Assembly: GCA_949152475.1 (NCBI GenBank) | Contig: OX424566.1 | Span: 18,003,177 to 18,067,176, forward strand | From: Terebella lapidaria | Taxonomy: Eukaryota > Annelida > Polychaeta > Terebellida > Terebellidae | Length of the DNA: 64,000 nucleotides | Direction: 5' to 3' | In this document: positions 1-64,000 of the stretch, in pieces | Layout: every line of letters starts with the position of its first letter | Position numbering within the stretch: the first letter of the stretch is position 1 | Notes under the pieces: model-generated | What the model saw: only the letters and a program-made list of their open reading frames with translations | What the model was told of the DNA's origin: nothing | Databases searched by the model: none | Position numbers and translations under genes: made by a program

Positions 1-93
1 ATACATCCGTCACATTTCGGCAGCGTCAACTTCAGCTCAGTTAGTTAATGATACATGTATATGGTGCAAACTGAGTTACAGTTAAAACAGTTA

Positions 94-470
94 CAACAAT
101 GCATATCGTGACGTGTCACTTCCTGATTGATTTTACAAGATTTTGTCTGTAAAAATCACAGTTTTGATTGGTTGGTGAGGTCACGTGACCCATCAGTGAA
201 ATTCAATAAATACAGCCGACATGCGAGATTTATCGCATTCCGAGCCGTGGACGTCACAGCGTTTTTCTCCTGTGGTACCTGAGCCGAGTTCAGCCAAATC
301 ACCACTTATATTGCCGGAAAAATGGTTCGGCTAGCGGGAGTCATCTCTGAAGTTTTCCCAACATAATTTATCAACTGACTGTAGATTCCCCAATAAATTT
401 TGAAGTTTAACCAAGAGTTGTTTCTTGAGGTGTTCCAACCGACTCAATGTTCTGGAAAACGGAGGGATAT
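94..470 (+). repeat. Promoter-like dispersed repeat, copy A
   Basis: This stretch resembles 55440-55745 in the same order of blocks: an 'acaatgcatat' block, a 'taaaaatc...gttttgattgg' block, the palindrome GTCACGTGAC (180-189; 55545-55554), a TATA-like AATAAATACAGCC (TATAAATACAGCC in the other copy) about 20 bp later, and 'caactgactgta' further on. A CACGTG E-box just upstream of a TATA box looks like a core promoter. It may be a solo long terminal repeat of an old element or a duplicated gene promoter. No coding region can be attached to it. The pairing was made by eye. Confidence 0.5.
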
Positions 471-724
471 CAACTGAAACACAACTCAGAGTTATTTAGA
501 AGAAACGCTAGAGACACTGACGGTGAAAGCTGAGAGCGCCTGAGATGAAAATGAAAAATAGGATGAGACAATGAAAATAGAATATCAACTGACAAGTATG
601 ACAACCGAGGAGATGACAAGGGGAGGTCGACACCATTAATTCCGCCTTGGCCGATGATCAGAGCCACTTGTCTGGTAGACGAATGAAGATCAGTGGAATG
701 AGACGACCTGCCGAAGCCAAGGAA

Positions 725-1200
725 CAAAGCCGACCTGAACTAAGGCCGAGGTGCTGACTTAAGCCGAAGCCGATGAGCCGACCACAGCTGAGGCTGAGGA
801 GTTGACTCCAGCTGAGGCTGAGGAGCCGACCACAGTCAAGCAGCCGACATTACCAAAATGAGGAGCCAACCACAGCGGAGGGGCCAACTTCAGCCAAAGC
901 TGAGGAACCGAACTGAACCGAGTCTAAGGAGCAGACTTAAGCCGAAACCGAGCAGCTGACCACAGCCGAGGAGCCGACTTTAGCCAAAGCGAAGGAGCCG
1001 ACCACAACCGAGGCCAAGAAGCTGAATTCAGTTAAGGCTGTGGAGCTGACTTCAGCGGGTATTGAGGAGCCGACATCAGCCGAGGAGCAGACTTCAGCCA
1101 AACCTGATGAGCCGATCGCATCTAAGAATGAGGGGCCAACCACAACTGAGACCGACCTCCGCCAAAACTGAGGCTGGAGCTGGAGCCGAGGAATCGACTG
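725..1200. repeat. Degenerate GCCGAG/GAGCCGAC minisatellite
   Basis: About 480 bp of irregular tandem repeats built from 'gccgag', 'gagccgac' and 'ttcagccaaa' blocks of roughly 18-36 bp. In one + frame short runs read Glu-Glu-Pro-Thr-Thr/Ser-Ala, and on the - strand runs of Ala-Glu-Val-Gly-Ser-Ser appear, but every frame is interrupted. It is either a decayed repeat-coding exon or simple minisatellite DNA. I favour the second. Confidence 0.5.
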
Positions 1201-1249
1201 TAGCCGAGTAGCTGTGACCTACGTCCTAGGCTGTAACCCAGAACCGTTA

Positions 1250-1670
1250 CAGTACAAATAGCCATAGTAACTTATCAAAGGGCACCCCTTTTGAAGCATT
1301 CCGTTTTTAAATGCCGGAATAGTCCACGTTCGTGCTTGCTTTGGCTACAGATTTGGGCTAGGTTCTGCGTTTTTTCCCATCTCCAAGGTCAGGTATCCCA
1401 GCATCCGAGCCGCCGGCGATTGCATTCTACTGATGCAAGTCGTCTATCGAAATAAACACGGAACCAGTACCCAAGTACAAAGTATTCTGAGCGAACAAAG
1501 CCAAATATGATGCCAAAAATGATGCCAAGTCTTATTCGCTCGTCTTGTGGGGTTGAGCTTTCAGGTCTGATGTCTAGCTCGTCAAGCAGAAGCGGATACT
1601 CTAGACTTCTGTAGACGGCACATAGTTCGAAAGTCACTGCTTTTGAACTCATCGTAACTACTGCTGTGAG
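1250..1670 (-). pseudogene. Decayed copy of the PAXX last exon
   Basis: Aligns by eye with the final exon of the PAXX gene at 6722-7103 in the same orientation. Shared blocks include the region before the stop ('atcaaagg..acccctttt'), 'tttggctaca', 'ttttttccc', 'atcccagcat', 'gccgccggcg', 'gtctatcg', 'caggtctgatgt' and 'agttcgaaagt'. About 90 bp of unrelated sequence interrupts the match near 1455-1545. The motif region for the Ku-binding tail and the coiled coil are no longer readable in one frame. No counterpart of PAXX exon 1 is seen nearby, so this is a partial duplication, dead as a coding sequence. Confidence 0.75.
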
Positions 1671-2980
1671 GAACATATATGCTTTAATATTCATTAAAAT
1701 TTTTCAATTTCTAATTAATGATGTTAATATCATGTCAGGGATGATAGATAACTTGTGATTCGCGCAAAGACTCTAGGGTACAAGTTCGGAATCTTCACAT
1801 GTCGTTTTCAATTGGTGTACGGGCTTGAGCTTTGGAGATATTTTCAGTTTGTTGTTGGATGTTGGGGGTAGGTTCTGGCTGCGGAACTAGCTTCTACGCT
1901 GGGAAGTTCAGTTTACGGTTTAGCATCAGTTCAGCTGGTGTTTCCTTCGTTAGAACATGTGGAGTGGATCGGTAACTTCGCCGCTTGATCTGTGCTGCTT
2001 TGTTGAATGTTTTCCCCTTCATCAACTTGGTTTTCAAGCTTTATTGATCACAAGGTCATGACATTCCACTCCTCATTGGCTTGAGGATTGTAGCGGGCAA
2101 CAAGACAGTGAGTGATGTTCAACTTATCCATGTACATTTCCATGTATACAGACAAACCTGTTGCATACTACATCGTCTGGTGATGTGTCTATCAGTGCAG
2201 TGGGTTTACCAGAGCCAGATTAATCTGCAGGATCTCAGCATCTCCAGCTATGTCCATTTCGAAATGAACATATATTGCCATCAACATGTGACTCAACATA
2301 TCTGGTACAACGTTCCTGTGCCCAACTAATACTATTTTACGGAGAGGTCCTTTGAGGCAAAGGCGATTGGCTTCTCTTGTCCATCGATGACTTGGGATTG
2401 TACTGCTCCCCATTAGTCCTTGGGCCAATTTCTTTTCAGTCAATCGACGGACGCATTTGTTTCAGTCATGCAGAAGTCGATTGTGGAGTATGTTTCACAA
2501 TAAATGCTGAAGTTGTCATTCTTGGTTGGGAATGAGAGAAAAAAAATTAACATGGCCGCCACAATTTTCAGTTGATTCACATCATCGCCATATCCGGGCC
2601 AATATTTGCATTAAAATGACTACTGTCAATCCCCTAAAACCTGTCAGTTTACTCTTACATGACATACATACACATACTTACACAGCAGGACAACTCCTGA
2701 ACTATATCGAATTACAGATTATCATACATACACTGTAAATTCCATTCACGCGCGACTATGACAACCAAATATTTACATGCGAAATACACCAAAGCAAGAC
2801 ATGACATCTTTGCTCAATAAGCACACGATACCTGCGTCACGAGACTCGAGACTCTTGTAGAATTGACAGAATCATCCCCGCCATCTTGACAGTTTCTCTG
2901 AAGTATGATAGAAATCAGACATAATTTTTATGTGTGGATACAGCATCTAGAATATTTTTCCAAAAATTGCAAACATAATG
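1671..2980. other. Intergenic, no gene recognised
   Basis: AT-rich single-copy-looking DNA. Only short open frames occur, with no recognisable domains. A block near 2866-2895 ('atccccgccat') resembles one near 5987-6010 ('tccccgccattctgg'), too short to interpret. Confidence 0.5.
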
Positions 2981-3131
2981 CAATTGACCTATCGCCAAAG
3001 CCCCAAAAAGTTGTCCGAGTTTCACATATTACGTCGGCAAACTTCTCTTTGACCAATAATAACGTTTTGCAGAATGCGTCGAAAATGACGTAAAAAGACT
3101 CGGACAAACTGGTTCTGCGATAGGTTAATTG
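2981..3131. mobile_element. Short hairpin MITE (CAATTGACCTATCGC family)
   Basis: The left end CAATTGACCTATCGC is answered on the right by GCGATAGGTTAATTG, and inside both arms a 'gt(t)tgtccgagt' block is also inverted, giving an imperfect foldback of about 150 bp. The ends resemble those of the element at 50161-50287. No coding capacity, so non-autonomous. Confidence 0.65.
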
Positions 3132-3803
3132 TGCTTTATACTGGTACCTTGGCAACGGAATTGGACTAGTTTTATGGATATAGGCCGATACCAATTTGTG
3201 TCAAATGTACATTGACCTTTCATATTCTGGCAGATAATAAACTATAAAAAGTCGCTCTCCGAGTTTAATTACATAACGATACAAGGAACACGATCCGAAT
3301 GGTGTTCAATATTTCGGTTCCATGAATTATATCCAACAATAAACCCAAGCTGTAAGTACACCTCACTCTTCTAAGCATGCTATAAGTAGGCACATATCGT
3401 TGATATATGTCAATCATACATAATCTGCAGTAGGAGCGCCGATATTCTCCGCTCTCACCGGAAATAGAACAATGGAAAAACACTAGTCTAATGGGGTTTT
3501 AATGTTAAATTATCAGGTGAAAATCGGCCTGGGAGCGGCTAAAAATAGATCGGCAGATATTTTTTGCCGTCAATAAAGCCATTCAACATGACTGGCATCA
3601 GTTTCCTCGCAGATGGTTTTATTTCGTCTCAAAGACTCCCGGCAAAAAATAAAGTCTGTCTTTTATCTTACGGATGATCGAAATTCCCTTTACCCTCAAA
3701 GAGTTTGCAAAGCACGACTTCTGTATAATATTTTCACATTTATCGGTGGCATGCACTAATTATTGCTGTTATATTACCAAAAAGATTATCAGTGTATTAC
3801 ACT
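3132..3803. other. Upstream region of the secreted-protein gene
   Basis: About 670 bp without an open frame of interest. It should contain the promoter of the gene that begins at 3804. I see no convincing TATA box. Confidence 0.4.
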
Positions 3804-5466
3804 ATGATCATGCGGTCAACGTTCTTGAAGTTTGTGTTTTGGATCGGTCTTCGGGTCACTACGTCCCATACAATGGTAAAAGGATATTACGAAATGCGCC
3901 CAGGACGCATGGCATTGGGGGAGCCATACAGGTCTATTTCAGTTAGGGGACAATTTGATTGTTTTCGACTATGTACGACTGATGTACGCTGCCAAGGCGC
4001 GGAGATTTCGGGGAACGACATGGACATGGAGTTCATGACGTGTAAAGTGTACCACGCAGGGAACATGGCGTACACACTGGTCAACCACAGCTCACTGATC
4101 TACCAAAAACGTTTGTACACAATCATGTAGTGGGGACTCACACGTTTAACTGGTATTTAATATCAGACAAAGGCGAAAACTTAACGTTGAATAATACCAT
4201 TATATAAAAATTATGCAATAATTTAAAACAAATAGCTGTAGGTTTACGCTCGGGCAAAGCTTTGTCTATCCAGTGTAGCCTTCATTGTACGCTGACCCCG
4301 CTTCCAGTGCCACTTGTGGAACTGCAATCGCTGGTATCTCCCACGACCGTGACGTGCGTTGCGTCCTCGGAGAGTCCGATAGGGCCCTACGAGTGTGAAC
4401 TGGCCATCGACGGGGACACGGCATCGGAATGGGAAAGTCAACGTGAGAGCTCGGGCCTCTGGCTGCAGGTGATCTTGCCTCGGCCCGCCCACGTCCTCGC
4501 CGTGACGCTCTGGTTCAGGTGCTACAATGGGGACCAGTTTTCCAGGGTCCAGTTTGAGAACGACAGCGGCTACGCGACAGAGGTAGGCCTAGTGGACATA
4601 CTTGTTGTTACATGTACATGCGGTAGCTTACCAGTACTTTAAAGCAACTGCCTCCGAAAACAGGCAAAAATTTTTGAAAACTATATTTCATATTTAACAT
4701 GTGAAATTAACTCAATGAGACGTACTCCATCAAATGTTATGTCCCCAACCTAGTCTTCAGGGAAATATTGCTCATTTGAATAGGCGGTTTACACGTAAAT
4801 ACAGGAACTGTATCCATCACACGCAAAGCATAAAAGTGCAAGATGGTCTGACAATTCCACACACACCACCGTATATAACTGATTATTTTCTCATAACTAC
4901 ACCATATATACAGATACAAATTGGAAAATGTACTCGATGTGGACTTTTAAGGGCAATCTGAGAATTTGTTTACATTCGGGTATGATGGCTAAACTGACAT
5001 AAAATTTGTGTTAAAACAGATGCAAAGACAAATCGGACGGACTGTAATTGTCAAAACCAATGTTATATTGCAAACATTCGCAGATATTGCATACATTCGG
5101 AAGCAGTTGCTTTAATGGTTTGGAACGTTGTTCTGAATTGGACTGTCGTTTTTATCTCAATTGATTCTATGTAGTCCTTCTCTCATGATATTTTTCACCA
5201 TATAATTCATGTATGTTATAACTAGGGTTTTCTTTGTTGTCCTTTTTGCGCCCTGAACGCACCCACCCATTCAGGTGAGACGCAAGTGTGTCGGCACACG
5301 AGCCCATTGGAACTGTACGGGACAAGAACCCGAATACTTCGTCCTTCTGCTGCCGGGCACCACGACCACCGTCAACATCAGCGGATATGACGATTGTGAT
5401 GCGACTAGACACTGGGACAACGGTGGCCTCAGGGAGATCCAGCTATGGGGCTTCTTCTCAATGTGA
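3804..5466 (+). CDS. Secreted PAN/apple-like plus discoidin-like protein, 3 exons
   Basis: Coding exons 3804-4110, 4308-4582 and 5275-5466 join in phase (774 nt, 257 aa, TGA stop). The splice sites are AAAAAC|gtttgt, cttccag|TG, ACAGAG|gtaggc and cattcag|GT. The ATG gives a signal peptide (MIMRSTFLKFVFWIG..., hydrophobic to about residue 20); a second ATG at 3810 would serve equally well. Residues about 50-85 (FDCFRLCTTDVRCQG...TCKVYHAG) have the cysteine spacing of PAN/apple domains. From about residue 104 (VELQSLVSPTTV..., AIDGDTASEWE, LWLQVILP, LTLWFRCYNGD-like strand, ending LREIQLWGFF) the sequence fits a galactose-binding/F5-8 type C fold. Likely an extracellular glycan- or matrix-binding protein. 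The partner is unknown. The domain calls are family-level inference, and a longer isoform is possible. The second intron carries a MITE. Confidence 0.75.
4642..5112. mobile_element. Mariner-like MITE in the secreted-protein gene intron
   Basis: 471 bp bounded by AAGCAACTGCCTCCGAA and its near-perfect inverse TTCGGAAGCAGTTGCTT, flanked on both sides by the dinucleotide TA (4640-4641 and 5113-5114), the target duplication of Tc1/mariner elements. No open frame, so non-autonomous. It lies entirely within intron 2 and leaves the splice sites untouched. Confidence 0.75.
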
Positions 5467-6721
5467 TGTCTACGTGTTTATTTTTTCTCTATTGTTTTAA
5501 ACTTACAATTTCGAACTTGATTCCCAGAGAGGTTGGATTAATATCATTAGGTTAATGAAGGTACTGGTACTTATTACAACAATGTGAAATCCCCGGTATC
5601 CAATTTGAGGTCAAGTTCACTATCGCCCACAATAAAAATAGTTAAGATGGGAAAATGTATTATTGTACAAAATAAAGTAAAGCTTTCACGTCTTGCATAT
5701 AATTCATGGCCCTAGTAATATTGTATTGAGTTTTCCGTAAGCATGGTAAGCTTATCCCCCAAACCCTTCCCTCACAGACTCACATGATAGACATGGCATC
5801 AACTCTCACAACACAGCCACTACGTGACAAGTTACCGCTAGCGTATATACATATATATATAACAGCGTCACCTAGTAAACACCAGCAAGAAGTCCAGATT
5901 CACCGCATTGCACCACACCAACAGCCAATCTGGACAAGCCACACAGAATATCTGCCCAAACATTGCAGACTTGGCATAATATATATATCCCCGCCATTCT
6001 GGCAGTCTCGTTTAGGATTTCATTGACAGTGGATGTGATTGTATAGTAAGAAAATAGGCCTACATATAGTGGACGAGGTTTATAAAGGATATACGATTTA
6101 TTGGGTTGCCATTGGTATGACTACTTGCATCAGGTACATGTACCAACGTACAGTAGAAACATGTGAGTGACTGTATTTGGGACATTATATCAGGGATGCT
6201 TATCATGATGTGTTATTTTGATTTCATCTACATGTAAGCAAATTTAATGTGATCGATGTACACGTAAAATGTAAACTGTAAAGTGTTAGATGATGTGTTG
6301 ATTGAATCTACAAAATGAAACTGTCATAATTTATTATTGGTATATTACAAACAAATATCAGCATAAATATTAGTAGTATTTCTATCAGTCTCACAAGATA
6401 TCAATAACGTGTCTCGTTAAATAAAATACAATGAAAACAATTAACTTTTGACAGGACAGCATTATAGAAAAGTATAGTTTATACTTCATAAACTTCATAA
6501 AAAAGTGTACTTCATACATGCAAAAATAAAACATGCATTCACTCAATCAACAATCGTGCCTTCCAAGTTATTTGTTGGACAGGAGACACACTATGTGAAA
6601 CATGCTAACCAAATTGACGCAATTCTAAGACACACAGAGATGGTGTCACTAATGATATACAATGGAAATACATTGAATGTCTAATGTTTTTGTACAAATG
6701 GTAATTATGGTAAAACAGTCA
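5467..6721. other. Gap between convergent genes: two 3' UTRs
   Basis: 3' flanking DNA of the secreted-protein gene (+) and of PAXX (-), which converge here. It contains AATAAA-type signals on + near 5628 and 5672. No further coding sequence seen. Confidence 0.5.
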
Positions 6722-9700
6722 CTAATCAAAGGCCACCCCTTTGGCAGCCTTCCGTTTCTTACTGCCGGGGTTGACCACGCTCATGCCTACTTTGGCTACA
6801 GCTTTGGGCTGGGCTTTGCCTTTTTTCCCTTCTCCGAGGTCAAATATCCCAGCATTCGATCCGCCGGCGGTTGCCTTCTGCTGCCGCAAGCCGTCTATCG
6901 TCTTGTTCGCCTTCGAGAGTTGAGCTTCCAGGTCTGATGTCCTGCTCGCCAAGCTGAAGAGTATACCCTGGATTTCCTGCTTCTTCTCGGCGACCTTGGC
7001 CTCGTAGAGTTCGAAAGTGATTGCTTTTGGACCACTCCCAATTGTGACTGTGCACTTGACGCCAGCTTGTGTGACCGTGAGATCGCCAGTCTTGATACCA
7101 GTTCTACCAGTGCAAAGTAAAAGTGAAGTATAAGCATATATAAGCATATTTATTAACAGCATAACACAGGTACACATGTGTTTGATTTGTATACAAACAA
7201 TATGAATATGAGACACTATAAAGGTGATTGGTATAGGTAGAAAATGATTAAAATTAAAAAAAAATTGACAAGAATAGAATGGTTACTGCGTGCTAATGGC
7301 ACCATGGTATAAAAAGGGTCTTTGAATCTTTTGGTTGTGACTTTCGGTAGTGGGTACAATGGCTTCGAGCTTAGAGAATTCTCTATATGTTCTGTTTGGT
7401 GGTTCGGTGGTAGCAGCCTATAATTTATATAAAATTTTTCATGTCTCTATCTTATTCCAGTGTTACATGTATTGAGGGATGCAAGTGTGCCATATCTGGC
7501 AGGCATGTTCCACCACGGGTCGTATCACAGAGAGATAGATCTGCAGCATGCCAATTTGTGCTATGTCTGCACACTTGAGCTGGTAGAGTATATACAGTCT
7601 CTTGGCCGCCTTTTGCCTTACGATATTGTCAATGTGTTGGTTCAAAATTCGGTCGGGTGAAATAATGAACCCCAAGAACTTTGCATTGTGCACTCTTGCT
7701 GCGGCCTCACTCTCCATGATTGGATGTTGGGTATATCGTCGACATCGTTGGGTACATTGTCGGCCTTCGATCTGTCTTTTGTGAACATTGTGAGCATCTC
7801 ATGAGTTTTTGTGGCATTGATTTTGATATCATTGTCCTTTGAGCATTGCAGAGCGTCACCAATGCCGAAGATGGTACTATTATCTACGTATTCATAGGTG
7901 TGACATGGTGTTCTGAGGTCGTTGAAGTGAACTAGGAAGTCTTTAGGTCCGGATGAAGTCCCTTGTGGAACCACTCCATTTGGTCTCCAGACATCTGAGC
8001 GGTGCTCTGAGCGGGCTAGGTCATTGTAATTGTCCTAAACAGCCACGCAGGAATCAAATACAGCCCAGTGGCTTTGTTCGTTTCATGCTTGCTCATTGTT
8101 TGTTCAGTCATCTCAATAATGATTGTGCACTCAGTCTGGGTAGCTACTAGTACATGATGTATTCAGTAATCTGGAATATGGTTTGGTTACTAATAGATTC
8201 CATTCTAAACAGGCATGTCACTACTCGCGGATACAAAATTTGTTGATGTCATTCACCAGTTGATGGACATCGCGGTGCATTACACTTTACGTTGGCCAAG
8301 ACTACAGGTCACCTCCCCCCTTCGATAGACCCATGAGTCACACCAGCGAAACCGACTAACGGAACGCGCGTTCCCTCGATCAAAGATGGCGAGCGGTAGG
8401 TTTTGCTTCGAGAAATTTTCCGGCCGATGCAGCGAATTAGAGCGATATGTGCATGTGATCTATACAGAAAACAAAACCATGGATTGGTTAGTCAGGTAAA
8501 GCACCTGCATTAGATAGTAATATGGGTGTATCGCGTCGAAAATGAGCAGTTAAGAAAACACGAAGATCAGCGGAACGCGAAGATCAACTTTGCAAACGAT
8601 TAACGGAACGCAAAGAATTGACCTACGGAACGCGAAGTCATGAACATGAAATTTCCAGCTAAGAATTTATTTTCCGAACTGTATCCATGTTTGTTCACTG
8701 TAGTGTTGAAGGTATATTCATAATCAGACATGGCAGCTATTGACAGTGTTATGCAGCAGGTAGGCCTATATTAGATGAAGGTCAAATTTAACAAAAAATA
8801 TAATAATGAGGTGTTCCGTGCGTGACTATGAAATGCAGGCCCATGTAGTGCTATGCAAACATCACTGACATGAGCTTGAATGAGTTATTGTCATTTATAG
8901 CTTGAGAATTCAGATGGTGAGCAGCACTGTATGAAATTCATCATGCTGTACATCATGTTACATGTATGTTATCTTTGTTTATTTGATACCGTACCACACA
9001 CCTCACAATATCTTAACTGGACTTTACAAACAGATATGTACATTCAGAATAATATGTCCAGAGTGTGCTTTAATGTACACTGAGGAATGGAATAAGACAA
9101 TTACTATTGAATGGAATTGCTTGATTTCAACCACGCGCGAAATATTATTCATATTCTAATATCAGTAAGATTTTGTGATGAGTGTAGTACATGTAGCCTA
9201 TGTTAAGTATGGGAAAGCCTAGGCCTTCAATTATAACTGACTACAAGGCATTTCATATGAATGAACATAAGTTTTCCATGGTATCGTCGTAAGGAAAATT
9301 TACAGTTCTCATGTTTTTCAAAATAGTGGCGGAATAGGGTGCCGACTGATTCGTACCGACCGGTACTCGATGGACAGTAATATATATCTCATGCTGTTTT
9401 TTTCTGCAAGTACACACATTTTCATATCACTATTACAATGTCATGAAATGTTAAATAGATCATGGATAACCGTAAAATGTTTTTGTATTGCACAACTTTT
9501 TTGTGCATTGAGCAATATTCAGTGCAGATCATTCTTCTTATTTATAAATCAGGGTCAAAGCTTATAATTCAAAGCTGAAATGAATACATCGATCATAAAT
9601 TCCACAATGAATGTCCATATTTGCTCATAATACTAATTTCCACCATTACAGTACTGATCTGGAAACCATTCTGGTTATGTTATGCTCTTTTCGGTCTATA

Positions 9701-12378
9701 GTGATACAAACCATTTACCATTTCGAAGCATATGGCATATAGGGATACTAGTGATTGAGAAAATAAATTCCGAAGGTAGAAATTTTTTGGCTCGAAAATT
9801 ACCAGCAAAACGTCAAAAACAAAAACGAACAAGAAAAAAACATAAAATAAATAATACCTACACAATTTTTGGTAGGGCCTACTTGTACTATTGATACTAG
9901 TATATTACATAATCTGGCAAATTTTATTGAGAATTTTAGGCCTGCAATATTTGTATTTCAGGGAGAAAATTGGCATTCGTGTTGAAATGTTCTTCTATGT
10001 TTTCTTTTTTTTGTTTTCTTTTTTCGTGTTGAAATGTTCTATGGCGTCTACGTGTCTCACTTAATTCGTTATGCTAGAGCATGTTCATCATACCAGGAAT
10101 TCATAGTTAGAGCACAGGTTCTGACTACCAAATTGCTCAACAAGGATACCAAATTCCTAGGCGGAGGTCGACATTCAAGGAGTTTTATGGTCGTCACTAT
10201 GATCTGGTTGAAGGTTACGCCAAGCCTGTCACACAAATGATGGAAGATATCATCCCATCCTTATAGTTTTGTGCATATATATTTCCGTCTCGATATGCCA
10301 GTGTGGATATCACAGCGGGTGTCGCATGCGGGGCAGGAGATGCTCACTCTTCCTGAGCACCTGATCCCACACTCAGCTGGCTGGGTGTCTATGATTTTCA
10401 CATGGCTTTGACTTTGATACCTTAGTATCTCTCGCATTTGACTACTCACACTGATCTTGTAAAATTCGTCCATGGATTCGGTCTTGGAATATGAATTTGT
10501 CTGTTTGTCGGTATCCATTTCTACTTCAACCAAGATACATTTCCTAAATTGAGAAATGATAGTAAAAATTCATAATGTTATTAATTTTATAGTGAGGAAT
10601 CCTCTTCGAATGTTATGAAAGAAACATACGTGTGCATAAGTTATTTTCACCTATTTGTTGAGTCACATGTTGGTTTATTCATTTATTTCATGCAACATGA
10701 TTTTGCGCGTTCCGTTCATCGGGAAATAAATTGTCTGGCGCTTTCCGTAAATCATTGTATTGCGTTCCGTTAATCAGTGCGGGTTTTCAGCGATAAGAAA
10801 TATTCATTGTTTATGCGTTTTAAGTGGCTTACAACCTGTTTATAATGTCTGCTGTCCGTAGTAATATGTGCTCCATCTAAATACAACACAAAACATACAA
10901 ATAACTCAAAATATTCCATGTTCTTTGGCAAAACAAATCGAAGCAAAACCTACCGCTCGCCATCTTTGATCGAGGGAACGCGCGTTCCGCTAGTCGGTTT
11001 CGCTGGTGTGATGAGTGCTTTCATGTTTCGCCACCAGTAATCTTTTCTAAGTAGGAGTCACGTTGAAGTTGGTTTGCTGCTCTGATCACTTTGTTCCTCA
11101 GTTGTCGAGCAGACTGAATGTCACAATAGTATACATTCTTGAACGCTTGTGTTTCCGGATTAGGCCTCAGATCAGAAACCATCAGTTATCCGAAGCTTGT
11201 AGGCTAACCAGAGTGTCGAGACACCACTTTGAAAGGGAAACATGAGTCCATGAGGTATTTGGTTATTTCTTCATGGACGTGATTTTGGGTCTGTTTCCAT
11301 AAGTCGGCTTACTCTCGGGCCCATACACCTTGACTTGGCCCGGTTCAGGCGGCCAGTAACGAGTTGTGATGCAGCTGTTGGGGCTAGATGGATCATATGG
11401 TGGTCTGATTTTTCGAGTTTATCCATGATCTTGGGTCTGTTTTAAAATGCTTACATATTCATGATATTAGTCCATACTTTATCCAACGTGGCAAATTCGC
11501 GAGTTGGGCTTTTAGGCCATGCTGTTGTTTTCCGTCAGCGGCAAGTGAAAACAGCAATTATTTTGAGGAAACAATACAGAATTCCAGGTCCTTTTTCCCC
11601 CTGAACACGATGTTTTTTGTCCCCGAAAACACCGAATATCAAGAAAGATAGTAAATGGTTTCCATTTTGCTGTTTTCCTTTCTCTTAATGATTAAAGTAT
11701 TTAATAGCTCTTGATATTTTTTTCTGGCTGGCTGGTACTTTTCAAAAAGTTGACGGGAAACAAAGAAAAAACACAATAATATGACCAATACGCCTATATC
11801 CAATTCTTTTTATATATATATATATATATACACACATTCTGGGAGCGACAGAGATTCACTAGGCATATATCTGACATCATCGATGATGTTCTAAGGCACA
11901 TCTAACATCGGTTATACAGGCGAGGGTGACATTGATCTGCCAATACCTTTATTTTTGAAAAAAAAATATATGCAGAATTCCCACATTTTGCTCGGCACCA
12001 TTCCACTCTCGCATAATTATGCAGATTTGCTAGTCATGACGTGAATAAAAGCAATATAGAACGCAGCATACGGTAGGCGTACCCACCTTCGTTCGACGCC
12101 CAGGCAGGGATACATGAAAAGAGTATCCCTGCGACCTAACATATTTAGTTAAATATTTTTGCTTACTTTAATTTAGTGAGGTAGGCATCCATCGGGATGT
12201 CTGTCATTTCCCGCTGGACCTCCAACTCAACAGGATCCATTTCGACTTTCCACAAATCCAGTCCATCGCTTGCACACAAAACCAAAACATCCCGGTTCAA
12301 TCTTGTGAAACACAAGAACTTTCCAGATGCGCTTTCCACTAAACTATGGCAATCTACCAAATCGTTCAAGGTTGTCAT
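6722..12378 (-). CDS. PAXX: PAXX, NHEJ scaffold protein, 2 exons
   Basis: Exon 1 is 12378-12167 and exon 2 is 7103-6722 on the - strand. Exon 1 ends TTAAA|gtaagc and exon 2 follows ctggtag|A, so the phases fit (594 nt, 197 aa; human PAXX is 204 aa). The head domain reads KFLCFTRLNRDVLVLCASDG and LW, as in the human XRCC4-like head. From that LW to the strand ITFEL (human LAFDL) the spacing is 62 residues against 63 in human. A coiled-coil stalk follows (EKKQEIQGILFSLASRTSDL). The tail GMSVVNPGSKKRK..KGVAFD matches human ESLINPGFKSKKPAGGVDFDET, the Ku70-binding motif; KKRK may be a nuclear signal. The role in known systems is to stabilise Ku at double-strand breaks with XRCC4/LIG4. The intron is 5,063 bp and filled with transposons. 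A decayed copy of the last exon lies at 1250-1670. Confidence 0.88.
8339..11010. mobile_element. DNA transposon, 73-bp TIRs, 6-bp TSD, nested in the LINE
   Basis: 2,672 bp bounded by 73-bp terminal inverted repeats (8339-8411 and 10938-11010, one mismatch seen) that begin CACACCAGCGAAACC. The target duplication ATGAGT is intact at 8333-8338 and 11011-11016. Each end carries several sub-terminal copies of a 'taacggaacgc' motif in inverted orientation (left near 8356, 8563, 8598, 8623; right near 10703, 10740, 10758), a pattern expected of transposase-binding repeats. An ATG inside both TIRs opens a short reading frame beginning MASGRFCF. No full transposase is visible, so it is non-autonomous or eroded. 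The superfamily is undetermined: a 6-bp duplication is unusual for hAT (8), mariner (2) or Mutator (9). Confidence 0.85.
10030..10266 (+). pseudogene. Reverse-transcriptase polyprotein C-terminal fragment
   Basis: A fossil piece inside the DNA transposon. It reads GVYVSHLIRYARACSSYQEF, then LTTKLLNKD and FYGRHYDLVE, a C-terminal signature of retroelement polyproteins common in marine invertebrate genomes. It is broken. The family of the parent element is not certain, and the rest of it is not recognisable. Confidence 0.5.
11810..11830. repeat. (TA)n microsatellite
   Basis: About ten TA units followed by a short CA run, in the PAXX intron close to exon 1. Confidence 0.9.
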
Positions 12379-12858
12379 TGTGGAATTATAAAATATATAT
12401 GCTTTCTTCAATGATATCACACAGGTAAAATGAATAATATCACAAAATATCGAACTGTCAGTGAAAACTTCAGCTTCTCGGTGAGCGATAATAGGCTAAA
12501 TTGGGAAGGTATACAAACAAGTACGTTGGCTGAAAAGAGACATGTAGGCCTATTGGTAGGCCTACTAAAAGGTACTTTTATTTGCCTTCACAGTGCGAAG
12601 GCTTCTTTCTTTTTGGTGACGGTGCATATACTCAGTACACTGATTGCCCCCAAACAAAGTACAATTGCGGAAACAAAGTACATGCGGTCTGGGGGTTCTG
12701 GGGGCGCCGTAAGCCCCCTGAGAAAAATTAGCATTTTTTTTGGTTTTATGAGAGCATTTGGGGTGGTTTCTGGAGACGTTTCTGGGACTATTGGATGCCT
12801 ATTTCGTGTACTAATCAGGGACGAGTACAGGGTGCTTGGTTCCAGGTTGTGTGTGTGT

Positions 12859-12904
12859 GGGGGTGGGGGGGGTGGGGGTGTGGGGGGGGGGTGGGGGTGG
12901 GGGG
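12859..12904. repeat. G-rich low-complexity tract
   Basis: About 46 bp almost entirely G with scattered T, several runs of 4-10 G, so it could form G-quadruplexes on the + strand. It lies about 480 bp upstream of the PAXX start codon. C-rich and CT-rich partners follow at 13311-13332 and 13415-13454. Confidence 0.85.
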
Positions 12905-13310
12905 TTGCGTCGTAAGCCCCCTTTAGGGGAGCGGGAGGGGTGGACAAGGCCCGCTTCCGTCCCCCATCCCCTGGATCTGCCTTTGGCACTTATGGTAGCA
13001 GAAATACATGTTTTTCTGATAGTAGTTATTTTTTTAATCATCAGTAGATACAGGAGAAGTAGCACCAATTTAAGTCAAATCCCTGGGCCAAATTTGGAAC
13101 TTGCACGGAAACGGTCAATCATGCTAAATGAGGGGGTTCCAGTGGAAGAAAAAGGCAGAACCAGAACCCTTGAACACCCCCTCCCCCCAGATCCACTCTT
13201 GTGGCCGACCATCGATGGGGATATAACGGGATATTTTATGCATGAAACTGACTCTTGCTGTTGGATCAGTTGGGTTTAAGCCTGGAAATTCAGGTGAAAA
13301 GGGGGGTTCG

Positions 13311-13332
13311 CCCCCCCCCACCCCCCCCCCCC
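13311..13332. repeat. C-rich tract
   Basis: A run of 21 C with one A, next to 'ccctatctacgccc'. The surrounding 12650-13500 block holds repeated phrases such as 'taagcccc', 'cctggatc(t/c)gcct', shared by dispersed low-complexity repeats in the window (for example near 50980). Confidence 0.8.
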
Positions 13333-13414
13333 TATCTACGCCCATGATTTATTCTTATCAGCTGTTAGATATTATATTTATATTGTATATATTAAATCTA
13401 GGGCCTATTTTTTT

Positions 13415-13454
13415 TCTCTCTCCCTCTCTCTCTCTTTCTCTCTCTCTCTTTCTC
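13415..13454. repeat. (CT)n microsatellite
   Basis: About 40 bp of CT dinucleotides with a few TTT and CCC interruptions. Confidence 0.85.
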
Positions 13455-14225
13455 GCGCCGGGTGCGCCCCTCCCCCCTGGATCCGCCTATGGCTACAGCA
13501 TGCGTGGTGTCACTGTGTGGTGTGTGTGTGCAACAACAAACAGATGCATATAACTAAACATCTTGCAGATGTTTTCCTCCATGTTTCTATTTATTTTACA
13601 TGTCTGCGTGTCTGGTTAACAGTCTCGAATATCTGAATGAAAAGCCTTGAGCCACAAATAGGTCTGAGTGTCACGATCCTAAATGTGCGCGAATTTCAGG
13701 AAAAATTCACAGGGAAGGGTTGAGGCGTGGATGACGGCTAATGGACCGAATTCTTGAAAATTGATGAAAATTTTTCCTTTCGCGTTGTCTCTTTTGTTCA
13801 CCGTAGACAGTGTGTTCACAGCGTTCCTGGCGATTAATTGGGGTATAATTGTCTAAATATCGCTCATTATTATGCAAGCTTTGTTTATTGAAACTTTTGG
13901 AGTTGTTTTTCGAAGTAAGTTTCATATATGCAGCAGATTCAACCATATCATGTTAATAAACATGGATGTTTTTTCGGGATACATGTATTGAAGTTGGAAA
14001 CAGAAATGTGACAGACATAATGTTGTTTGTATTCCGATTTTTTATGGGCGATAAAAGGTGAATATAGCGGTGTCGCTCTACACTGCACCGTCATCCACAT
14101 CTAATTATTAATCATCGACTAAAATATATTTATTCTTCTTTTTTAAATACAGGACCTATGATCCGATAACTGTCGTGGCATTGTGTCTGTTCGCCCGTGG
14201 ATAGATAGGAGATACTAAAAGACTA
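13455..14225. other. Intergenic between PAXX and the F-box gene
   Basis: AT-rich DNA with no recognised gene. Near 14151-14215 a block ('ggacct.tg.tccgataac') looks like an eroded end of the AGGTTACCGGAC element family seen at 26556. Confidence 0.4.
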
Positions 14226-14235
14226 AGTACGAGCC

Positions 14236-14689
14236 AGCCCAAGCGACACGGAGCGCGTCCAAGATGGCCCACATTGGTGCTCGGGACGAAAACAAACAAA
14301 TCACGATTATGACCGATTCACGGGCTGACACACACACTGTTTGTATTGTATGTTTGCTAATAAATGAGAGGACCCAAATTACATACTATAACTCCACTAA
14401 ATACCTCGATGTATTGCTCAAAATTCACTCTAAACATCGCTAATCCTTCCTGATAAAATTTGTGGTCGGTGACTGCCGAGGCTAGAGTCAATGTTTGGAG
14501 GGGATTTTCAACAATATTTCAGGGTATTTAAATGTGTTGTCATACATAATTTGGGTCCTCTCGTGTGTCTGAGTGAATACAAAAATACAATTTGGTGGGT
14601 CAGCCAAGATAACTGTCATAGCGTGATTTGTTTGTTTTCGTCCCGAGCAATGTGGGCCATATTGGACGCACTCCGCGTCGCTTGAGCTG
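14236..14689. mobile_element. MITE with ~70-bp TIRs and flanking direct repeat
   Basis: The ends 'agcccaagcgac' and 'gtcgcttgagct' start inverted repeats of about 70 bp (left to about 14305, right from about 14620) that agree at most positions, including 'gggacgaaaacaaacaaa'. A 10-bp direct repeat AGTACGAGCC lies at 14226-14235 and 14690-14699, as a target duplication would. No coding capacity. It appears to sit at the left edge of the next element, so the pair is nested or abutting. Confidence 0.75.
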
Positions 14690-14694
14690 AGTAC

Positions 14695-14912
14695 GAGCCA
14701 TCCGTCCTAAATTTGCCGCATTCCCAAATTAGACAACAGCATTTTTTAGGCTCTGTTATGTGCTTCAGAGCACTCAGTATTATCGTTAATCGAGAGTCTA
14801 GTGTCCTATCTGTTTACCAGCAATTTGTTTTCCACAAGGACAACTTCTATGCTTTGCTGATATGCAGTTGGCGAACTTAGGACGGATGCGGCGAATTTAG
14901 GACGGATGGCTC
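14695..14912. mobile_element. MITE (GAGCCATCCGTCC ends)
   Basis: 218 bp with inverted ends GAGCCATCCGTCCTAAATT and AATTTAGGACGGATGGCTC. The right arm carries a second partial copy ('cttaggacggatgcggcgaa'). Non-coding. The preceding MITE begins its right-hand target repeat within this element's first bases. Confidence 0.7.
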
Positions 14913-15799
14913 ATAGCCAAATCAGCCATTAGCGACGGTGCCATTCTTTCCTGATTCATTCACTCTTGACTTCGGGTGAACATCGATTGGACATCTTTTA
15001 TTCCCTCTGTGGCTTGTATGTACAATACAGTGGCAATCTGAGACAAAGACCATGACTGGTTTAAAACTAGGCCCCGGACGAGTCCAAAATTTCCAACCTG
15101 GGTACCCGTGTGGTCTGACCCGACCTGCCGCGGTAACTTGTCCAAATATATCAACATTTGAACGGGACTTACTAGAGCAATTAGTTACTAGAGTAACATG
15201 TGAACACCAGTCATTGATCTTTGAAACATATTATTTGTTTTGTCGTTGTTTTTTCTCGAGTTTGAAAGAGATCACACAAAACTACTTCAATTTTTTTCGA
15301 TGATTTGCTTGTCATTCTCGTGATTTCACTGGTGTTTATCGCAAACATTCAAGGCAAAAACTATAACTTATGTTGTTCTCGGGTACGGATAACGAAATTT
15401 TGAGCCGGGTAATTGTATGACCTGCCCTGAATTTGGGTACCCGTCGACTCGTCCGGGCCCTATTTAAAACTGGACACATGATGTAGATTGCATGCCGCTG
15501 AGTGATCACCATGGTCACACCCATGTTTACCCAGATTGGCACTTTACCCTACATTAGACAAACAACATGAACAATATTGTCTTCTCCGAGAGGCAAAGCT
15601 CCGAAGACGAAATGCCTCCCGTGTTGAAATTCAGCTTGATTAAAAAAAATAAAGGTCGGCACTTTGAGTCTGCTATAACTGGTTAAAAATCAGGATTGGT
15701 ACTCACATTCTTGGTCAGAGGCGGCTCACAATGTCAATACTTCCTAAAATGAAATTTCCACTTGTTATCGTGTTTTTCCTCACAATTTACTGTACTGAA
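14913..15799. other. Intergenic
   Basis: No gene recognised. A diffuse inverted similarity ('gggtacccgtgtggtc' near 15100, 'gggtacccgtcgactcgtccgggccc' near 15435, with 'ggccccggacgagtcc' near 15070) suggests one more decayed foldback element spanning about 15065-15465. Confidence 0.4.
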
Positions 15800-15961
15800 A
15801 CATTTTCAAACAAATTTCCTGACATCTTTGCCTGCCAACTGACGTCACACGCGCGTGCACTCAAGGGAATCCCCTCAAAAAATGACACGGAATTCCGTTC
15901 CAGTGCGCGCGTGTGACATCACTTGGCAGGCAAAAATTTCAGGAAATTTGTTTGAAAATGT
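15800..15961. repeat. Long foldback (hairpin) element
   Basis: Two arms of about 60 bp, from ACATTTTCAAACAAATTTCC at the left to its inverse at 15961, with an inner 'gcctgcca', 'tgacgtcacacgcgcg' block on one arm and 'gcgcgtgtgacatca', 'tggcaggc' on the other. Non-coding MITE-like structure about 190 bp upstream of the F-box gene, so it may affect that promoter. Confidence 0.75.
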
Positions 15962-16149
15962 AACCCGAACCTGAAGTCAATGCAAGCTGTGACATGGATG
16001 CACCCATGAGGGTTTGAAGTCATCAGATCATGGATCAAATTATTTTATTACTGTCATTATAATTATTCCCTATTTTCAGAGATCGGATAGCTCATCGACA
16101 TTGACCAAGACAAAGGACTTGATATGGTGATATCAATGTGTTGGCAATC

Positions 16150-19100
16150 ATGATGGAACCAGAACTCCCAAATACTGACAAAACAAGGATAGCATTGGAG
16201 GAGACAGGCAGAAAATGCATCGATAATGATAAAGATGATGCTGATGATAATGGCGATGTTGAGAGTCCTTGGGCATGTCTGATTCCGGAAGAGGTTCTCC
16301 TGAAAGTTTTCAACACTGGGGCCCAGTACTATGGCAGTGTGCCATTTTTATGCCGGTTTGTACATGACCATAATTTTCAAGTTGGAAACTGGATATGCAA
16401 CTAGTATTGATACTTTTACTGATCATCACTTTCAAAAACGAAAACTTTTTCTCTTTGGTGAAGGGTGGCTCAGGTATGTCGACGGTGGATGTATGTGGCT
16501 TACCACCCCTCCCTCTGGGACAAAGTGGACTTGTCCATTGGTTGGATAGCTCGTGATGTCGAAGGACTCCAGCTTCTCTGTGAGACGAGACTCTTCCGTA
16601 CCAGGTCGATCAACTTGACGTCCTGGTTCAAAGTGGATGACAGGTGCCTGCAGGTTTGCATGCTGATGTTTACATGTTTACTTGTATATGTACCTATGTA
16701 CTAAGTTAGTTGTCATTATATTATATGCAGGTATGATCAGGGAGATTATATGTAGAGTTATACAAGATATGAATGCAGAACAGTTGAAGTAAATGTGTGG
16801 ATTATTATTTTTTGCATAAAGAATACACCATGTACACATGATACATGGAACATGTAGGAACGTCAAATGTGTGTTGTATGACATCGTAACTTTTCAAAAT
16901 CTAAAGTACAATGTAAAAGTAACAAAATTCACTCTTCATTATAATATCATATACAGTGGATCCTGTGTTTTAAGACCACCCAAGGAACCCCAAAAAGGTG
17001 GTCTCAAATGACAGGTGGTCCCTCATGACAGGTTCATTTGCATGATAAAAGGCCACTTGGGACCATGTGGACCGGTCTTAAAAACACAGGGTGGTCTCTC
17101 AAACCAGGTGGTCTTTAACACAGGATCCACTGTATCAATTTTACATAATTATACACCTATCAGCATGAATTCATACCGGTATCGCTCACGATGTCAAGCG
17201 TTAGACATCCAAAACTAATGCGATACTTAATGCTGATACATAAATACTAGTATTATATTCCAGTGTCTGGCTGAGAACTGTAACAACCTGACAAGTCTGA
17301 ATCTCTCACACTGTGAACAGCTGACTCCCGAGGGTCTACTACAGCTGGGTAGAGCCCAGCTGCCCCTACAACAGCTGGATCTTTCCTTCACCTCTGTACG
17401 TGAAAAACTTATCACATACCACCGAGAATGTATACTGTAAACCAGGAATATCGGCGTCAATTACGTTTAGCATTTTCACCAAAGTGGATGTGTTTGGTTA
17501 GTGGCCATTTAATTTTGTGAGTGGATGACAGTGAAAGTTTTCTGCCAGAAATTTCTGGCACCCGTATTTTATGATGATAAGGGGTTTTTTTAGCGAATCT
17601 TTTTCAAAATAAGAATGCGAAATAGATGGATGCTAATACATGTACTGACTGGGTTTACAGCATTTATAATCTGATGATAGTGTAGTTTTCTATTTTGTAG
17701 CTTGTACATGTAGATTGTGAAACGAATTACACTTAATCATAATATTGTAAGTGTGTATCGATAAATACATTATGAAAGTACATGTACAGGTGTCCCACTC
17801 ATATAAGACCTACCCTTCTGCCACGAAATTGAGGTCTCATCTGATAGAGGGAAAGCCTAATAGAGGAGAAATAATGAGGAATAGGGAAAGTCATTACACA
17901 TGTTACAGAGGGGAAAGTTTCTATTGAGGGGGAGGGAGGTGGAGGGGGCACTGTAGTAGTCATGATAATTGAGAGTAATCTTGATAAATGTAACGATGCA
18001 TGTTGGTGTATTGGGTGTACTGTACGCGTACCGTATATTCAAGCTTTTTATTCATTTTTACTCTCAGCCTGCGATATCGAGTAAATCCTGCATGAAAGAA
18101 CTTATCACCAGCATCAAGGGTGCCCTCAGGAAGCTGATTCTTGCACACAATCTCATCGACAATGACTTCTCCAGTATGATAAATTTTGTCGCTGTAAGTT
18201 ACATACATGCATTGTTTTAATGGTACATCAATATGTGTATGATGTGTGCTAAAACATTCTTGTAGTTGCTCATACATCGTAATTTACATGCATACAATAC
18301 TGTATTATACATGTATATTGTGGAATTATATGGTTTTTCGCAAGATAAACTGCTAAAATTAATAGGTCATGTATATTTACACGTCATTGTATATGGCCTG
18401 ATCACAAAAAACAATTTGGATGCTGACATAAATTTTACAGTAATTTAAATTGTGCCAAATTCCTCAGTTATACCCGATGAGTGTACACAATGATGCATTT
18501 ACAGTATCTGGAATGTTTATAATTGAAGAGGAAGAAGCATGCTACATGTATGTAAAATAAACAAGTTCAATGATATGTACACGTACATGATATAGTTAGG
18601 CATGAAAATTAAAAATTGAATCCTGCCCCCTCTACCTTCAAAAGCAACACTGCCCCAAGCTGGAGTACCTCGATATCAGTCACCTTGGCGACACATTGAT
18701 GACTAAACAATGGGTGTACATCGACATGGAACATCTTCAGGAGCATTGCCCTAACCTGCAAGTACTGCTCATGGCCAAAAGTCCAATCAAACTGCTACCC
18801 GTTCCAGAAAGCACCAAGGTTTGTTTCATAAATACAATCAAGTGTTTATTGTGTGTTAACACTGTTTATCCAAAGCTTGACATGCCAAACATCTAAATGA
18901 TGTCAAATGAGTACGAGTCTATTTGTACTTTATTATTGGGGACAAGAAATATCATAATGTTGCATCAGACAATCATAATGTACTCGAATCATTGTTTGGT
19001 TTGATTGAAACATTGTATTCATTTTACAGGCGTTTTCAGCTGGTTTCCCAAAACTGTTGAAGTTCAGTGCCCCTGCCTGTATCAAGGATGATCTGATAGA

Positions 19101-22100
19101 AAGGTATGTATACTTCAAATGTCATGCTTGATGACATGTATTTCAGTGAAAATTTATTTTCATAAATTCAGTGTCATGAGGGCTTGCTATTCTCAGAGTC
19201 TTTTTCTACACGCAAAAGTGCATGGACATTGCATAGTCATGTAAATTGACAGTTGATCAGTTCAATAAATTCCGTGTATACCCATACAGGTAAGTTCATC
19301 CTAAAGAAAATTTTCCAATACATCCTAAAGGAATTTTTTCGTTTTTACCATTCATGTCAGAACTCTGAAGTCATCGTTCGATCTTGAGTCTCTGAAGCTG
19401 TCAATGGATCTAGCCAATGATGTTCACTACAGCCGCATCCCAGCCACGTCACTAAAGACACTAGTCGTCCACAGAGCCAGGGACAGTCAGCTACAGCTCA
19501 GGGTGAGTTCACTACAGCCGCGTCTCAGGCCACGTCACTAAAGACACTAGTCGTCCACAGAGCCAGGGACAGTCAGCTACAGCTCAGGGTGAGTTCACTA
19601 CAGCCGCGTCCCGGCCACGTCACTAAAGACACTAGTCGTCCACAGAGCCAGGGACAGTCAGCTACAGCTCAGGGTGAGTTCACTACAGCCGCGTCCCGGC
19701 CACGTCACTAAAGACACTAGTCGTCTACAAAGCCAGGGACAGTCAGCTACAGCTCAGGGTGAGTTCACTACAGCCGCGTCCCGGCCACGTCGCTAAAGAC
19801 ACTAGTCGTCCACAGAGCCAGGGACAGTCAGCTACAGCTCAGGGTGAGTTCACTACAGCCACGTCCCGGCCTTGTCACTAAAGACACTAGTCGTCTACAA
19901 AGCCAGGGACAGTCAGCTACAGCTCAGGGTGAGTTCACTACAGCCGCGTCCCGGCCACGTCACTAAAGACACTAGTCGTCTACAAAGCCAGGGACAGTTA
20001 GCTACAGCTCAGGGTGAGTTCACTACAGCCGCATCCCAGCCACGTCACTAAAGACACTAGTCGTCCACAGAGCCAGGGACTGTCAGCTACAGCTCAGGGT
20101 GAGTTCACTACAGCGGCGTCCCGGCCACGTCACTAAAGACACTAGTCGTCCACAGAGCCAGGGACAGTCAGCTACAGCTCAGGGTGAGTTCACTACAGCC
20201 GCATCCCGGCCACGTCACTAAAGACACTAGTCATCCACAGAGCCAGGGACAGTCAGCTACAGCTCAGGGTGAGTTCACTACAGCCGTGTCTCAGGCCACG
20301 TCACTAAAGACACTAGTCGTCCACAGAGCCAGGGAGAGTCAGCTACAGCTCAGGGTGAGTTCACTACAGCCGCGTCCTGGCCACGTCACTAAAGACACTA
20401 GTCGTCCACAGAGCCAGGGACAGTCAGCTACAGCTCAGGGTGAGTTCACTACAGCCGCGTCCCGGCCACGTCACTAAAAACACTAGTCGTCCACAGAGCC
20501 AGGGACAGTCAGCTACAGCTCAGGGTGAGTTCACTACAGCCACGTCCCGGCCTTGTCACTAAAGACACTAGTCGTCTACAAAGCCAGGGACAGTCAGCTA
20601 CAGCTCAGGGTGAGTTCACTACAGCCGCGTCCCGGCCACGTCACTAAAGACACTAGTCGTCTACAAAGCCAGGGACAGTTAGCTACAGCTCAGGGTGAGT
20701 TCACTACAGCCGCATCCCGGCCACGTCACTAAAGACACTAGTCGTCCACAGAGCCAGGGACTGTCAGCTACAGCTCAGGGTGAGTTCACTACAGCGGCGT
20801 CCCGGCCACGTCACTAAAGACACTAGTCGTCCACAGAGCCAGGGACAGTCAGCTACAGCTCAGGGTGAGTTCACTACAGCCGCATCCCGGCCACGTCACT
20901 AAAGACACTAGTCATCCACAGAGCCAGGGACAGTCAGCTACAGCTCGGGGTGAGTTCACTACAGCCGTGTCCCAGCCACATCACTGAAGACACTAGTCGT
21001 CCACAGAGCCAGAGACAGTCAGCTACAGCTCAGGGTGAGTTCACTACAGCCGCGTCCCGGCCACGTCACTAAAGACACTAGTCGTCCACAGAGCCAGGGA
21101 GAGTCAGCTACAGCTTTGGGTGAGTTCACTACAGCCGCGTCTCAGCCACATCACTAAAGACACTAGTCATCCACAGAGCCAGGGACAGTCAGCTACAGCT
21201 CAGGGTGAGTTCACTACAGCCGCGTCCCAGCCACGTCAATAAAGACACTAGTCGTCCACAGAGCCAGGGACAGTCAGCTACAGCTCAGGGTGAGTTCACT
21301 ACAGCCGCATCCCGCCCACGTCACTAAAGACACTAGTGGTCCACAGAGCCAGGAACAGTCAGCTACAGCTCAGAGTGAGTTCACTACAGCCGTGTCCCAG
21401 CCACATCACTAAAGACACTAGTCGTCCACAGAGCCAGGGACAGTCAGCTACAGCTCAGGGTGAGTTCACTACAGCCGCATCCCGCCCACGTCACTAAAGA
21501 CACTAGTGGTCCACAGAGCCAGGAACAGTCAGCTACAGCTCAGGGTGAGTTCACTACAGCCGTGTCCCAGCCACATCACTAAAGACACTAGTCGTCCACA
21601 GAGCCATGGACAGTCAGCTGCAGCTCAGGGTGAGTTCACTACTGCCGCGTCCCGGCCACGTCACTAAAGACACTAGTCGTCCACAGAGCCAGGGACAGTC
21701 AGCTACAGCTCAGGGTGAGGTTTTGAATGCTGACAATAGTGAAAAAAAATTGATCGGTACATGAATACCTGTAGTGTTTCCTGTCGTACATGTATATGAA
21801 CAGTTCTGTATGCTAATCGTCCTGCTGTTTTCGCTTCGTCAAGAACATTGATAAAAAAAGCATTTAGTCAAATAATTGATGAAAAAACCACATGGATTTA
21901 CACATATCTTGCAGACACTGACAATCAGATTCTTCATGTGATTTCCAGTGGCATCACTCGCTGGCTGTGCTCGACTTCTCCTGGATAAAGCTGGCCGGAA
22001 CTTGGAACACGAGCAGCCGGATAGAGACGGTCTTCTCCAGGCTTTTCGACCCGAACGGTCCACAGTTTGAAGTCCTACACACCATACTACTCTGTGGCTC

Positions 22101-22607
22101 ACCAATATCTGTTGGGTGTCTCAGGTGTGTGGAATAAACGTAAACAGTTACAATGTTTACAGGGTGTTCCAAAGTTATACATTAGTTCTGTATTTGTAGG
22201 AGAAATTTAGTTGTCGAATGGAAGTTAACTACAGTACTGTGCATGTGCATACCTACACATATAAACTGTCATGTACATACCAGTATAAGATTCATCATAT
22301 ATGTACTGCATTCCCTAATGTTTAGTTTTCTGATGCAATGCACAATTGGGGAATTGACAGGCACACTGTAGATAACTGAACAAAATCCACGTATACATAC
22401 ACGCAAATCTAAAATGTAGCATCAGAAATACAGTCATGTCTATTCTGCCCTGTTTCCAGGCCTATATTTGAGAGCTGCCCACGACTGCAGACATTGAACC
22501 TGTTGCTCTGTGGATTGCTGCCCCTTGGCTGGCACCAGGAGTTCACTGGAAACAGTCTCACCTTCTTCAAACACAACATGCTCGGGCTACCGCTTCCGGG
22601 CAGCTGA
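16150..22607 (+). CDS. FBXL6: F-box and leucine-rich repeat protein, FBXL6-like, 9 exons
   Basis: Nine exons join in phase: 16150-16355, 16464-16653, 17264-17395, 18068-18193, 18645-18818, 19030-19103, 19361-19502, 21949-22124, 22460-22607 (1,368 nt, 455 aa). The F-box lies at about residues 42-90: LIPEEVLLKVFNTGAQYYG, VPFLCR|VAQVCRRWMYVAY, LWDKVDL, close to human FBXL6 (VPLEILVRIF, MPFLGRAARVCRRW, LWHTVTL). Leucine-rich repeats follow (CNNLTSLNLSHCEQLTPEGL, CPNLQVLLM). The C-terminus CPRLQTLNLLLCGLLP matches the FBXL6 end (CPGLLYLNLESCRCLP). Human FBXL6 is 539 aa. Such proteins bind Skp1-Cullin1 through the F-box and present substrates for ubiquitination; the substrate here is unknown. An acceptor at about 16080 suggests a separate 5' UTR exon. 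Exon 7 ends in a repeat unit that continues through intron 7 as a minisatellite. Confidence 0.82.
16954..17132. mobile_element. Mariner-like MITE (CAGTGGATCCTGTGTT), FBXL6-like intron 2
   Basis: 179-bp near-palindrome: CAGTGGATCCTGTGTT at the left and AACACAGGATCCACTG at the right, flanked by TA on both sides. Internal 'ggtggtct' and 'agaccacc' blocks repeat. Same family as 22752-22928. Confidence 0.85.
19423..21719 (+). repeat. 85-bp minisatellite, ~27 copies, carrying an exon end and splice donor
   Basis: The unit begins in exon 7 of the FBXL6-like gene (TTCACTACAGCCGC...) and ends with CTCAGG|gtgag. The first copy supplies the last 80 nt of the exon and its donor. Donor-position GTGAG motifs recur at 19503, 19589, 19674 and so on to 21715, which gives 26 further units at 85 bp (one of 86). 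Copies are about 90-98% alike by eye. A higher-order period of eight units (about 681 bp) shows because the rare variants 'ccttgtcac' and 'gactgtcagc' occur near 19870/20551 and 20080/20761. Since 85 is not a multiple of three, reading on into the array meets a stop in the second unit. Confidence 0.95.
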
Positions 22608-24614
22608 CCATCCCCACAGATATAGTTGAAATTTGTTACTAGTATTACCATTGCATACAAGCATAAGGTAGTGTACTGTGTATGAAATGGTATGTGTTGT
22701 TTATGTTTGTCAGGCTAGGTTATGAAATACAGGTCCCACAAATATGTAATACAGTGGATCCTGTGTTATAGACCACCTGGTTTGAGAGATCACCCTGTGT
22801 TTTAAGACTGCTCCACTTGATCCCAAGTGGCCTTTTATCATGTGAATGAATCTGTCATGAGAGATCACCTGTCATTTAGGACCACCTTTTGGAGTGCCTT
22901 GGGTGGTCTTGAAACACAGGATTCACTGTACTGAAATGTTTGTATTGTAACTGTAAAAGGTTTGTTTTCATGACTTTGGGAATATATTTTTTCGTTGTGT
23001 CATTTCGTTACAATCCCAATATAGATTCTATGCAAGTTTACTGGAGATACGGTACACATAATGATTTAACTGGCCATCGTGAAAGAGTATACTTGTTGTC
23101 ACAGTGAGGTATTTGTCAACAATGACCCAACAATCATTTTCTGTGGTAAAATGATGTGAATGGCAGAGTATTAAAAACTATTCTTTGTACTGAAGTTAAA
23201 AGTACATAAATATTCCGCCATGGTAAAGCCATTATAATTGGGTGTGTGCCATATCTGCAATGCATTTTACTATTTTAATGATTCAAATAATTTGGTGAAA
23301 TTTGAATGCATACATGTCCGATTTCTAACATGCAAATTTCTTCCATATCAGCATTATCAGTGTATTGTCCATATACACTTTTTTCCTGTGGGGGTCATTC
23401 TTCATCTACACATACATATCAAGAATTCAGTGCTTAGCGTTGTTTGTGTATATTTCCATCCCAGAAATTGATCCAGTATGACATGTGTACATGTACTAGT
23501 ATACGTTTGTTGTGATACACTTCTCTGTTCATGTGTACAATAATTTGAAAGTTCACTGTGATAAGTTGGCGTCACATTTAAGTATTTGAATAAACTGTAT
23601 TTTACACCTAAAGATTTGTTGTTTATGTTTTAATTCAAATTTTTTGCTCAGGAAACAAAACTTTTTCAAGGCCAAGCTTGGTCAGGGATGTGCTAAGAGC
23701 GATGTGAACATCTGATGGTTTTCGAAACACTGGTATTCTAAATTATTACCTGCAACAAATGCAGAATTGTTTGTATTGTAAACATAGTCTGGAGTTCCTG
23801 TTTGGCTGATTTCTTTTAGTACCACGACTACTGCTTGGCCTTGAATAGAACACGGCTGAAATCAAATTCGAGCCTGATGAACTTTTTATTACACCATTCA
23901 CATGATTCACTCACACATTTGTCTAGATATAGTGCAATAAACTGTAAACTTTCTGAGATGATCTTCATCATCATACATGTAGTATGTGTAACAGTGTACA
24001 TATCAATGTTTCCCAAACAGACGAACATACCCGGTAATAATTAAGATTAGCTTCCTTTGAGAAATCAAGCATTCTTTGTACTTTGACTAAATCAAGTCAT
24101 ATACAATGTATCGAGTGAGATTGACAGATGAATTTGAATTACAGTTCCATGTCATTGTGACTAAAATTTAAAATTTTGATTGACACACGTGTACATGTAC
24201 AGTCTGTACAGCTAGTAATAGGTTACATAGTACTTCGTTACAACCAACATTGAACATTGAGATAAATCATCTTTGCATAGTCTACATGGTCTATGATATA
24301 TAACATGTACAACTATCATTTTTTCATATCTCCACAATAACTGATGCATTTCAGGTACAGTATGGTGAGAGTTTATGTCTTTCTTCACATGAAAGCCATG
24401 CTGACACACACAAATTGATAGCATTCAAGAGCTAAACACACAGCGATATTAATAATGATCTACTAGTAAATCAACCAACTTTGAATTCCATGTACATTAT
24501 CATGATTATAGATAAATTGAAATAATTCATTGTTCTTACTAAAAAAAGACTTTCAAATGTTCACCATCTGATCCATTCATACATATACACAAATCATGGA
24601 ATACAAGTCACACA
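22608..24614. other. Gap between convergent genes: FBXL6-like and DOHH 3' flanks
   Basis: Contains the second CAGTGGATCC MITE (22752-22928). A polyadenylation signal AATAAA at about 23590 on + may end the FBXL6-like transcript, and AATAAA-type signals on - near 23885 may end DOHH. No other gene seen. Confidence 0.5.
22752..22928. mobile_element. Mariner-like MITE (CAGTGGATCCTGTGTT), second copy
   Basis: 177 bp, TA-flanked, with ends CAGTGGATCCTGTGTT and AACACAGGATTCACTG. It is the inverse-oriented relative of 16954-17132 (for example 'ggccttttatcatg' here against 'catgataaaaggcc' there). It lies in the probable 3' UTR of the FBXL6-like gene. Confidence 0.85.
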
Positions 24615-25541
24615 TCAACTCGCTGCATGGTCTATACGATCAAGTCCATCAGCATATTGGAAGTCCTGACTATTCTCATACTCTGCCATGTCTAGGGCAA
24701 CCTCACAGCTTTCAGAAACCACACGTTCACCATCCCTGAGATAAGTTTTCAAGATTTCCATACATTTATCCGTGGCGATGGACCCAAGTGCTTCAGCGCA
24801 TTCGTGTCTAACCATCGGATTTTCACCACCATCCCGCAAATTCTCAATGAGCTGCTTGACGCCCGCAGGATTCTGCATCTGACCGAGAACGTAGGCGATT
24901 TCGTGTCGGAAAAGTGCGCTCTTGCATTTCAACCCCTCAGCCAAAGCAAGAGTCGAGTCATCACTGTTCCTGTTTCTCAGAGCAAACATCGCCCTGTACC
25001 TCTCAAACAGTGGCCGCGATTCATCCAGTAAAATGTGCCTGAGTGCGCTGATGTCCATGTCGATGGAGGGAGGGGCCGGATCAACAGAAGCATACGGGTT
25101 CTGCGAGAGGTTCTCAGTCGCTCGTTCTTTACCATGTAGCCAGCGTATTCTCTCTGCAGCTAGCTGGCAGGTCTCCGCGACTTCAACAATCGGATCATTA
25201 CTGTGAGCTTCCAGTAGCTCTAAGACGTCCTTTGATCCAATGGCTCCCAAAGCCTCGCCGGCCTCGTGTCGTACCATCACTTCCTGTTTCCTGTCTCTAA
25301 GCACGGACACCAGACAAGGGACGGCTCTCTCGTCTTGCATCTGGCCAAGACAGTAGGCACATTCATGTTTGAGAAGCTCGGAGGAGTCTTTGAAACAGGT
25401 CTCAATGGCTTCAATAGCAGTGGCACCTCCAAGGTTACGTAGAGTAAATAAAGCTCGGAAGCGCTCTGCCAGTGGTCGGGATGGGTTCTTGAGTATCTCA
25501 CCAACTGCACGGCATTCTGACTCATGGATTTGGAAATCCAT
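24615..25541 (-). CDS. DOHH: Deoxyhypusine hydroxylase
   Basis: A single coding exon of 308 aa (human DOHH is 302 aa). The enzyme hydroxylates deoxyhypusine in eIF5A, the second and last step of hypusine synthesis, in the cytosol. The protein is two halves of HEAT-like repeats joined by a linker (about residues 140-165: RATENLSQNPYASVD...). Four His-Glu pairs expected to hold the di-iron centre are present: KHECAYCLGQMQ, RHEAGEALGAIG, RHEIAYVLGQMQ and RHECAEALGSIA. The start MDFQIHESEC fits the family. A splice acceptor (ttccccacag|GTCACAG) ends 16 nt upstream of the ATG at 25557, so there is a non-coding first exon further right, not located. Confidence 0.96.
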   Translation of the reverse strand: MDFQIHESECRAVGEILKNPSRPLAERFRALFTLRNLGGATAIEAIETCFKDSSELLKHECAYCLGQMQDERAVPCLVSVLRDRKQEVMVRHEAGEALGAIGSKDVLELLEAHSNDPIVEVAETCQLAAERIRWLHGKERATENLSQNPYASVDPAPPSIDMDISALRHILLDESRPLFERYRAMFALRNRNSDDSTLALAEGLKCKSALFRHEIAYVLGQMQNPAGVKQLIENLRDGGENPMVRHECAEALGSIATDKCMEILKTYLRDGERVVSESCEVALDMAEYENSQDFQYADGLDRIDHAAS

Positions 25542-25609
25542 CGTTAGAAACTGTGACCTGTGGGGAAAAAGTAAGATGTTGTAGATCTACCATAAGGCTA
25601 AGCAGATAG

Positions 25610-26444
25610 AGGTGACGTGACTATTTCCAAGTGAGGACTTAAACCGAGCACCCCCACTGCCCACAAGGTGCAAAACGATTGCATACAGTGCAAAGCCTGA
25701 TGCATGCTACCACAAGTTCACAACAACTGAATAAACGATGTGGGTGGGTGCTCGGGTTTAACAGTTGGGAAGAATCCCATTTGGTGGCATATAATCCATT
25801 TGGGCATATATGCCACCAAATGGGTATACTTCCTGTAATTTGACCTGTATACCCAAATGGGATATACCTGAGGGCTTCGTCCCATGTAGCTGGATCCAGA
25901 TGCTTGGGAACGGAGGGGGTCTGGGGTTTCATCAAAATAATTAATAAGAAAGGCCTGATATACTTTTTGGAGAGTTTGGTGTCTTTTCCATCTTCTCAGC
26001 TCATTTTATTTCAGTGGTGTGAAATGACAGTACTTCCTATGATAAACATGGATGTATGGTTTGAGAAAAATTCTTATACATAAGATATACTTAGTTTTTG
26101 CTTGACTGACTACATCTAAACAGGTTTACACAGCAAAATATTCTATTTTCAGGAGAAATCACATGTCCCAAGAATAAATTGGACAGACAGTGTGAAATTA
26201 AAACCAATCACAAAGGGAAATGAATCAATTGCTTTATATCCAATCTAATGAATGAATACCCAGACCCCTTGAGTCCCCCAATGAGTATGACCACAAAACT
26301 GCCACCAAGCTCTCAGGTATATCCCATTCGGGTATACAGGAAGTATACCCATTTGGTGGCATATATGCCCAAATGGGATATAAGCCACCAAATGGGATTC
26401 TTCCTAACTGTTTAAGTCCCCGCTCGGAAATAGGCACGTCACCT
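25610..26444. mobile_element. Inverted-repeat element with ~130-bp TIRs
   Basis: The ends AGGTGACGTG and CACGTCACCT open long inverted repeats that share 'ctatttcc', 'ggacttaaa', 'gaagaatcccatttggtgg', 'catatatgcccaaatggg' and 'gtatacttcctgta' blocks. Inside each arm 'cccatttgg/ccaaatggg' is itself repeated in both directions. The left arm is interrupted by a small hairpin insertion (25644-25756). Non-coding. The element sits immediately upstream of the DOHH coding exon. Confidence 0.75.
25644..25756. mobile_element. Small hairpin MITE nested in the left TIR
   Basis: About 112 bp with inverted ends CCGAGCACCCCCAC and GTGGGTGGGTGCTCGG. The uninterrupted right TIR of the host element reads 'gacttaaacagtt', whereas the left arm reads 'gacttaaa', this insert, then 'gtttaacagtt', so about six bases around TTAA appear duplicated. 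Confidence 0.65.
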
Positions 26445-26555
26445 GTAGTAAGTAAGCTCTCTGATAATACACGTGTATATAACACTGCACTACTTCAATA
26501 AGTTTACAGGTAGGGGATCAAATGTCGAACAGCACCAAATGTCGAGACAGTTTTT

Positions 26556-28051
26556 AGGTTACCGGACCTTTGGTCCGATAACCTATTGCCGTGGCGTTGC
26601 GTCCGTCGTCGTCGTCCGTCAACATCCATATCTTTAAAGCTTATGATCGAATCTTCCTGAAATTTTGCACAAAAATGCTTAAAAATATTTCGAGAGGGAG
26701 GTATTATTTAGTTTTTTGATTTTCGAATTATTTTCAAAATGACGGCCATTTTTGACGAAAAACAGCTAATTTTGGACTTTGACGGTCGTTTTCTCGAAAA
26801 CTGTCTGATCAGATTTGAGATTTTTGTTTCAAAATATTTTCCTTATGTACCTCTGTAATGTGTATAAGTTTGGTTGCCCTTGAATCGCCGGTCTGCGTAT
26901 GGCGGCCATTTTGAATTTTCGACGGGTGGACGAAAAAAAAATTTTCCGGCCCAAATCGCATTACTATCCATTTTGGGCCATTTCTAGACAAAAAAAAAAT
27001 TTTCACCCTCTGAAAAAAATTTTGGACTTAGAAATTTTTCGGCACTTTTTTCCTTCATAATGGGAGCTGTCAGGACTGTTCTCATAGAACACTTGAAGAT
27101 ACAGCTTAGAAATTGGCACTTTCAAATGGGAAGTCATATATGGCGACTTGTGTGGTGACCTTGAATTTGACCTTGGATGACCTTGAAAGGTCAAAACAGC
27201 CACTTTTGGGTTGAAAAATGCCCAAATTTGCACCTGGTCTGTATTTTCTCGAAAACTATCTGATCAGTTTTGAGATTTTTGTTTAAAAAGATTCCTCCTA
27301 TATACCTCTGTGACGTGTATAAGTTTTGTTGCCCTTGAATCGCCGATCTCCGTGTGGCGGCCATTTTGAATTTTTGACGAGTCGGCGAAAAAAAAATTTT
27401 CGCCCCAAATCGCATTACTATGCATTTTGGGCCATTTCTAGGGAAAAATTTTTTTTCACCCTTTGAGAAAAATTTTGGACTTGGAAAATTTTCGGCACTT
27501 CCTTCATAATGGGAGCTGTCGGGACTGTACTCATAGAACACTTGAAGATACAGCTTAGAAATTGGCATTTTCAAATGGGAAGTCATATATGGCGATTTGT
27601 GTGGTGACCTTGAATTTGACCTAGGATGACCTTGAAAGGTCAAAACAGCCATTTTGGGGTAAAAAAATGCCCAGATTTTCCTCTGTAGATGAAATGCTTG
27701 CAGATAGACCTCATGTTTGCATTATGAACATATAGGAAGACATATATGGCACAACTAATGATGACCTTGAACTTGATGTCAGATGACCTTGAGTGCCAAA
27801 TGTCTGACTCGGAATGTGTAAATTGACTTGAGCGGCCTAAACGATTCCACCCAGATATATCTTTGTATTATGAACATATAGAATATCAAATGCCGCACCC
27901 ATACATGTATTGGTGACATTGAAGTTCACACGGATGACCTTGATTGGTAAATCTCAAGGTCATATGTTCACACTGCGAACCTTGATTGGTAAATCTCAAG
28001 GTCTGTTACCTGCCAATGCTGCCATGGCGAAACCAAATTGTCCGGTAACCT
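26556..28051. mobile_element. AGGTTACCGGAC element with internal tandem repeat
   Basis: 1,496 bp with 13-bp-class inverted ends (AGGTTACCGGAC / GTCCGGTAACCT). The interior contains two copies of a unit of about 450 bp (compare 26760-27240 with 27220-27660: 'ttttctcgaaaactgtctgatcag', 'ggcggccattttgaatttt', 'gggagctgtc.ggactg', 'gaccttgaatttgacct'). No transposase. Related copies or pieces lie at 40864-41790, 44943-45344 and perhaps 14151. Confidence 0.75.
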
Positions 28052-28166
28052 GTCTTAGCCTTTGGGCTAATTTTTAATGTTGTCAGTGCTCAGAAAAGAA
28101 TGAATGTAAATCACTTACGGCACATGAGCATACAAATGTTAGATATAAGCAAATCTTACTCCAGTC

Positions 28167-28867
28167 TAGGGCTAATACAAGTACAAAATTTTGTGACCGG
28201 TTACTCGGGGGTCTGTAACCGGACCGTGACTGGTTACTCGTCAAAAATACCACATAAAAATCCATGTGACTGTTTAGTATTGATGTTTGAACTTCGAACG
28301 CTCCCATAGTTGTTGTTGGTTAATGCGCATGCGCACATCTTTACCGTAATGTCTTGTGCAAAATCAGTCAATGTTTGCAAATGAAAATTATGAAATATAC
28401 ACGTAAAATATCTGACCAATGAATGTGTACTTAACATGCGATGCTTCAATATCGCAATATTTTAATGTGTAATGATGTACCTTATATACATGTATGTACA
28501 TGCAGTAATTTGGAGGTCGATTATCCATTTTTGCGCGTGCAAAATATTAGACCATGATTGGCTATGCACTTGCTAATGTGGTAATGCTAATAATGTAAAC
28601 ATAATTGGAAATCTTCTGCTAGAGGTAGGAAATGCAACAAGGCAAAACACCGAAGCAAAGTGATCAAAACTGATAATTGAAACTTTGAAAGGGAACATGG
28701 AGCCACGAAACTTGTTGTGATCACCTATTCAGATTCTCTTTATCTGTATAGATCTACCATTTTATTTACAAAAAGCTTATAACCGGTTAACCGGTCACTG
28801 CATCTGTGACCGGTCACGAGCGTTTCTGTGACCGTGACCGGTTACCCGTGTACTTGTATTAGCCCTA
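28167..28867. mobile_element. hAT-type non-autonomous element with 8-bp TSD
   Basis: 701 bp. The ends TAGGGCTAATACAAGTAC and GTACTTGTATTAGCCCTA are perfect inverted repeats, and the 8-bp target duplication CTCCAGTC is present at 28159-28166 and 28868-28875. The TAGGG terminus and 8-bp duplication are hAT features. Several 'gaccggtta' boxes recur near both ends. No transposase frame. Confidence 0.88.
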
Positions 28868-29141
28868 CTCCAGTCCAAGTGACGCGAGCTCTGCTCGCTT
28901 GATCTGATCTTGCTCATGAAATTTTTATTTAATTTCATGCTTTTTGAATACTGCTAAAACTAAAAATTGTGTTCGACATTTGGTGCTGTTCTATATTTAT
29001 TTCCCTACCTGTAATTCACGTATTATCGCCCACCAACATATTTGGACTAGATACGGTACAGTCTAGATCTATGGTCAAATGAAAAATAGACCAGCATGGG
29101 GAATGAGAATTCGTAGCATATATTACGTTTATGTAGAATAC

Positions 29142-29281
29142 CTGAAACTTTCGGAATAAACACTTTCACCACACGTGGGGATCCGATGACGTTTCCACCA
29201 ATTTTCGGTTTCGTAACTTCGACTTTTAGGTATCCGCGGGCTGCGAATTGCCGGGCTACCGTGTTGTTGGAGAACTCTGAA
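29142..29281 (-). CDS. Possible single coding exon of an unidentified gene
   Basis: A 140-bp stretch with an acceptor (tttctcag|TTCAGAG) and donor (GTTTCAG|gtattc) on the - strand. It translates as SEFSNNTVARQFAARG, then YLKVEVTKPKIGGNVIG and VVKVFIPKVS without stops, with unusually even codon use for this AT-rich neighbourhood. I do not recognise the protein. A - strand frame at 29475-29789 (ending KVPRYDVQPFRLDKNELDL) could belong to the same gene, but no joining splice sites were established. It may be an eroded or partial gene. Confidence 0.3.
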
Positions 29282-30708
29282 CTGAGAAATGTATGATAAG
29301 TATGGACCCACCTATATATATATATATTTTAACGGAATTATCATATGCATCAAAATTATTAGAAGTAAATACACATCAAGATTATTATCCAAAGACATCT
29401 GTATACATCATGAATTCCAAACAGGCCTATAGTTATTGACTGACCTGCGGATACTCAGCTCTACTCATAAATGATCACAAATCTAATTCATTTTTGTCCA
29501 GTCGAAATGGCTGAACATCATATCGTGGGACTTTGTGCAGGCACCAGATCCCAACTTTAAAATAGGAACCTTTCACAGTATACATATTCGACACACATAT
29601 ATATACAAATGCTGCCCTAGGTATTGGAGGAGGTGCTGGTGGAATCAAAGATAATTTCCTGATATTTCCATTGATTTCCCAAGCCCATGTACATAGGCCT
29701 ACCCAACCGTCACATTCCCGCGGGTGTAGGCCTACATGTACACGGTCGATCATTACATATGCATGCCTCTTCGTGTGTGAGTTTTTCAATCATGATATTT
29801 GATCAGGCCTACTGGAAATTTGGAAACGTTCGATACCCAACACGAGATTCCTGGCTGTAAAATGTATTGTAAGTTGTAATTAAATGATACAATCCGACAA
29901 CATAAATGAGTAGATGCATAACTCTTCTCGTTTGAGCATTGACCATAGCTGTTAATAATAACAAACTATTATTGTGTGATACATATGTTGCATCGACAAT
30001 TACAAGTAACCAATGCTAATTTTTTTAGTTTGAATTATCATTAGAATCATCATGCTCGTTACTGCGTTTTTACATAATTCGATCACTACCGGTAACAATT
30101 AGATATTTCACATTTAAATGCAATCCTAGGTATCAATTCTTACTTTAGCCGTCTGTTATGATAGTTAATTTTTTGCATAAGATTATGTAATGTCCAAAAA
30201 TCATTTGCGGTTTTGTGCTGAATTTGACTAGCAAACGTAGAAAAAACATCGTCTCCATAAATCTCAGACGGTTTTATGAAAAGCTTAATTACATCACAAT
30301 ACTCACCCAATTTCGTTGGAACTAGTGAGAATCTGTGATGTATTTATCATATTAATTATAACTATATTTATTGTCGTTTTATCAAAATAAAAGCAATGCA
30401 AAATCCAAGCTCGAGAGATTATGTACGACATGATTTAGAGTATATCCCAATGGGTTGTTTATTATGTGATATGGAATTACATGAACAGCTGATCAATCAG
30501 ATGACATGAATATTATTTTCCTGAAGAGGGAACGTTGACCCCGTGAATATTGTCGAACATGATATATGATCGGAGCTTACATAATGTGATATCCTATGTG
30601 ATCGTCGGTGTCCAGTACGTTTGATATGACAATAATGATATAAAAAAAAACTAACAACGACATAGACTAAACAGTATCAATTCGATATAAAACGACGGTA
30701 AATAATTA
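29282..30708. other. Intergenic, left flank of the LTR element
   Basis: AT-rich DNA. The - strand frame of 29475-29789 is noted as unidentified. The last four bases, ATTA (30705-30708), are the left target-site duplication of the LTR retrotransposon. Confidence 0.5.
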
Positions 30709-31443
30709 TGTGGCGATTTTGCCCTAAGCACGCGGCAGGTGATTGTAAACATAAATGCCATTTATGTGGCCTTTTCGTACTTGGCCTTGTTTTGACATGC
30801 TCCGTTCGAGCGTGCGTTGCCACGGCGACGTATTGTAATTTACGCTCCAGTAAACTATAACAATGGATCGATTTAACCTCGCGTGCGCCCTACAGTTTCT
30901 GGTGTATTATATATACACTGGAAGCGACTCGTTCGAGGAGATTGTCCAAGATCGAGACTAGGACGCACACGAGGCTCGCCATGAGCTTTGTGTTCCCTGG
31001 GTCTGAGTAGTGGGCTCCTAGAGCCCTGGGGACGATTTCCGTGGGGATGCCCGGGCTGGGAGAGACGAGTTGCTGACTCGGGGGCCTTCGGCCCTGTGGA
31101 TCGCCAGCTCTCTCCCTTCCCGGGACATGTGACAGAGGCTCTGGCCAGCATGTCGGACTGTACGGGGTTCCGTCCCCGAGGCAGACCGCGGCTCGCCAGG
31201 CCCCGCCAGTTAACACCGTAGGGATGAACTAGTTTCTGAACGGTGTCCGTAGGCCTGGGAGTGTCGGGTGGGCTGTTACCTGGTTACCGTTAATGATGAA
31301 GTAGTTACCGTGTCCGCCGCGACCTCCGGTGAGCGGCCCTGCCGCGAGGATCCGGAATAGCGGATGCGCGTCCGCAAGGACTCGGATGAGAGAGGACTAT
31401 CCTCGATGATCCCGAAGAGCGGACGGTAGTCAATAACTTTACA
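30709..31443 (+). repeat. 5' LTR
   Basis: 735 bp, TGTGGCG...TTTACA, with the canonical TG...CA ends. It matches the 3' LTR at all but one position that I could find (T at about 31046 against G). It contains a TATA-like 'gtattatatatacac' near 30902. Confidence 0.95.
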
Positions 31444-31444
31444 T

Positions 31445-31462
31445 TGGTGCCGTGACCAGGAT
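31445..31462 (+). other. Primer-binding site (tRNA-His)
   Basis: TGGTGCCGTGACCAGGAT, one base after the 5' LTR. It is complementary to the 3' end expected of an invertebrate tRNA-His (ending GTCACGGCACCA). Confidence 0.75.
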
Positions 31463-31555
31463 CAGTCCGACAGTGTTCCATCGCAGCCTACCCTCACAGC
31501 GTTGTAGCCTCCTTAGTCCCTGGGGATAGCCCGCTCCTCAAGGACATCTCAAAGG

Positions 31556-33772
31556 ATGACAAAGGAAAGAGACAAAGCCAGAGATAAGGCTAATGAACCC
31601 AAGGGGGGGGAAACGGGAGGTAATGTCGCGGATCACACCCGGTCGCGCGACAGCCGCCGTGAGACATCTTCGGGTGACTCCGGCGGCCGGAGGGAATGTG
31701 CGGAGCCCTCCGCGGACAGAACCCAGTCTGCGGAGTCGACTCCGGCGTCCCTGACTCCGTCTCCGGACGTAGAGTCTAGCCCCGCGGGGCCGCAACAGGA
31801 GTTGTCATCAAGGCCGGGCCTTGATGTGTTAGGCGCGGTAGGCGGAGCCGGCAACGGCTCTACGCCGCGCCCGCCCAGGCCCAGAATGAGTCCGTGGCAA
31901 GCGGCACTCTTCCGTGGGACGTCTCCGGACGTCCGGAATCGAGCGCCAACTACTGCGGGCACTTCTGGACAGGCGGACCAGCAGTACCAGATGCCACTCC
32001 TGGCCGGGTGGGCTCCTTCGCGAGCCTCCGGCATGGGCTCTGGTCGGTCCGCACCGGGTGATGTGGTAGACCAGCTCGCCGATGCGCTTGGTGAGCTGGC
32101 CCCCAGAGGGCGCTATGACCGCGCCCGGTCGCCCCATCAGGGACGATCAGACCGGCGGAACCGTTCCCCCTCTCCGCTGTCACAAGGCAACTCGGGGCCT
32201 TTGACGGAGAGGGAGAGGTGGCTGATATCCGAGGCGCTTGTACTTTTCAAGCGGAATCAGCCGCCTTCGAGCGTTGACCCGTCGGCCATCTCAAGTCCGG
32301 GGATGTCTGGGCCAGTAGCCCCTCCCCAAGTCCTGCCGAGTCCGCAGGCGCCAGTGGCCCCCGCAATGGGACCCGCGCCTGCCCCGCGGCTCGGAGGCAC
32401 CACGTTGGCGACCGCGTCGACCGTTCCGACGGTTGGAGCGCAAGCCGCGTGGCCGACTTACCCTGGCACGTACAGTGTGTCGGACGGGCAGTGGCAACAG
32501 GCGGCTACGGCCCCAAGCTTTGCCGCCCCTTCTGGAGCCTACCCAGTAGGTTCGATGGGAGCCCCGCCCGCACCTAGCCAGAGTGGGTTTTTAGCGGGAA
32601 TGACCCCGGCGGCAAACGTGAGCTTCCCTGCTCCTCCGTCCGCGGCGTCGATGTTTGCTCCGGCAGACTCCGCCGCAGGCGCAGGAAGCGCACGGAACTT
32701 GCCGCTGTACACGGACGACCCCGGAGCCGGGACCGCACGTCGGGCGCGTAGCAAACGCGATGACGGGCCCGACCACTCTTCGTGGCGGAAACGGTTCAAC
32801 GGGGATAACGCCGACTTGGAGGACTACTTGCTCCAGGTATGGCGTACCGCCGTGTGCGAAGGATGGTCCCAGCATGAAGCTGGACACGTCCTCGCGGGGA
32901 GCCTGGAAGGGAAAGCTCTCCGCGTGATGCCGTGTCTGCTGGTGGGAACAGTGACGTTCGGCGAGGTTGCTCGTCAACTTCGCCTGCTGTTCCCGCCGAC
33001 GACCAATCGGCGGCAGTCTGAACGAGAGTTCAAGGCGCGTATCCGCCAGCCGACTGAGTCCGTGACAGACTATGCGTACAGCTTACGCATACTCGGCCGG
33101 AGAGCTTTTCCGGACATGGACTCCAGACGGTTTGAGACGATGCTGATCGATCAGTTCATCGATGGCCAGCCTTACCACCTAGCATACGGGCTGGCCACCC
33201 ATGAAAAGCGATCGATGGAGGAGGCAATAGACTCCGCGCTTGCGCTTGAGATGGCTGTCCGCCCTAGACAGTTGCCTCCAGCCCCGGCTCCGGCCTCGGC
33301 TGTACCCGCGCAGGCGGCGACTCCTCCTCCGGTCAAGGCATCGCAGGTAACCCCGTGGCAGGACCCGGTCGTCCGGGAACCCGCCAGGGAACCTACCCAG
33401 CAGTGGGTTAGTGCGCCGGCACCCTCTACAGGGGCGCCCGCACAGGCGGCACCGGTTGCCGCGCCGTCCTCATCTCCGGATGAGTACGACTATGACGAGT
33501 ATGATTTCAGCGCTGCGCAGATGATTGCGTACTGCGCTGGGATCGACACTCCGGGGCCCGCTGAATGCTGTGCGTTCACATCCGGACCAGCTCAGAACCG
33601 CCCCTGTTATTTCTGCGGAAAACAGGGACACTTTTGGCTGAAGTGTCCGGAGTTGTTGGAACGCTTGCGGGCACGCGGATACCAGGGGGTCCTCCCCAGT
33701 CCGCGCCGGAGTAACTACTCCCGGCCTGGTCCCGCGGGACAACAGGGCCGTCCCTCACGGCAGGGAAACTGA
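31556..33772 (+). CDS. gag: LTR element gag
   Basis: About 738 aa. A long proline-, alanine- and glycine-rich, probably disordered N-terminal part (to about residue 400) precedes a capsid-like region (from about SSWRKRFNGDNADLEDYL; includes FPPTTNRRQSEREFKAR and VTDYAYSLRILGRRAF) as in Ty3/gypsy Gag. An acidic stretch (DEYDYDEYDF) follows, then one CCHC zinc knuckle CYFCGKQGHFWLKC near residue 690 for RNA binding, and a basic tail. Gag packages the element's RNA into cytoplasmic particles. The frame precedes pol directly. The element as a whole is a broken fossil. Confidence 0.9.
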   Translation: MTKERDKARDKANEPKGGETGGNVADHTRSRDSRRETSSGDSGGRRECAEPSADRTQSAESTPASLTPSPDVESSPAGPQQELSSRPGLDVLGAVGGAGNGSTPRPPRPRMSPWQAALFRGTSPDVRNRAPTTAGTSGQADQQYQMPLLAGWAPSRASGMGSGRSAPGDVVDQLADALGELAPRGRYDRARSPHQGRSDRRNRSPSPLSQGNSGPLTERERWLISEALVLFKRNQPPSSVDPSAISSPGMSGPVAPPQVLPSPQAPVAPAMGPAPAPRLGGTTLATASTVPTVGAQAAWPTYPGTYSVSDGQWQQAATAPSFAAPSGAYPVGSMGAPPAPSQSGFLAGMTPAANVSFPAPPSAASMFAPADSAAGAGSARNLPLYTDDPGAGTARRARSKRDDGPDHSSWRKRFNGDNADLEDYLLQVWRTAVCEGWSQHEAGHVLAGSLEGKALRVMPCLLVGTVTFGEVARQLRLLFPPTTNRRQSEREFKARIRQPTESVTDYAYSLRILGRRAFPDMDSRRFETMLIDQFIDGQPYHLAYGLATHEKRSMEEAIDSALALEMAVRPRQLPPAPAPASAVPAQAATPPPVKASQVTPWQDPVVREPAREPTQQWVSAPAPSTGAPAQAAPVAAPSSSPDEYDYDEYDFSAAQMIAYCAGIDTPGPAECCAFTSGPAQNRPCYFCGKQGHFWLKCPELLERLRARGYQGVLPSPRRSNYSRPGPAGQQGRPSRQGN

Positions 33773-33780
33773 ACTCGGAC

Positions 33781-36700
33781 GTGGTGGCGACCAACACTAC
33801 GTCCGAGGACAGTTGTTCCGTGGCAACGGATGCCGCCCCACCTACGGATGAACTGGACGAACCTCAAGTAGATATAACTTCTCCGGAAGTGGTCCTTGAG
33901 GACCAGTCTGGCTCGTCCGCGGCTGAGGCGGATCACGAGGACTCCGAGAATGGGCCCAGTGCGTGCGAAAGATACCGTTCAAGAAACGCACTGGTCAAGG
34001 ACACTTGCTGGTACCTGCCCCTGCCACTCGGGCGGGAGCCGGTCCGGTTCCTTGTAGACTCAGGCTCGGAGGTCACCCTCATAGCCATAGGAACGTTCCG
34101 GAAGGAACCCGTGCTCCGCAACCTTGAGTTGCGGGATCCCGGTCCTTACCAGCTCTACGGGGCCGGTAACAACCGCATCCGTGTCTACGGTATCGTCGAG
34201 TTGCCTGTTACACTTGGGGACAAGGTGTATCCGACAGAGGCAATCGTCGCAGACATCGGAGCGGCCGGGATTATTGGAATGAATTTTCTCCGGGCCCACC
34301 GGGTCACCGCTAACTTCAGTGCGGGTGAATTCCGGATGGGAGAGGATACTCACTACCTCTTCCGCATGGGTCCAGTGCATTCGTTCCAAATGCGGGTGGC
34401 GCGCACCACGGTGGTGCCGCCTATGAGCGAGATGATCATCGAGGCGCGGCCGCGTCGTCCCCGCATGCCCCTCGAAGGTCGTCCGTGTATAGTGCAGCCG
34501 GTGAGCAGTTTCGCCAAGGGAACTGGGCTCGTGCTGGGCGGGACTCTGGTCAAGTCCGACGCCCGCATGATGCCCCTTCTCGTGGTGAATCCCACGGACT
34601 CACCCGTTGTGCTGCGGCGCGGGTACCTAGCAGCTACAGCTGTGCCCGCGTCGTCTAGTCGGGTCATCCCCGACGATCCGGTCTGCCGCGCTGCGTGCGC
34701 GGCGGCGGCCGCCGGAGATGATCCGTTCACCCTGCCGGACCATCTGGAATCTCTGGTTCCGAAGGACCGGCTGGGTGGAGAGCAGCGCCAGGCGCTCCGC
34801 AGACTGTTGCGGCAGTATGCGGATGTGTTTATGGGTCCGGATGGTGCGGTCGGCAAGACAGACGTTGCCAAACACCGCATCGACCTCCTAGACGAGCGTC
34901 CGATCAAACAACGTCTACGGCGAGCAGCGATAGTGCACCAAGAGGTCATTGACCAGGAGGTGCAGAAGATGCTCGAGCTAGACATCATCGAACCCAGTGA
35001 CAGCCCTTGGGCGAGTCCTGTGGTTATGGTGAAGAAGAAGGACGGCTCGTGGAGGTTCTGCGTTGATTACCGTAAGCTTAACGATGTCACGCGGAAGGAC
35101 TCATATCCTCTCCCGCACATGGAAGACACCTTCGATTCCCTGGCCGGATCGCACTACTTCTGTGCTCTGGATCTGGCCTCCGGGTATTGGCAGGTCGAGA
35201 TGGAGGAGAGTGATAGGGCAAAAACTGCCTTCGTTACTAAGAACGGGCTCTACCAATTTAAGGTAATGCCGTTCGGGCTCTGTAACGCTCCAGCGACGTT
35301 CGAGCGCCTCATGGAGATGGTACTTAAAGGGTTCCTTTGGAAGCGATGTATGGTCTACATCGACGATGTCGTCGTGTATGGCCGGTCGTTCGAGGAAACC
35401 CTCACCAACCTCCAGATGGTACTCCATCGCATCCGCGGAGCAGGGCTCAAGTTGAAGCCAAGTAAATGCGAACTTTTCGCGCAGGAGATCCTGTACTTGG
35501 GCTTCATGGTAACGGGCACCGGAGTTAGGCCAGATCCTAAAAAGCTAGAGGCCGTCAAGAACTGGCCTCGGCCTTGCAACGTGGCGGACGTGAGGTCCTT
35601 TTTGGGCTTCGCGAGTTACCACCGCCGGTTCGTGCGAGGCTTTGCGGAGGTTGCGCGCCCCCTTACTATCCTTACGGAAAAGGGCGCCAACTTCATCTGG
35701 TCTGAAGAGCAGGTAACTGCCTTCGCGGAACTCCGGAGGGCTTTGGCAGATGCGCCGGTGCTGCGGCACCCTCGTCCGGATTGCGAGTTCATCCTGGACA
35801 CTGACGCGAGTAACTTTGCACTCGGCGGTGTCCTCTCGCAAATCGTGGACGGGCAGGAGCGGGTAGTAGCTTATGCGAGTGTGGCTCTCAGCCGCTCTCA
35901 AATGAACTACTGTACCACGCACCGCGGGTTGCTCGCGGTTGTTACTATGACCAAGCGCTTCCGGCACTATCTGTTGGGACGCCATTTCCGCTTGCGGACC
36001 GACCACGGTTCGCTGAGATGGCTCCTCAACTATAGTGAGGCCGACGGCTTGGTGGCCCGGTGGCTCGTCAAACTCCAAGAGTATGACATGAAAATTGAGC
36101 ACCGCGCCGGTAAGTTGCACGGCAACGCGGACGGCTTGTCCCGTTGTCATAAGTGCAAGAATCCTGGCTGTGCAGGGATGGCTCCATTCCAGCACGCCGC
36201 GGATTCTTCCTCAGACTCGGAAGTGGACCTTCCGGGGAGAAAGCAGGCCGCCGCCCCCTCTAACAACACGGCGGCCGGAGCAGCAGGAGTTCACTCCCGC
36301 GCGAGGACCCGCCGTTACCGGCGTTGGCGCCCCGCGTTTGAAGCGGAGGTGCGGCTCAGCTCCAGCGAGTCTTCCTCAAGTCCGGCGGTGTACTCCTCGT
36401 GGGTACCCTCGTCCACGGACGAATCTGAGTATGAGCGGTCCTTACCCCCTGTGGTGATGGCCGCTGCGGCGCAGTCGGACGCGTCGGATGAGGAGCCTAA
36501 TTACCTAGGTGGCTACTCTCCGGCGCAGCTGGCTGCGAAGCAGAGAGCTGACAGTGCTCTGGCACCGGTAATCCAAGCCCTCGAGGCCGGCCAGAAACCC
36601 TCTAAGGATGAGCGGAAAACCTACAGGGAGGAGACCCAGTCTCTCATCTCCCAGTGGGAAAGGCTCTCCTTGAGGGATGGCCTCTTGTACCGGCGCTATG

Positions 36701-37461
36701 AGCCTCCGACTCCACTGCCTCCTATATGGCAGTTGGTGCTTCCGGCGGAGCTGCGGAAAGAAGTACTCCACCAGTTGCATGACCTCCGGGTGACCGGTCA
36801 CTTGGGAATCCGGAGGACCGTCCATAGGCTACAACAGCGCTTTCATTGGCCTGGTAGCAGTTTGGACGTGCAACGGTGGTGCGCAGCCTGCCCACGGTGT
36901 CAAGCTCGGAAAGGAGTTCCGGCTCCTGGCCGCCACCCCTTAACCACGGTTAAGGCTGGCGCGCCGTTTGATCGGATAGCTTTGGATATATTGGATACCC
37001 ACCGGGTCACCCCGCGCGGTTTCCGGTACATCCTGGTGATATCCGACTATTTTACCAAGTATACCGACGCCTACCCACTGATGATGCTCCCGTATGGGAT
37101 CCGTCCGGTCAGCATCCGCGGACTCCGGACGAGCGTGTGCGCCGTATGGTGGGCCTCCCGGACCTCTCTGACCCGTCAGATGATGGACTGGGTGGCTATC
37201 AGCCAGATGACGGCGATCCGCAGGTACCCCCACTCCCTCCAGTACCTGCGGATGACGGGCGGCCACGCCGGAAACCACGTGCGCCAGCCCGGTATGGGTG
37301 GGAATAACCTTCCGCCCATGCGGATGCGTCTGCGGTACCCGTCTGTCATACTATGGATGGGTTTTAGGTCGTTCCGTGAGAGTCCGCACGACTTACCTCC
37401 GCGGGTGGCTACTTTGTGGCTATCTTCGGAGTTGAGGTCCGCGGAGACTTTCATGTCGTAA
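33781..37461 (+). CDS. pol: LTR element pol region (broken element)
   Basis: Lies in a different frame from gag, as in relatives that express pol by programmed frameshifting. Domains in order: aspartic protease (FLVDSGSEVTLI), reverse transcriptase (FCVDYRKLNDVT, ALDLASGYWQ, catalytic YIDDVVVYG), RNase H (LDTDASNFALGGVLSQ, RTDHGSLRWL), a serine-rich spacer, and integrase (zinc-binding H...H...C..C in HDLRVTGHLGIRR...CAACPRCQ, then ALDILDTH). This order and the chromatin-free C-terminus fit Ty3/gypsy. Part of a broken element. Confidence 0.88.
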   Translation: MVATNTTSEDSCSVATDAAPPTDELDEPQVDITSPEVVLEDQSGSSAAEADHEDSENGPSACERYRSRNALVKDTCWYLPLPLGREPVRFLVDSGSEVTLIAIGTFRKEPVLRNLELRDPGPYQLYGAGNNRIRVYGIVELPVTLGDKVYPTEAIVADIGAAGIIGMNFLRAHRVTANFSAGEFRMGEDTHYLFRMGPVHSFQMRVARTTVVPPMSEMIIEARPRRPRMPLEGRPCIVQPVSSFAKGTGLVLGGTLVKSDARMMPLLVVNPTDSPVVLRRGYLAATAVPASSSRVIPDDPVCRAACAAAAAGDDPFTLPDHLESLVPKDRLGGEQRQALRRLLRQYADVFMGPDGAVGKTDVAKHRIDLLDERPIKQRLRRAAIVHQEVIDQEVQKMLELDIIEPSDSPWASPVVMVKKKDGSWRFCVDYRKLNDVTRKDSYPLPHMEDTFDSLAGSHYFCALDLASGYWQVEMEESDRAKTAFVTKNGLYQFKVMPFGLCNAPATFERLMEMVLKGFLWKRCMVYIDDVVVYGRSFEETLTNLQMVLHRIRGAGLKLKPSKCELFAQEILYLGFMVTGTGVRPDPKKLEAVKNWPRPCNVADVRSFLGFASYHRRFVRGFAEVARPLTILTEKGANFIWSEEQVTAFAELRRALADAPVLRHPRPDCEFILDTDASNFALGGVLSQIVDGQERVVAYASVALSRSQMNYCTTHRGLLAVVTMTKRFRHYLLGRHFRLRTDHGSLRWLLNYSEADGLVARWLVKLQEYDMKIEHRAGKLHGNADGLSRCHKCKNPGCAGMAPFQHAADSSSDSEVDLPGRKQAAAPSNNTAAGAAGVHSRARTRRYRRWRPAFEAEVRLSSSESSSSPAVYSSWVPSSTDESEYERSLPPVVMAAAAQSDASDEEPNYLGGYSPAQLAAKQRADSALAPVIQALEAGQKPSKDERKTYREETQSLISQWERLSLRDGLLYRRYEPPTPLPPIWQLVLPAELRKEVLHQLHDLRVTGHLGIRRTVHRLQQRFHWPGSSLDVQRWCAACPRCQARKGVPAPGRHPLTTVKAGAPFDRIALDILDTHRVTPRGFRYILVISDYFTKYTDAYPLMMLPYGIRPVSIRGLRTSVCAVWWASRTSLTRQMMDWVAISQMTAIRRYPHSLQYLRMTGGHAGNHVRQPGMGGNNLPPMRMRLRYPSVILWMGFRSFRESPHDLPPRVATLWLSSELRSAETFMS

Positions 37462-39936
37462 CGCCGCCGCTCCGCATCCGCCCTCCTGTAGTTTCTAGCG
37501 CCAGGGACGTGCGGATGGCCTGTCCGCACCTTGTGGACGGCTGTCCGGCGTAATCCGCACAACGGTTACGCTGGCCGGACGAATTTACTGATCCGGCCGG
37601 ACGCCCCTGGTCCCGGGACAACCTCTTATATGGCCAGACTGAGGTTGGGATTTACGTCCGCTACGGGAGAAGCGCCTTCCCACGGATTTGGGGAACTGGC
37701 TCTGGACGCGGGGATAGTGTCCGCAGATGAGGACTGATGTCCGCGGTTCGTCCGCGTGACTCGTCCGGCGTCCGCGGCGCTTTAAGATGACGCACTTCGG
37801 TGTAGTTATCCCCCGTGAGCCACTACTGTAATTGCGGTTATAGTAGTTTAAGGTTTCTACGGCAGGAAACCGTTTACCATTATTTATAATGGACCGGCTG
37901 TTAAGTCCGCGCGTGCGGACCAGCCGCGGCAGTGGGGGACGCTCATTTTCGTCCGGATCGCACCTTATAATACGCGGTCCGGCCGGGATGACCGGATCCC
38001 CGGCCCCTTTCTAAGAAGGGGGTCGTATTGTACATGCGCAGCATGCTTTGTGGCTTTTAATCCCTATCATTGTCATTGGATAAGGTCAATATGCCAAATT
38101 TATGGTGGGCGTTCGTTCTGGACTCCGTCCGCGGGCAGTTCCGGACGTCCGCCGGCTATTGATTTCATCATGTTAGGGATCCTCTAGATTGGGCGCCGGC
38201 ATGACGGGCACGTTCCCCCTAGCCATAGGGGCTACGGACCATGCCGGCTCCGCGTCTAATCTATTGGTTCCGCGCTCCGGTAGTCGTTTGGATTGGCTCT
38301 GGGTTGGACCGGACACCGCTCCGCGGTCGGGCTGTACGTTGGGATTGCTAGTGGGCGGGTCGCTACCGCCCATAGGGCGCCCAATTGTCTGTCCGGACGT
38401 CATGGGTATGTCCGGTCGCCCTGTAAGCGTACCAGCGGCTATGGGGAGTGATTTTGTTTATTTTCCATCTCACCTTATTATTTAGTGAGTGGATTATATA
38501 AGCCACAAGTGTGCGGCATGTCTCTGGAGAATTCTGTTCTTGCTCGATTAATGACACAATTGAGACAAGTATGTGAAATTTCCTTTCCGGTGCAATAGAG
38601 AGTAAGAAACCGGGAGAATTCCGCTCTCGAAAGAGGGGTGTAAGGAATTGCGTTAATTTTGACAGTGACGGATTGATGTGCATATCCGAAAAGACTGGAG
38701 AATGACAATTTATTGTTGTTTTCGTCTGACATAATCGTAACAACCACAAGTTAGTGGTTACTGTCAATTTTAAGCCCAATTTCCACCTTGCTGTGTGATT
38801 AATTTTACGTCATTGACCGCCGGTGCGGACGCTAAAGCGAATGACTAATCTTGATTACAATATATATTTGCGAGGTCCCCCGGGATAGAAATACATTTTC
38901 TACCCGTATACATGGAGTGTGAGGAGTCACCGGAGGGAAATGATTGTTTCCGCATGAGTTTATAGTGTTTGAATTTTGGTTCGAGCAATGTGTCATTTTG
39001 ACCGGGGACAGAAGTTTTCAGTGACTCCGCGTGCGCTGCTACGCGTGTAGAATAGCTGTCAACAATTGCTGCATGTATATTTATACAACAATGTCGAACC
39101 CGGATTATTTATTTAATCTCCAGATGTGTAGCGCATTTGTTTTGTGCCATCCGCATTTCGTCCGCCGATGCGGCGCTGAATTCCGCGGGATCCGCGTGTC
39201 CGGTGTTCGAGATGCGGGTGATTTTGTCAGTTGTAAACTCCCCATGCGGGCCGTGCTGAAGATGTGCGGGCGGGCGGGCGGCTGCATGAAAGTGCAGACG
39301 TCCGTCCATCTGCGTGTCTGTACACAGGCCTGTGCGGGTTGCAGTATACAGATACTGGCAGTCGATGCGGCTTGCCGCGTTGGCTTTGATAGCTGTCTGC
39401 GACAGCTGTCCGCAGGTGTATGTGTGTCTGCTAGATGTACATATGTCATGCGGGCGTGCCGGAGTCGCTCCCGCGGCTCCGCCCTGCCTCAGACCCGTTC
39501 TGCGGATCTGAGGAGCCGGCCGGCAGGGCGGTCGGCAACATTTTTAGAGGTACTATCACTTTTGATCACTCGGTGTGTCGTTTTACAAAAATTTCTAAAT
39601 TTAAAGTTTAACCTTAAAGATATTCCAAAGACTCGACACACCGTCCTTTTATAACGGATGACCTTCCAAGGTCATCACACGGTTTTGGACCACCTCGGTC
39701 AAAATTTTAGCTTGTTTATGAGGGTTTATTCAAAATTGCAAAGCGCGTTATGGTTTACTCCGTAAGTCCGGGGGTAGTTCCCCATTCTTCCAAAAGGGAC
39801 TCTTAAAGTCCTAGTGTCTTGCGCCGTGACTTCCGGGCGTTGCCATCTTGCCTTCTTCCGGACCCCGCCATGCGAAGCCTTCGTCGGGTTTTGGCTGTTT
39901 TGGGCGCGGGCGGAACATGTTGGGGACCAACATTGT
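37462..39936 (+). other. 3' internal region of the LTR element
   Basis: About 2.5 kb of GC-rich, mostly non-coding sequence between pol and the 3' LTR. It contains a second polypurine-like block ('ctaagaaggggg', near 38010) that resembles the true tract, and short inverted repeats such as 'ccttccaaggtcatc' near 39661 and the pair 'cggtgtgtcg'/'cgacacaccg' (39571, 39634). A cysteine-rich open frame (39031-39654) has no recognisable signature. No envelope features. Confidence 0.6.
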
Positions 39937-39946
39937 AAGAAGGGGG
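39937..39946 (+). other. Polypurine tract
   Basis: AAGAAGGGGG, three bases before the 3' LTR, the usual plus-strand primer position. Confidence 0.75.
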
Positions 39947-39949
39947 TAA

Positions 39950-40684
39950 TGTGGCGATTTTGCCCTAAGCACGCGGCAGGTGATTGTAAACATAAATGCC
40001 ATTTATGTGGCCTTTTCGTACTTGGCCTTGTTTTGACATGCTCCGTTCGAGCGTGCGTTGCCACGGCGACGTATTGTAATTTACGCTCCAGTAAACTATA
40101 ACAATGGATCGATTTAACCTCGCGTGCGCCCTACAGTTTCTGGTGTATTATATATACACTGGAAGCGACTCGTTCGAGGAGATTGTCCAAGATCGAGACT
40201 AGGACGCACACGAGGCTCGCCATGAGCTTTGTGTTCCCTGGGTCTGAGTAGTGGGCTCCTAGAGCCCTGGGGACGATTTCCGTGGGGAGGCCCGGGCTGG
40301 GAGAGACGAGTTGCTGACTCGGGGGCCTTCGGCCCTGTGGATCGCCAGCTCTCTCCCTTCCCGGGACATGTGACAGAGGCTCTGGCCAGCATGTCGGACT
40401 GTACGGGGTTCCGTCCCCGAGGCAGACCGCGGCTCGCCAGGCCCCGCCAGTTAACACCGTAGGGATGAACTAGTTTCTGAACGGTGTCCGTAGGCCTGGG
40501 AGTGTCGGGTGGGCTGTTACCTGGTTACCGTTAATGATGAAGTAGTTACCGTGTCCGCCGCGACCTCCGGTGAGCGGCCCTGCCGCGAGGATCCGGAATA
40601 GCGGATGCGCGTCCGCAAGGACTCGGATGAGAGAGGACTATCCTCGATGATCCCGAAGAGCGGACGGTAGTCAATAACTTTACA
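39950..40684 (+). repeat. 3' LTR
   Basis: 735 bp, TG...CA, essentially identical to the 5' LTR. Followed directly by the right target duplication ATTA (40685-40688). Confidence 0.95.
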
Positions 40685-40863
40685 ATTACTTTGTAAATAT
40701 TGGTGGTTTGATGTGAGCTCCGATTGATTGACGTCGATGACCTCGGACGCGACCCGGTTAGTGACACAATGTGTGGGACATTGGTTTCGTTATTCATCAA
40801 CTGTTTACGTGTCATAAAGTGCATGGTGGCTGCTAAACACACGATCACGAGCCCTGTCCATGT

Positions 40864-41790
40864 AGGTTACCGGTGAAAAGATAGCTCGATGTGCCTATGG
40901 CTTTTATTCTGATCTCTCGTGGCCATTCAAGGTGAATTGCTGAAACGCTGAACATTCTCGTGACCTTGAATTTGACCTTTGACCTAATTTTCAAGAACTC
41001 AGGACAAAATGGCTAATATCTCGAATATTATCGACTTTATAGCTTGGGAATCAATTGTAGACATATAGGAAATAATATATGCCGAATATTCTGATGGCCT
41101 TGAATTTGAACTTCGACCTCAATTTCAAGGTTAGCGCACAATAAATGGTGTATATCTCGCTTAATTTCGACTTTACAGCGCGGGAATCAATTGTGCACAT
41201 ATAGAAAACGATATATGAAGTGATATATTATTATGCTGAATATTCTCATGACCTTGAATTTGACCTTTGACCTCATTTTCAAGGTCAGAGCACAGAATGG
41301 CTAATATATCACTTATTATCGACTTTACAGCTTAGGAATCCATTGTGGACATATAGGAAATGATGCATGCTAAATGTTTAGATGACCTTGAATTTGACCA
41401 TTGACCTTACTTTCAAAGTCACAGGACAAAATGCCTAATATCTCACTTAATATCGACTTTCCAGCTTAGGAATCCATTGTGACCATATAGGAAATGAGGT
41501 ATGCCGAATATTTTGATGATTGAATTTGACGTTTGACCTCGTTTTCAAGACCAGGGCACAAACTGGCCAGTTATATCTTGCATATCATCGACTTTACGGC
41601 TTGAGAATCAATTGTTCACAACAAATAGGAAATGATATAAGCTGGATGTTTTCATGACCTAGATCTTTGACCCCAATATCAAGGTCGGAGCACAAAATGC
41701 CTAATATCTCGCTTGTTGTTGACTTTACAGCTTGGGAATAAATTGTGGACATAGGAAACGTTGTATCCCAAATATTTTGATGAAAATTTA
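40864..41790. repeat. Tandem array (~130-150 bp unit) rich in AGGTCA half-sites
   Basis: Begins with AGGTTACCGG, the end of the element family at 26556, and continues as about six degenerate units. Each has 'tgaccttgaatttgacc', 'atggctaatatctc', 'tcgactttacagc', 'gggaatcaattgt', 'acatataggaaa'. On the - strand the first and third units read AGGTCAAAGGTCA, a perfect direct repeat with 1-bp spacing, as bound by RXR/HNF4-type receptors. Other units are degenerate. It is most likely the internal satellite of a non-autonomous transposon. Confidence 0.7.
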
Positions 41791-42824
41791 TATAGTTTCA
41801 CAACAAATCCCGATTTAGCAAACATATAGACGATGCTTTAGTTATCACGTCATGTGAAAAAGAGATAATCTCAGATTACGACTTGTCTGCAACTATAGAG
41901 ATAATTGCGTTAGTGCATGTGTGAATTTTTCTTCAGTGCACATGCAGATCAACGTCTGACTTGCACCTTATTTTGCAACGTACATGTATGACAATAGTTC
42001 AAGACCACCAGAATTTATCAAGATGGCAGCCCATATTTGCATTGCTAATCAACTGGATTGCTTGAAAATGCTTGATTTTGCTTTGGTTCGGCTTGCTAGC
42101 TCTACTCAGAGGTGTTGTTGTTAGCATGTTTGAAGCACAAAATAATTTCAAGTTTTTGGACACAATACAAATAAAATATGATGAATTTATATATATGTGC
42201 ACACTATATATATATATTAAGTAAAACATAACAACACTGTAAAAGATAACAACAACAATAATAATAATCGCGTGTACATATCATAATGATCACAAACTAA
42301 TTTTAATTTGACTTTTGATACAATTATTTTAGCAGGGAGAACAAGATAAAAATTGTCATAACAAAACAAGTATAACATAACGTATATATAAACATTTAAG
42401 AACAACGACTTAATTGTATTTAGTTTGTTGGCCCCTGACCGTGTAGGGTACAGTGTAAACATTGATTTTCCACGGTGTTTTAGGTCATCATCTAGGAGGG
42501 TCATCAAGGGTCAGGTCAGGAACTCTCCCAGCGTTATCAGTTTCAGCTAACCAATTTCCACAGGAAAACCCGAGTTCAACAAACCTTTCATTTACTACAA
42601 ACGATAATTATAAATACACGTAGTAATCGAAGTTACATTGTTCATGTCATGCATAATAGATGAATACATTTTGTGTTATCATGATGCATACATGGGCATT
42701 TCTTAAGATAACTTTGGATTTATATCATGAGATGTGCAGTATGTAATAGGCACATACATATACAACGTCAATGCACAAGCAGGTTTGAATAGCCGATCAT
42801 CCACTGAAGTTGATTCAGCCTTGC
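41791..42824. other. 3' flank of the first SAMHD1-like gene
   Basis: AT-rich, including short TA and AAC/AAT runs near 42190-42270. It probably contains the 3' UTR of the gene at 42825-44216. No further coding sequence. Confidence 0.5.
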
Positions 42825-44216
42825 CTAGTTGCGTGCCATACCATTTTTGAAGTCGAGGGAGTTATCCCCGCACCACTCGGAGAAACATCTTCTCACTCGT
42901 TTACATACATCGACGTCGGTTTTGCGAGAGTAACACCGAATGATTATGTCCTGGAAATGTTCTGGCAACATTCTGGACACGGAATCTCTGTCAATCGGGA
43001 CCGCTCTGTTTGGGCTGGTCTTCGTGTAGAAGCGTGCGTTCCTCACGGGGTCAACATGCTTCATCCCATAGTTAAACTTAAGACCACACAGGAAGAAGTC
43101 ATCAGTTGTCAGATCTCGGTCCATTTCTGCAATTTTTTGTTCTGCGTCGCGTTTGATTGTACTTGTCCAGTAGTAGTCGGTTTTAGGCTTTGTTTCACCG
43201 ACGTAACGGTAGAGCTTCCGTTTCTCCATACGCTCCAGGATTTCCTTCGCAGGACCAAGACCTTTCAAAGATGACGTCATGATTGTTTGGATGACAGAGT
43301 CAGTCAGTCGCGTGTAGGCCGTCAAGTCATCAACGCACTCAGACAGTAACTTCAAATCTCCACCTTTACCTGGCACCGTAATGTGTGGGTGTGCCAGAAG
43401 CAATGCCTCCAAAACCATTTGCTCCAGGGCGACGCTGGTTTTGTGGTGTACGGCTTTGCGGTAGAGGGCATCGCGGGTGTGGAACATCTCATAGACATCG
43501 CTAACCGCTTTGTCACGGAAACATATTTTCCATGTCCCGTCACCGTCGTCATGAATTACTCGCGCCGTTTTCATGAGTCTTTCATACTGGAACATTGACT
43601 TCAGCCCGAGACCCTGACAATCTCGTTGGAAGTAATCCCACTTGTCGACGTCGATGCCTGTCGCTTTATTGGCAACAATTTGGTAGAGGCAGGTCTTCGC
43701 GCCATCACGGCCATTGTACTTATTGCCTTCGAGCGGTCCGAAAATGAGTTCTTCTATGAAGATCCTGTCCTCTGGGGTTTCAAGCCCATATTCTTCTAGC
43801 CGGATATCGTTTCTGTTCAGGAGATGTTCGAACATCTTGATTGAACATTCTTCATGCTTCCACCTTCTAGCTGGTTTGACGTCCGCCATGAAATCCTCAA
43901 AAAGATGAGAGAACGCACCATGACCCAGGTCATGACAGAGCCCGGCCACCTGGACACACAGGACGTCTCGTTCAGTTATTTTAAACTCTGGTTGATTTGT
44001 CTGCAGTGTCTTCACCAGCTCTCCCGCTAGATGACAGACGCCCAGGCTGTGCTCGAATCTGTTGTGCGATGCCCCCGGGTACACAAAGTAATTGGTTCCC
44101 ATCTGGCGGAGGTATCGCAGGCGCTGGAACTCTGGGGTGTCCATGATCTTGACACAAAGCTCCGGCAGTTCTATGTGGCCATGTATCGGGTCGTTGACGA
44201 TCTTTGAACAGGCCAT
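42825..44216 (-). CDS. SAMHD1-like dNTP triphosphohydrolase, copy 1
   Basis: Intronless, 463 aa from the ATG in 'cgaattaggATG' (the frame is open 10 codons further, but that is shared 5' leader). The family splits dNTPs into deoxynucleoside and triphosphate and restricts retroviruses and DNA viruses by draining dNTP pools. The HD-domain metal and catalytic residues are all present: NRFEHSLGVCHLAG (His), AGLCHDLGHGAFSH (His-Asp), WKHEECSIKMFEHL (His), and ATGIDVDKWDYFQRD (Asp with the conserved Lys and Tyr). EMFHTRDALYRKAVHHKT matches the family's allosteric/helical region. The SAM domain of human SAMHD1 (626 aa) is absent. About 75-80% like copies 2 and 3 by eye. Start, promoter and HD core are conserved, so it is probably functional. 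Confidence 0.92.
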   Translation of the reverse strand: MACSKIVNDPIHGHIELPELCVKIMDTPEFQRLRYLRQMGTNYFVYPGASHNRFEHSLGVCHLAGELVKTLQTNQPEFKITERDVLCVQVAGLCHDLGHGAFSHLFEDFMADVKPARRWKHEECSIKMFEHLLNRNDIRLEEYGLETPEDRIFIEELIFGPLEGNKYNGRDGAKTCLYQIVANKATGIDVDKWDYFQRDCQGLGLKSMFQYERLMKTARVIHDDGDGTWKICFRDKAVSDVYEMFHTRDALYRKAVHHKTSVALEQMVLEALLLAHPHITVPGKGGDLKLLSECVDDLTAYTRLTDSVIQTIMTSSLKGLGPAKEILERMEKRKLYRYVGETKPKTDYYWTSTIKRDAEQKIAEMDRDLTTDDFFLCGLKFNYGMKHVDPVRNARFYTKTSPNRAVPIDRDSVSRMLPEHFQDIIIRCYSRKTDVDVCKRVRRCFSEWCGDNSLDFKNGMARN

Positions 44217-44420
44217 CCTAATTCGTTGTGCTGTGAAGCCCAGCAATAGTTATTTCTTTCAGTTTGGTTGAAAGCGCACAAATAGTATCAGGCAACGCGT
44301 CTCGGTATATAAATATGTTCCTAGCTGTCATGTTCTTGACAGCATTTGACAACACCCCGGGGGATGCTCTCATCTTTTGAGAGGAAAAAGCCAAGTTTGT
44401 GGAGTGCAAATCTGTTATGA
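44217..44420 (-). promoter_or_regulatory. Shared proximal promoter, SAMHD1-like copy 1
   Basis: On the - strand a TATA-like 'acatatttatatacc' lies about 95 bp before the ATG, followed by 'gacgcgttgcctgatactatttg', then the leader 'cagcacaacgaattagg' just before ATG. The same order occurs upstream of copies 2 and 3. Upstream 'catgacag' and 'tgctgtc' blocks are also shared with copy 2. Confidence 0.65.
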
Positions 44421-44942
44421 GATATTGCATGAAAAATATCGATATATGCCGGACAATTATCGAACAGTCTTATTTTGTTGCAATATATCTCACTTTTGTT
44501 ACATGTAATATGAGTGGCATCAAAACATATCGATACAAGTCTAATGATCTGTTTGACCCAAATTTCGCATTGTTCACCAGATTTTTCAGACAACTTTTTG
44601 TTCATTAGATTATTATACAAAAAAGGGAAGCGGAAAATTGATAGGAGTATTTTGGTTCAGCCTTTCATACCTTGTTGCACCGGGCACATGCTGATTTTGT
44701 TCATATTTAATACTAGTATAAATATCGGTCACGTTTACTCCAGTTGAATACACGCATCCATACGACTGATATTGTCATGGTTATGAGACCAGTAGAGACC
44801 AGTCCCAGTTGCAATTTAGGTGCTCTGTGGTGAATTCTGAAGCTCCCAGAAAAATGTAAAATATATTACACAAGGGCACAGAATGTATGATTCCGCGGGT
44901 GCGAGCATGTGCAACAGAAACATTGAGCCCAAGGGCTATAAA

Positions 44943-45344
44943 AGGCTACCGGACAATATGTTTTATATAATCATTTTGTCCGATGACCTTGAAAATAAAG
45001 TCAATGATCAAATTCGAGGTCACACGAATATTCAGCATAATATATATGTCCACCGTTTGAACAGCTTTTTTTGCAAAAATGGCCGTCAAAGTTCAAAAGT
45101 GGCCGATTATCGTCTAAAACGGCCGTCTTTTTGGAAAAAAAATAATCCGGAAATCAAAATACTAAAAAAACCTCCTTCTCGAAATATTTTTAGGTATGTT
45201 TGGGCAAAATTTCCGGGAAATCAAACCGAAAAAAAGTGGATGACGGACGACCCCGACGACAAACGACGACGACGACAAACGACGACGACGGACGACGGAA
45301 GCAACGACTGCCAATAGGTTATCAGACCAAAGTTTCGGTAATCT
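44943..45344 (-). mobile_element. Short relative of the AGGTTACCGGAC element
   Basis: The ends AGGCTACCGGACAAT and TTCGGTAATCT correspond to the two ends of 26556-28051 in reverse. A (GAC)n-type run near 45255-45300 matches the 'cgtcgtcgtccgtc' block next to the left end of that element. A decayed, non-autonomous copy about 400 bp long. A long open frame across it (144 codons) is repeat translation. Confidence 0.65.
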
Positions 45345-48024
45345 AAAAATGATTCAGGGGCACCGGAAGCAAATTTGAAGGGCGGGGGCAGCTTTCATCA
45401 GAAGGTCATATAGTAAGCATAATTAAATTGTAAATGGTAAATCATGCATTAAGCATAAAGGGGTATGTGATAGTCACCCCCTACCCATGCGCGTATTCAC
45501 AGACTGTGTTATTCGGAGAGTGAAACAAAGCAAGCTCAAGTGTTCATTGAACATTACTGATTATCCCAAATACCATTATCCTACCTTATCATCTTTCACT
45601 TGTCTACCATTCTGCCCCTTGTATAATTGTGTAAAAGACAGAATTTTTTTTCAAAAAATTAAAATCGATGCACTGACCCATCAAGTTCATTGAAGGTCAA
45701 ATTGAAGGTCACCAAATGATCACCTACAGTATGTGACCGCCCATATGATCATTAACCTGATCTCTATCCAAAAACCTTTTGTCTATAGCGGCCAATACAC
45801 GTCAGATGCGACTTGGACAACTACCACTCAAGGTCATATTAAATCGAGTTCAAAGGCACCAAAACATGTTCTACCAGGGATGTGGTCAAATACGTATTTG
45901 TATTTGGATTTGAGTTTGATGAAAAAAGAAGTAATTGCAATAGTTGTATTTGTATAAATTGATACCCATACACGTATTTGAAGTATTTGATCAAATACAA
46001 TAAAATACCGCACTTATAGCTGTGATAAGATCTCGAATTGACTTGAATCTTCCTACGATACAGTAAATAGAAAAAAAACACCCCTCCATTTTCCGTCCCC
46101 AAGCACTCATCCATTACATGTATCTTGGTTATTGTCTCCCCGCAGGGGAGACTTCTTAAACGCTCTCTGAGATTCCCCTGGGGGAATACTCTGCAACTGG
46201 TGGGAAAACCTGCTGTCGAAGAGAAAATACTTGAAACGTTTGTTTCACAGTGTTGGACGTAAACAGTTCAGTTAGATATAATCTGACGAATATTTCCCTC
46301 GAATGGAGCAAATTTCTGGTCACTATCGCCGCATTTCGTAAATATTTGCGTGCCCATGGGATTTGAGAGTACATACATCAACACGGTGTGCATTCAGTCA
46401 ACTGGGTATCACATTCGTTCCTATATTGTCAACTTATTGTTTTAGTGGGCGTATTCGATCAAGGATTACTATTCCTACGAACAACCAATCCCTTTACACC
46501 GGTAATCGACCGGCATGGACATCGTATATAGATTAACAGGTCTTGAAAGGAACGTGCTTTTGGCTTCTTATCCGGTGAGATCTGGTGCTCTGCACCAGGT
46601 ATGATTCTTGTGTTATATGCACTACACTGTATAGGTTTATAAGCTACTGCGTAATCAACACTGGCCAATCCCCAAGTACCAGTGTGGCCGCCCTCCTCTT
46701 GGATTGTCTCTTTAATATGTTTATAAACGATATCAATCAATTAGCCAGCTGCATGCCTCTGCTTGTAGCAACCTGTGACTAGCAAAAACAATGGGCAGGC
46801 TGAGAACAAACAGCAAACCTGAGCCACCTGAGGTTCATCAGTAGCGTATTGAATTATGGATGTGTAGATGTACATGTATAGATGACTTATTTTCCCACTG
46901 GTATGATCAGGCACCTCATCCGTATTTGCATTTGAATTTGTATTCTATCATAATAACTGAACAGTGAAAATCAAGAATTAGATAATCTGACTAACGAAAC
47001 GGCACATTTCTGCCCCCCGAGCTGCCCCTAATTCAGCCTAGTCTGCCCGTGAATAGTGCTAAGCTGCCCCTGCAACAAAAAGGGCAACGGGAGCAGCTGT
47101 TTTAAGATTGCAACGGAAAGTTCCAAGACATTTTCATATGAATATAAGTGTCCAAGATAACAAGGTGGTAAACTATAGAACTCACTAATGAAAGTAAAAC
47201 ATCAGATAACTCGGAGAAATTCAAACATAAAATGATTTAATGGGAAGCCAAGGGATGTATATAGCTGCTCCAGCTGTATCTTGTGTATTTTGAACGGAAT
47301 GTAAATCTCGGTTATTTTTTGTACACTGTAGTGACTGTCAATGAATATGATTTATCCCTTGCTGCACACATTATGACTGTAATCATGAATAAGATTATGC
47401 ACACATTATGACTGTGATTAGAATACATTATCATTACTTCATTGATTATTCATCTTTCATTGTAATTTCATTTTCCATAGCTATTTTAGGCTACTGTTTT
47501 TAGGGTTCCCCTATCTGTTTCCACTTTCTTCTTCCGGTCGGGAAATTTTTTGACCACGCTGGTCAATCATGACGCATCCGAACATGATCGACAATGTGCA
47601 TATGATTGGAGATTTCCACCTTATTTTTTAAAAACTACTCTTGTTGCTGTTGTACCTCGACGTTAAATAAAGTCCCGTCTCATCCCCCACACTGGTCATT
47701 ATGAACATATTCTGAATAAAAAGAATTGCAATGATAGAATATTGCAGTTACCAACTGTACGTGCATTCGACGATAATTTGTTAGCTAAAACTCGAAGACG
47801 ACTGCTATTTTTTATCGCGAACGAACACGATTATTAAATGCCAAATTTAAGCCTGTGCAAGGACCAGAGTTGTTTGTGTGAAATAGTTCATAAAATTATC
47901 TTGGCAACGTCAATTGACAATATTTACAGATAGGTGTTTCTTTCTTGAGAAAAATACATTTCATCAGCTTAAGCAAGATGAGATCATGCTATTGTCAAGT
48001 ATGTGGCATGAATATACATGTACC
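45345..48024. other. Intergenic with small repeats and a possible RT scrap
   Basis: No intact gene. At 45880-46020 'aaatacgtatttg' boxes recur in both orientations, suggesting a small foldback element. At 46137-46160 GTCTCCCC..GGGGAGAC forms a short hairpin. At about 46680-46770 the + strand reads LFNMFINDINQLASCMPL, like the LINE reverse-transcriptase motif 'LLFNIFINDI', too short to call more than a scrap. Confidence 0.4.
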
Positions 48025-48131
48025 AATAATGTGATCTGGTAAGGGCATAATCATCATTTAAGCATGGTCAGAGTTCATTTATGCCCGAGCGAATAAATGA
48101 TCATTAGGCCCGAACCAGATCACATATTATT
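48025..48131. repeat. Hairpin MITE
   Basis: Arms of about 38 bp: 'aataatgtgatctggt' at the left, 'accagatcacatattatt' at the right, with 'agggcataatcat' and 'atgatcattaggccc' also inverted. About 107 bp, non-coding. Confidence 0.65.
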
Positions 48132-48504
48132 ACTATTTTTATCGATATGTAGCCTATATAAGTCATAATGACCGAAGTAGTATATTAATGACCAACAAAC
48201 AGTTCCACCTCAATGAATGCATCTTCTGATTCACATTCATTGTGTTCTATAAAAATTCTCGCTTAATTTGAAGTGTCGAATTCCAAGTTTCCATGTGCCA
48301 GAACGACCGACGCGCATGAGCAAATCGGAGCGCTCATTTAATCACGCAAAACGAAGTTTGCGGGCTTAAATGAGATATTTATACACGGTATGTCATTGTT
48401 TATTTTCCACAGTCCTGTCGTTTGTACATTGTTAATATTCAACAATTTATTGCAATATTACGGAGCCCATAGGTTGCCATACCGAAAATATTTATTGATC
48501 CGTG

Positions 48505-48845
48505 TGCACGGTTTACCAATCCGTGCGCATGGTTTACCTAACTGTGCACACGAATTACCAAACCGTGCGCACAATTTAACAATTCGTGGCCATGAATTAA
48601 CAATCCGTGGGCACGATTTACTAATTCATGGGCACGAAATACTAATTCGTGCCCACGAATCGGTAAATCGTGCCCATGGCTTAGTTATACCAATTTGTGG
48701 CCACGAAATACTAATTCGTGCGCACGAACTGTTGGATCGTGTGCACGAATTGTTAAATCATGCCCACGGATTAGTTAAGGTAATCCGTGAGCACGAATTA
48801 GTATTTCGTGGCCACGAACTACTATTCCGTGCCCGAAAATTAGTA
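48505..48845. repeat. Array of palindromic CGTGNNCACG units
   Basis: About 14-17 units of roughly 18-26 bp, each centred on a self-complementary core of the form CGTGnnCACG (for example CGTGCGCACG, CGTGGCCACG, CGTGCCCACG) with 'aatta' or 'aaatact' linkers. The whole array can also fold on itself. On + it reads as a repetitive His/Gly/Leu/Arg-rich open frame, which is an artefact of the repeat. Confidence 0.85.
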
Positions 48846-48854
48846 TAATTGATG

Positions 48855-49162
48855 TGGAGTGAGTGGCGCAGTGGATAAGGCGTCGGACTCGTAATCCAAA
48901 GATCATGGGTTCGAGTCTCGAGCTGGACTGCTGTGCCATTTCACTAGTGTCCTTAGGCAAGGCATTTACCACTAATGTGTCTATCTTCACCCAGGATTAA
49001 ATGGGTACCGGTTGATAATGGGTGTTGTATAGAGCGCTTTGAGTGTGGCAGCTCCAAGTACAATCACTCAGACTGGGGTTAAAGTGTAAAGCGCCTTTGA
49101 AAGCGGATTTATTTCGGCTGAAAAGAGCGCTATATCAAATCTGATAACTTTAACTTTAACTT
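48855..49162 (+). mobile_element. tRNA-derived SINE
   Basis: The head resembles a tRNA: A box TGGCGCAGTGGATAAGG, anticodon-arm-like 'cggactcgtaatccaaag', B box GGGTTCGAGTC. A body follows with 'gtccttaggcaaggcattta', 'atgggtaccgg' and 'gcgctttgagtgtggc', phrases shared with widespread metazoan tRNA-SINEs, and the tail is short 'taactt' repeats. The head is not a functional tRNA gene: the acceptor stem does not pair and sequence runs on without a terminator. Inserted in the palindromic array. Confidence 0.85.
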
Positions 49163-49235
49163 ATAATTAGTACTTCGTGCGCACGGATTAATAAATATTT
49201 TCAGTATGTCACTTCAGGGGCTCCGTACAATATTG

Positions 49236-49703
49236 ATAAAAATGTATGCTTATATCTATTTGGCCGGAAAACAACAATCTCCAAAACTCTCTAAATATTT
49301 TAAATGTCAACTTGCCATAATCAAATCGAATCACTCTTTTTTTCTCAAACATTTTTTTTTTAAAGCCACTTTTTACTTTCACGCGGGTGGAAGATTTCCG
49401 AAAGCACGACATAGAGCTGACATCAGCTACATCTTGGAACAATAATCAGGCTACCGCCGAATATCTAAGGTAGATCTACGTCTACAGTAGATCTACGTCT
49501 TTGTTGACACTTCTGATCTTTCAGTTTCTTTCATGAAACGCATATAACGATACTACAACAGTTCGAAACACGTGCTGTTTTATATCTTCTAATTATTTCC
49601 ATTATTGGTGGAATGAATTTTCATCACAAACTTTCACAAAGTAATATAAATAATCTACTGACATAATATTCCTTGGTTTGGTCAGTTTGCTATGTCCGGA
49701 CGG
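49236..49703. other. Intergenic
   Basis: No gene recognised. It contains a small 'gtagatctacgtctacagtagatctacgtc' foldback-like duplication (two copies of 'gtagatctacgtct' near 49470-49500). Confidence 0.45.
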
Positions 49704-49826
49704 GCCCAAGTATCATACACTGCGCCTTCTTCTATATTCAATAAGGATTAAAAGGGTGACAGATGGATTAAATGGCATTCATTTAGTGGATGAGTAGTAT
49801 TAAGGCGCAGTATATGATACTTGGGC
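49704..49826. repeat. Foldback element, 25-bp arms
   Basis: GCCCAAGTATCATACACTGC at the left is answered by its inverse ending at 49826, with one mismatch in 25. Loop about 73 bp. It abuts the perfect hairpin at 49838-49903. Confidence 0.75.
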
Positions 49827-49837
49827 ATGTGATATAG

Positions 49838-49903
49838 TTTGAGCCTCAAAGAAGTTCGCAAAGAACTCATTCACGTTCTTTGCGAACTTCTTTGAGGCTC
49901 AAA
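49838..49903. repeat. Perfect 29-bp hairpin with 8-nt loop
   Basis: The left arm 49838-49866 (TTTGAGCCTCAAAGAAG...) is perfectly complementary to the right arm 49875-49903, with loop TCATTCAC. Within each arm 'gagcctc' and 'ttcgcaaagaa' are partly self-complementary too. It would form a stable RNA stem if transcribed. Confidence 0.9.
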
Positions 49904-50160
49904 TACAATATACCACAGTTCTTCATATGCACAATATAAATACGATTTATGTATTAAATAGTTCAGAAGACATACAAATCAGCTAACTTCTCCGCGTGCT
50001 TAATTTGTTCTGATAATAAGCATACCATGATATATTAGCACATGCTGAACACTGAGACACTCAACAACCACAGATACTTGAAAAACATTAACCCTTTAGC
50101 TATCATGAGCGCGTTAAAGTAAATGTTTTTGTAAAGTACAACCTCGAGGTGTTATAAGTG

Positions 50161-50287
50161 AATTGACCTTACGACTGTCATGGTTGAACGCCTTTTCTGT
50201 GAAGCGTACACCTCGGAGAAATATTGCCGAACAATAGTAATCCCATCCGACAAACAACTCAAAGCATACACCGTCGTAAGGTCAATT
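50161..50287. mobile_element. Short MITE (AATTGACCTTACGAC ends)
   Basis: The left end AATTGACCTTACGAC and right end GTCGTAAGGTCAATT are perfect inverse matches over 15 bp, with a further partial match inside. 127 bp. The ends resemble the element at 2981-3131. Confidence 0.75.
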
Positions 50288-51329
50288 GACATGTCTAATT
50301 ATGATTATTTATCATTCTAAAAACAAATTTATACGTGCGGATAGGGCTATTCAGGAGGAGGTCCTGGGAAGGATTCAGAAAACTGGCTATGATATGAGGT
50401 TAATTAGGCCTACAAGGTGTAGTATATATTATAGATATAGCATATTACATGTTGTATTTAATGATGCCTGTGGTAACAACACTATCGATTTCTATGACGT
50501 CACTCTCGTGCATGCGCGTGCCGTCCATTGCGCTTTGGCTTGACGGGACAAAATTCCTGCAGAATGCGAAGGGAGTAGGTCGAATCGCCTAGAAGCTGTC
50601 CCTCAAATTTCTGGCTAAAATGACACAGCCCCTGTAGTATATTTGGGGTAGTCACCGGTGAGAGCCAGGCAGTGGTTGGGAGAACACAGAGGATCAAATT
50701 GTGAGATGGTCTGTTCCAGTAGCGTCTCTGATCTCTATCGGACATCTGAGGATGTACTTTTTTGTTATGGAACAAAAAATTTCCATAAAAAAGATTTTCT
50801 GTCCCGTCATACCCTGGTCTCCCCTTCTGAGTATCCGGAAATCTCAGTATTCTGCGTAGACTGCCAGAGCAGTAACCATGGTAACAGACCTGCGTTATGG
50901 AGAATTATTTATGTATGGCAGCAATGAGTGGTGGCGCAACTATCTCTAAATGTGACCCCCTTCCCATCCTCCAGGGGCGGATCCAGACATTAGGGGGAGG
51001 GAGAGGGGGGGGGGGGGGGAGGGAGCCAAAGCGAGCCCTTAATTGCAGCCCAGAGCCATTCCATGTTATGAAATATCGCTTCCTGGCCTCTCCTGGTATA
51101 TAAATTCCATTCAGATACCCATTGATGGAACTGTTAGAAAAATCAGTGTAAAAAATAGAAACGACACGAGCCCGTCTCAGCCGTGAGTTTCGGGCCGCTC
51201 AAGGACCCTGGAAGCCAGAGCCTTTCCCTGCTCCGTGGCCTCTTGTGGTGTCGAACATTAGACTATACATCACATATATAACTAGACGTCAAGGCCTAAA
51301 AATGCCTTGGAGGCATTTCGGTGTTAAGA
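50288..51329. other. Intergenic with G-rich dispersed repeat
   Basis: No gene recognised. 50970-51020 holds 'caggggcggatccagac' followed by a run of about 14 G inside a G-rich block, similar in kind to the block at 12850-13500 and at 55757-55800. Confidence 0.45.
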
Positions 51330-52620
51330 CTAATTTATAATATTTATAACGTGTTTACCACGGGCTCTACGACACACTGTTTCCAAGATATCGACGAAAA
51401 TAAAAAATGTCGACTCTGCAAAAAAATTTGAGGCCGAGGTCAAAGTTAATCCATAATACCCCTTAGACATGTTTGTCTAACGCGACAAATCCGAAAATAA
51501 CGTCCGACGCATCGTTTCTGAGATATCGACAAAAACGATAAATGTCGACTCGGCAAAAAAATTTCAGGTCGAGGTCTAAGTTCATCCATAATACCCCTCA
51601 GACATGTTTGTCTAGTGCCATGAGTTCGAGTCTAAGCTTATGACGCACCGTTTCCGAGATATCGACGAAAACGAAACATGCCGACTCGGCGAAAAAAATT
51701 CAGGTCAAGGTCAAAGTTCATCCATAATACCCTTCAGACATGTTTATCTAGTGCCACGACTCCGAAAATCACAACCGTTTTGCTCTACGACACACTGTTT
51801 TCGAAATATCGACGAAAACGAAAAATGCCGACTCGGCAGAAAGATTCGAGGTCAAGGTCATCCTTAATACCCCTCAGGCATGTTTGTCTAGAGCGATGAG
51901 TCCGAAAATAACGTTCGTTTCGCTCTACGACGCACCGTTTCCGAGATATCGACGAAAACGAAAAATGCCGACTCGGCGAAAAAACTTTAGGTCAAGGTCG
52001 AAGTTCATTCATAATACCCTTAGGACATGTTTGTCTAGTGCCACGAGTCTGAAAATAACGTCTGTTTCGCTCTACGTCGCACCGTTTCCGATATATCGAT
52101 GAAAACGAAAAATGCCGACTCGGCGAAAATTTTTTAGGTAAAGGTCAAAGTTCATCCATGATACCCCTTAGACATGTTTGTTTAGTGCCACGAGTGCAAA
52201 AATAACGTCCGGTTCGCTCTACGACGCACCATTTCCGAGATATCGTCGAAAACGAAAAATGCCGACTCGGCAGAAAAATTCAAGGTCAAGGTCAAAGATC
52301 ATCTTCAATACTCCTTAGACATGTTTGGTGGAAAAATTTTAGGTGAAGGTCAAAGTTCATCCATAATAAGCCCTTAGACATGTTTGTCTAGTGCCACGAG
52401 TCCGAAAATAACGTCCGTTTCGCTCTACGATGCACCGTTTCCGAGATATCAATGAAAACGAAAAATGCTGACTCGGCAGAAAATTTCAAGGTCAAGGTCA
52501 AAGGTCATCCTTAATACCCCTTAGAAATGTTTGTCTAGGGCGACAAGTCCGAAAATAACGTCCGTTTCGCTCTACGACACACTGTCCGAGATATGCAGGA
52601 AACCTCATGGTTGACGGGCG
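51330..52620. repeat. Degenerate ~145-bp tandem array with AGGTCA repeats
   Basis: About eight to nine units, each with 'ccttagacatgtttgtcta', 'cgagtccgaaaataacgtc', 'cgctctacgacgcaccgttt', 'ccgagatatcgacgaaaacg', 'atgccgactcggc' and a block of the type 'aggtcaaggtcaaagttcatcc'. The last carries two to three adjacent AGGTCA-like hexamers in nearly every unit (about nine blocks between 51433 and 52510; the one near 52489 holds a perfect AGGTCAAAGGTCA). Unit spacing is 135-160 bp, longer near the end. No coding sequence. Confidence 0.8.
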
Positions 52621-53163
52621 AAAACTCTTCCGACCTCTAGGTCAAAGGTCGTTTGACGGATTGATCCCATAATCAATAGGGTTCTTCCCTGTTGATATAT
52701 GAACCTCCATGCAAAGTTCTGCAGCCATTGCCTACATACTTTTTAAGTTATCGTGCGGAAAATTCCAAAAAACAACATTGATTTCATCCTCACGGACCTC
52801 ACGGAACTCGGATCCGGCTGAAAAACAATAGGGTTTTTCCACATAATATGTCTGACCAATGCTGAAAGTTTGGCGAAGATACATCGAGGCAAACTAAAGT
52901 TATCGGTCGGAAACCAAAACGGCGGGGGAAAATAAAGAAAAAAAAAGAGAAGAAAAACAATTCTGCTAAAACCATAAAGGCACCAATTTTTATTAAATGG
53001 CATTATCCGCATCAACAGGACATCAAGCATTAGAAGTATTATGTTAAAGCGCCACTGTTTATTTAGCATGAATACAGTATTTGCTATGATGCACGATCAT
53101 TACATGTACAACAAAAATTGGTGCTATATATCATGAGTGTGCGGTTAAGGGCGTGTATTATAC

Positions 53164-54552
53164 TCAGGTGCCAGCCAGCTCAACCTTTATGTCAAGAGAG
53201 TTAGCTCTGCACCACTCGAAAAAGCATCTTTTCACTCGCTCACATACATCAGCGTCGGTTTTACGGCAGTAACACCGAATGAAAATGTCCTGGAAATGTT
53301 TCGGCAACATCCTGGACACGGAATCCCTGTCAATCATCACCGCTCTGTCTGGACTGGTCTTCGAGAAGAAGCGCGCGTTCTTCACGGGGTTCATATCCTG
53401 CATACCATAGCTGAACTTCAGACGACAGAGGAAGAAGTCTTCGGTTGTCAGATCTTGGTCCATTTCTGCAATTTTTTGTTCTGCATCGCGCTTTATGATG
53501 GTGCTCCAGTAATAGTCGGTTTTAGGCTTTGTTTCTCCGACGTAACGGTAGAGTTTCCTTTTCTCCACACGCTCCAGGATTTCCTTCGCAGGACCAAGAC
53601 CTTCCCAAGATGACGTCATGATTTTTTGGATGACAGCATCATTCAGTCGAGTGTAGGCTGTCAAGTCATCAACGCACTCGGACATCCTCAAATCTCCACT
53701 GTCACCAGGCACGGTAATGTGTTGATTGGCCAGAAGCAGTGCTTCTAAAATCATCTTTTCCAAGGCGATGACAGTTTTGTGATGTAGGGCTTTGCGGTAG
53801 AGGGCATCGCGAGTGTGGAACATCTCGTAGACCTCACCAACCGCTTTGTCACGGAAACATATTTTCCATGTCCCGTCACGTTCATCTCGAATGATTCGCG
53901 CCATTTTCATCAGTCTCTCATGCTGAAACATTGACTTCAGCCCAAGGCCGTGACAGTCTCTTTGAAAATAATCCCATTTATCAACGTCGATGCCTGTCTT
54001 TTTATTGGCAACAATTTGGTAGAGACAGGCCTTCGCACCATCTCGGCCTCGATACATGTCTCCTCCGAGTGGTCCAAGAATGAGTTCTTTTATGAAGACA
54101 GTGTCTTCTTCGGCTTCAAGTCCAAAGTCTTCCAGCCGAATGTTGTTCTTGGATATAAGATGTTCCAACATCTTGATGGAACATTCTTCATGTTTCCACT
54201 TTCGATCTGGTCTGGCTTCGGTCATGAAGTCCTCGAACAGATGAGAAAACGGACCATGACCGAGGTCATGACAGAGCCCGGCCACCTGGACACACAGGAC
54301 GTCTCGGGTGGTTATGTCCAACTCTGGTTGATTTGTATGCAGTGTCTTCACCATCTCTCCCGCTAGATGACAGACGCCAAGGCTGTGCTCGAATCTGTTG
54401 TGTGATGCTCCCGGATACACGAAATATTTGGCACCAAGTTGACGAATGTACCTCAGGCGCTGGAACTCTGGAGTGTCTATGATCTTGACACAGAGCTCCG
54501 GCAGTTCTATGTGGCCATGTATCGGATCATTGAAGATCTTTGAGCAAGCCAT
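53164..54552 (-). CDS. SAMHD1-like dNTP triphosphohydrolase, copy 2
   Basis: Intronless, 462 aa, ATG in 'cgaataaggATG'. Same architecture as copy 1: start MACSKIFNDPIHGHIELPE, HD residues in NRFEHSLGVCHLAG, GLCHDLGHGPFSHLFEDF, WKHEECSIKMLEHL and KTGIDVDKWDYFQRDC. The lid/allosteric region EMFHTRDALYRKALHHKT is intact. It is one residue shorter than copy 1; among the small indels is a one-codon loss in the GDLRMSECVDDLTAY stretch. No SAM domain. Same strand as copy 1, about 9 kb upstream of it in transcriptional terms, with its own copy of the promoter. Predicted active dNTPase. Substrate range and antiviral action are inferred from the family only. Confidence 0.92.
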   Translation of the reverse strand: MACSKIFNDPIHGHIELPELCVKIIDTPEFQRLRYIRQLGAKYFVYPGASHNRFEHSLGVCHLAGEMVKTLHTNQPELDITTRDVLCVQVAGLCHDLGHGPFSHLFEDFMTEARPDRKWKHEECSIKMLEHLISKNNIRLEDFGLEAEEDTVFIKELILGPLGGDMYRGRDGAKACLYQIVANKKTGIDVDKWDYFQRDCHGLGLKSMFQHERLMKMARIIRDERDGTWKICFRDKAVGEVYEMFHTRDALYRKALHHKTVIALEKMILEALLLANQHITVPGDSGDLRMSECVDDLTAYTRLNDAVIQKIMTSSWEGLGPAKEILERVEKRKLYRYVGETKPKTDYYWSTIIKRDAEQKIAEMDQDLTTEDFFLCRLKFSYGMQDMNPVKNARFFSKTSPDRAVMIDRDSVSRMLPKHFQDIFIRCYCRKTDADVCERVKRCFFEWCRANSLDIKVELAGT

Positions 54553-54720
54553 CCTTATTCGTTATCCTGGGAAGGCCCAACACTTGTTGCTCTTGTCAGT
54601 TCAGTTGACAGCACACAAATGGTATTGCGTAGCGTGCCGCCGTAATCAAATAGATATGTTCGAACCTGTCATGTTACGGACAGCATGTGAGAACGCCACT
54701 TGTGATAGTTTCACTCTTCT
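54553..54720 (-). promoter_or_regulatory. Shared proximal promoter, SAMHD1-like copy 2
   Basis: On - the order is 'acatgacag', 'acatatctatttga' (TATA-like position), 'gctacgcaatac', 'atttgtgtgctgtcaa', then 'ataacgaataagg' before ATG, parallel to copy 1. On + at about 54709 the sequence AGTTTCACTCTTC loosely resembles an interferon-stimulated response element. With one copy only, this is weak. Confidence 0.6.
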
Positions 54721-55439
54721 TGGGAAAGGGCCAACATTTTATCAGTAAATCAGTAGAGTCATCAGGTAATCAATGTGATTGTGATTTTTTTGTAGGCAAA
54801 AAAAACACTCCATAGTTACCTGCATAATTTTGTTCGATAGTTATACGAAATGGGTGTGCATGAAACGTCCTTTCATCCTGTAGCGCGATTTTCACGTGTC
54901 CGTGTTTACAATGAACAACTTTTCGATTTTAGAAGTGCATTGCTTATTAGAAGTGCATTGCCACAAGCCAACCTGACAATGACTTACATGTTTTGTTGGT
55001 ACCACTGTCATACCCAGTGCAATTTCATGGTAGATTTATTGGCCTACCTGTCGAATCTCATGGGCAATTAAATTATTTCCAATAATTTGTTCCTACAGTA
55101 AGAGTAGATTTTGAATTGTCGATTGGTTATGAGAGCCAATTTTATGACAGGTCGGTTGTTGTATGCTTTAATGTTTAATAGCCATTATTGCATTCATCAT
55201 GGTAGTAAATGAGAATAGTGTAACAGTTTTCAGCCAAAAACTTGTGTTCGGCTAGGTATAGTACCTGTTTATTAAACATTCTTTATGGTAGCAAACGGTT
55301 TACGGTGTTTAAAAAGGCTTAAAACTGATTTGCTGTGCATGTATGTTGAGTAAAAATCTCGGAATTTTCGTTGGCTTCAGATGCTCTTCGGCTGAACTCA
55401 GACTCTGATGGTCAAAATACTGATTACGTGAAAGTGTTC
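54721..55439. other. Intergenic
   Basis: Nothing recognised beyond a local duplication 'agaagtgcattgc' near 54930-54960. Confidence 0.4.
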
Positions 55440-55745
55440 CAAGATGCATATGGAACAATGCATATTGTTACGTGGCGGTCCCTAATAGGCTATCAATCAT
55501 AAAATTTCTTTCGGTAAAAATCTCGGTTTTGATTGGCTGGGGAGGTCACGTGACACGTACCCCAAAAAGTATAAATACAGCCAACTCACGGGAGTCAGCA
55601 ACTTTGAGCCGGGGCACCAGCCGGTTCACTTCACGGTACTGCCAAATTGATAGATATTCAAACGGTGAGCGGAGGCCACCGAAGTTGTCATCTCTAAATG
55701 CATTTACAACAATTTCAACTGACTGTATGCTTCGTAGATAAACCA
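55440..55745 (+). repeat. Promoter-like dispersed repeat, copy B
   Basis: Partner of 94-470. It has GTCACGTGAC at 55545-55554 and TATAAATACAGCC from 55570. A short open frame follows, with no recognisable product. As with copy A, it could be a solo LTR or a duplicated promoter. Confidence 0.5.
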
Positions 55746-55945
55746 TGAACTGTCGTCAGGGGCGGGTATAGGATTTTGGGAAGGGGGGGGGGGGGGCAAA
55801 ACCTTTGAACGACAGAGCGGCGAGCGAAGCGAACTCATGTCGGCCGGGGGTCGGCTATACGATCCTTGCTACGGCCCAGACACGACCTCGGGCCTCAAAC
55901 ACTGTATCCAGACAATTACCTATAATAATGTGTACAAGTCTACAT

Positions 55946-56157
55946 GTAATGCATTTTAAACCATACTTGCATTGTTCTCGTAGGTGTTTAATCAATGCTG
56001 TATGTTGCTTAAACACCTGCCGATCACGGCTGAGTAGTATTCTGTATGGTTTAAAATAGAGAAACCCCTCGAGTAACAGGGAGTTATTCAACATAGTCTC
56101 GGGCTGCCGCCCTCGACCATGTTGAATAACCCCCTGTTCCTCGGGGTTTCTCTATTT
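55946..56157. repeat. Three stacked inverted repeats
   Basis: Hairpin 1 has arms of about 40 bp at 56054-56094 and 56119-56157 ('aaatagagaaacccct' / 'ggggtttctctattt', 'gttattcaacat' / 'atgttgaata'). Hairpin 2 pairs 'attttaaaccatac' (55953) with 'gtatggtttaaaat' (56044). Hairpin 3 pairs 'aggtgttta' (55982) with 'taaacacct' (56010). Hairpin 3 lies within hairpin 2, and hairpin 2's right arm overlaps the start of hairpin 1's left arm, so alternative folds compete. Confidence 0.8.
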
Positions 56158-57299
56158 CCTAAGCACTCACTCTCGTGGTGATGAACATGATAGATTTCAT
56201 GATCGAACAACTTAACCCCGGCACTTGACAACGTAATTACATACACCTGTACACGTATGTATGGACATGTTCGCCATCTTTTCCAGGTAATATCGTGCGA
56301 CAGTTGAAAAATCAACTTGAGCTAACGATGGACCTTTTTATAGGACTGTTTCCAATTAAACGCCCAACCGGCCGAAAAATCAGCGACTGGGCGTGAAGAA
56401 AATGACAAAATTATAGAGGGCGATATTCAGCAAACAATTGCTGAATAATGTTTGTTTTCAGCAAAACGTTTTATGTGCGTACTTTGGCCAGAAATGCTTC
56501 CATAAAGCTTTATCTGACGGTGAACCCACGAATGTCGTGCATGCGCGACTCACATTAGATTGATTTTGATCGCCGCATGGTTGTCTTCAATAATTATGTG
56601 AAAACATCTGCACATACATCCATAGCGGCTACCTAGGCTGATTCCCACATTTCAGCAATGCAGCTAAGATGATACGAATAAATGAATACAATAAAGAACG
56701 AGGTTGTCCTATCGGAGTGTTGATATGGAGATGTTAAATGCATGTAGAAACCAATGTAATCAGATGTTGATAACAACAAAAGCAACCATTAAATACAACG
56801 TTTTAGGAACAAAAGAGCACAACCACACGCGCGTCATCAGGGGCAGAGTACAGTATTCGAAATATAGTTGCTCCTAATTAATATACACTCAATGTGCACT
56901 GTACAAGTGCTCAACAATATACACCAATTCACCTAAACAATTTAGCATTAGGGCTGTTTCACCAGTACGTGTAACGTGTAACGCATCCGTGCATGAGCAT
57001 TGTGTTCTGGCCACGATATGCACAAAAGCGTAATATATAACTGGCATTTATAAACATGATGAAGAAGCATACTTTCAGATCCCATCTGAAACAATAAAAT
57101 GCCCCATCTGTGACTTTCAATGTAAGGATGTTTAGAGTAGAATAAATCACAATATTCAAGACACCACCACAAGATTTTGCACACAAATCAATGGATTTCG
57201 CGAATCATTTCAAAAACTTGTTATTCATATCACTTTACTGACACGACAATGAGGTCATGAATCGAGGTCTGAAAAATATTAGTTCAACGTGTTCCTGAC
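56158..57299. other. Intergenic
   Basis: AT-rich. No gene or clear repeat recognised. Confidence 0.4.
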
Positions 57300-58110
57300 C
57301 AATGCTGAGCTTACTGGATTCGAGCGATCCAGATGTGCGGACTTCAACAGCACGGGAAGAGCCGGAGGGCTATAGCAGCCGAAGATGGACACTCCTGCAA
57401 GGCAGTGAGGCTTGCTATAGCCTGGTACGCAGGAACGGGAGATGTTGGAGACCACCCAAGATCGGGAAGACCTGCTGTACCCACTGCCAGGGATGACTAA
57501 GTCCTGGTACGTCACTGCACGCAGAGCATACGGGCCACTGGTCATGAGTTATGGACACTTTGGAGTGACCATGTTGTCCATGCCTCTCGATCAAGAGTGC
57601 ACCAACCTCTGCAAACAGCCGGCTTGAATGGCAGAGTGGCCAGAAGGAAGCCTAACCTCATTCCAAAGTACAGGCAGCTGAAACTCGATTTCTGTCGTCA
57701 TTACGAGGTCTGGACGTGAGTGGTTTGGTCAGTTGTCATTCACAGGCGATTCCAAATTCAACCCCTTCTCCATCAATAGGGGTCCACGTCCACCACAGAG
57801 ATGAGAAAAAGTACCTTCCACAGGGCAACACCGCCGAATCAGTAAAGTTTGGTGGTGGTTGTGTCTTGGTGTGGGGTCAGGGAATGCATGTCATGCAAAT
57901 GGACAAGTCTGCTCCACACGATCAAAAGGACAAGGAACATTCAGGGGGCATCCTGGTGTCATCAGCACACGTGCTCGGGTACATGGACCAAAACACTCTG
58001 CAAGATGATGGCACACCCTGCCATCGCTCTCGCCTCGTCGCTGAGAAGGAAGAGTCCAACGGCATCAGTGCTACAATTAATGGCCGCCACAAAGTCCAGA
58101 TTTGAGCGCC
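57300..58110 (+). pseudogene. Dead Tc1/mariner transposase
   Basis: Pieces in shifting + frames resemble Tc1-like transposase: an N-terminal helix-turn-helix region (RRNGRCWRPPKIGK), then the stretch matching the DNA-binding to catalytic transition (RVARRKPNLIPKYRQLKLDF), then VHVHHRDEKKYLPQGNTAES followed by VKFGGGCVLVWG, the last being a hallmark of the family (KHGGGSVMVWG). MDQNTLQD corresponds to the 'YMDQNVYxxIL' segment. Frameshifts and stops interrupt it, and the DDE triad cannot be followed to the end. The terminal repeats were not found. Confidence 0.75.
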
Positions 58111-58655
58111 ATCTAGAACTTGTGGGCAGATATTGCTCAAATCTCCCGAAGATCAAGGTCAAAGATCCAACCTGGGAAGTTCCCAGCTCCTGGAAGAACT
58201 GGGAAGCCACAACCATGGTTTTGGGGATGGAGTTTTCAGGGAGAGGTGTAAGGACTTGGTGTGATTCATGCCAGCCCGGATCAGGCTTGTATCCAGACTC
58301 GAGGCAGTCATACCATGTATTGAAAATGACAGATTTTTGTGTGAGCTGTGTCATATTGATATCAGTTTGTTATTTCCAGCGTTGTTGTTGATTTGATATT
58401 TGCCCTTTAGGCCTAAAAAAAATAATTGTCTGTTTCTCGTCCTCCTAATTTTTCAAAACTGGGTAGGGAGGGTCTTTTTATTTTTTATTTTTCATTTTTT
58501 ATTTCGCAAAAAATACCGTCCTCAGCTGAAGAGAAAATTAGGGAGGGAGGCACTTTTTATTTTTTTATTTTTGGTGGGACGATATTTCACATGTATGAAA
58601 TGAAAATAAATTTGATTTATTGATTGATTGAAAAAACACTTGCACACAGACACAT
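58111..58655. other. Intergenic, T-rich repeat
   Basis: 58395-58620 contains 'ggcctaaaaaaaataattgtctgtttctcgtcctcc' and two 'gggaggg..ctttttattttttatttt' blocks, a T-rich dispersed repeat type; part recurs at 59130-59180 ('actttttattttttatttgag..cgcaaataaaaaa'). Confidence 0.5.
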
Positions 58656-58752
58656 TCAAGCCCAAATAAATAAATCCTTTAGAATTGAAATCATGTGTAA
58701 CACATCACTTTACTGATTTCATTTCTAGAGGCTTGATTTATTTGGGCTTGAA
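58656..58752. repeat. Hairpin MITE
   Basis: Arms of about 40 bp: 'ttcaagcccaaataaat' and 'atttatttgggcttgaa', with 'gaattgaaatca' and 'tgatttcatttc' inside. Loop about 20 bp. Non-coding. Confidence 0.75.
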
Positions 58753-59699
58753 AGCTCTTGACCGGACACCTTGGCACTACTGGTGTGCCATCATCCTAGC
58801 AGTCAGCACAGACAGGATGATTCTGTGTACTAGTAGTATTATTATAAAGAACCGTCAGTTGATAATATATTCCAATGATGAGTAATTGTGGAGAACCGTT
58901 CTATCAGTTACTATGTGCATTGGAGTATACATGAGGGAATATAGTAAATTAGTTCGTAATCACAATTTTATATGTGTTATTACATACATGTTCCCACATA
59001 TGGAATAACTGTTTTTGTAAACTGGTAGCGTCTTTGTCTCAATTGGCGGAGAGTGAAAACAAGGAGGTAAGTTAAATGTCAATGTTGCATGCTGTGATTC
59101 AATGTCTCGATCATTCACTATCCTCAAAATACTTTTTATTTTTTATTTGAGAATCGCAAATAAAAAAAATCCGGGAGGCTGCTTTTGAACACAGGCGGGC
59201 GGGGACGATGTTGCTATGAACATGGTTACCATATTCATGAAAAGATGAACTTCTGATATCAGTGCGAAATGGGTTCTACCTTCCACAATTGTTGAATTAT
59301 ACATTTTAAATTCTTAGAAAAAGTTATAAAATACTTTGTTTCACATTTGCACATATTTAAATTACACTCATGAGTGTGTTCAACTGTAAACACATACAAG
59401 GTGGCATATAATAGGAAAAAAATCGAAATTTTAAAGTGGGTCCAAACTATTGGAGGTGTAGTTCACAGACAATAATACACATTTGCCAATTCACCATAAT
59501 AAAACACCGTCACCAACACATTCTTGAAAAAACCCAGGTCCCTTTTTTTTAACGAGACAAATGGACGTTTACACCTTTTAGTTAAAATGCGGGAACTAAC
59601 GGTTCGGTTGTACATCCATAATATTCTTCCCATAATCTCGAGATCGCAATATTTGTTTACAACTCTTCCGTTTCTGTGAATGCTGGCCATTTTCCAATA
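58753..59699. other. Upstream flank of SAMHD1-like copy 3
   Basis: AT-rich. No gene recognised. A long T/A-rich repeat fragment lies at 59130-59180. Confidence 0.4.
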
Positions 59700-59844
59700 A
59701 GACCGAAACCACCCTGACCAATCTTATCGATCGCCCCCCAAAAACGGCTAAGAATCTATTTAAATACTGCGACACGTTGCGTAACACTATCTTCGCGCGG
59801 TCAAATGACATGAACAACACGTTTGCACAGCATAACGAATTAGG
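59700..59844 (+). promoter_or_regulatory. Shared proximal promoter, SAMHD1-like copy 3
   Basis: 'aatctatttaaatactg' at 59752-59769 matches the TATA-like block of copies 1 and 2. 'gacacgttgcgtaacactatctt' follows, then 'acagcataacgaattagg' directly before ATG, as in copies 1 and 2. Confidence 0.65.
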
Positions 59845-61323
59845 ATGGCCTGCTCAAAGATCGACAATGATCCGACACATGGCCACATAGAGCAAAAACA
59901 ACCAGTTTTAGGCCCTACAGCAAAACGAATTAGGATGACCTGCTCAAAGATCGTCAATGATCCCATACATGGTCATATAGAACTGCCGGAGCTCTGTGTC
60001 AAGATCATGGACACCCCGGAGTTCCAGCGCCTGAGATACCTCCGCCAGATGGGAGCCAATTATTTTGTATATCCGGGAGCATCGCACAACAGATTCGAGC
60101 ACAGCCTTGGCGTCTGTCATCTGGCAGGAGAGATGGTGAAGATATTGAAGACCAAACAGACAGACTTAGACATAAATGACCAAGACGTCCTGTGTGTCCA
60201 GGTGGCCGGGCTCTGTCATGACCTCGGCCATGGTCCGTTTTCTCATCTTTTTGAGGAGTTCATGGCGGAAGTCAGGCCAGATCGCGGCTGGAAACATGAA
60301 GAATGTTCCATGAACCTGTTCGAACATCTCATATCTAAAAACGGTATTCGGCTTGAAAACTATGGACTTGATGTCACAAACGACATGGTCTTCATAAAAG
60401 AACTCATTTTCGGACCACTCGAAGGCGGTGAATACAGGGGCCGTGATGGCGCGAAGACCTGCCTCTACCAAATTGTTGCCAATAAAGCGACAGGCATTGA
60501 CGTCGACAAGTGGGATTATTTCCAAAGAGACTGCCACGGTCTCGGGCTGAAATCAATGTTTCAGTACGAGAGACTCATGAAAATGGCGCGAGTCATTCAT
60601 GATGACGGTGATAACAAATGGAAAATATGTTTCCGTGACAAAGCAGTTAGTGAAATTTATGAAATGTTCCACACCCGCGATGCCCTCTACCGCAAAGCTC
60701 TGCATCACAAAACCGTCATCGCATTGGAGAAAATGATTCTGGAAGCATTACTTCTGGCAGACCAATGCATTATCATGCCTGGTAAGGATGAGGATGTGAA
60801 GATGTCCGAGTGCGTTGATGACTTGACAGCCTACACGCGGCTGACTGACGCTGTCATCCAAACAATCATGACGTCATCTTTGGCAGGTCTTAGTCCTGCG
60901 AAGAAAATCCTCGAGCGTATGGAGAAAAGGGAACTTTACCGTTACATCGGAGAAACAAAGCCTAAGACCGACTACTACTGGACAAACACAATCAAACACG
61001 ATGCAGAACAAAAAATTGCTGGAATGGACGAAACTCTGACAATTGATGACTTCTTCTTGTGTCATCTGAAGTTCAACTACGGGATGAAACAAGTGGACCC
61101 CGTGAAGAACGTGCGATTCTTCACGAAGACCAACCCTGACAAAGCGGTCCCGATTGACAGAAGTTCCGTGTCCAGGATGTTGCCAGAACATTTCCAGGAC
61201 ATATTCATTAGGTGTTACTGTCGCAAAACCGACCCCATTGTACGTGGGCGAGTACAAAGATGCTTTTCCCAGTGGTGCGCAGAGAGCTCCCTTGAGGTAA
61301 AGGATGAGACTGTAGGCAACTAA
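59845..61323 (+). CDS. SAMHD1-like dNTP triphosphohydrolase, copy 3, duplicated N-terminus
   Basis: Intronless, 492 aa from the first ATG, 462 aa from a second in-frame ATG at 59935. The first 90 nt (leader end, ATG, MACSKIDNDPTHGHIE) are repeated: after residue 16 comes QKQPVLGPTAKRIR, which is the 5' leader read as codons, then MTCSKIVNDPIHGHIELPE. The HD residues are intact: NRFEHSLGVCHLAG, GLCHDLGHGPFSHLFEEF, WKHEECSMNLFEHL, ATGIDVDKWDYFQRDC, followed by EMFHTRDALYRKALHHKT. No SAM domain. Opposite strand to copies 1 and 2. Either ATG could be used; the second has the same 'aacgaattagg' context as the other copies. Predicted active dNTPase. Confidence 0.92.
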   Translation: MACSKIDNDPTHGHIEQKQPVLGPTAKRIRMTCSKIVNDPIHGHIELPELCVKIMDTPEFQRLRYLRQMGANYFVYPGASHNRFEHSLGVCHLAGEMVKILKTKQTDLDINDQDVLCVQVAGLCHDLGHGPFSHLFEEFMAEVRPDRGWKHEECSMNLFEHLISKNGIRLENYGLDVTNDMVFIKELIFGPLEGGEYRGRDGAKTCLYQIVANKATGIDVDKWDYFQRDCHGLGLKSMFQYERLMKMARVIHDDGDNKWKICFRDKAVSEIYEMFHTRDALYRKALHHKTVIALEKMILEALLLADQCIIMPGKDEDVKMSECVDDLTAYTRLTDAVIQTIMTSSLAGLSPAKKILERMEKRELYRYIGETKPKTDYYWTNTIKHDAEQKIAGMDETLTIDDFFLCHLKFNYGMKQVDPVKNVRFFTKTNPDKAVPIDRSSVSRMLPEHFQDIFIRCYCRKTDPIVRGRVQRCFSQWCAESSLEVKDETVGN

Positions 61324-64000
61324 GTCGAATGCACTTCCCCTGTGTATTTGAAGTTGTAAGTACGCACGGCCCGTGATAAAATTTCAAAGATCTTTTTTTT
61401 TGTCATTACTACATGACTATGTGCTTTTAATGGAGTTTTTTATGGAGTTTTTTTTCATGGAGTTTATTTCCATGGAGGACCGTTGTTTTTACGCCAACCT
61501 ATGGACGCCCGTTTTGGCAAGTAAACACCTACTTCGAATGAGCATTTTCTTCGTTCTTGGCACGAACTCTCTCGAATTGAAAACTCTGAATAGTCCACAG
61601 ATAATGCATAAATTGATGTGTTAAGTTTGAGAAATATACGTAAAATGCAAAGATGGTCTGAAAACGTCCAAAATGACGATAGGAAGGTTTATAGAAAACC
61701 TGCGTGTTAACCTATTTTGATTTTATAGTTGTTATCTTTGAAACGAAGTATGTGTATGTTGCCTAATCTGTGTTTCGTGTAGCCATGTTTTTTATTGCTC
61801 TGTATTTTTTGTTTGTTTGGTCATCTCTCAAGTTGTGTGTTCGTCCGTCGTGTGATTAATTTGGCACAGACAATCTTTCCCTGAAGATTCACCAAAATAT
61901 AGCTTGGTTTCACTACCTTGAGCCGTCTGTTATTGCTGTTGTTGTAAATATTTTTTTTATTGTTTTCCTAATTCAGTGCTACTCAATTCGTTTACGAAGT
62001 GAATACTTACAAATTGTGATTGTAAATTTACATACAATTTTACATACATATAAAGATGTGCATGGTCGATGTATACAGGGCTATACGCCAATAATAATTG
62101 ATATGAATTGAGCTGAAGAATATGAATAAGTTATATAGTTAAATGGACGAGAGGTAACCCTCATGCTTTAGATGTTTACTTGTTTCTTTCCATTCATAAA
62201 CAATTCTGTTTTCGTTTGTTTAGACTTTGAAATTTGCCTCAATGTCACTCAGTATATATTGCTCGACAGTCTCGACTAGTGAATCCTTGGTCTTTATTGA
62301 TATTGTTTATAGACAAGCAACAAAAAAACATATTCTCCATTCCATCGACGAAAATGTCCTTGTAACAATATATTTATTTATATTTTGTCGTTTGACAATG
62401 AGTGTCAAACTAGCTTCGGGGATTTTGTTTTATATCGGAATTTCAATTAAACCATGTGATCATGTAATCACTGTTATTGTTACGATAATAATACTTGTGA
62501 TATGCTAAAAGAAATTATCAATTTAAGTATATTTATTAGCATATTGTGTCGTCACTCGGAATCCATTATTACTGTACATTAAATACTAAATGGATCAGTA
62601 GAGTGCAAGCAGGCACCCCTCAAGCTTTTAAATTATACCCGTATGAACTTGTACTATTGTTGATGTTTAGAACCGAATAAAACATTAGAGAATAATCATG
62701 CACTTGTTAATATGATGTGAAGAAGATGCATACATTGGCAGTGACAACGGGCACTTCCCTCAGTCATTTGTCTAATTAATAAAGGACCAGCAATACTGTG
62801 GTTAGATTTTATAATCAGAGAGTCTAAAATAGGCCGACTAAATAGGCCGATATGAGTACAACGAAATCTGATGGTAGAGGATATGTAAGTTTAAATGGCG
62901 GTACCGAAATCCACTTTCCGAAAAACCCCACGAGCTTCACCATCAAGCGAAAACGACCGTAATCCCAGAGGCTTGCAGAACTCCGCTTTGAACAGTGAAT
63001 AAACTATTGAAAACCACGTGCGATTTGCACTCTGTGCAACAGTTTAGCATTCCTACACGTCGATACAGGTTTGTATTTAATCGCGACGAAAAGCGAAGAC
63101 TTAATTTCAATCTTCTGACAAGATTATGGAATGTTATTTGGTTGGAAAGAATATGTTTAATGAAAATAGATGAGTTTAATGAAAATATATTAGTTCTGAA
63201 ATATTTATTTGTATAGTTTTATGAATATCCCCCTGTCTAGTTGGTCTGGCCAAGAGTCGAGAACGAGTCAAGGGAAATCATGGGGCTCGGGGATGACTAT
63301 GGCCATGCCAACCTTATGTTGAACGTGTCGGTGCTTGCATTGACGACAGTCTTCCCTGAAGTAGTGCGAACTGGCAGACCGTCGGGCTATCCGAAGTTAT
63401 ATCCCATGTGTTATCAGGCCTATTTATATGAGGCGGTGTCGCCCTCGCCAAAGAGGGATGGAGCACTCAGATTAGCGCCCTCCAGTTTCGCAGTCTAATT
63501 GAGCCCAATAACAAAATTACTTAAGTATTTGTCCCTTCCTGAGCCGACATTGGCTTTCGCCTGACACTCTGTCACAGTGGGTCAGGATTTGTGAACTTTT
63601 TCAGAACAAAACATGTTTTGAATGCATGAAATACACACTATATATCATATCTTCCCCTCTCAGTTGTCAATTTTAAGATGATTCCATACTTTGTCACTAG
63701 ACAGCTGTTCGTTTACATTTTCATCATGGTGTAGTTTTGTCATGCTACAAATATACCACACAAATTAGCCAATCAGGGAGCATCATGCAATCAGCTGATG
63801 ATGGCGTGATGTCATAACCTGGGAAATACCACTGGGGCTCAACTACGTTCCGCGCTGAAACGTTCGGTCCCGACCCTGTTTCAGTCCGCCTCAGGCCACG
63901 GAGATGACCTGGGATTGGAAATCGGTGATAAATTTTGAATATCAATCATTATGAGAGAAGTACTAATTGTTTTTTCATTGTTGATTTAGTTTAAATTTGT
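61324..64000. other. Right-hand flank, no gene recognised
   Basis: AT-rich to 62900, containing the 3' UTR of SAMHD1-like copy 3. A small local triplication 'atggagttttt' lies at 61430-61470. From 63240 a slightly GC-richer stretch holds an open frame (63241-63498) without a recognisable domain or splice context. Confidence 0.45.

Follow-up and report, generated by a model that had tools for sequence, protein, structure and literature searches.

Tandem repeats that span exon-intron boundaries are known as 'mirages' from amphioxus, where they are described in Adh3 and globin genes (PMC3087553). There, both boundaries of exons are affected, the repeats are unstable in length (units of 10–160 bp; BflGb6 haplotypes with 6 and 3 units) and regular splicing is seemingly undisturbed as judged by RT-PCR; a second report adds mirages in PGBD5 and troponin C (PMC3902484). 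Three other systems are related. Human tandem repeats at exon boundaries within segmental duplications, with a mean unit of 30 bp and 4 copies, are reported to give rise to novel introns (PMC2812944). The Rogers model derives new introns from the tandem duplication of AGGT-containing segments, and a potato RdRp gene is given as a case (PMC4974935). A report on earthworm metallothionein genes places minisatellite arrays in the first intron (PMC12783039).

The array analysed here lies in a gene resembling FBXL6 in the genome of an annelid, within the window (the whole stretch of DNA analysed, 64,000 nucleotides). Like the amphioxus mirages of Adh3, BflGb6, BflGb9, PGBD5 and troponin C, it is a boundary-spanning minisatellite with splice signals in many units; it differs from them in belonging to an annelid, in having 27 copies and in having counterparts in several further genes, all of them known from genomic sequence alone. 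The human boundary repeats share with it that minisatellite expansion shifts what is exon and what is intron, but they are described as forming novel introns, whereas the FBXL6-like mRNA would be unchanged. Tandem duplication supplies extra splice sites both here and in AGGT-segment intron gain, but here an old intron is taken to have been lengthened from 234 to 2,446 nt and none to be new. The earthworm arrays likewise concern an annelid gene with intronic minisatellites; they are described as lying within the intron, whereas the FBXL6-like unit spans the exon end. The open-access literature searched did not yield any account of an exon-boundary array from an annelid.

The FBXL6-like gene and its array

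The features of the locus are as follows (positions in the window).

16150..22607, + strand: FBXL6-like gene, coding span, nine exons, 455-aa intact frame
16150-16355, 16464-16653, 17264-17395, 18068-18193, 18645-18818, + strand: exons 1-5
19030-19103, 19361-19502, 21949-22124, 22460-22607, + strand: exons 6-9
19361..19502, + strand: exon 7 (142 nt), of which the final 80 nt form the exon part of unit 1
19423..21719, + strand: minisatellite, 27 units of 85 bp, units 2-27 within intron 7
19503..19508, + strand: donor 1, AGG/GTGAGT, the sole frame-keeping donor
19539..19541, + strand: TAA stop in unit 2, in frame for transcripts using any of donors 2-27
19844..20268, + strand: units 6-10, first block copy, with 0, 0, 1, 0 and 1 differences from units 14-18
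20525..20949, + strand: units 14-18, second block copy, 681 bp downstream of the first
21715..21948, + strand: rest of intron 7 including donor 27 (GTGAGG), 234 nt of the 2,446-nt intron
21949..22124, + strand: exon 8, acceptor tttccag/TGG, phase 0

The nine-exon model has GT-AG at 8/8 introns and an intact frame of 455 residues; a candidate small exon near 16731-16790 is not part of the model, being incompatible with every phase. Among 61 protein matches, the best is a Paralvinella palmiformis protein (P0001; 48% identity, E 3.6e-127), the two best are unnamed F-box proteins, the further named vertebrate matches are mostly FBXL6 at 24–35% identity, and a Branchiostoma-named protein is absent. 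In Pfam, an F-box-like domain (PF12937) at residues 44-92 scores 42.4 bits, over the cut-off, and LRR_4 is over its cut-off too, with the leucine-rich repeats following the N-terminal F-box. This domain order and the closest named relatives fit FBXL6, and we regard the gene as FBXL6-like on these grounds. The P. palmiformis protein aligns without a gap through the exon 7/8 junction (...ARPQQIYVYWHSSL... / ...ARDSQLQLRWHHSL...), the only gap being one of 3 residues inside exon 8, and donor 1 and the acceptor at 21949 are thus supported independently of splice-site scoring. Intron 7 measures 2,446 nt, or 234 nt if counted from donor 27; the other seven introns are 108–672 nt long.

Tandem Repeats Finder (TRF) reports the array at 19422-21719 with period 85, 27.0 copies, 94% matches, 0% indels and a score of 4081, far beyond chance. 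In exon register the unit runs TTCAC...CAGG (80 exon nt) followed by GTGAG (5 intron nt), the first beginning at 19423, and the 27 donors at 19503-21715 are spaced by 85, except for 86 twice (after donors 1 and 10); the unit length is 86 bp in units 2 and 11 and 85 bp in the remaining 25. GTGAG is present in 27/27 units and is preceded by AGG in 24/27, the exceptions to CAGG being CGGG (unit 18), TTGG (unit 20) and CAGA (unit 23). In donors 1-26 the sequence is GTGAGT, the final T coming from the TTCAC to which the duplication joined GTGAG; donor 27 alone reads GTGAGG, adjoins unique intron sequence and is presumably the ancestral site. A 32-base piece of the unit has 6 exact matches in the genome searched (761.6 Mb in 438 contigs), all inside this array. 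With a minisatellite-sized tandem unit extending across an exon-intron boundary in a protein gene and a splice signal in all 27 units, the array is, by its anatomy, a mirage.

Of the 87 columns in the unit alignment, 32 vary and 55 do not. Over lags 1-13, the mean unit-to-unit distance is lowest at lag 8 (3.89 of 87 columns), matching the near-identity of units 6-10 with units 14-18. Units 2 and 11, at lag 9, have 2 differences and share the same extra base, so that the block may have had nine units at first, one since lost. A dimer block is also visible (units 23-24 versus 25-26, 1 and 2 differences). The array was read from one haplotype, in which the 681-bp block duplication shows past rearrangement. 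By eye, the array ends have just one base (G) in common, which is too little microhomology to build on.

In the exon parts of units 2-27 there are 31 distinct substitutions from the consensus, one of them creating a stop codon; 11 are synonymous versus 9.8 expected without constraint (p=0.70). Repeat variation is thus as expected without coding constraint, and fits units 2-27 being intron. The invariance of GTGAG in the 27 units is weak evidence for selection, since 55/87 columns are likewise invariant.

A first-pass annotation of this DNA had proposed an FBXL6-like gene whose exon-7 donor is multiplied by about 27 units of 85 bp from 19423, with an eight-unit expansion block of about 681 bp. 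The gene model, homologues, F-box-like domain and P. palmiformis alignment bear out the gene and the exon 7/intron assignment, TRF and the donor positions agree on the array, and the near-identical units and the minimum at lag 8 confirm the block. Its statement that every unit ends in CAGG followed by gtgag holds for GTGAG but for CAGG in only 24/27 units.

Donor choice and its consequences

Each of the 27 donors was spliced in silico by script to the acceptor at 21949. Donor 1 (19502/19503) was the only one to give the full 455-aa frame, and this result, together with the gap-free junction with the P. palmiformis protein, corroborates the earlier claim that only the first donor keeps the frame into exon 8. 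All the others (26/26) lead to one identical TAA after 360 residues. The same annotation had expected a premature stop from most other donors and had ascribed it to the frame shift of an 85-bp unit (85 = 3x28+1). The stop was indeed found, in fact for all 26 and as a single TAA in unit 2, but the explanation was mistaken: donors 3, 6, 9, 11, 14, 17, 20, 23 and 26 add a multiple-of-3 length and nevertheless meet the same TAA, which rules out the frame shift as the cause because the stop sits in unit 2 for every shift. A stop upstream of later exon junctions is expected to trigger nonsense-mediated decay; the TAA at 19539 lies upstream of such junctions, and decay of transcripts using donors 2-27 would therefore be expected.

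Donors 2-26 match donor 1 in sequence quality, save 3/25 with an altered base before the GT. Since most of them equal donor 1, its exclusive use would need an extra rule. RNA structure that hides donors 2-27 was rejected, because predicted accessibility does not set donor 1 apart (mean unpaired probability in the predicted RNA of 0.37 for donor 1, 0.25–0.45 for donors 2-26 and 0.50 for donor 27). Where all of several duplicated donors are occupied, the one nearest the intron can prevail; in this array that would be donor 27. Of two donors in DOK7, the intron-proximal one is reported to be preferred (PMC5585400). This preference, known from other duplicated-donor settings, would by analogy count against the choice of donor 1. 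Donor 1 is still probably the donor that cells use, judging from exon definition with a 142-nt exon.

Our preferred reading, to which we assign a probability of about 0.8, is that the array is of the mirage type and is carried along almost neutrally, that splicing from donor 1 to 21949 yields the normal mRNA and that other genes carry arrays of the same kind. A tandem duplication with one breakpoint in exon 7 (19423) and the other 5 nt inside intron 7 would have seeded the array. Growth to 27 units followed, in part through block duplications, as the near-identical blocks show. The first unit retains the real exon end and donor, and the last presumably the real intron start, so that splicing from donor 1 would remove units 2-27 as intron. 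Donor 1 would most likely be chosen by exon definition, in which the acceptor of exon 7 would pair with the closest good donor, 142 nt away; later donors would define exons of 228 to 2,354 nt. The downstream donors would then be idle or rarely used, with such transcripts decayed. The near-neutrality of the array and its origin by duplication are both inferences.

Donor arrays elsewhere in the genome

Similar arrays occur elsewhere in this annelid genome, with any unit length, and some would add residues rather than a stop. One gene resembling GABA-B receptor subunit 1 (GABBR1-like) was met by luck in a sampled stretch of contig C13 (PDB match E 6.8e-20).

C13:2.987-3.020 Mb: GABBR1-like gene, at L010 1-1475 and 7534-7770, L050 1898-2876, L051 4560-4795 and L052 1420-1590 (L010 and L050 overlap by 400 bases)

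In this gene, 5' splice sites are duplicated at four exons and a 3' splice site is present in triplicate at one. An exon ending ...NPHVNHTTYTGM is followed by ~20 copies of a 69-bp unit repeating the exon end and donor; the frame is open for 341 codons, 65 of them exon, and use of a later donor would therefore add 23-residue repeats to the protein. The following exon (...ALALNKTQQR/GTAAGA) is succeeded by ~20 copies of a 40-bp unit, with the donor decayed in several copies. Two upstream exons each have the donor duplicated once (104 bp and 77 bp), and further downstream lies an exon preceded by three 52-bp copies of its acceptor, the last leading into the intact exon.

Two patterns were then searched genome-wide, each with the pattern read backwards as control. 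Pattern 1, three AGGTRAGT at gaps of 60–90, gave 957 matches versus 383 reversed; among the matches listed on C1 and on C2 up to 53.06 Mb (154 Mb), our own grouping yielded 9 donor-pattern arrays versus 3 reversed. The upstream flanks of all nine were inspected, and six trace to a donor of an open frame (L054, L056, L057, L058, L059 and L060), five with an acceptor before the open frame and the sixth, L060, having an ATG start in its place; in L053, L055 and L061 the fetched upstream flank is repeat throughout, hence no exon call. Pattern 2, AGGTAAGT at gaps of 22–52, gave 371 matches versus 177 reversed. Our grouping of those listed comprises six groups, L057 among them and 5 new, with three clusters at C3:25.67-25.69 Mb counted as one group and its flank taken from the first cluster only. 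Exons were called in four of the new arrays (L062, L063, L064 and L066), and L065 is without an exon call. Over both patterns, 10/14 arrays trace to the donor of an open exon, the other four being L053, L055, L061 and L065.

Homology is firm in 4/10 of these exons, and the other 6 calls consist of an open frame with splice signals. The firm cases encode kelch repeats (L056; PF01344, 4.3e-20), a GHKL ATPase (L057; PF13589, 6.2e-9) that we take to be MORC-like, a SEC14-like protein (L062; 1.1e-14) and the alpha subunit of phenylalanyl-tRNA synthetase (L066; 2.6e-18). For L054 and L064 the Pfam matches were only sub-threshold; the L064 exon presumably resembles nucleoporin TPR, and its match is to another family. 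A Pfam search with L058, L059, L060, L063 and L065 and a PDB search with the exons of L054, L058, L059 and L060 gave no match. The exon donor is separated from the regular array by about 270 bases in L060 and about 420 in L066, made up of other sequence or degenerate copies. Inspection of the five donor arrays found independently of the patterns (the FBXL6-like array and four GABBR1-like ones) showed that none fits them with three copies; the patterns therefore miss part of the class, whose true size is probably larger than seen. The recurrence of donor arrays in this annelid genome is new.

Two individual arrays are of separate interest. The 31-bp array of L064 (C3:1739616-1742493) has 66 pattern matches listed over 2.9 kb, and its unit takes only ~4 nt of exon, so little exon suffices to multiply a donor. 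L061 (C2:53050108-53064522) spans more than 14 kb in which donor-like repeats of 40 to 48 bp abound.

TRF on C13 gave 63 rows with a period of at least 20, some overlapping, in 19 stretches of 10 kb at ~1-Mb steps over the first 19 Mb. In 257.4 kb there are 64 merged arrays, such that ~2.3% of random points fall inside an array's first unit; leaving aside L010, L050 and the window, there are 42 arrays in 180 kb and the figure is 1.8%. Given this first-unit coverage of 1.8–2.3% and the usual number of introns, many arrays across exon ends are to be expected. Tolerance and a high duplication rate may thus be enough, with random placement sufficing and no donor-directed process needed. The counts of GTRAGT in the TRF consensus units are few, below the number needed for an enrichment test.

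A mutational process aimed at splice donors, such as transcription-linked breakage, would instead account for the excess of donor-pattern triplets over the reversed controls (957 versus 383 and 371 versus 177) and for duplicated donors at four exons of one GABBR1-like gene. The excess, however, may consist of arrays that happen to span exon ends, and matches were counted per place, which gives long arrays more weight; arrays are dense everywhere, the GABBR1-like region is itself very repeat-rich, and a triplicated acceptor exists too. We consider an aimed process distinctly unlikely. A broader proposal is that donors are recurrent birthplaces of minisatellites genome-wide, in essential genes too and convergently with amphioxus, that introns lengthen freely by this route since the first donor wins, that in some genes a later donor used by mistake would insert whole repeats into the protein, and that rows of U1-binding sites might serve on the nascent RNA as a platform in cis. 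The recurrence itself is observed; a preference for donors and any function are speculative, and the proposal as a whole is, in our estimate, rather unlikely to hold.

The first-pass annotation had left two options for the FBXL6-like gene, a strong preference for the first donor or control of transcript level by unproductive splicing. The former fits best, and the latter finds no support in repeats that look unconstrained and in other arrays with any unit length. Stated fully, the array would be a tuned dial in which donors 2-27 compete and the copy number determines the share of mRNA that decays, and the 26 extra donors, mostly strong by sequence and each followed by the 19539 stop before later junctions, would provide the means for it. 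The unconstrained look of repeat evolution in the FBXL6-like array nevertheless speaks against tuning, and units of other arrays can be in-frame and open, as in the 69-bp GABBR1-like and 57-bp L063 arrays, in the first copies of the 36-bp L058 array and as far as fetched in the 30-bp L059 array, so a stop is no shared design. We hold such a dial to be quite improbable. An assembly artefact, with the repeat collapsed or over-extended, is very improbable indeed: block duplications and 94% identity make assembly difficult, and a mis-assembled amphioxus mirage is reported (PMC3087553), but private and shared variants are intermingled across the 27 units and arrays of this class are present at other loci, although the exact copy number may be wrong.

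Rows of near-identical donors in several genes constitute a natural test of how the spliceosome chooses a 5' splice site among equals. They indicate that amphioxus is not the only lineage with exon-boundary minisatellites, they offer a route for intron lengthening, and they are a warning to gene predictors, as open in-frame repeats could be annotated as protein.

Other features of the window and genome

Contigs C1, C2, C3 and C13-C17 of the genome measure 28–101 Mb, and those sampled beyond C17 are small. The mitochondrial COX1 on the 15,973-bp contig C438 contains in-frame TGA and reads through without a stop in the invertebrate mitochondrial code. Among the 120 listed of 7,999 COX1 proteins scored, that of Pilargis wolfi, an annelid in the order Phyllodocida, leads at 88%, ahead of Phyllodocida, Saccocirridae and nereidids at 84–87%, with gastropods lower down at 80–82%; the genome is thus that of a polychaete annelid. 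Amphioxus as its source is rejected on this result, on the 65% identity between the window's deoxyhypusine hydroxylase and Branchiostoma and on the lack of Branchiostoma names among the 61 FBXL6-like matches. Another COX1-like match, fragmented and with internal TGA (L048 and L049, C417:44633-46450), lies on a 61-kb contig and would be either another mitochondrial sequence or a nuclear copy.

In the window, 21-bp repeats around a near-palindromic CGTGNNCACG motif occupy 48498-48846, with several overlapping TRF rows. At 30800-40591, an open reading frame for reverse transcriptase, RNase H and integrase lies between long direct repeats that are identical at 550/551 positions over the stretch compared; this is a very young LTR retroelement, presumably Ty3/gypsy-like. 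Three related open reading frames with a Pfam HD domain, of 465–495 aa and each in a single frame, lie at 42825-44249 (- strand), 53164-54561 (- strand) and 59836-61323 (+ strand), and we take them to be SAMHD1-like. A deoxyhypusine hydroxylase, also in a single open frame (24615-25586, - strand), is 65% identical to that of Branchiostoma.
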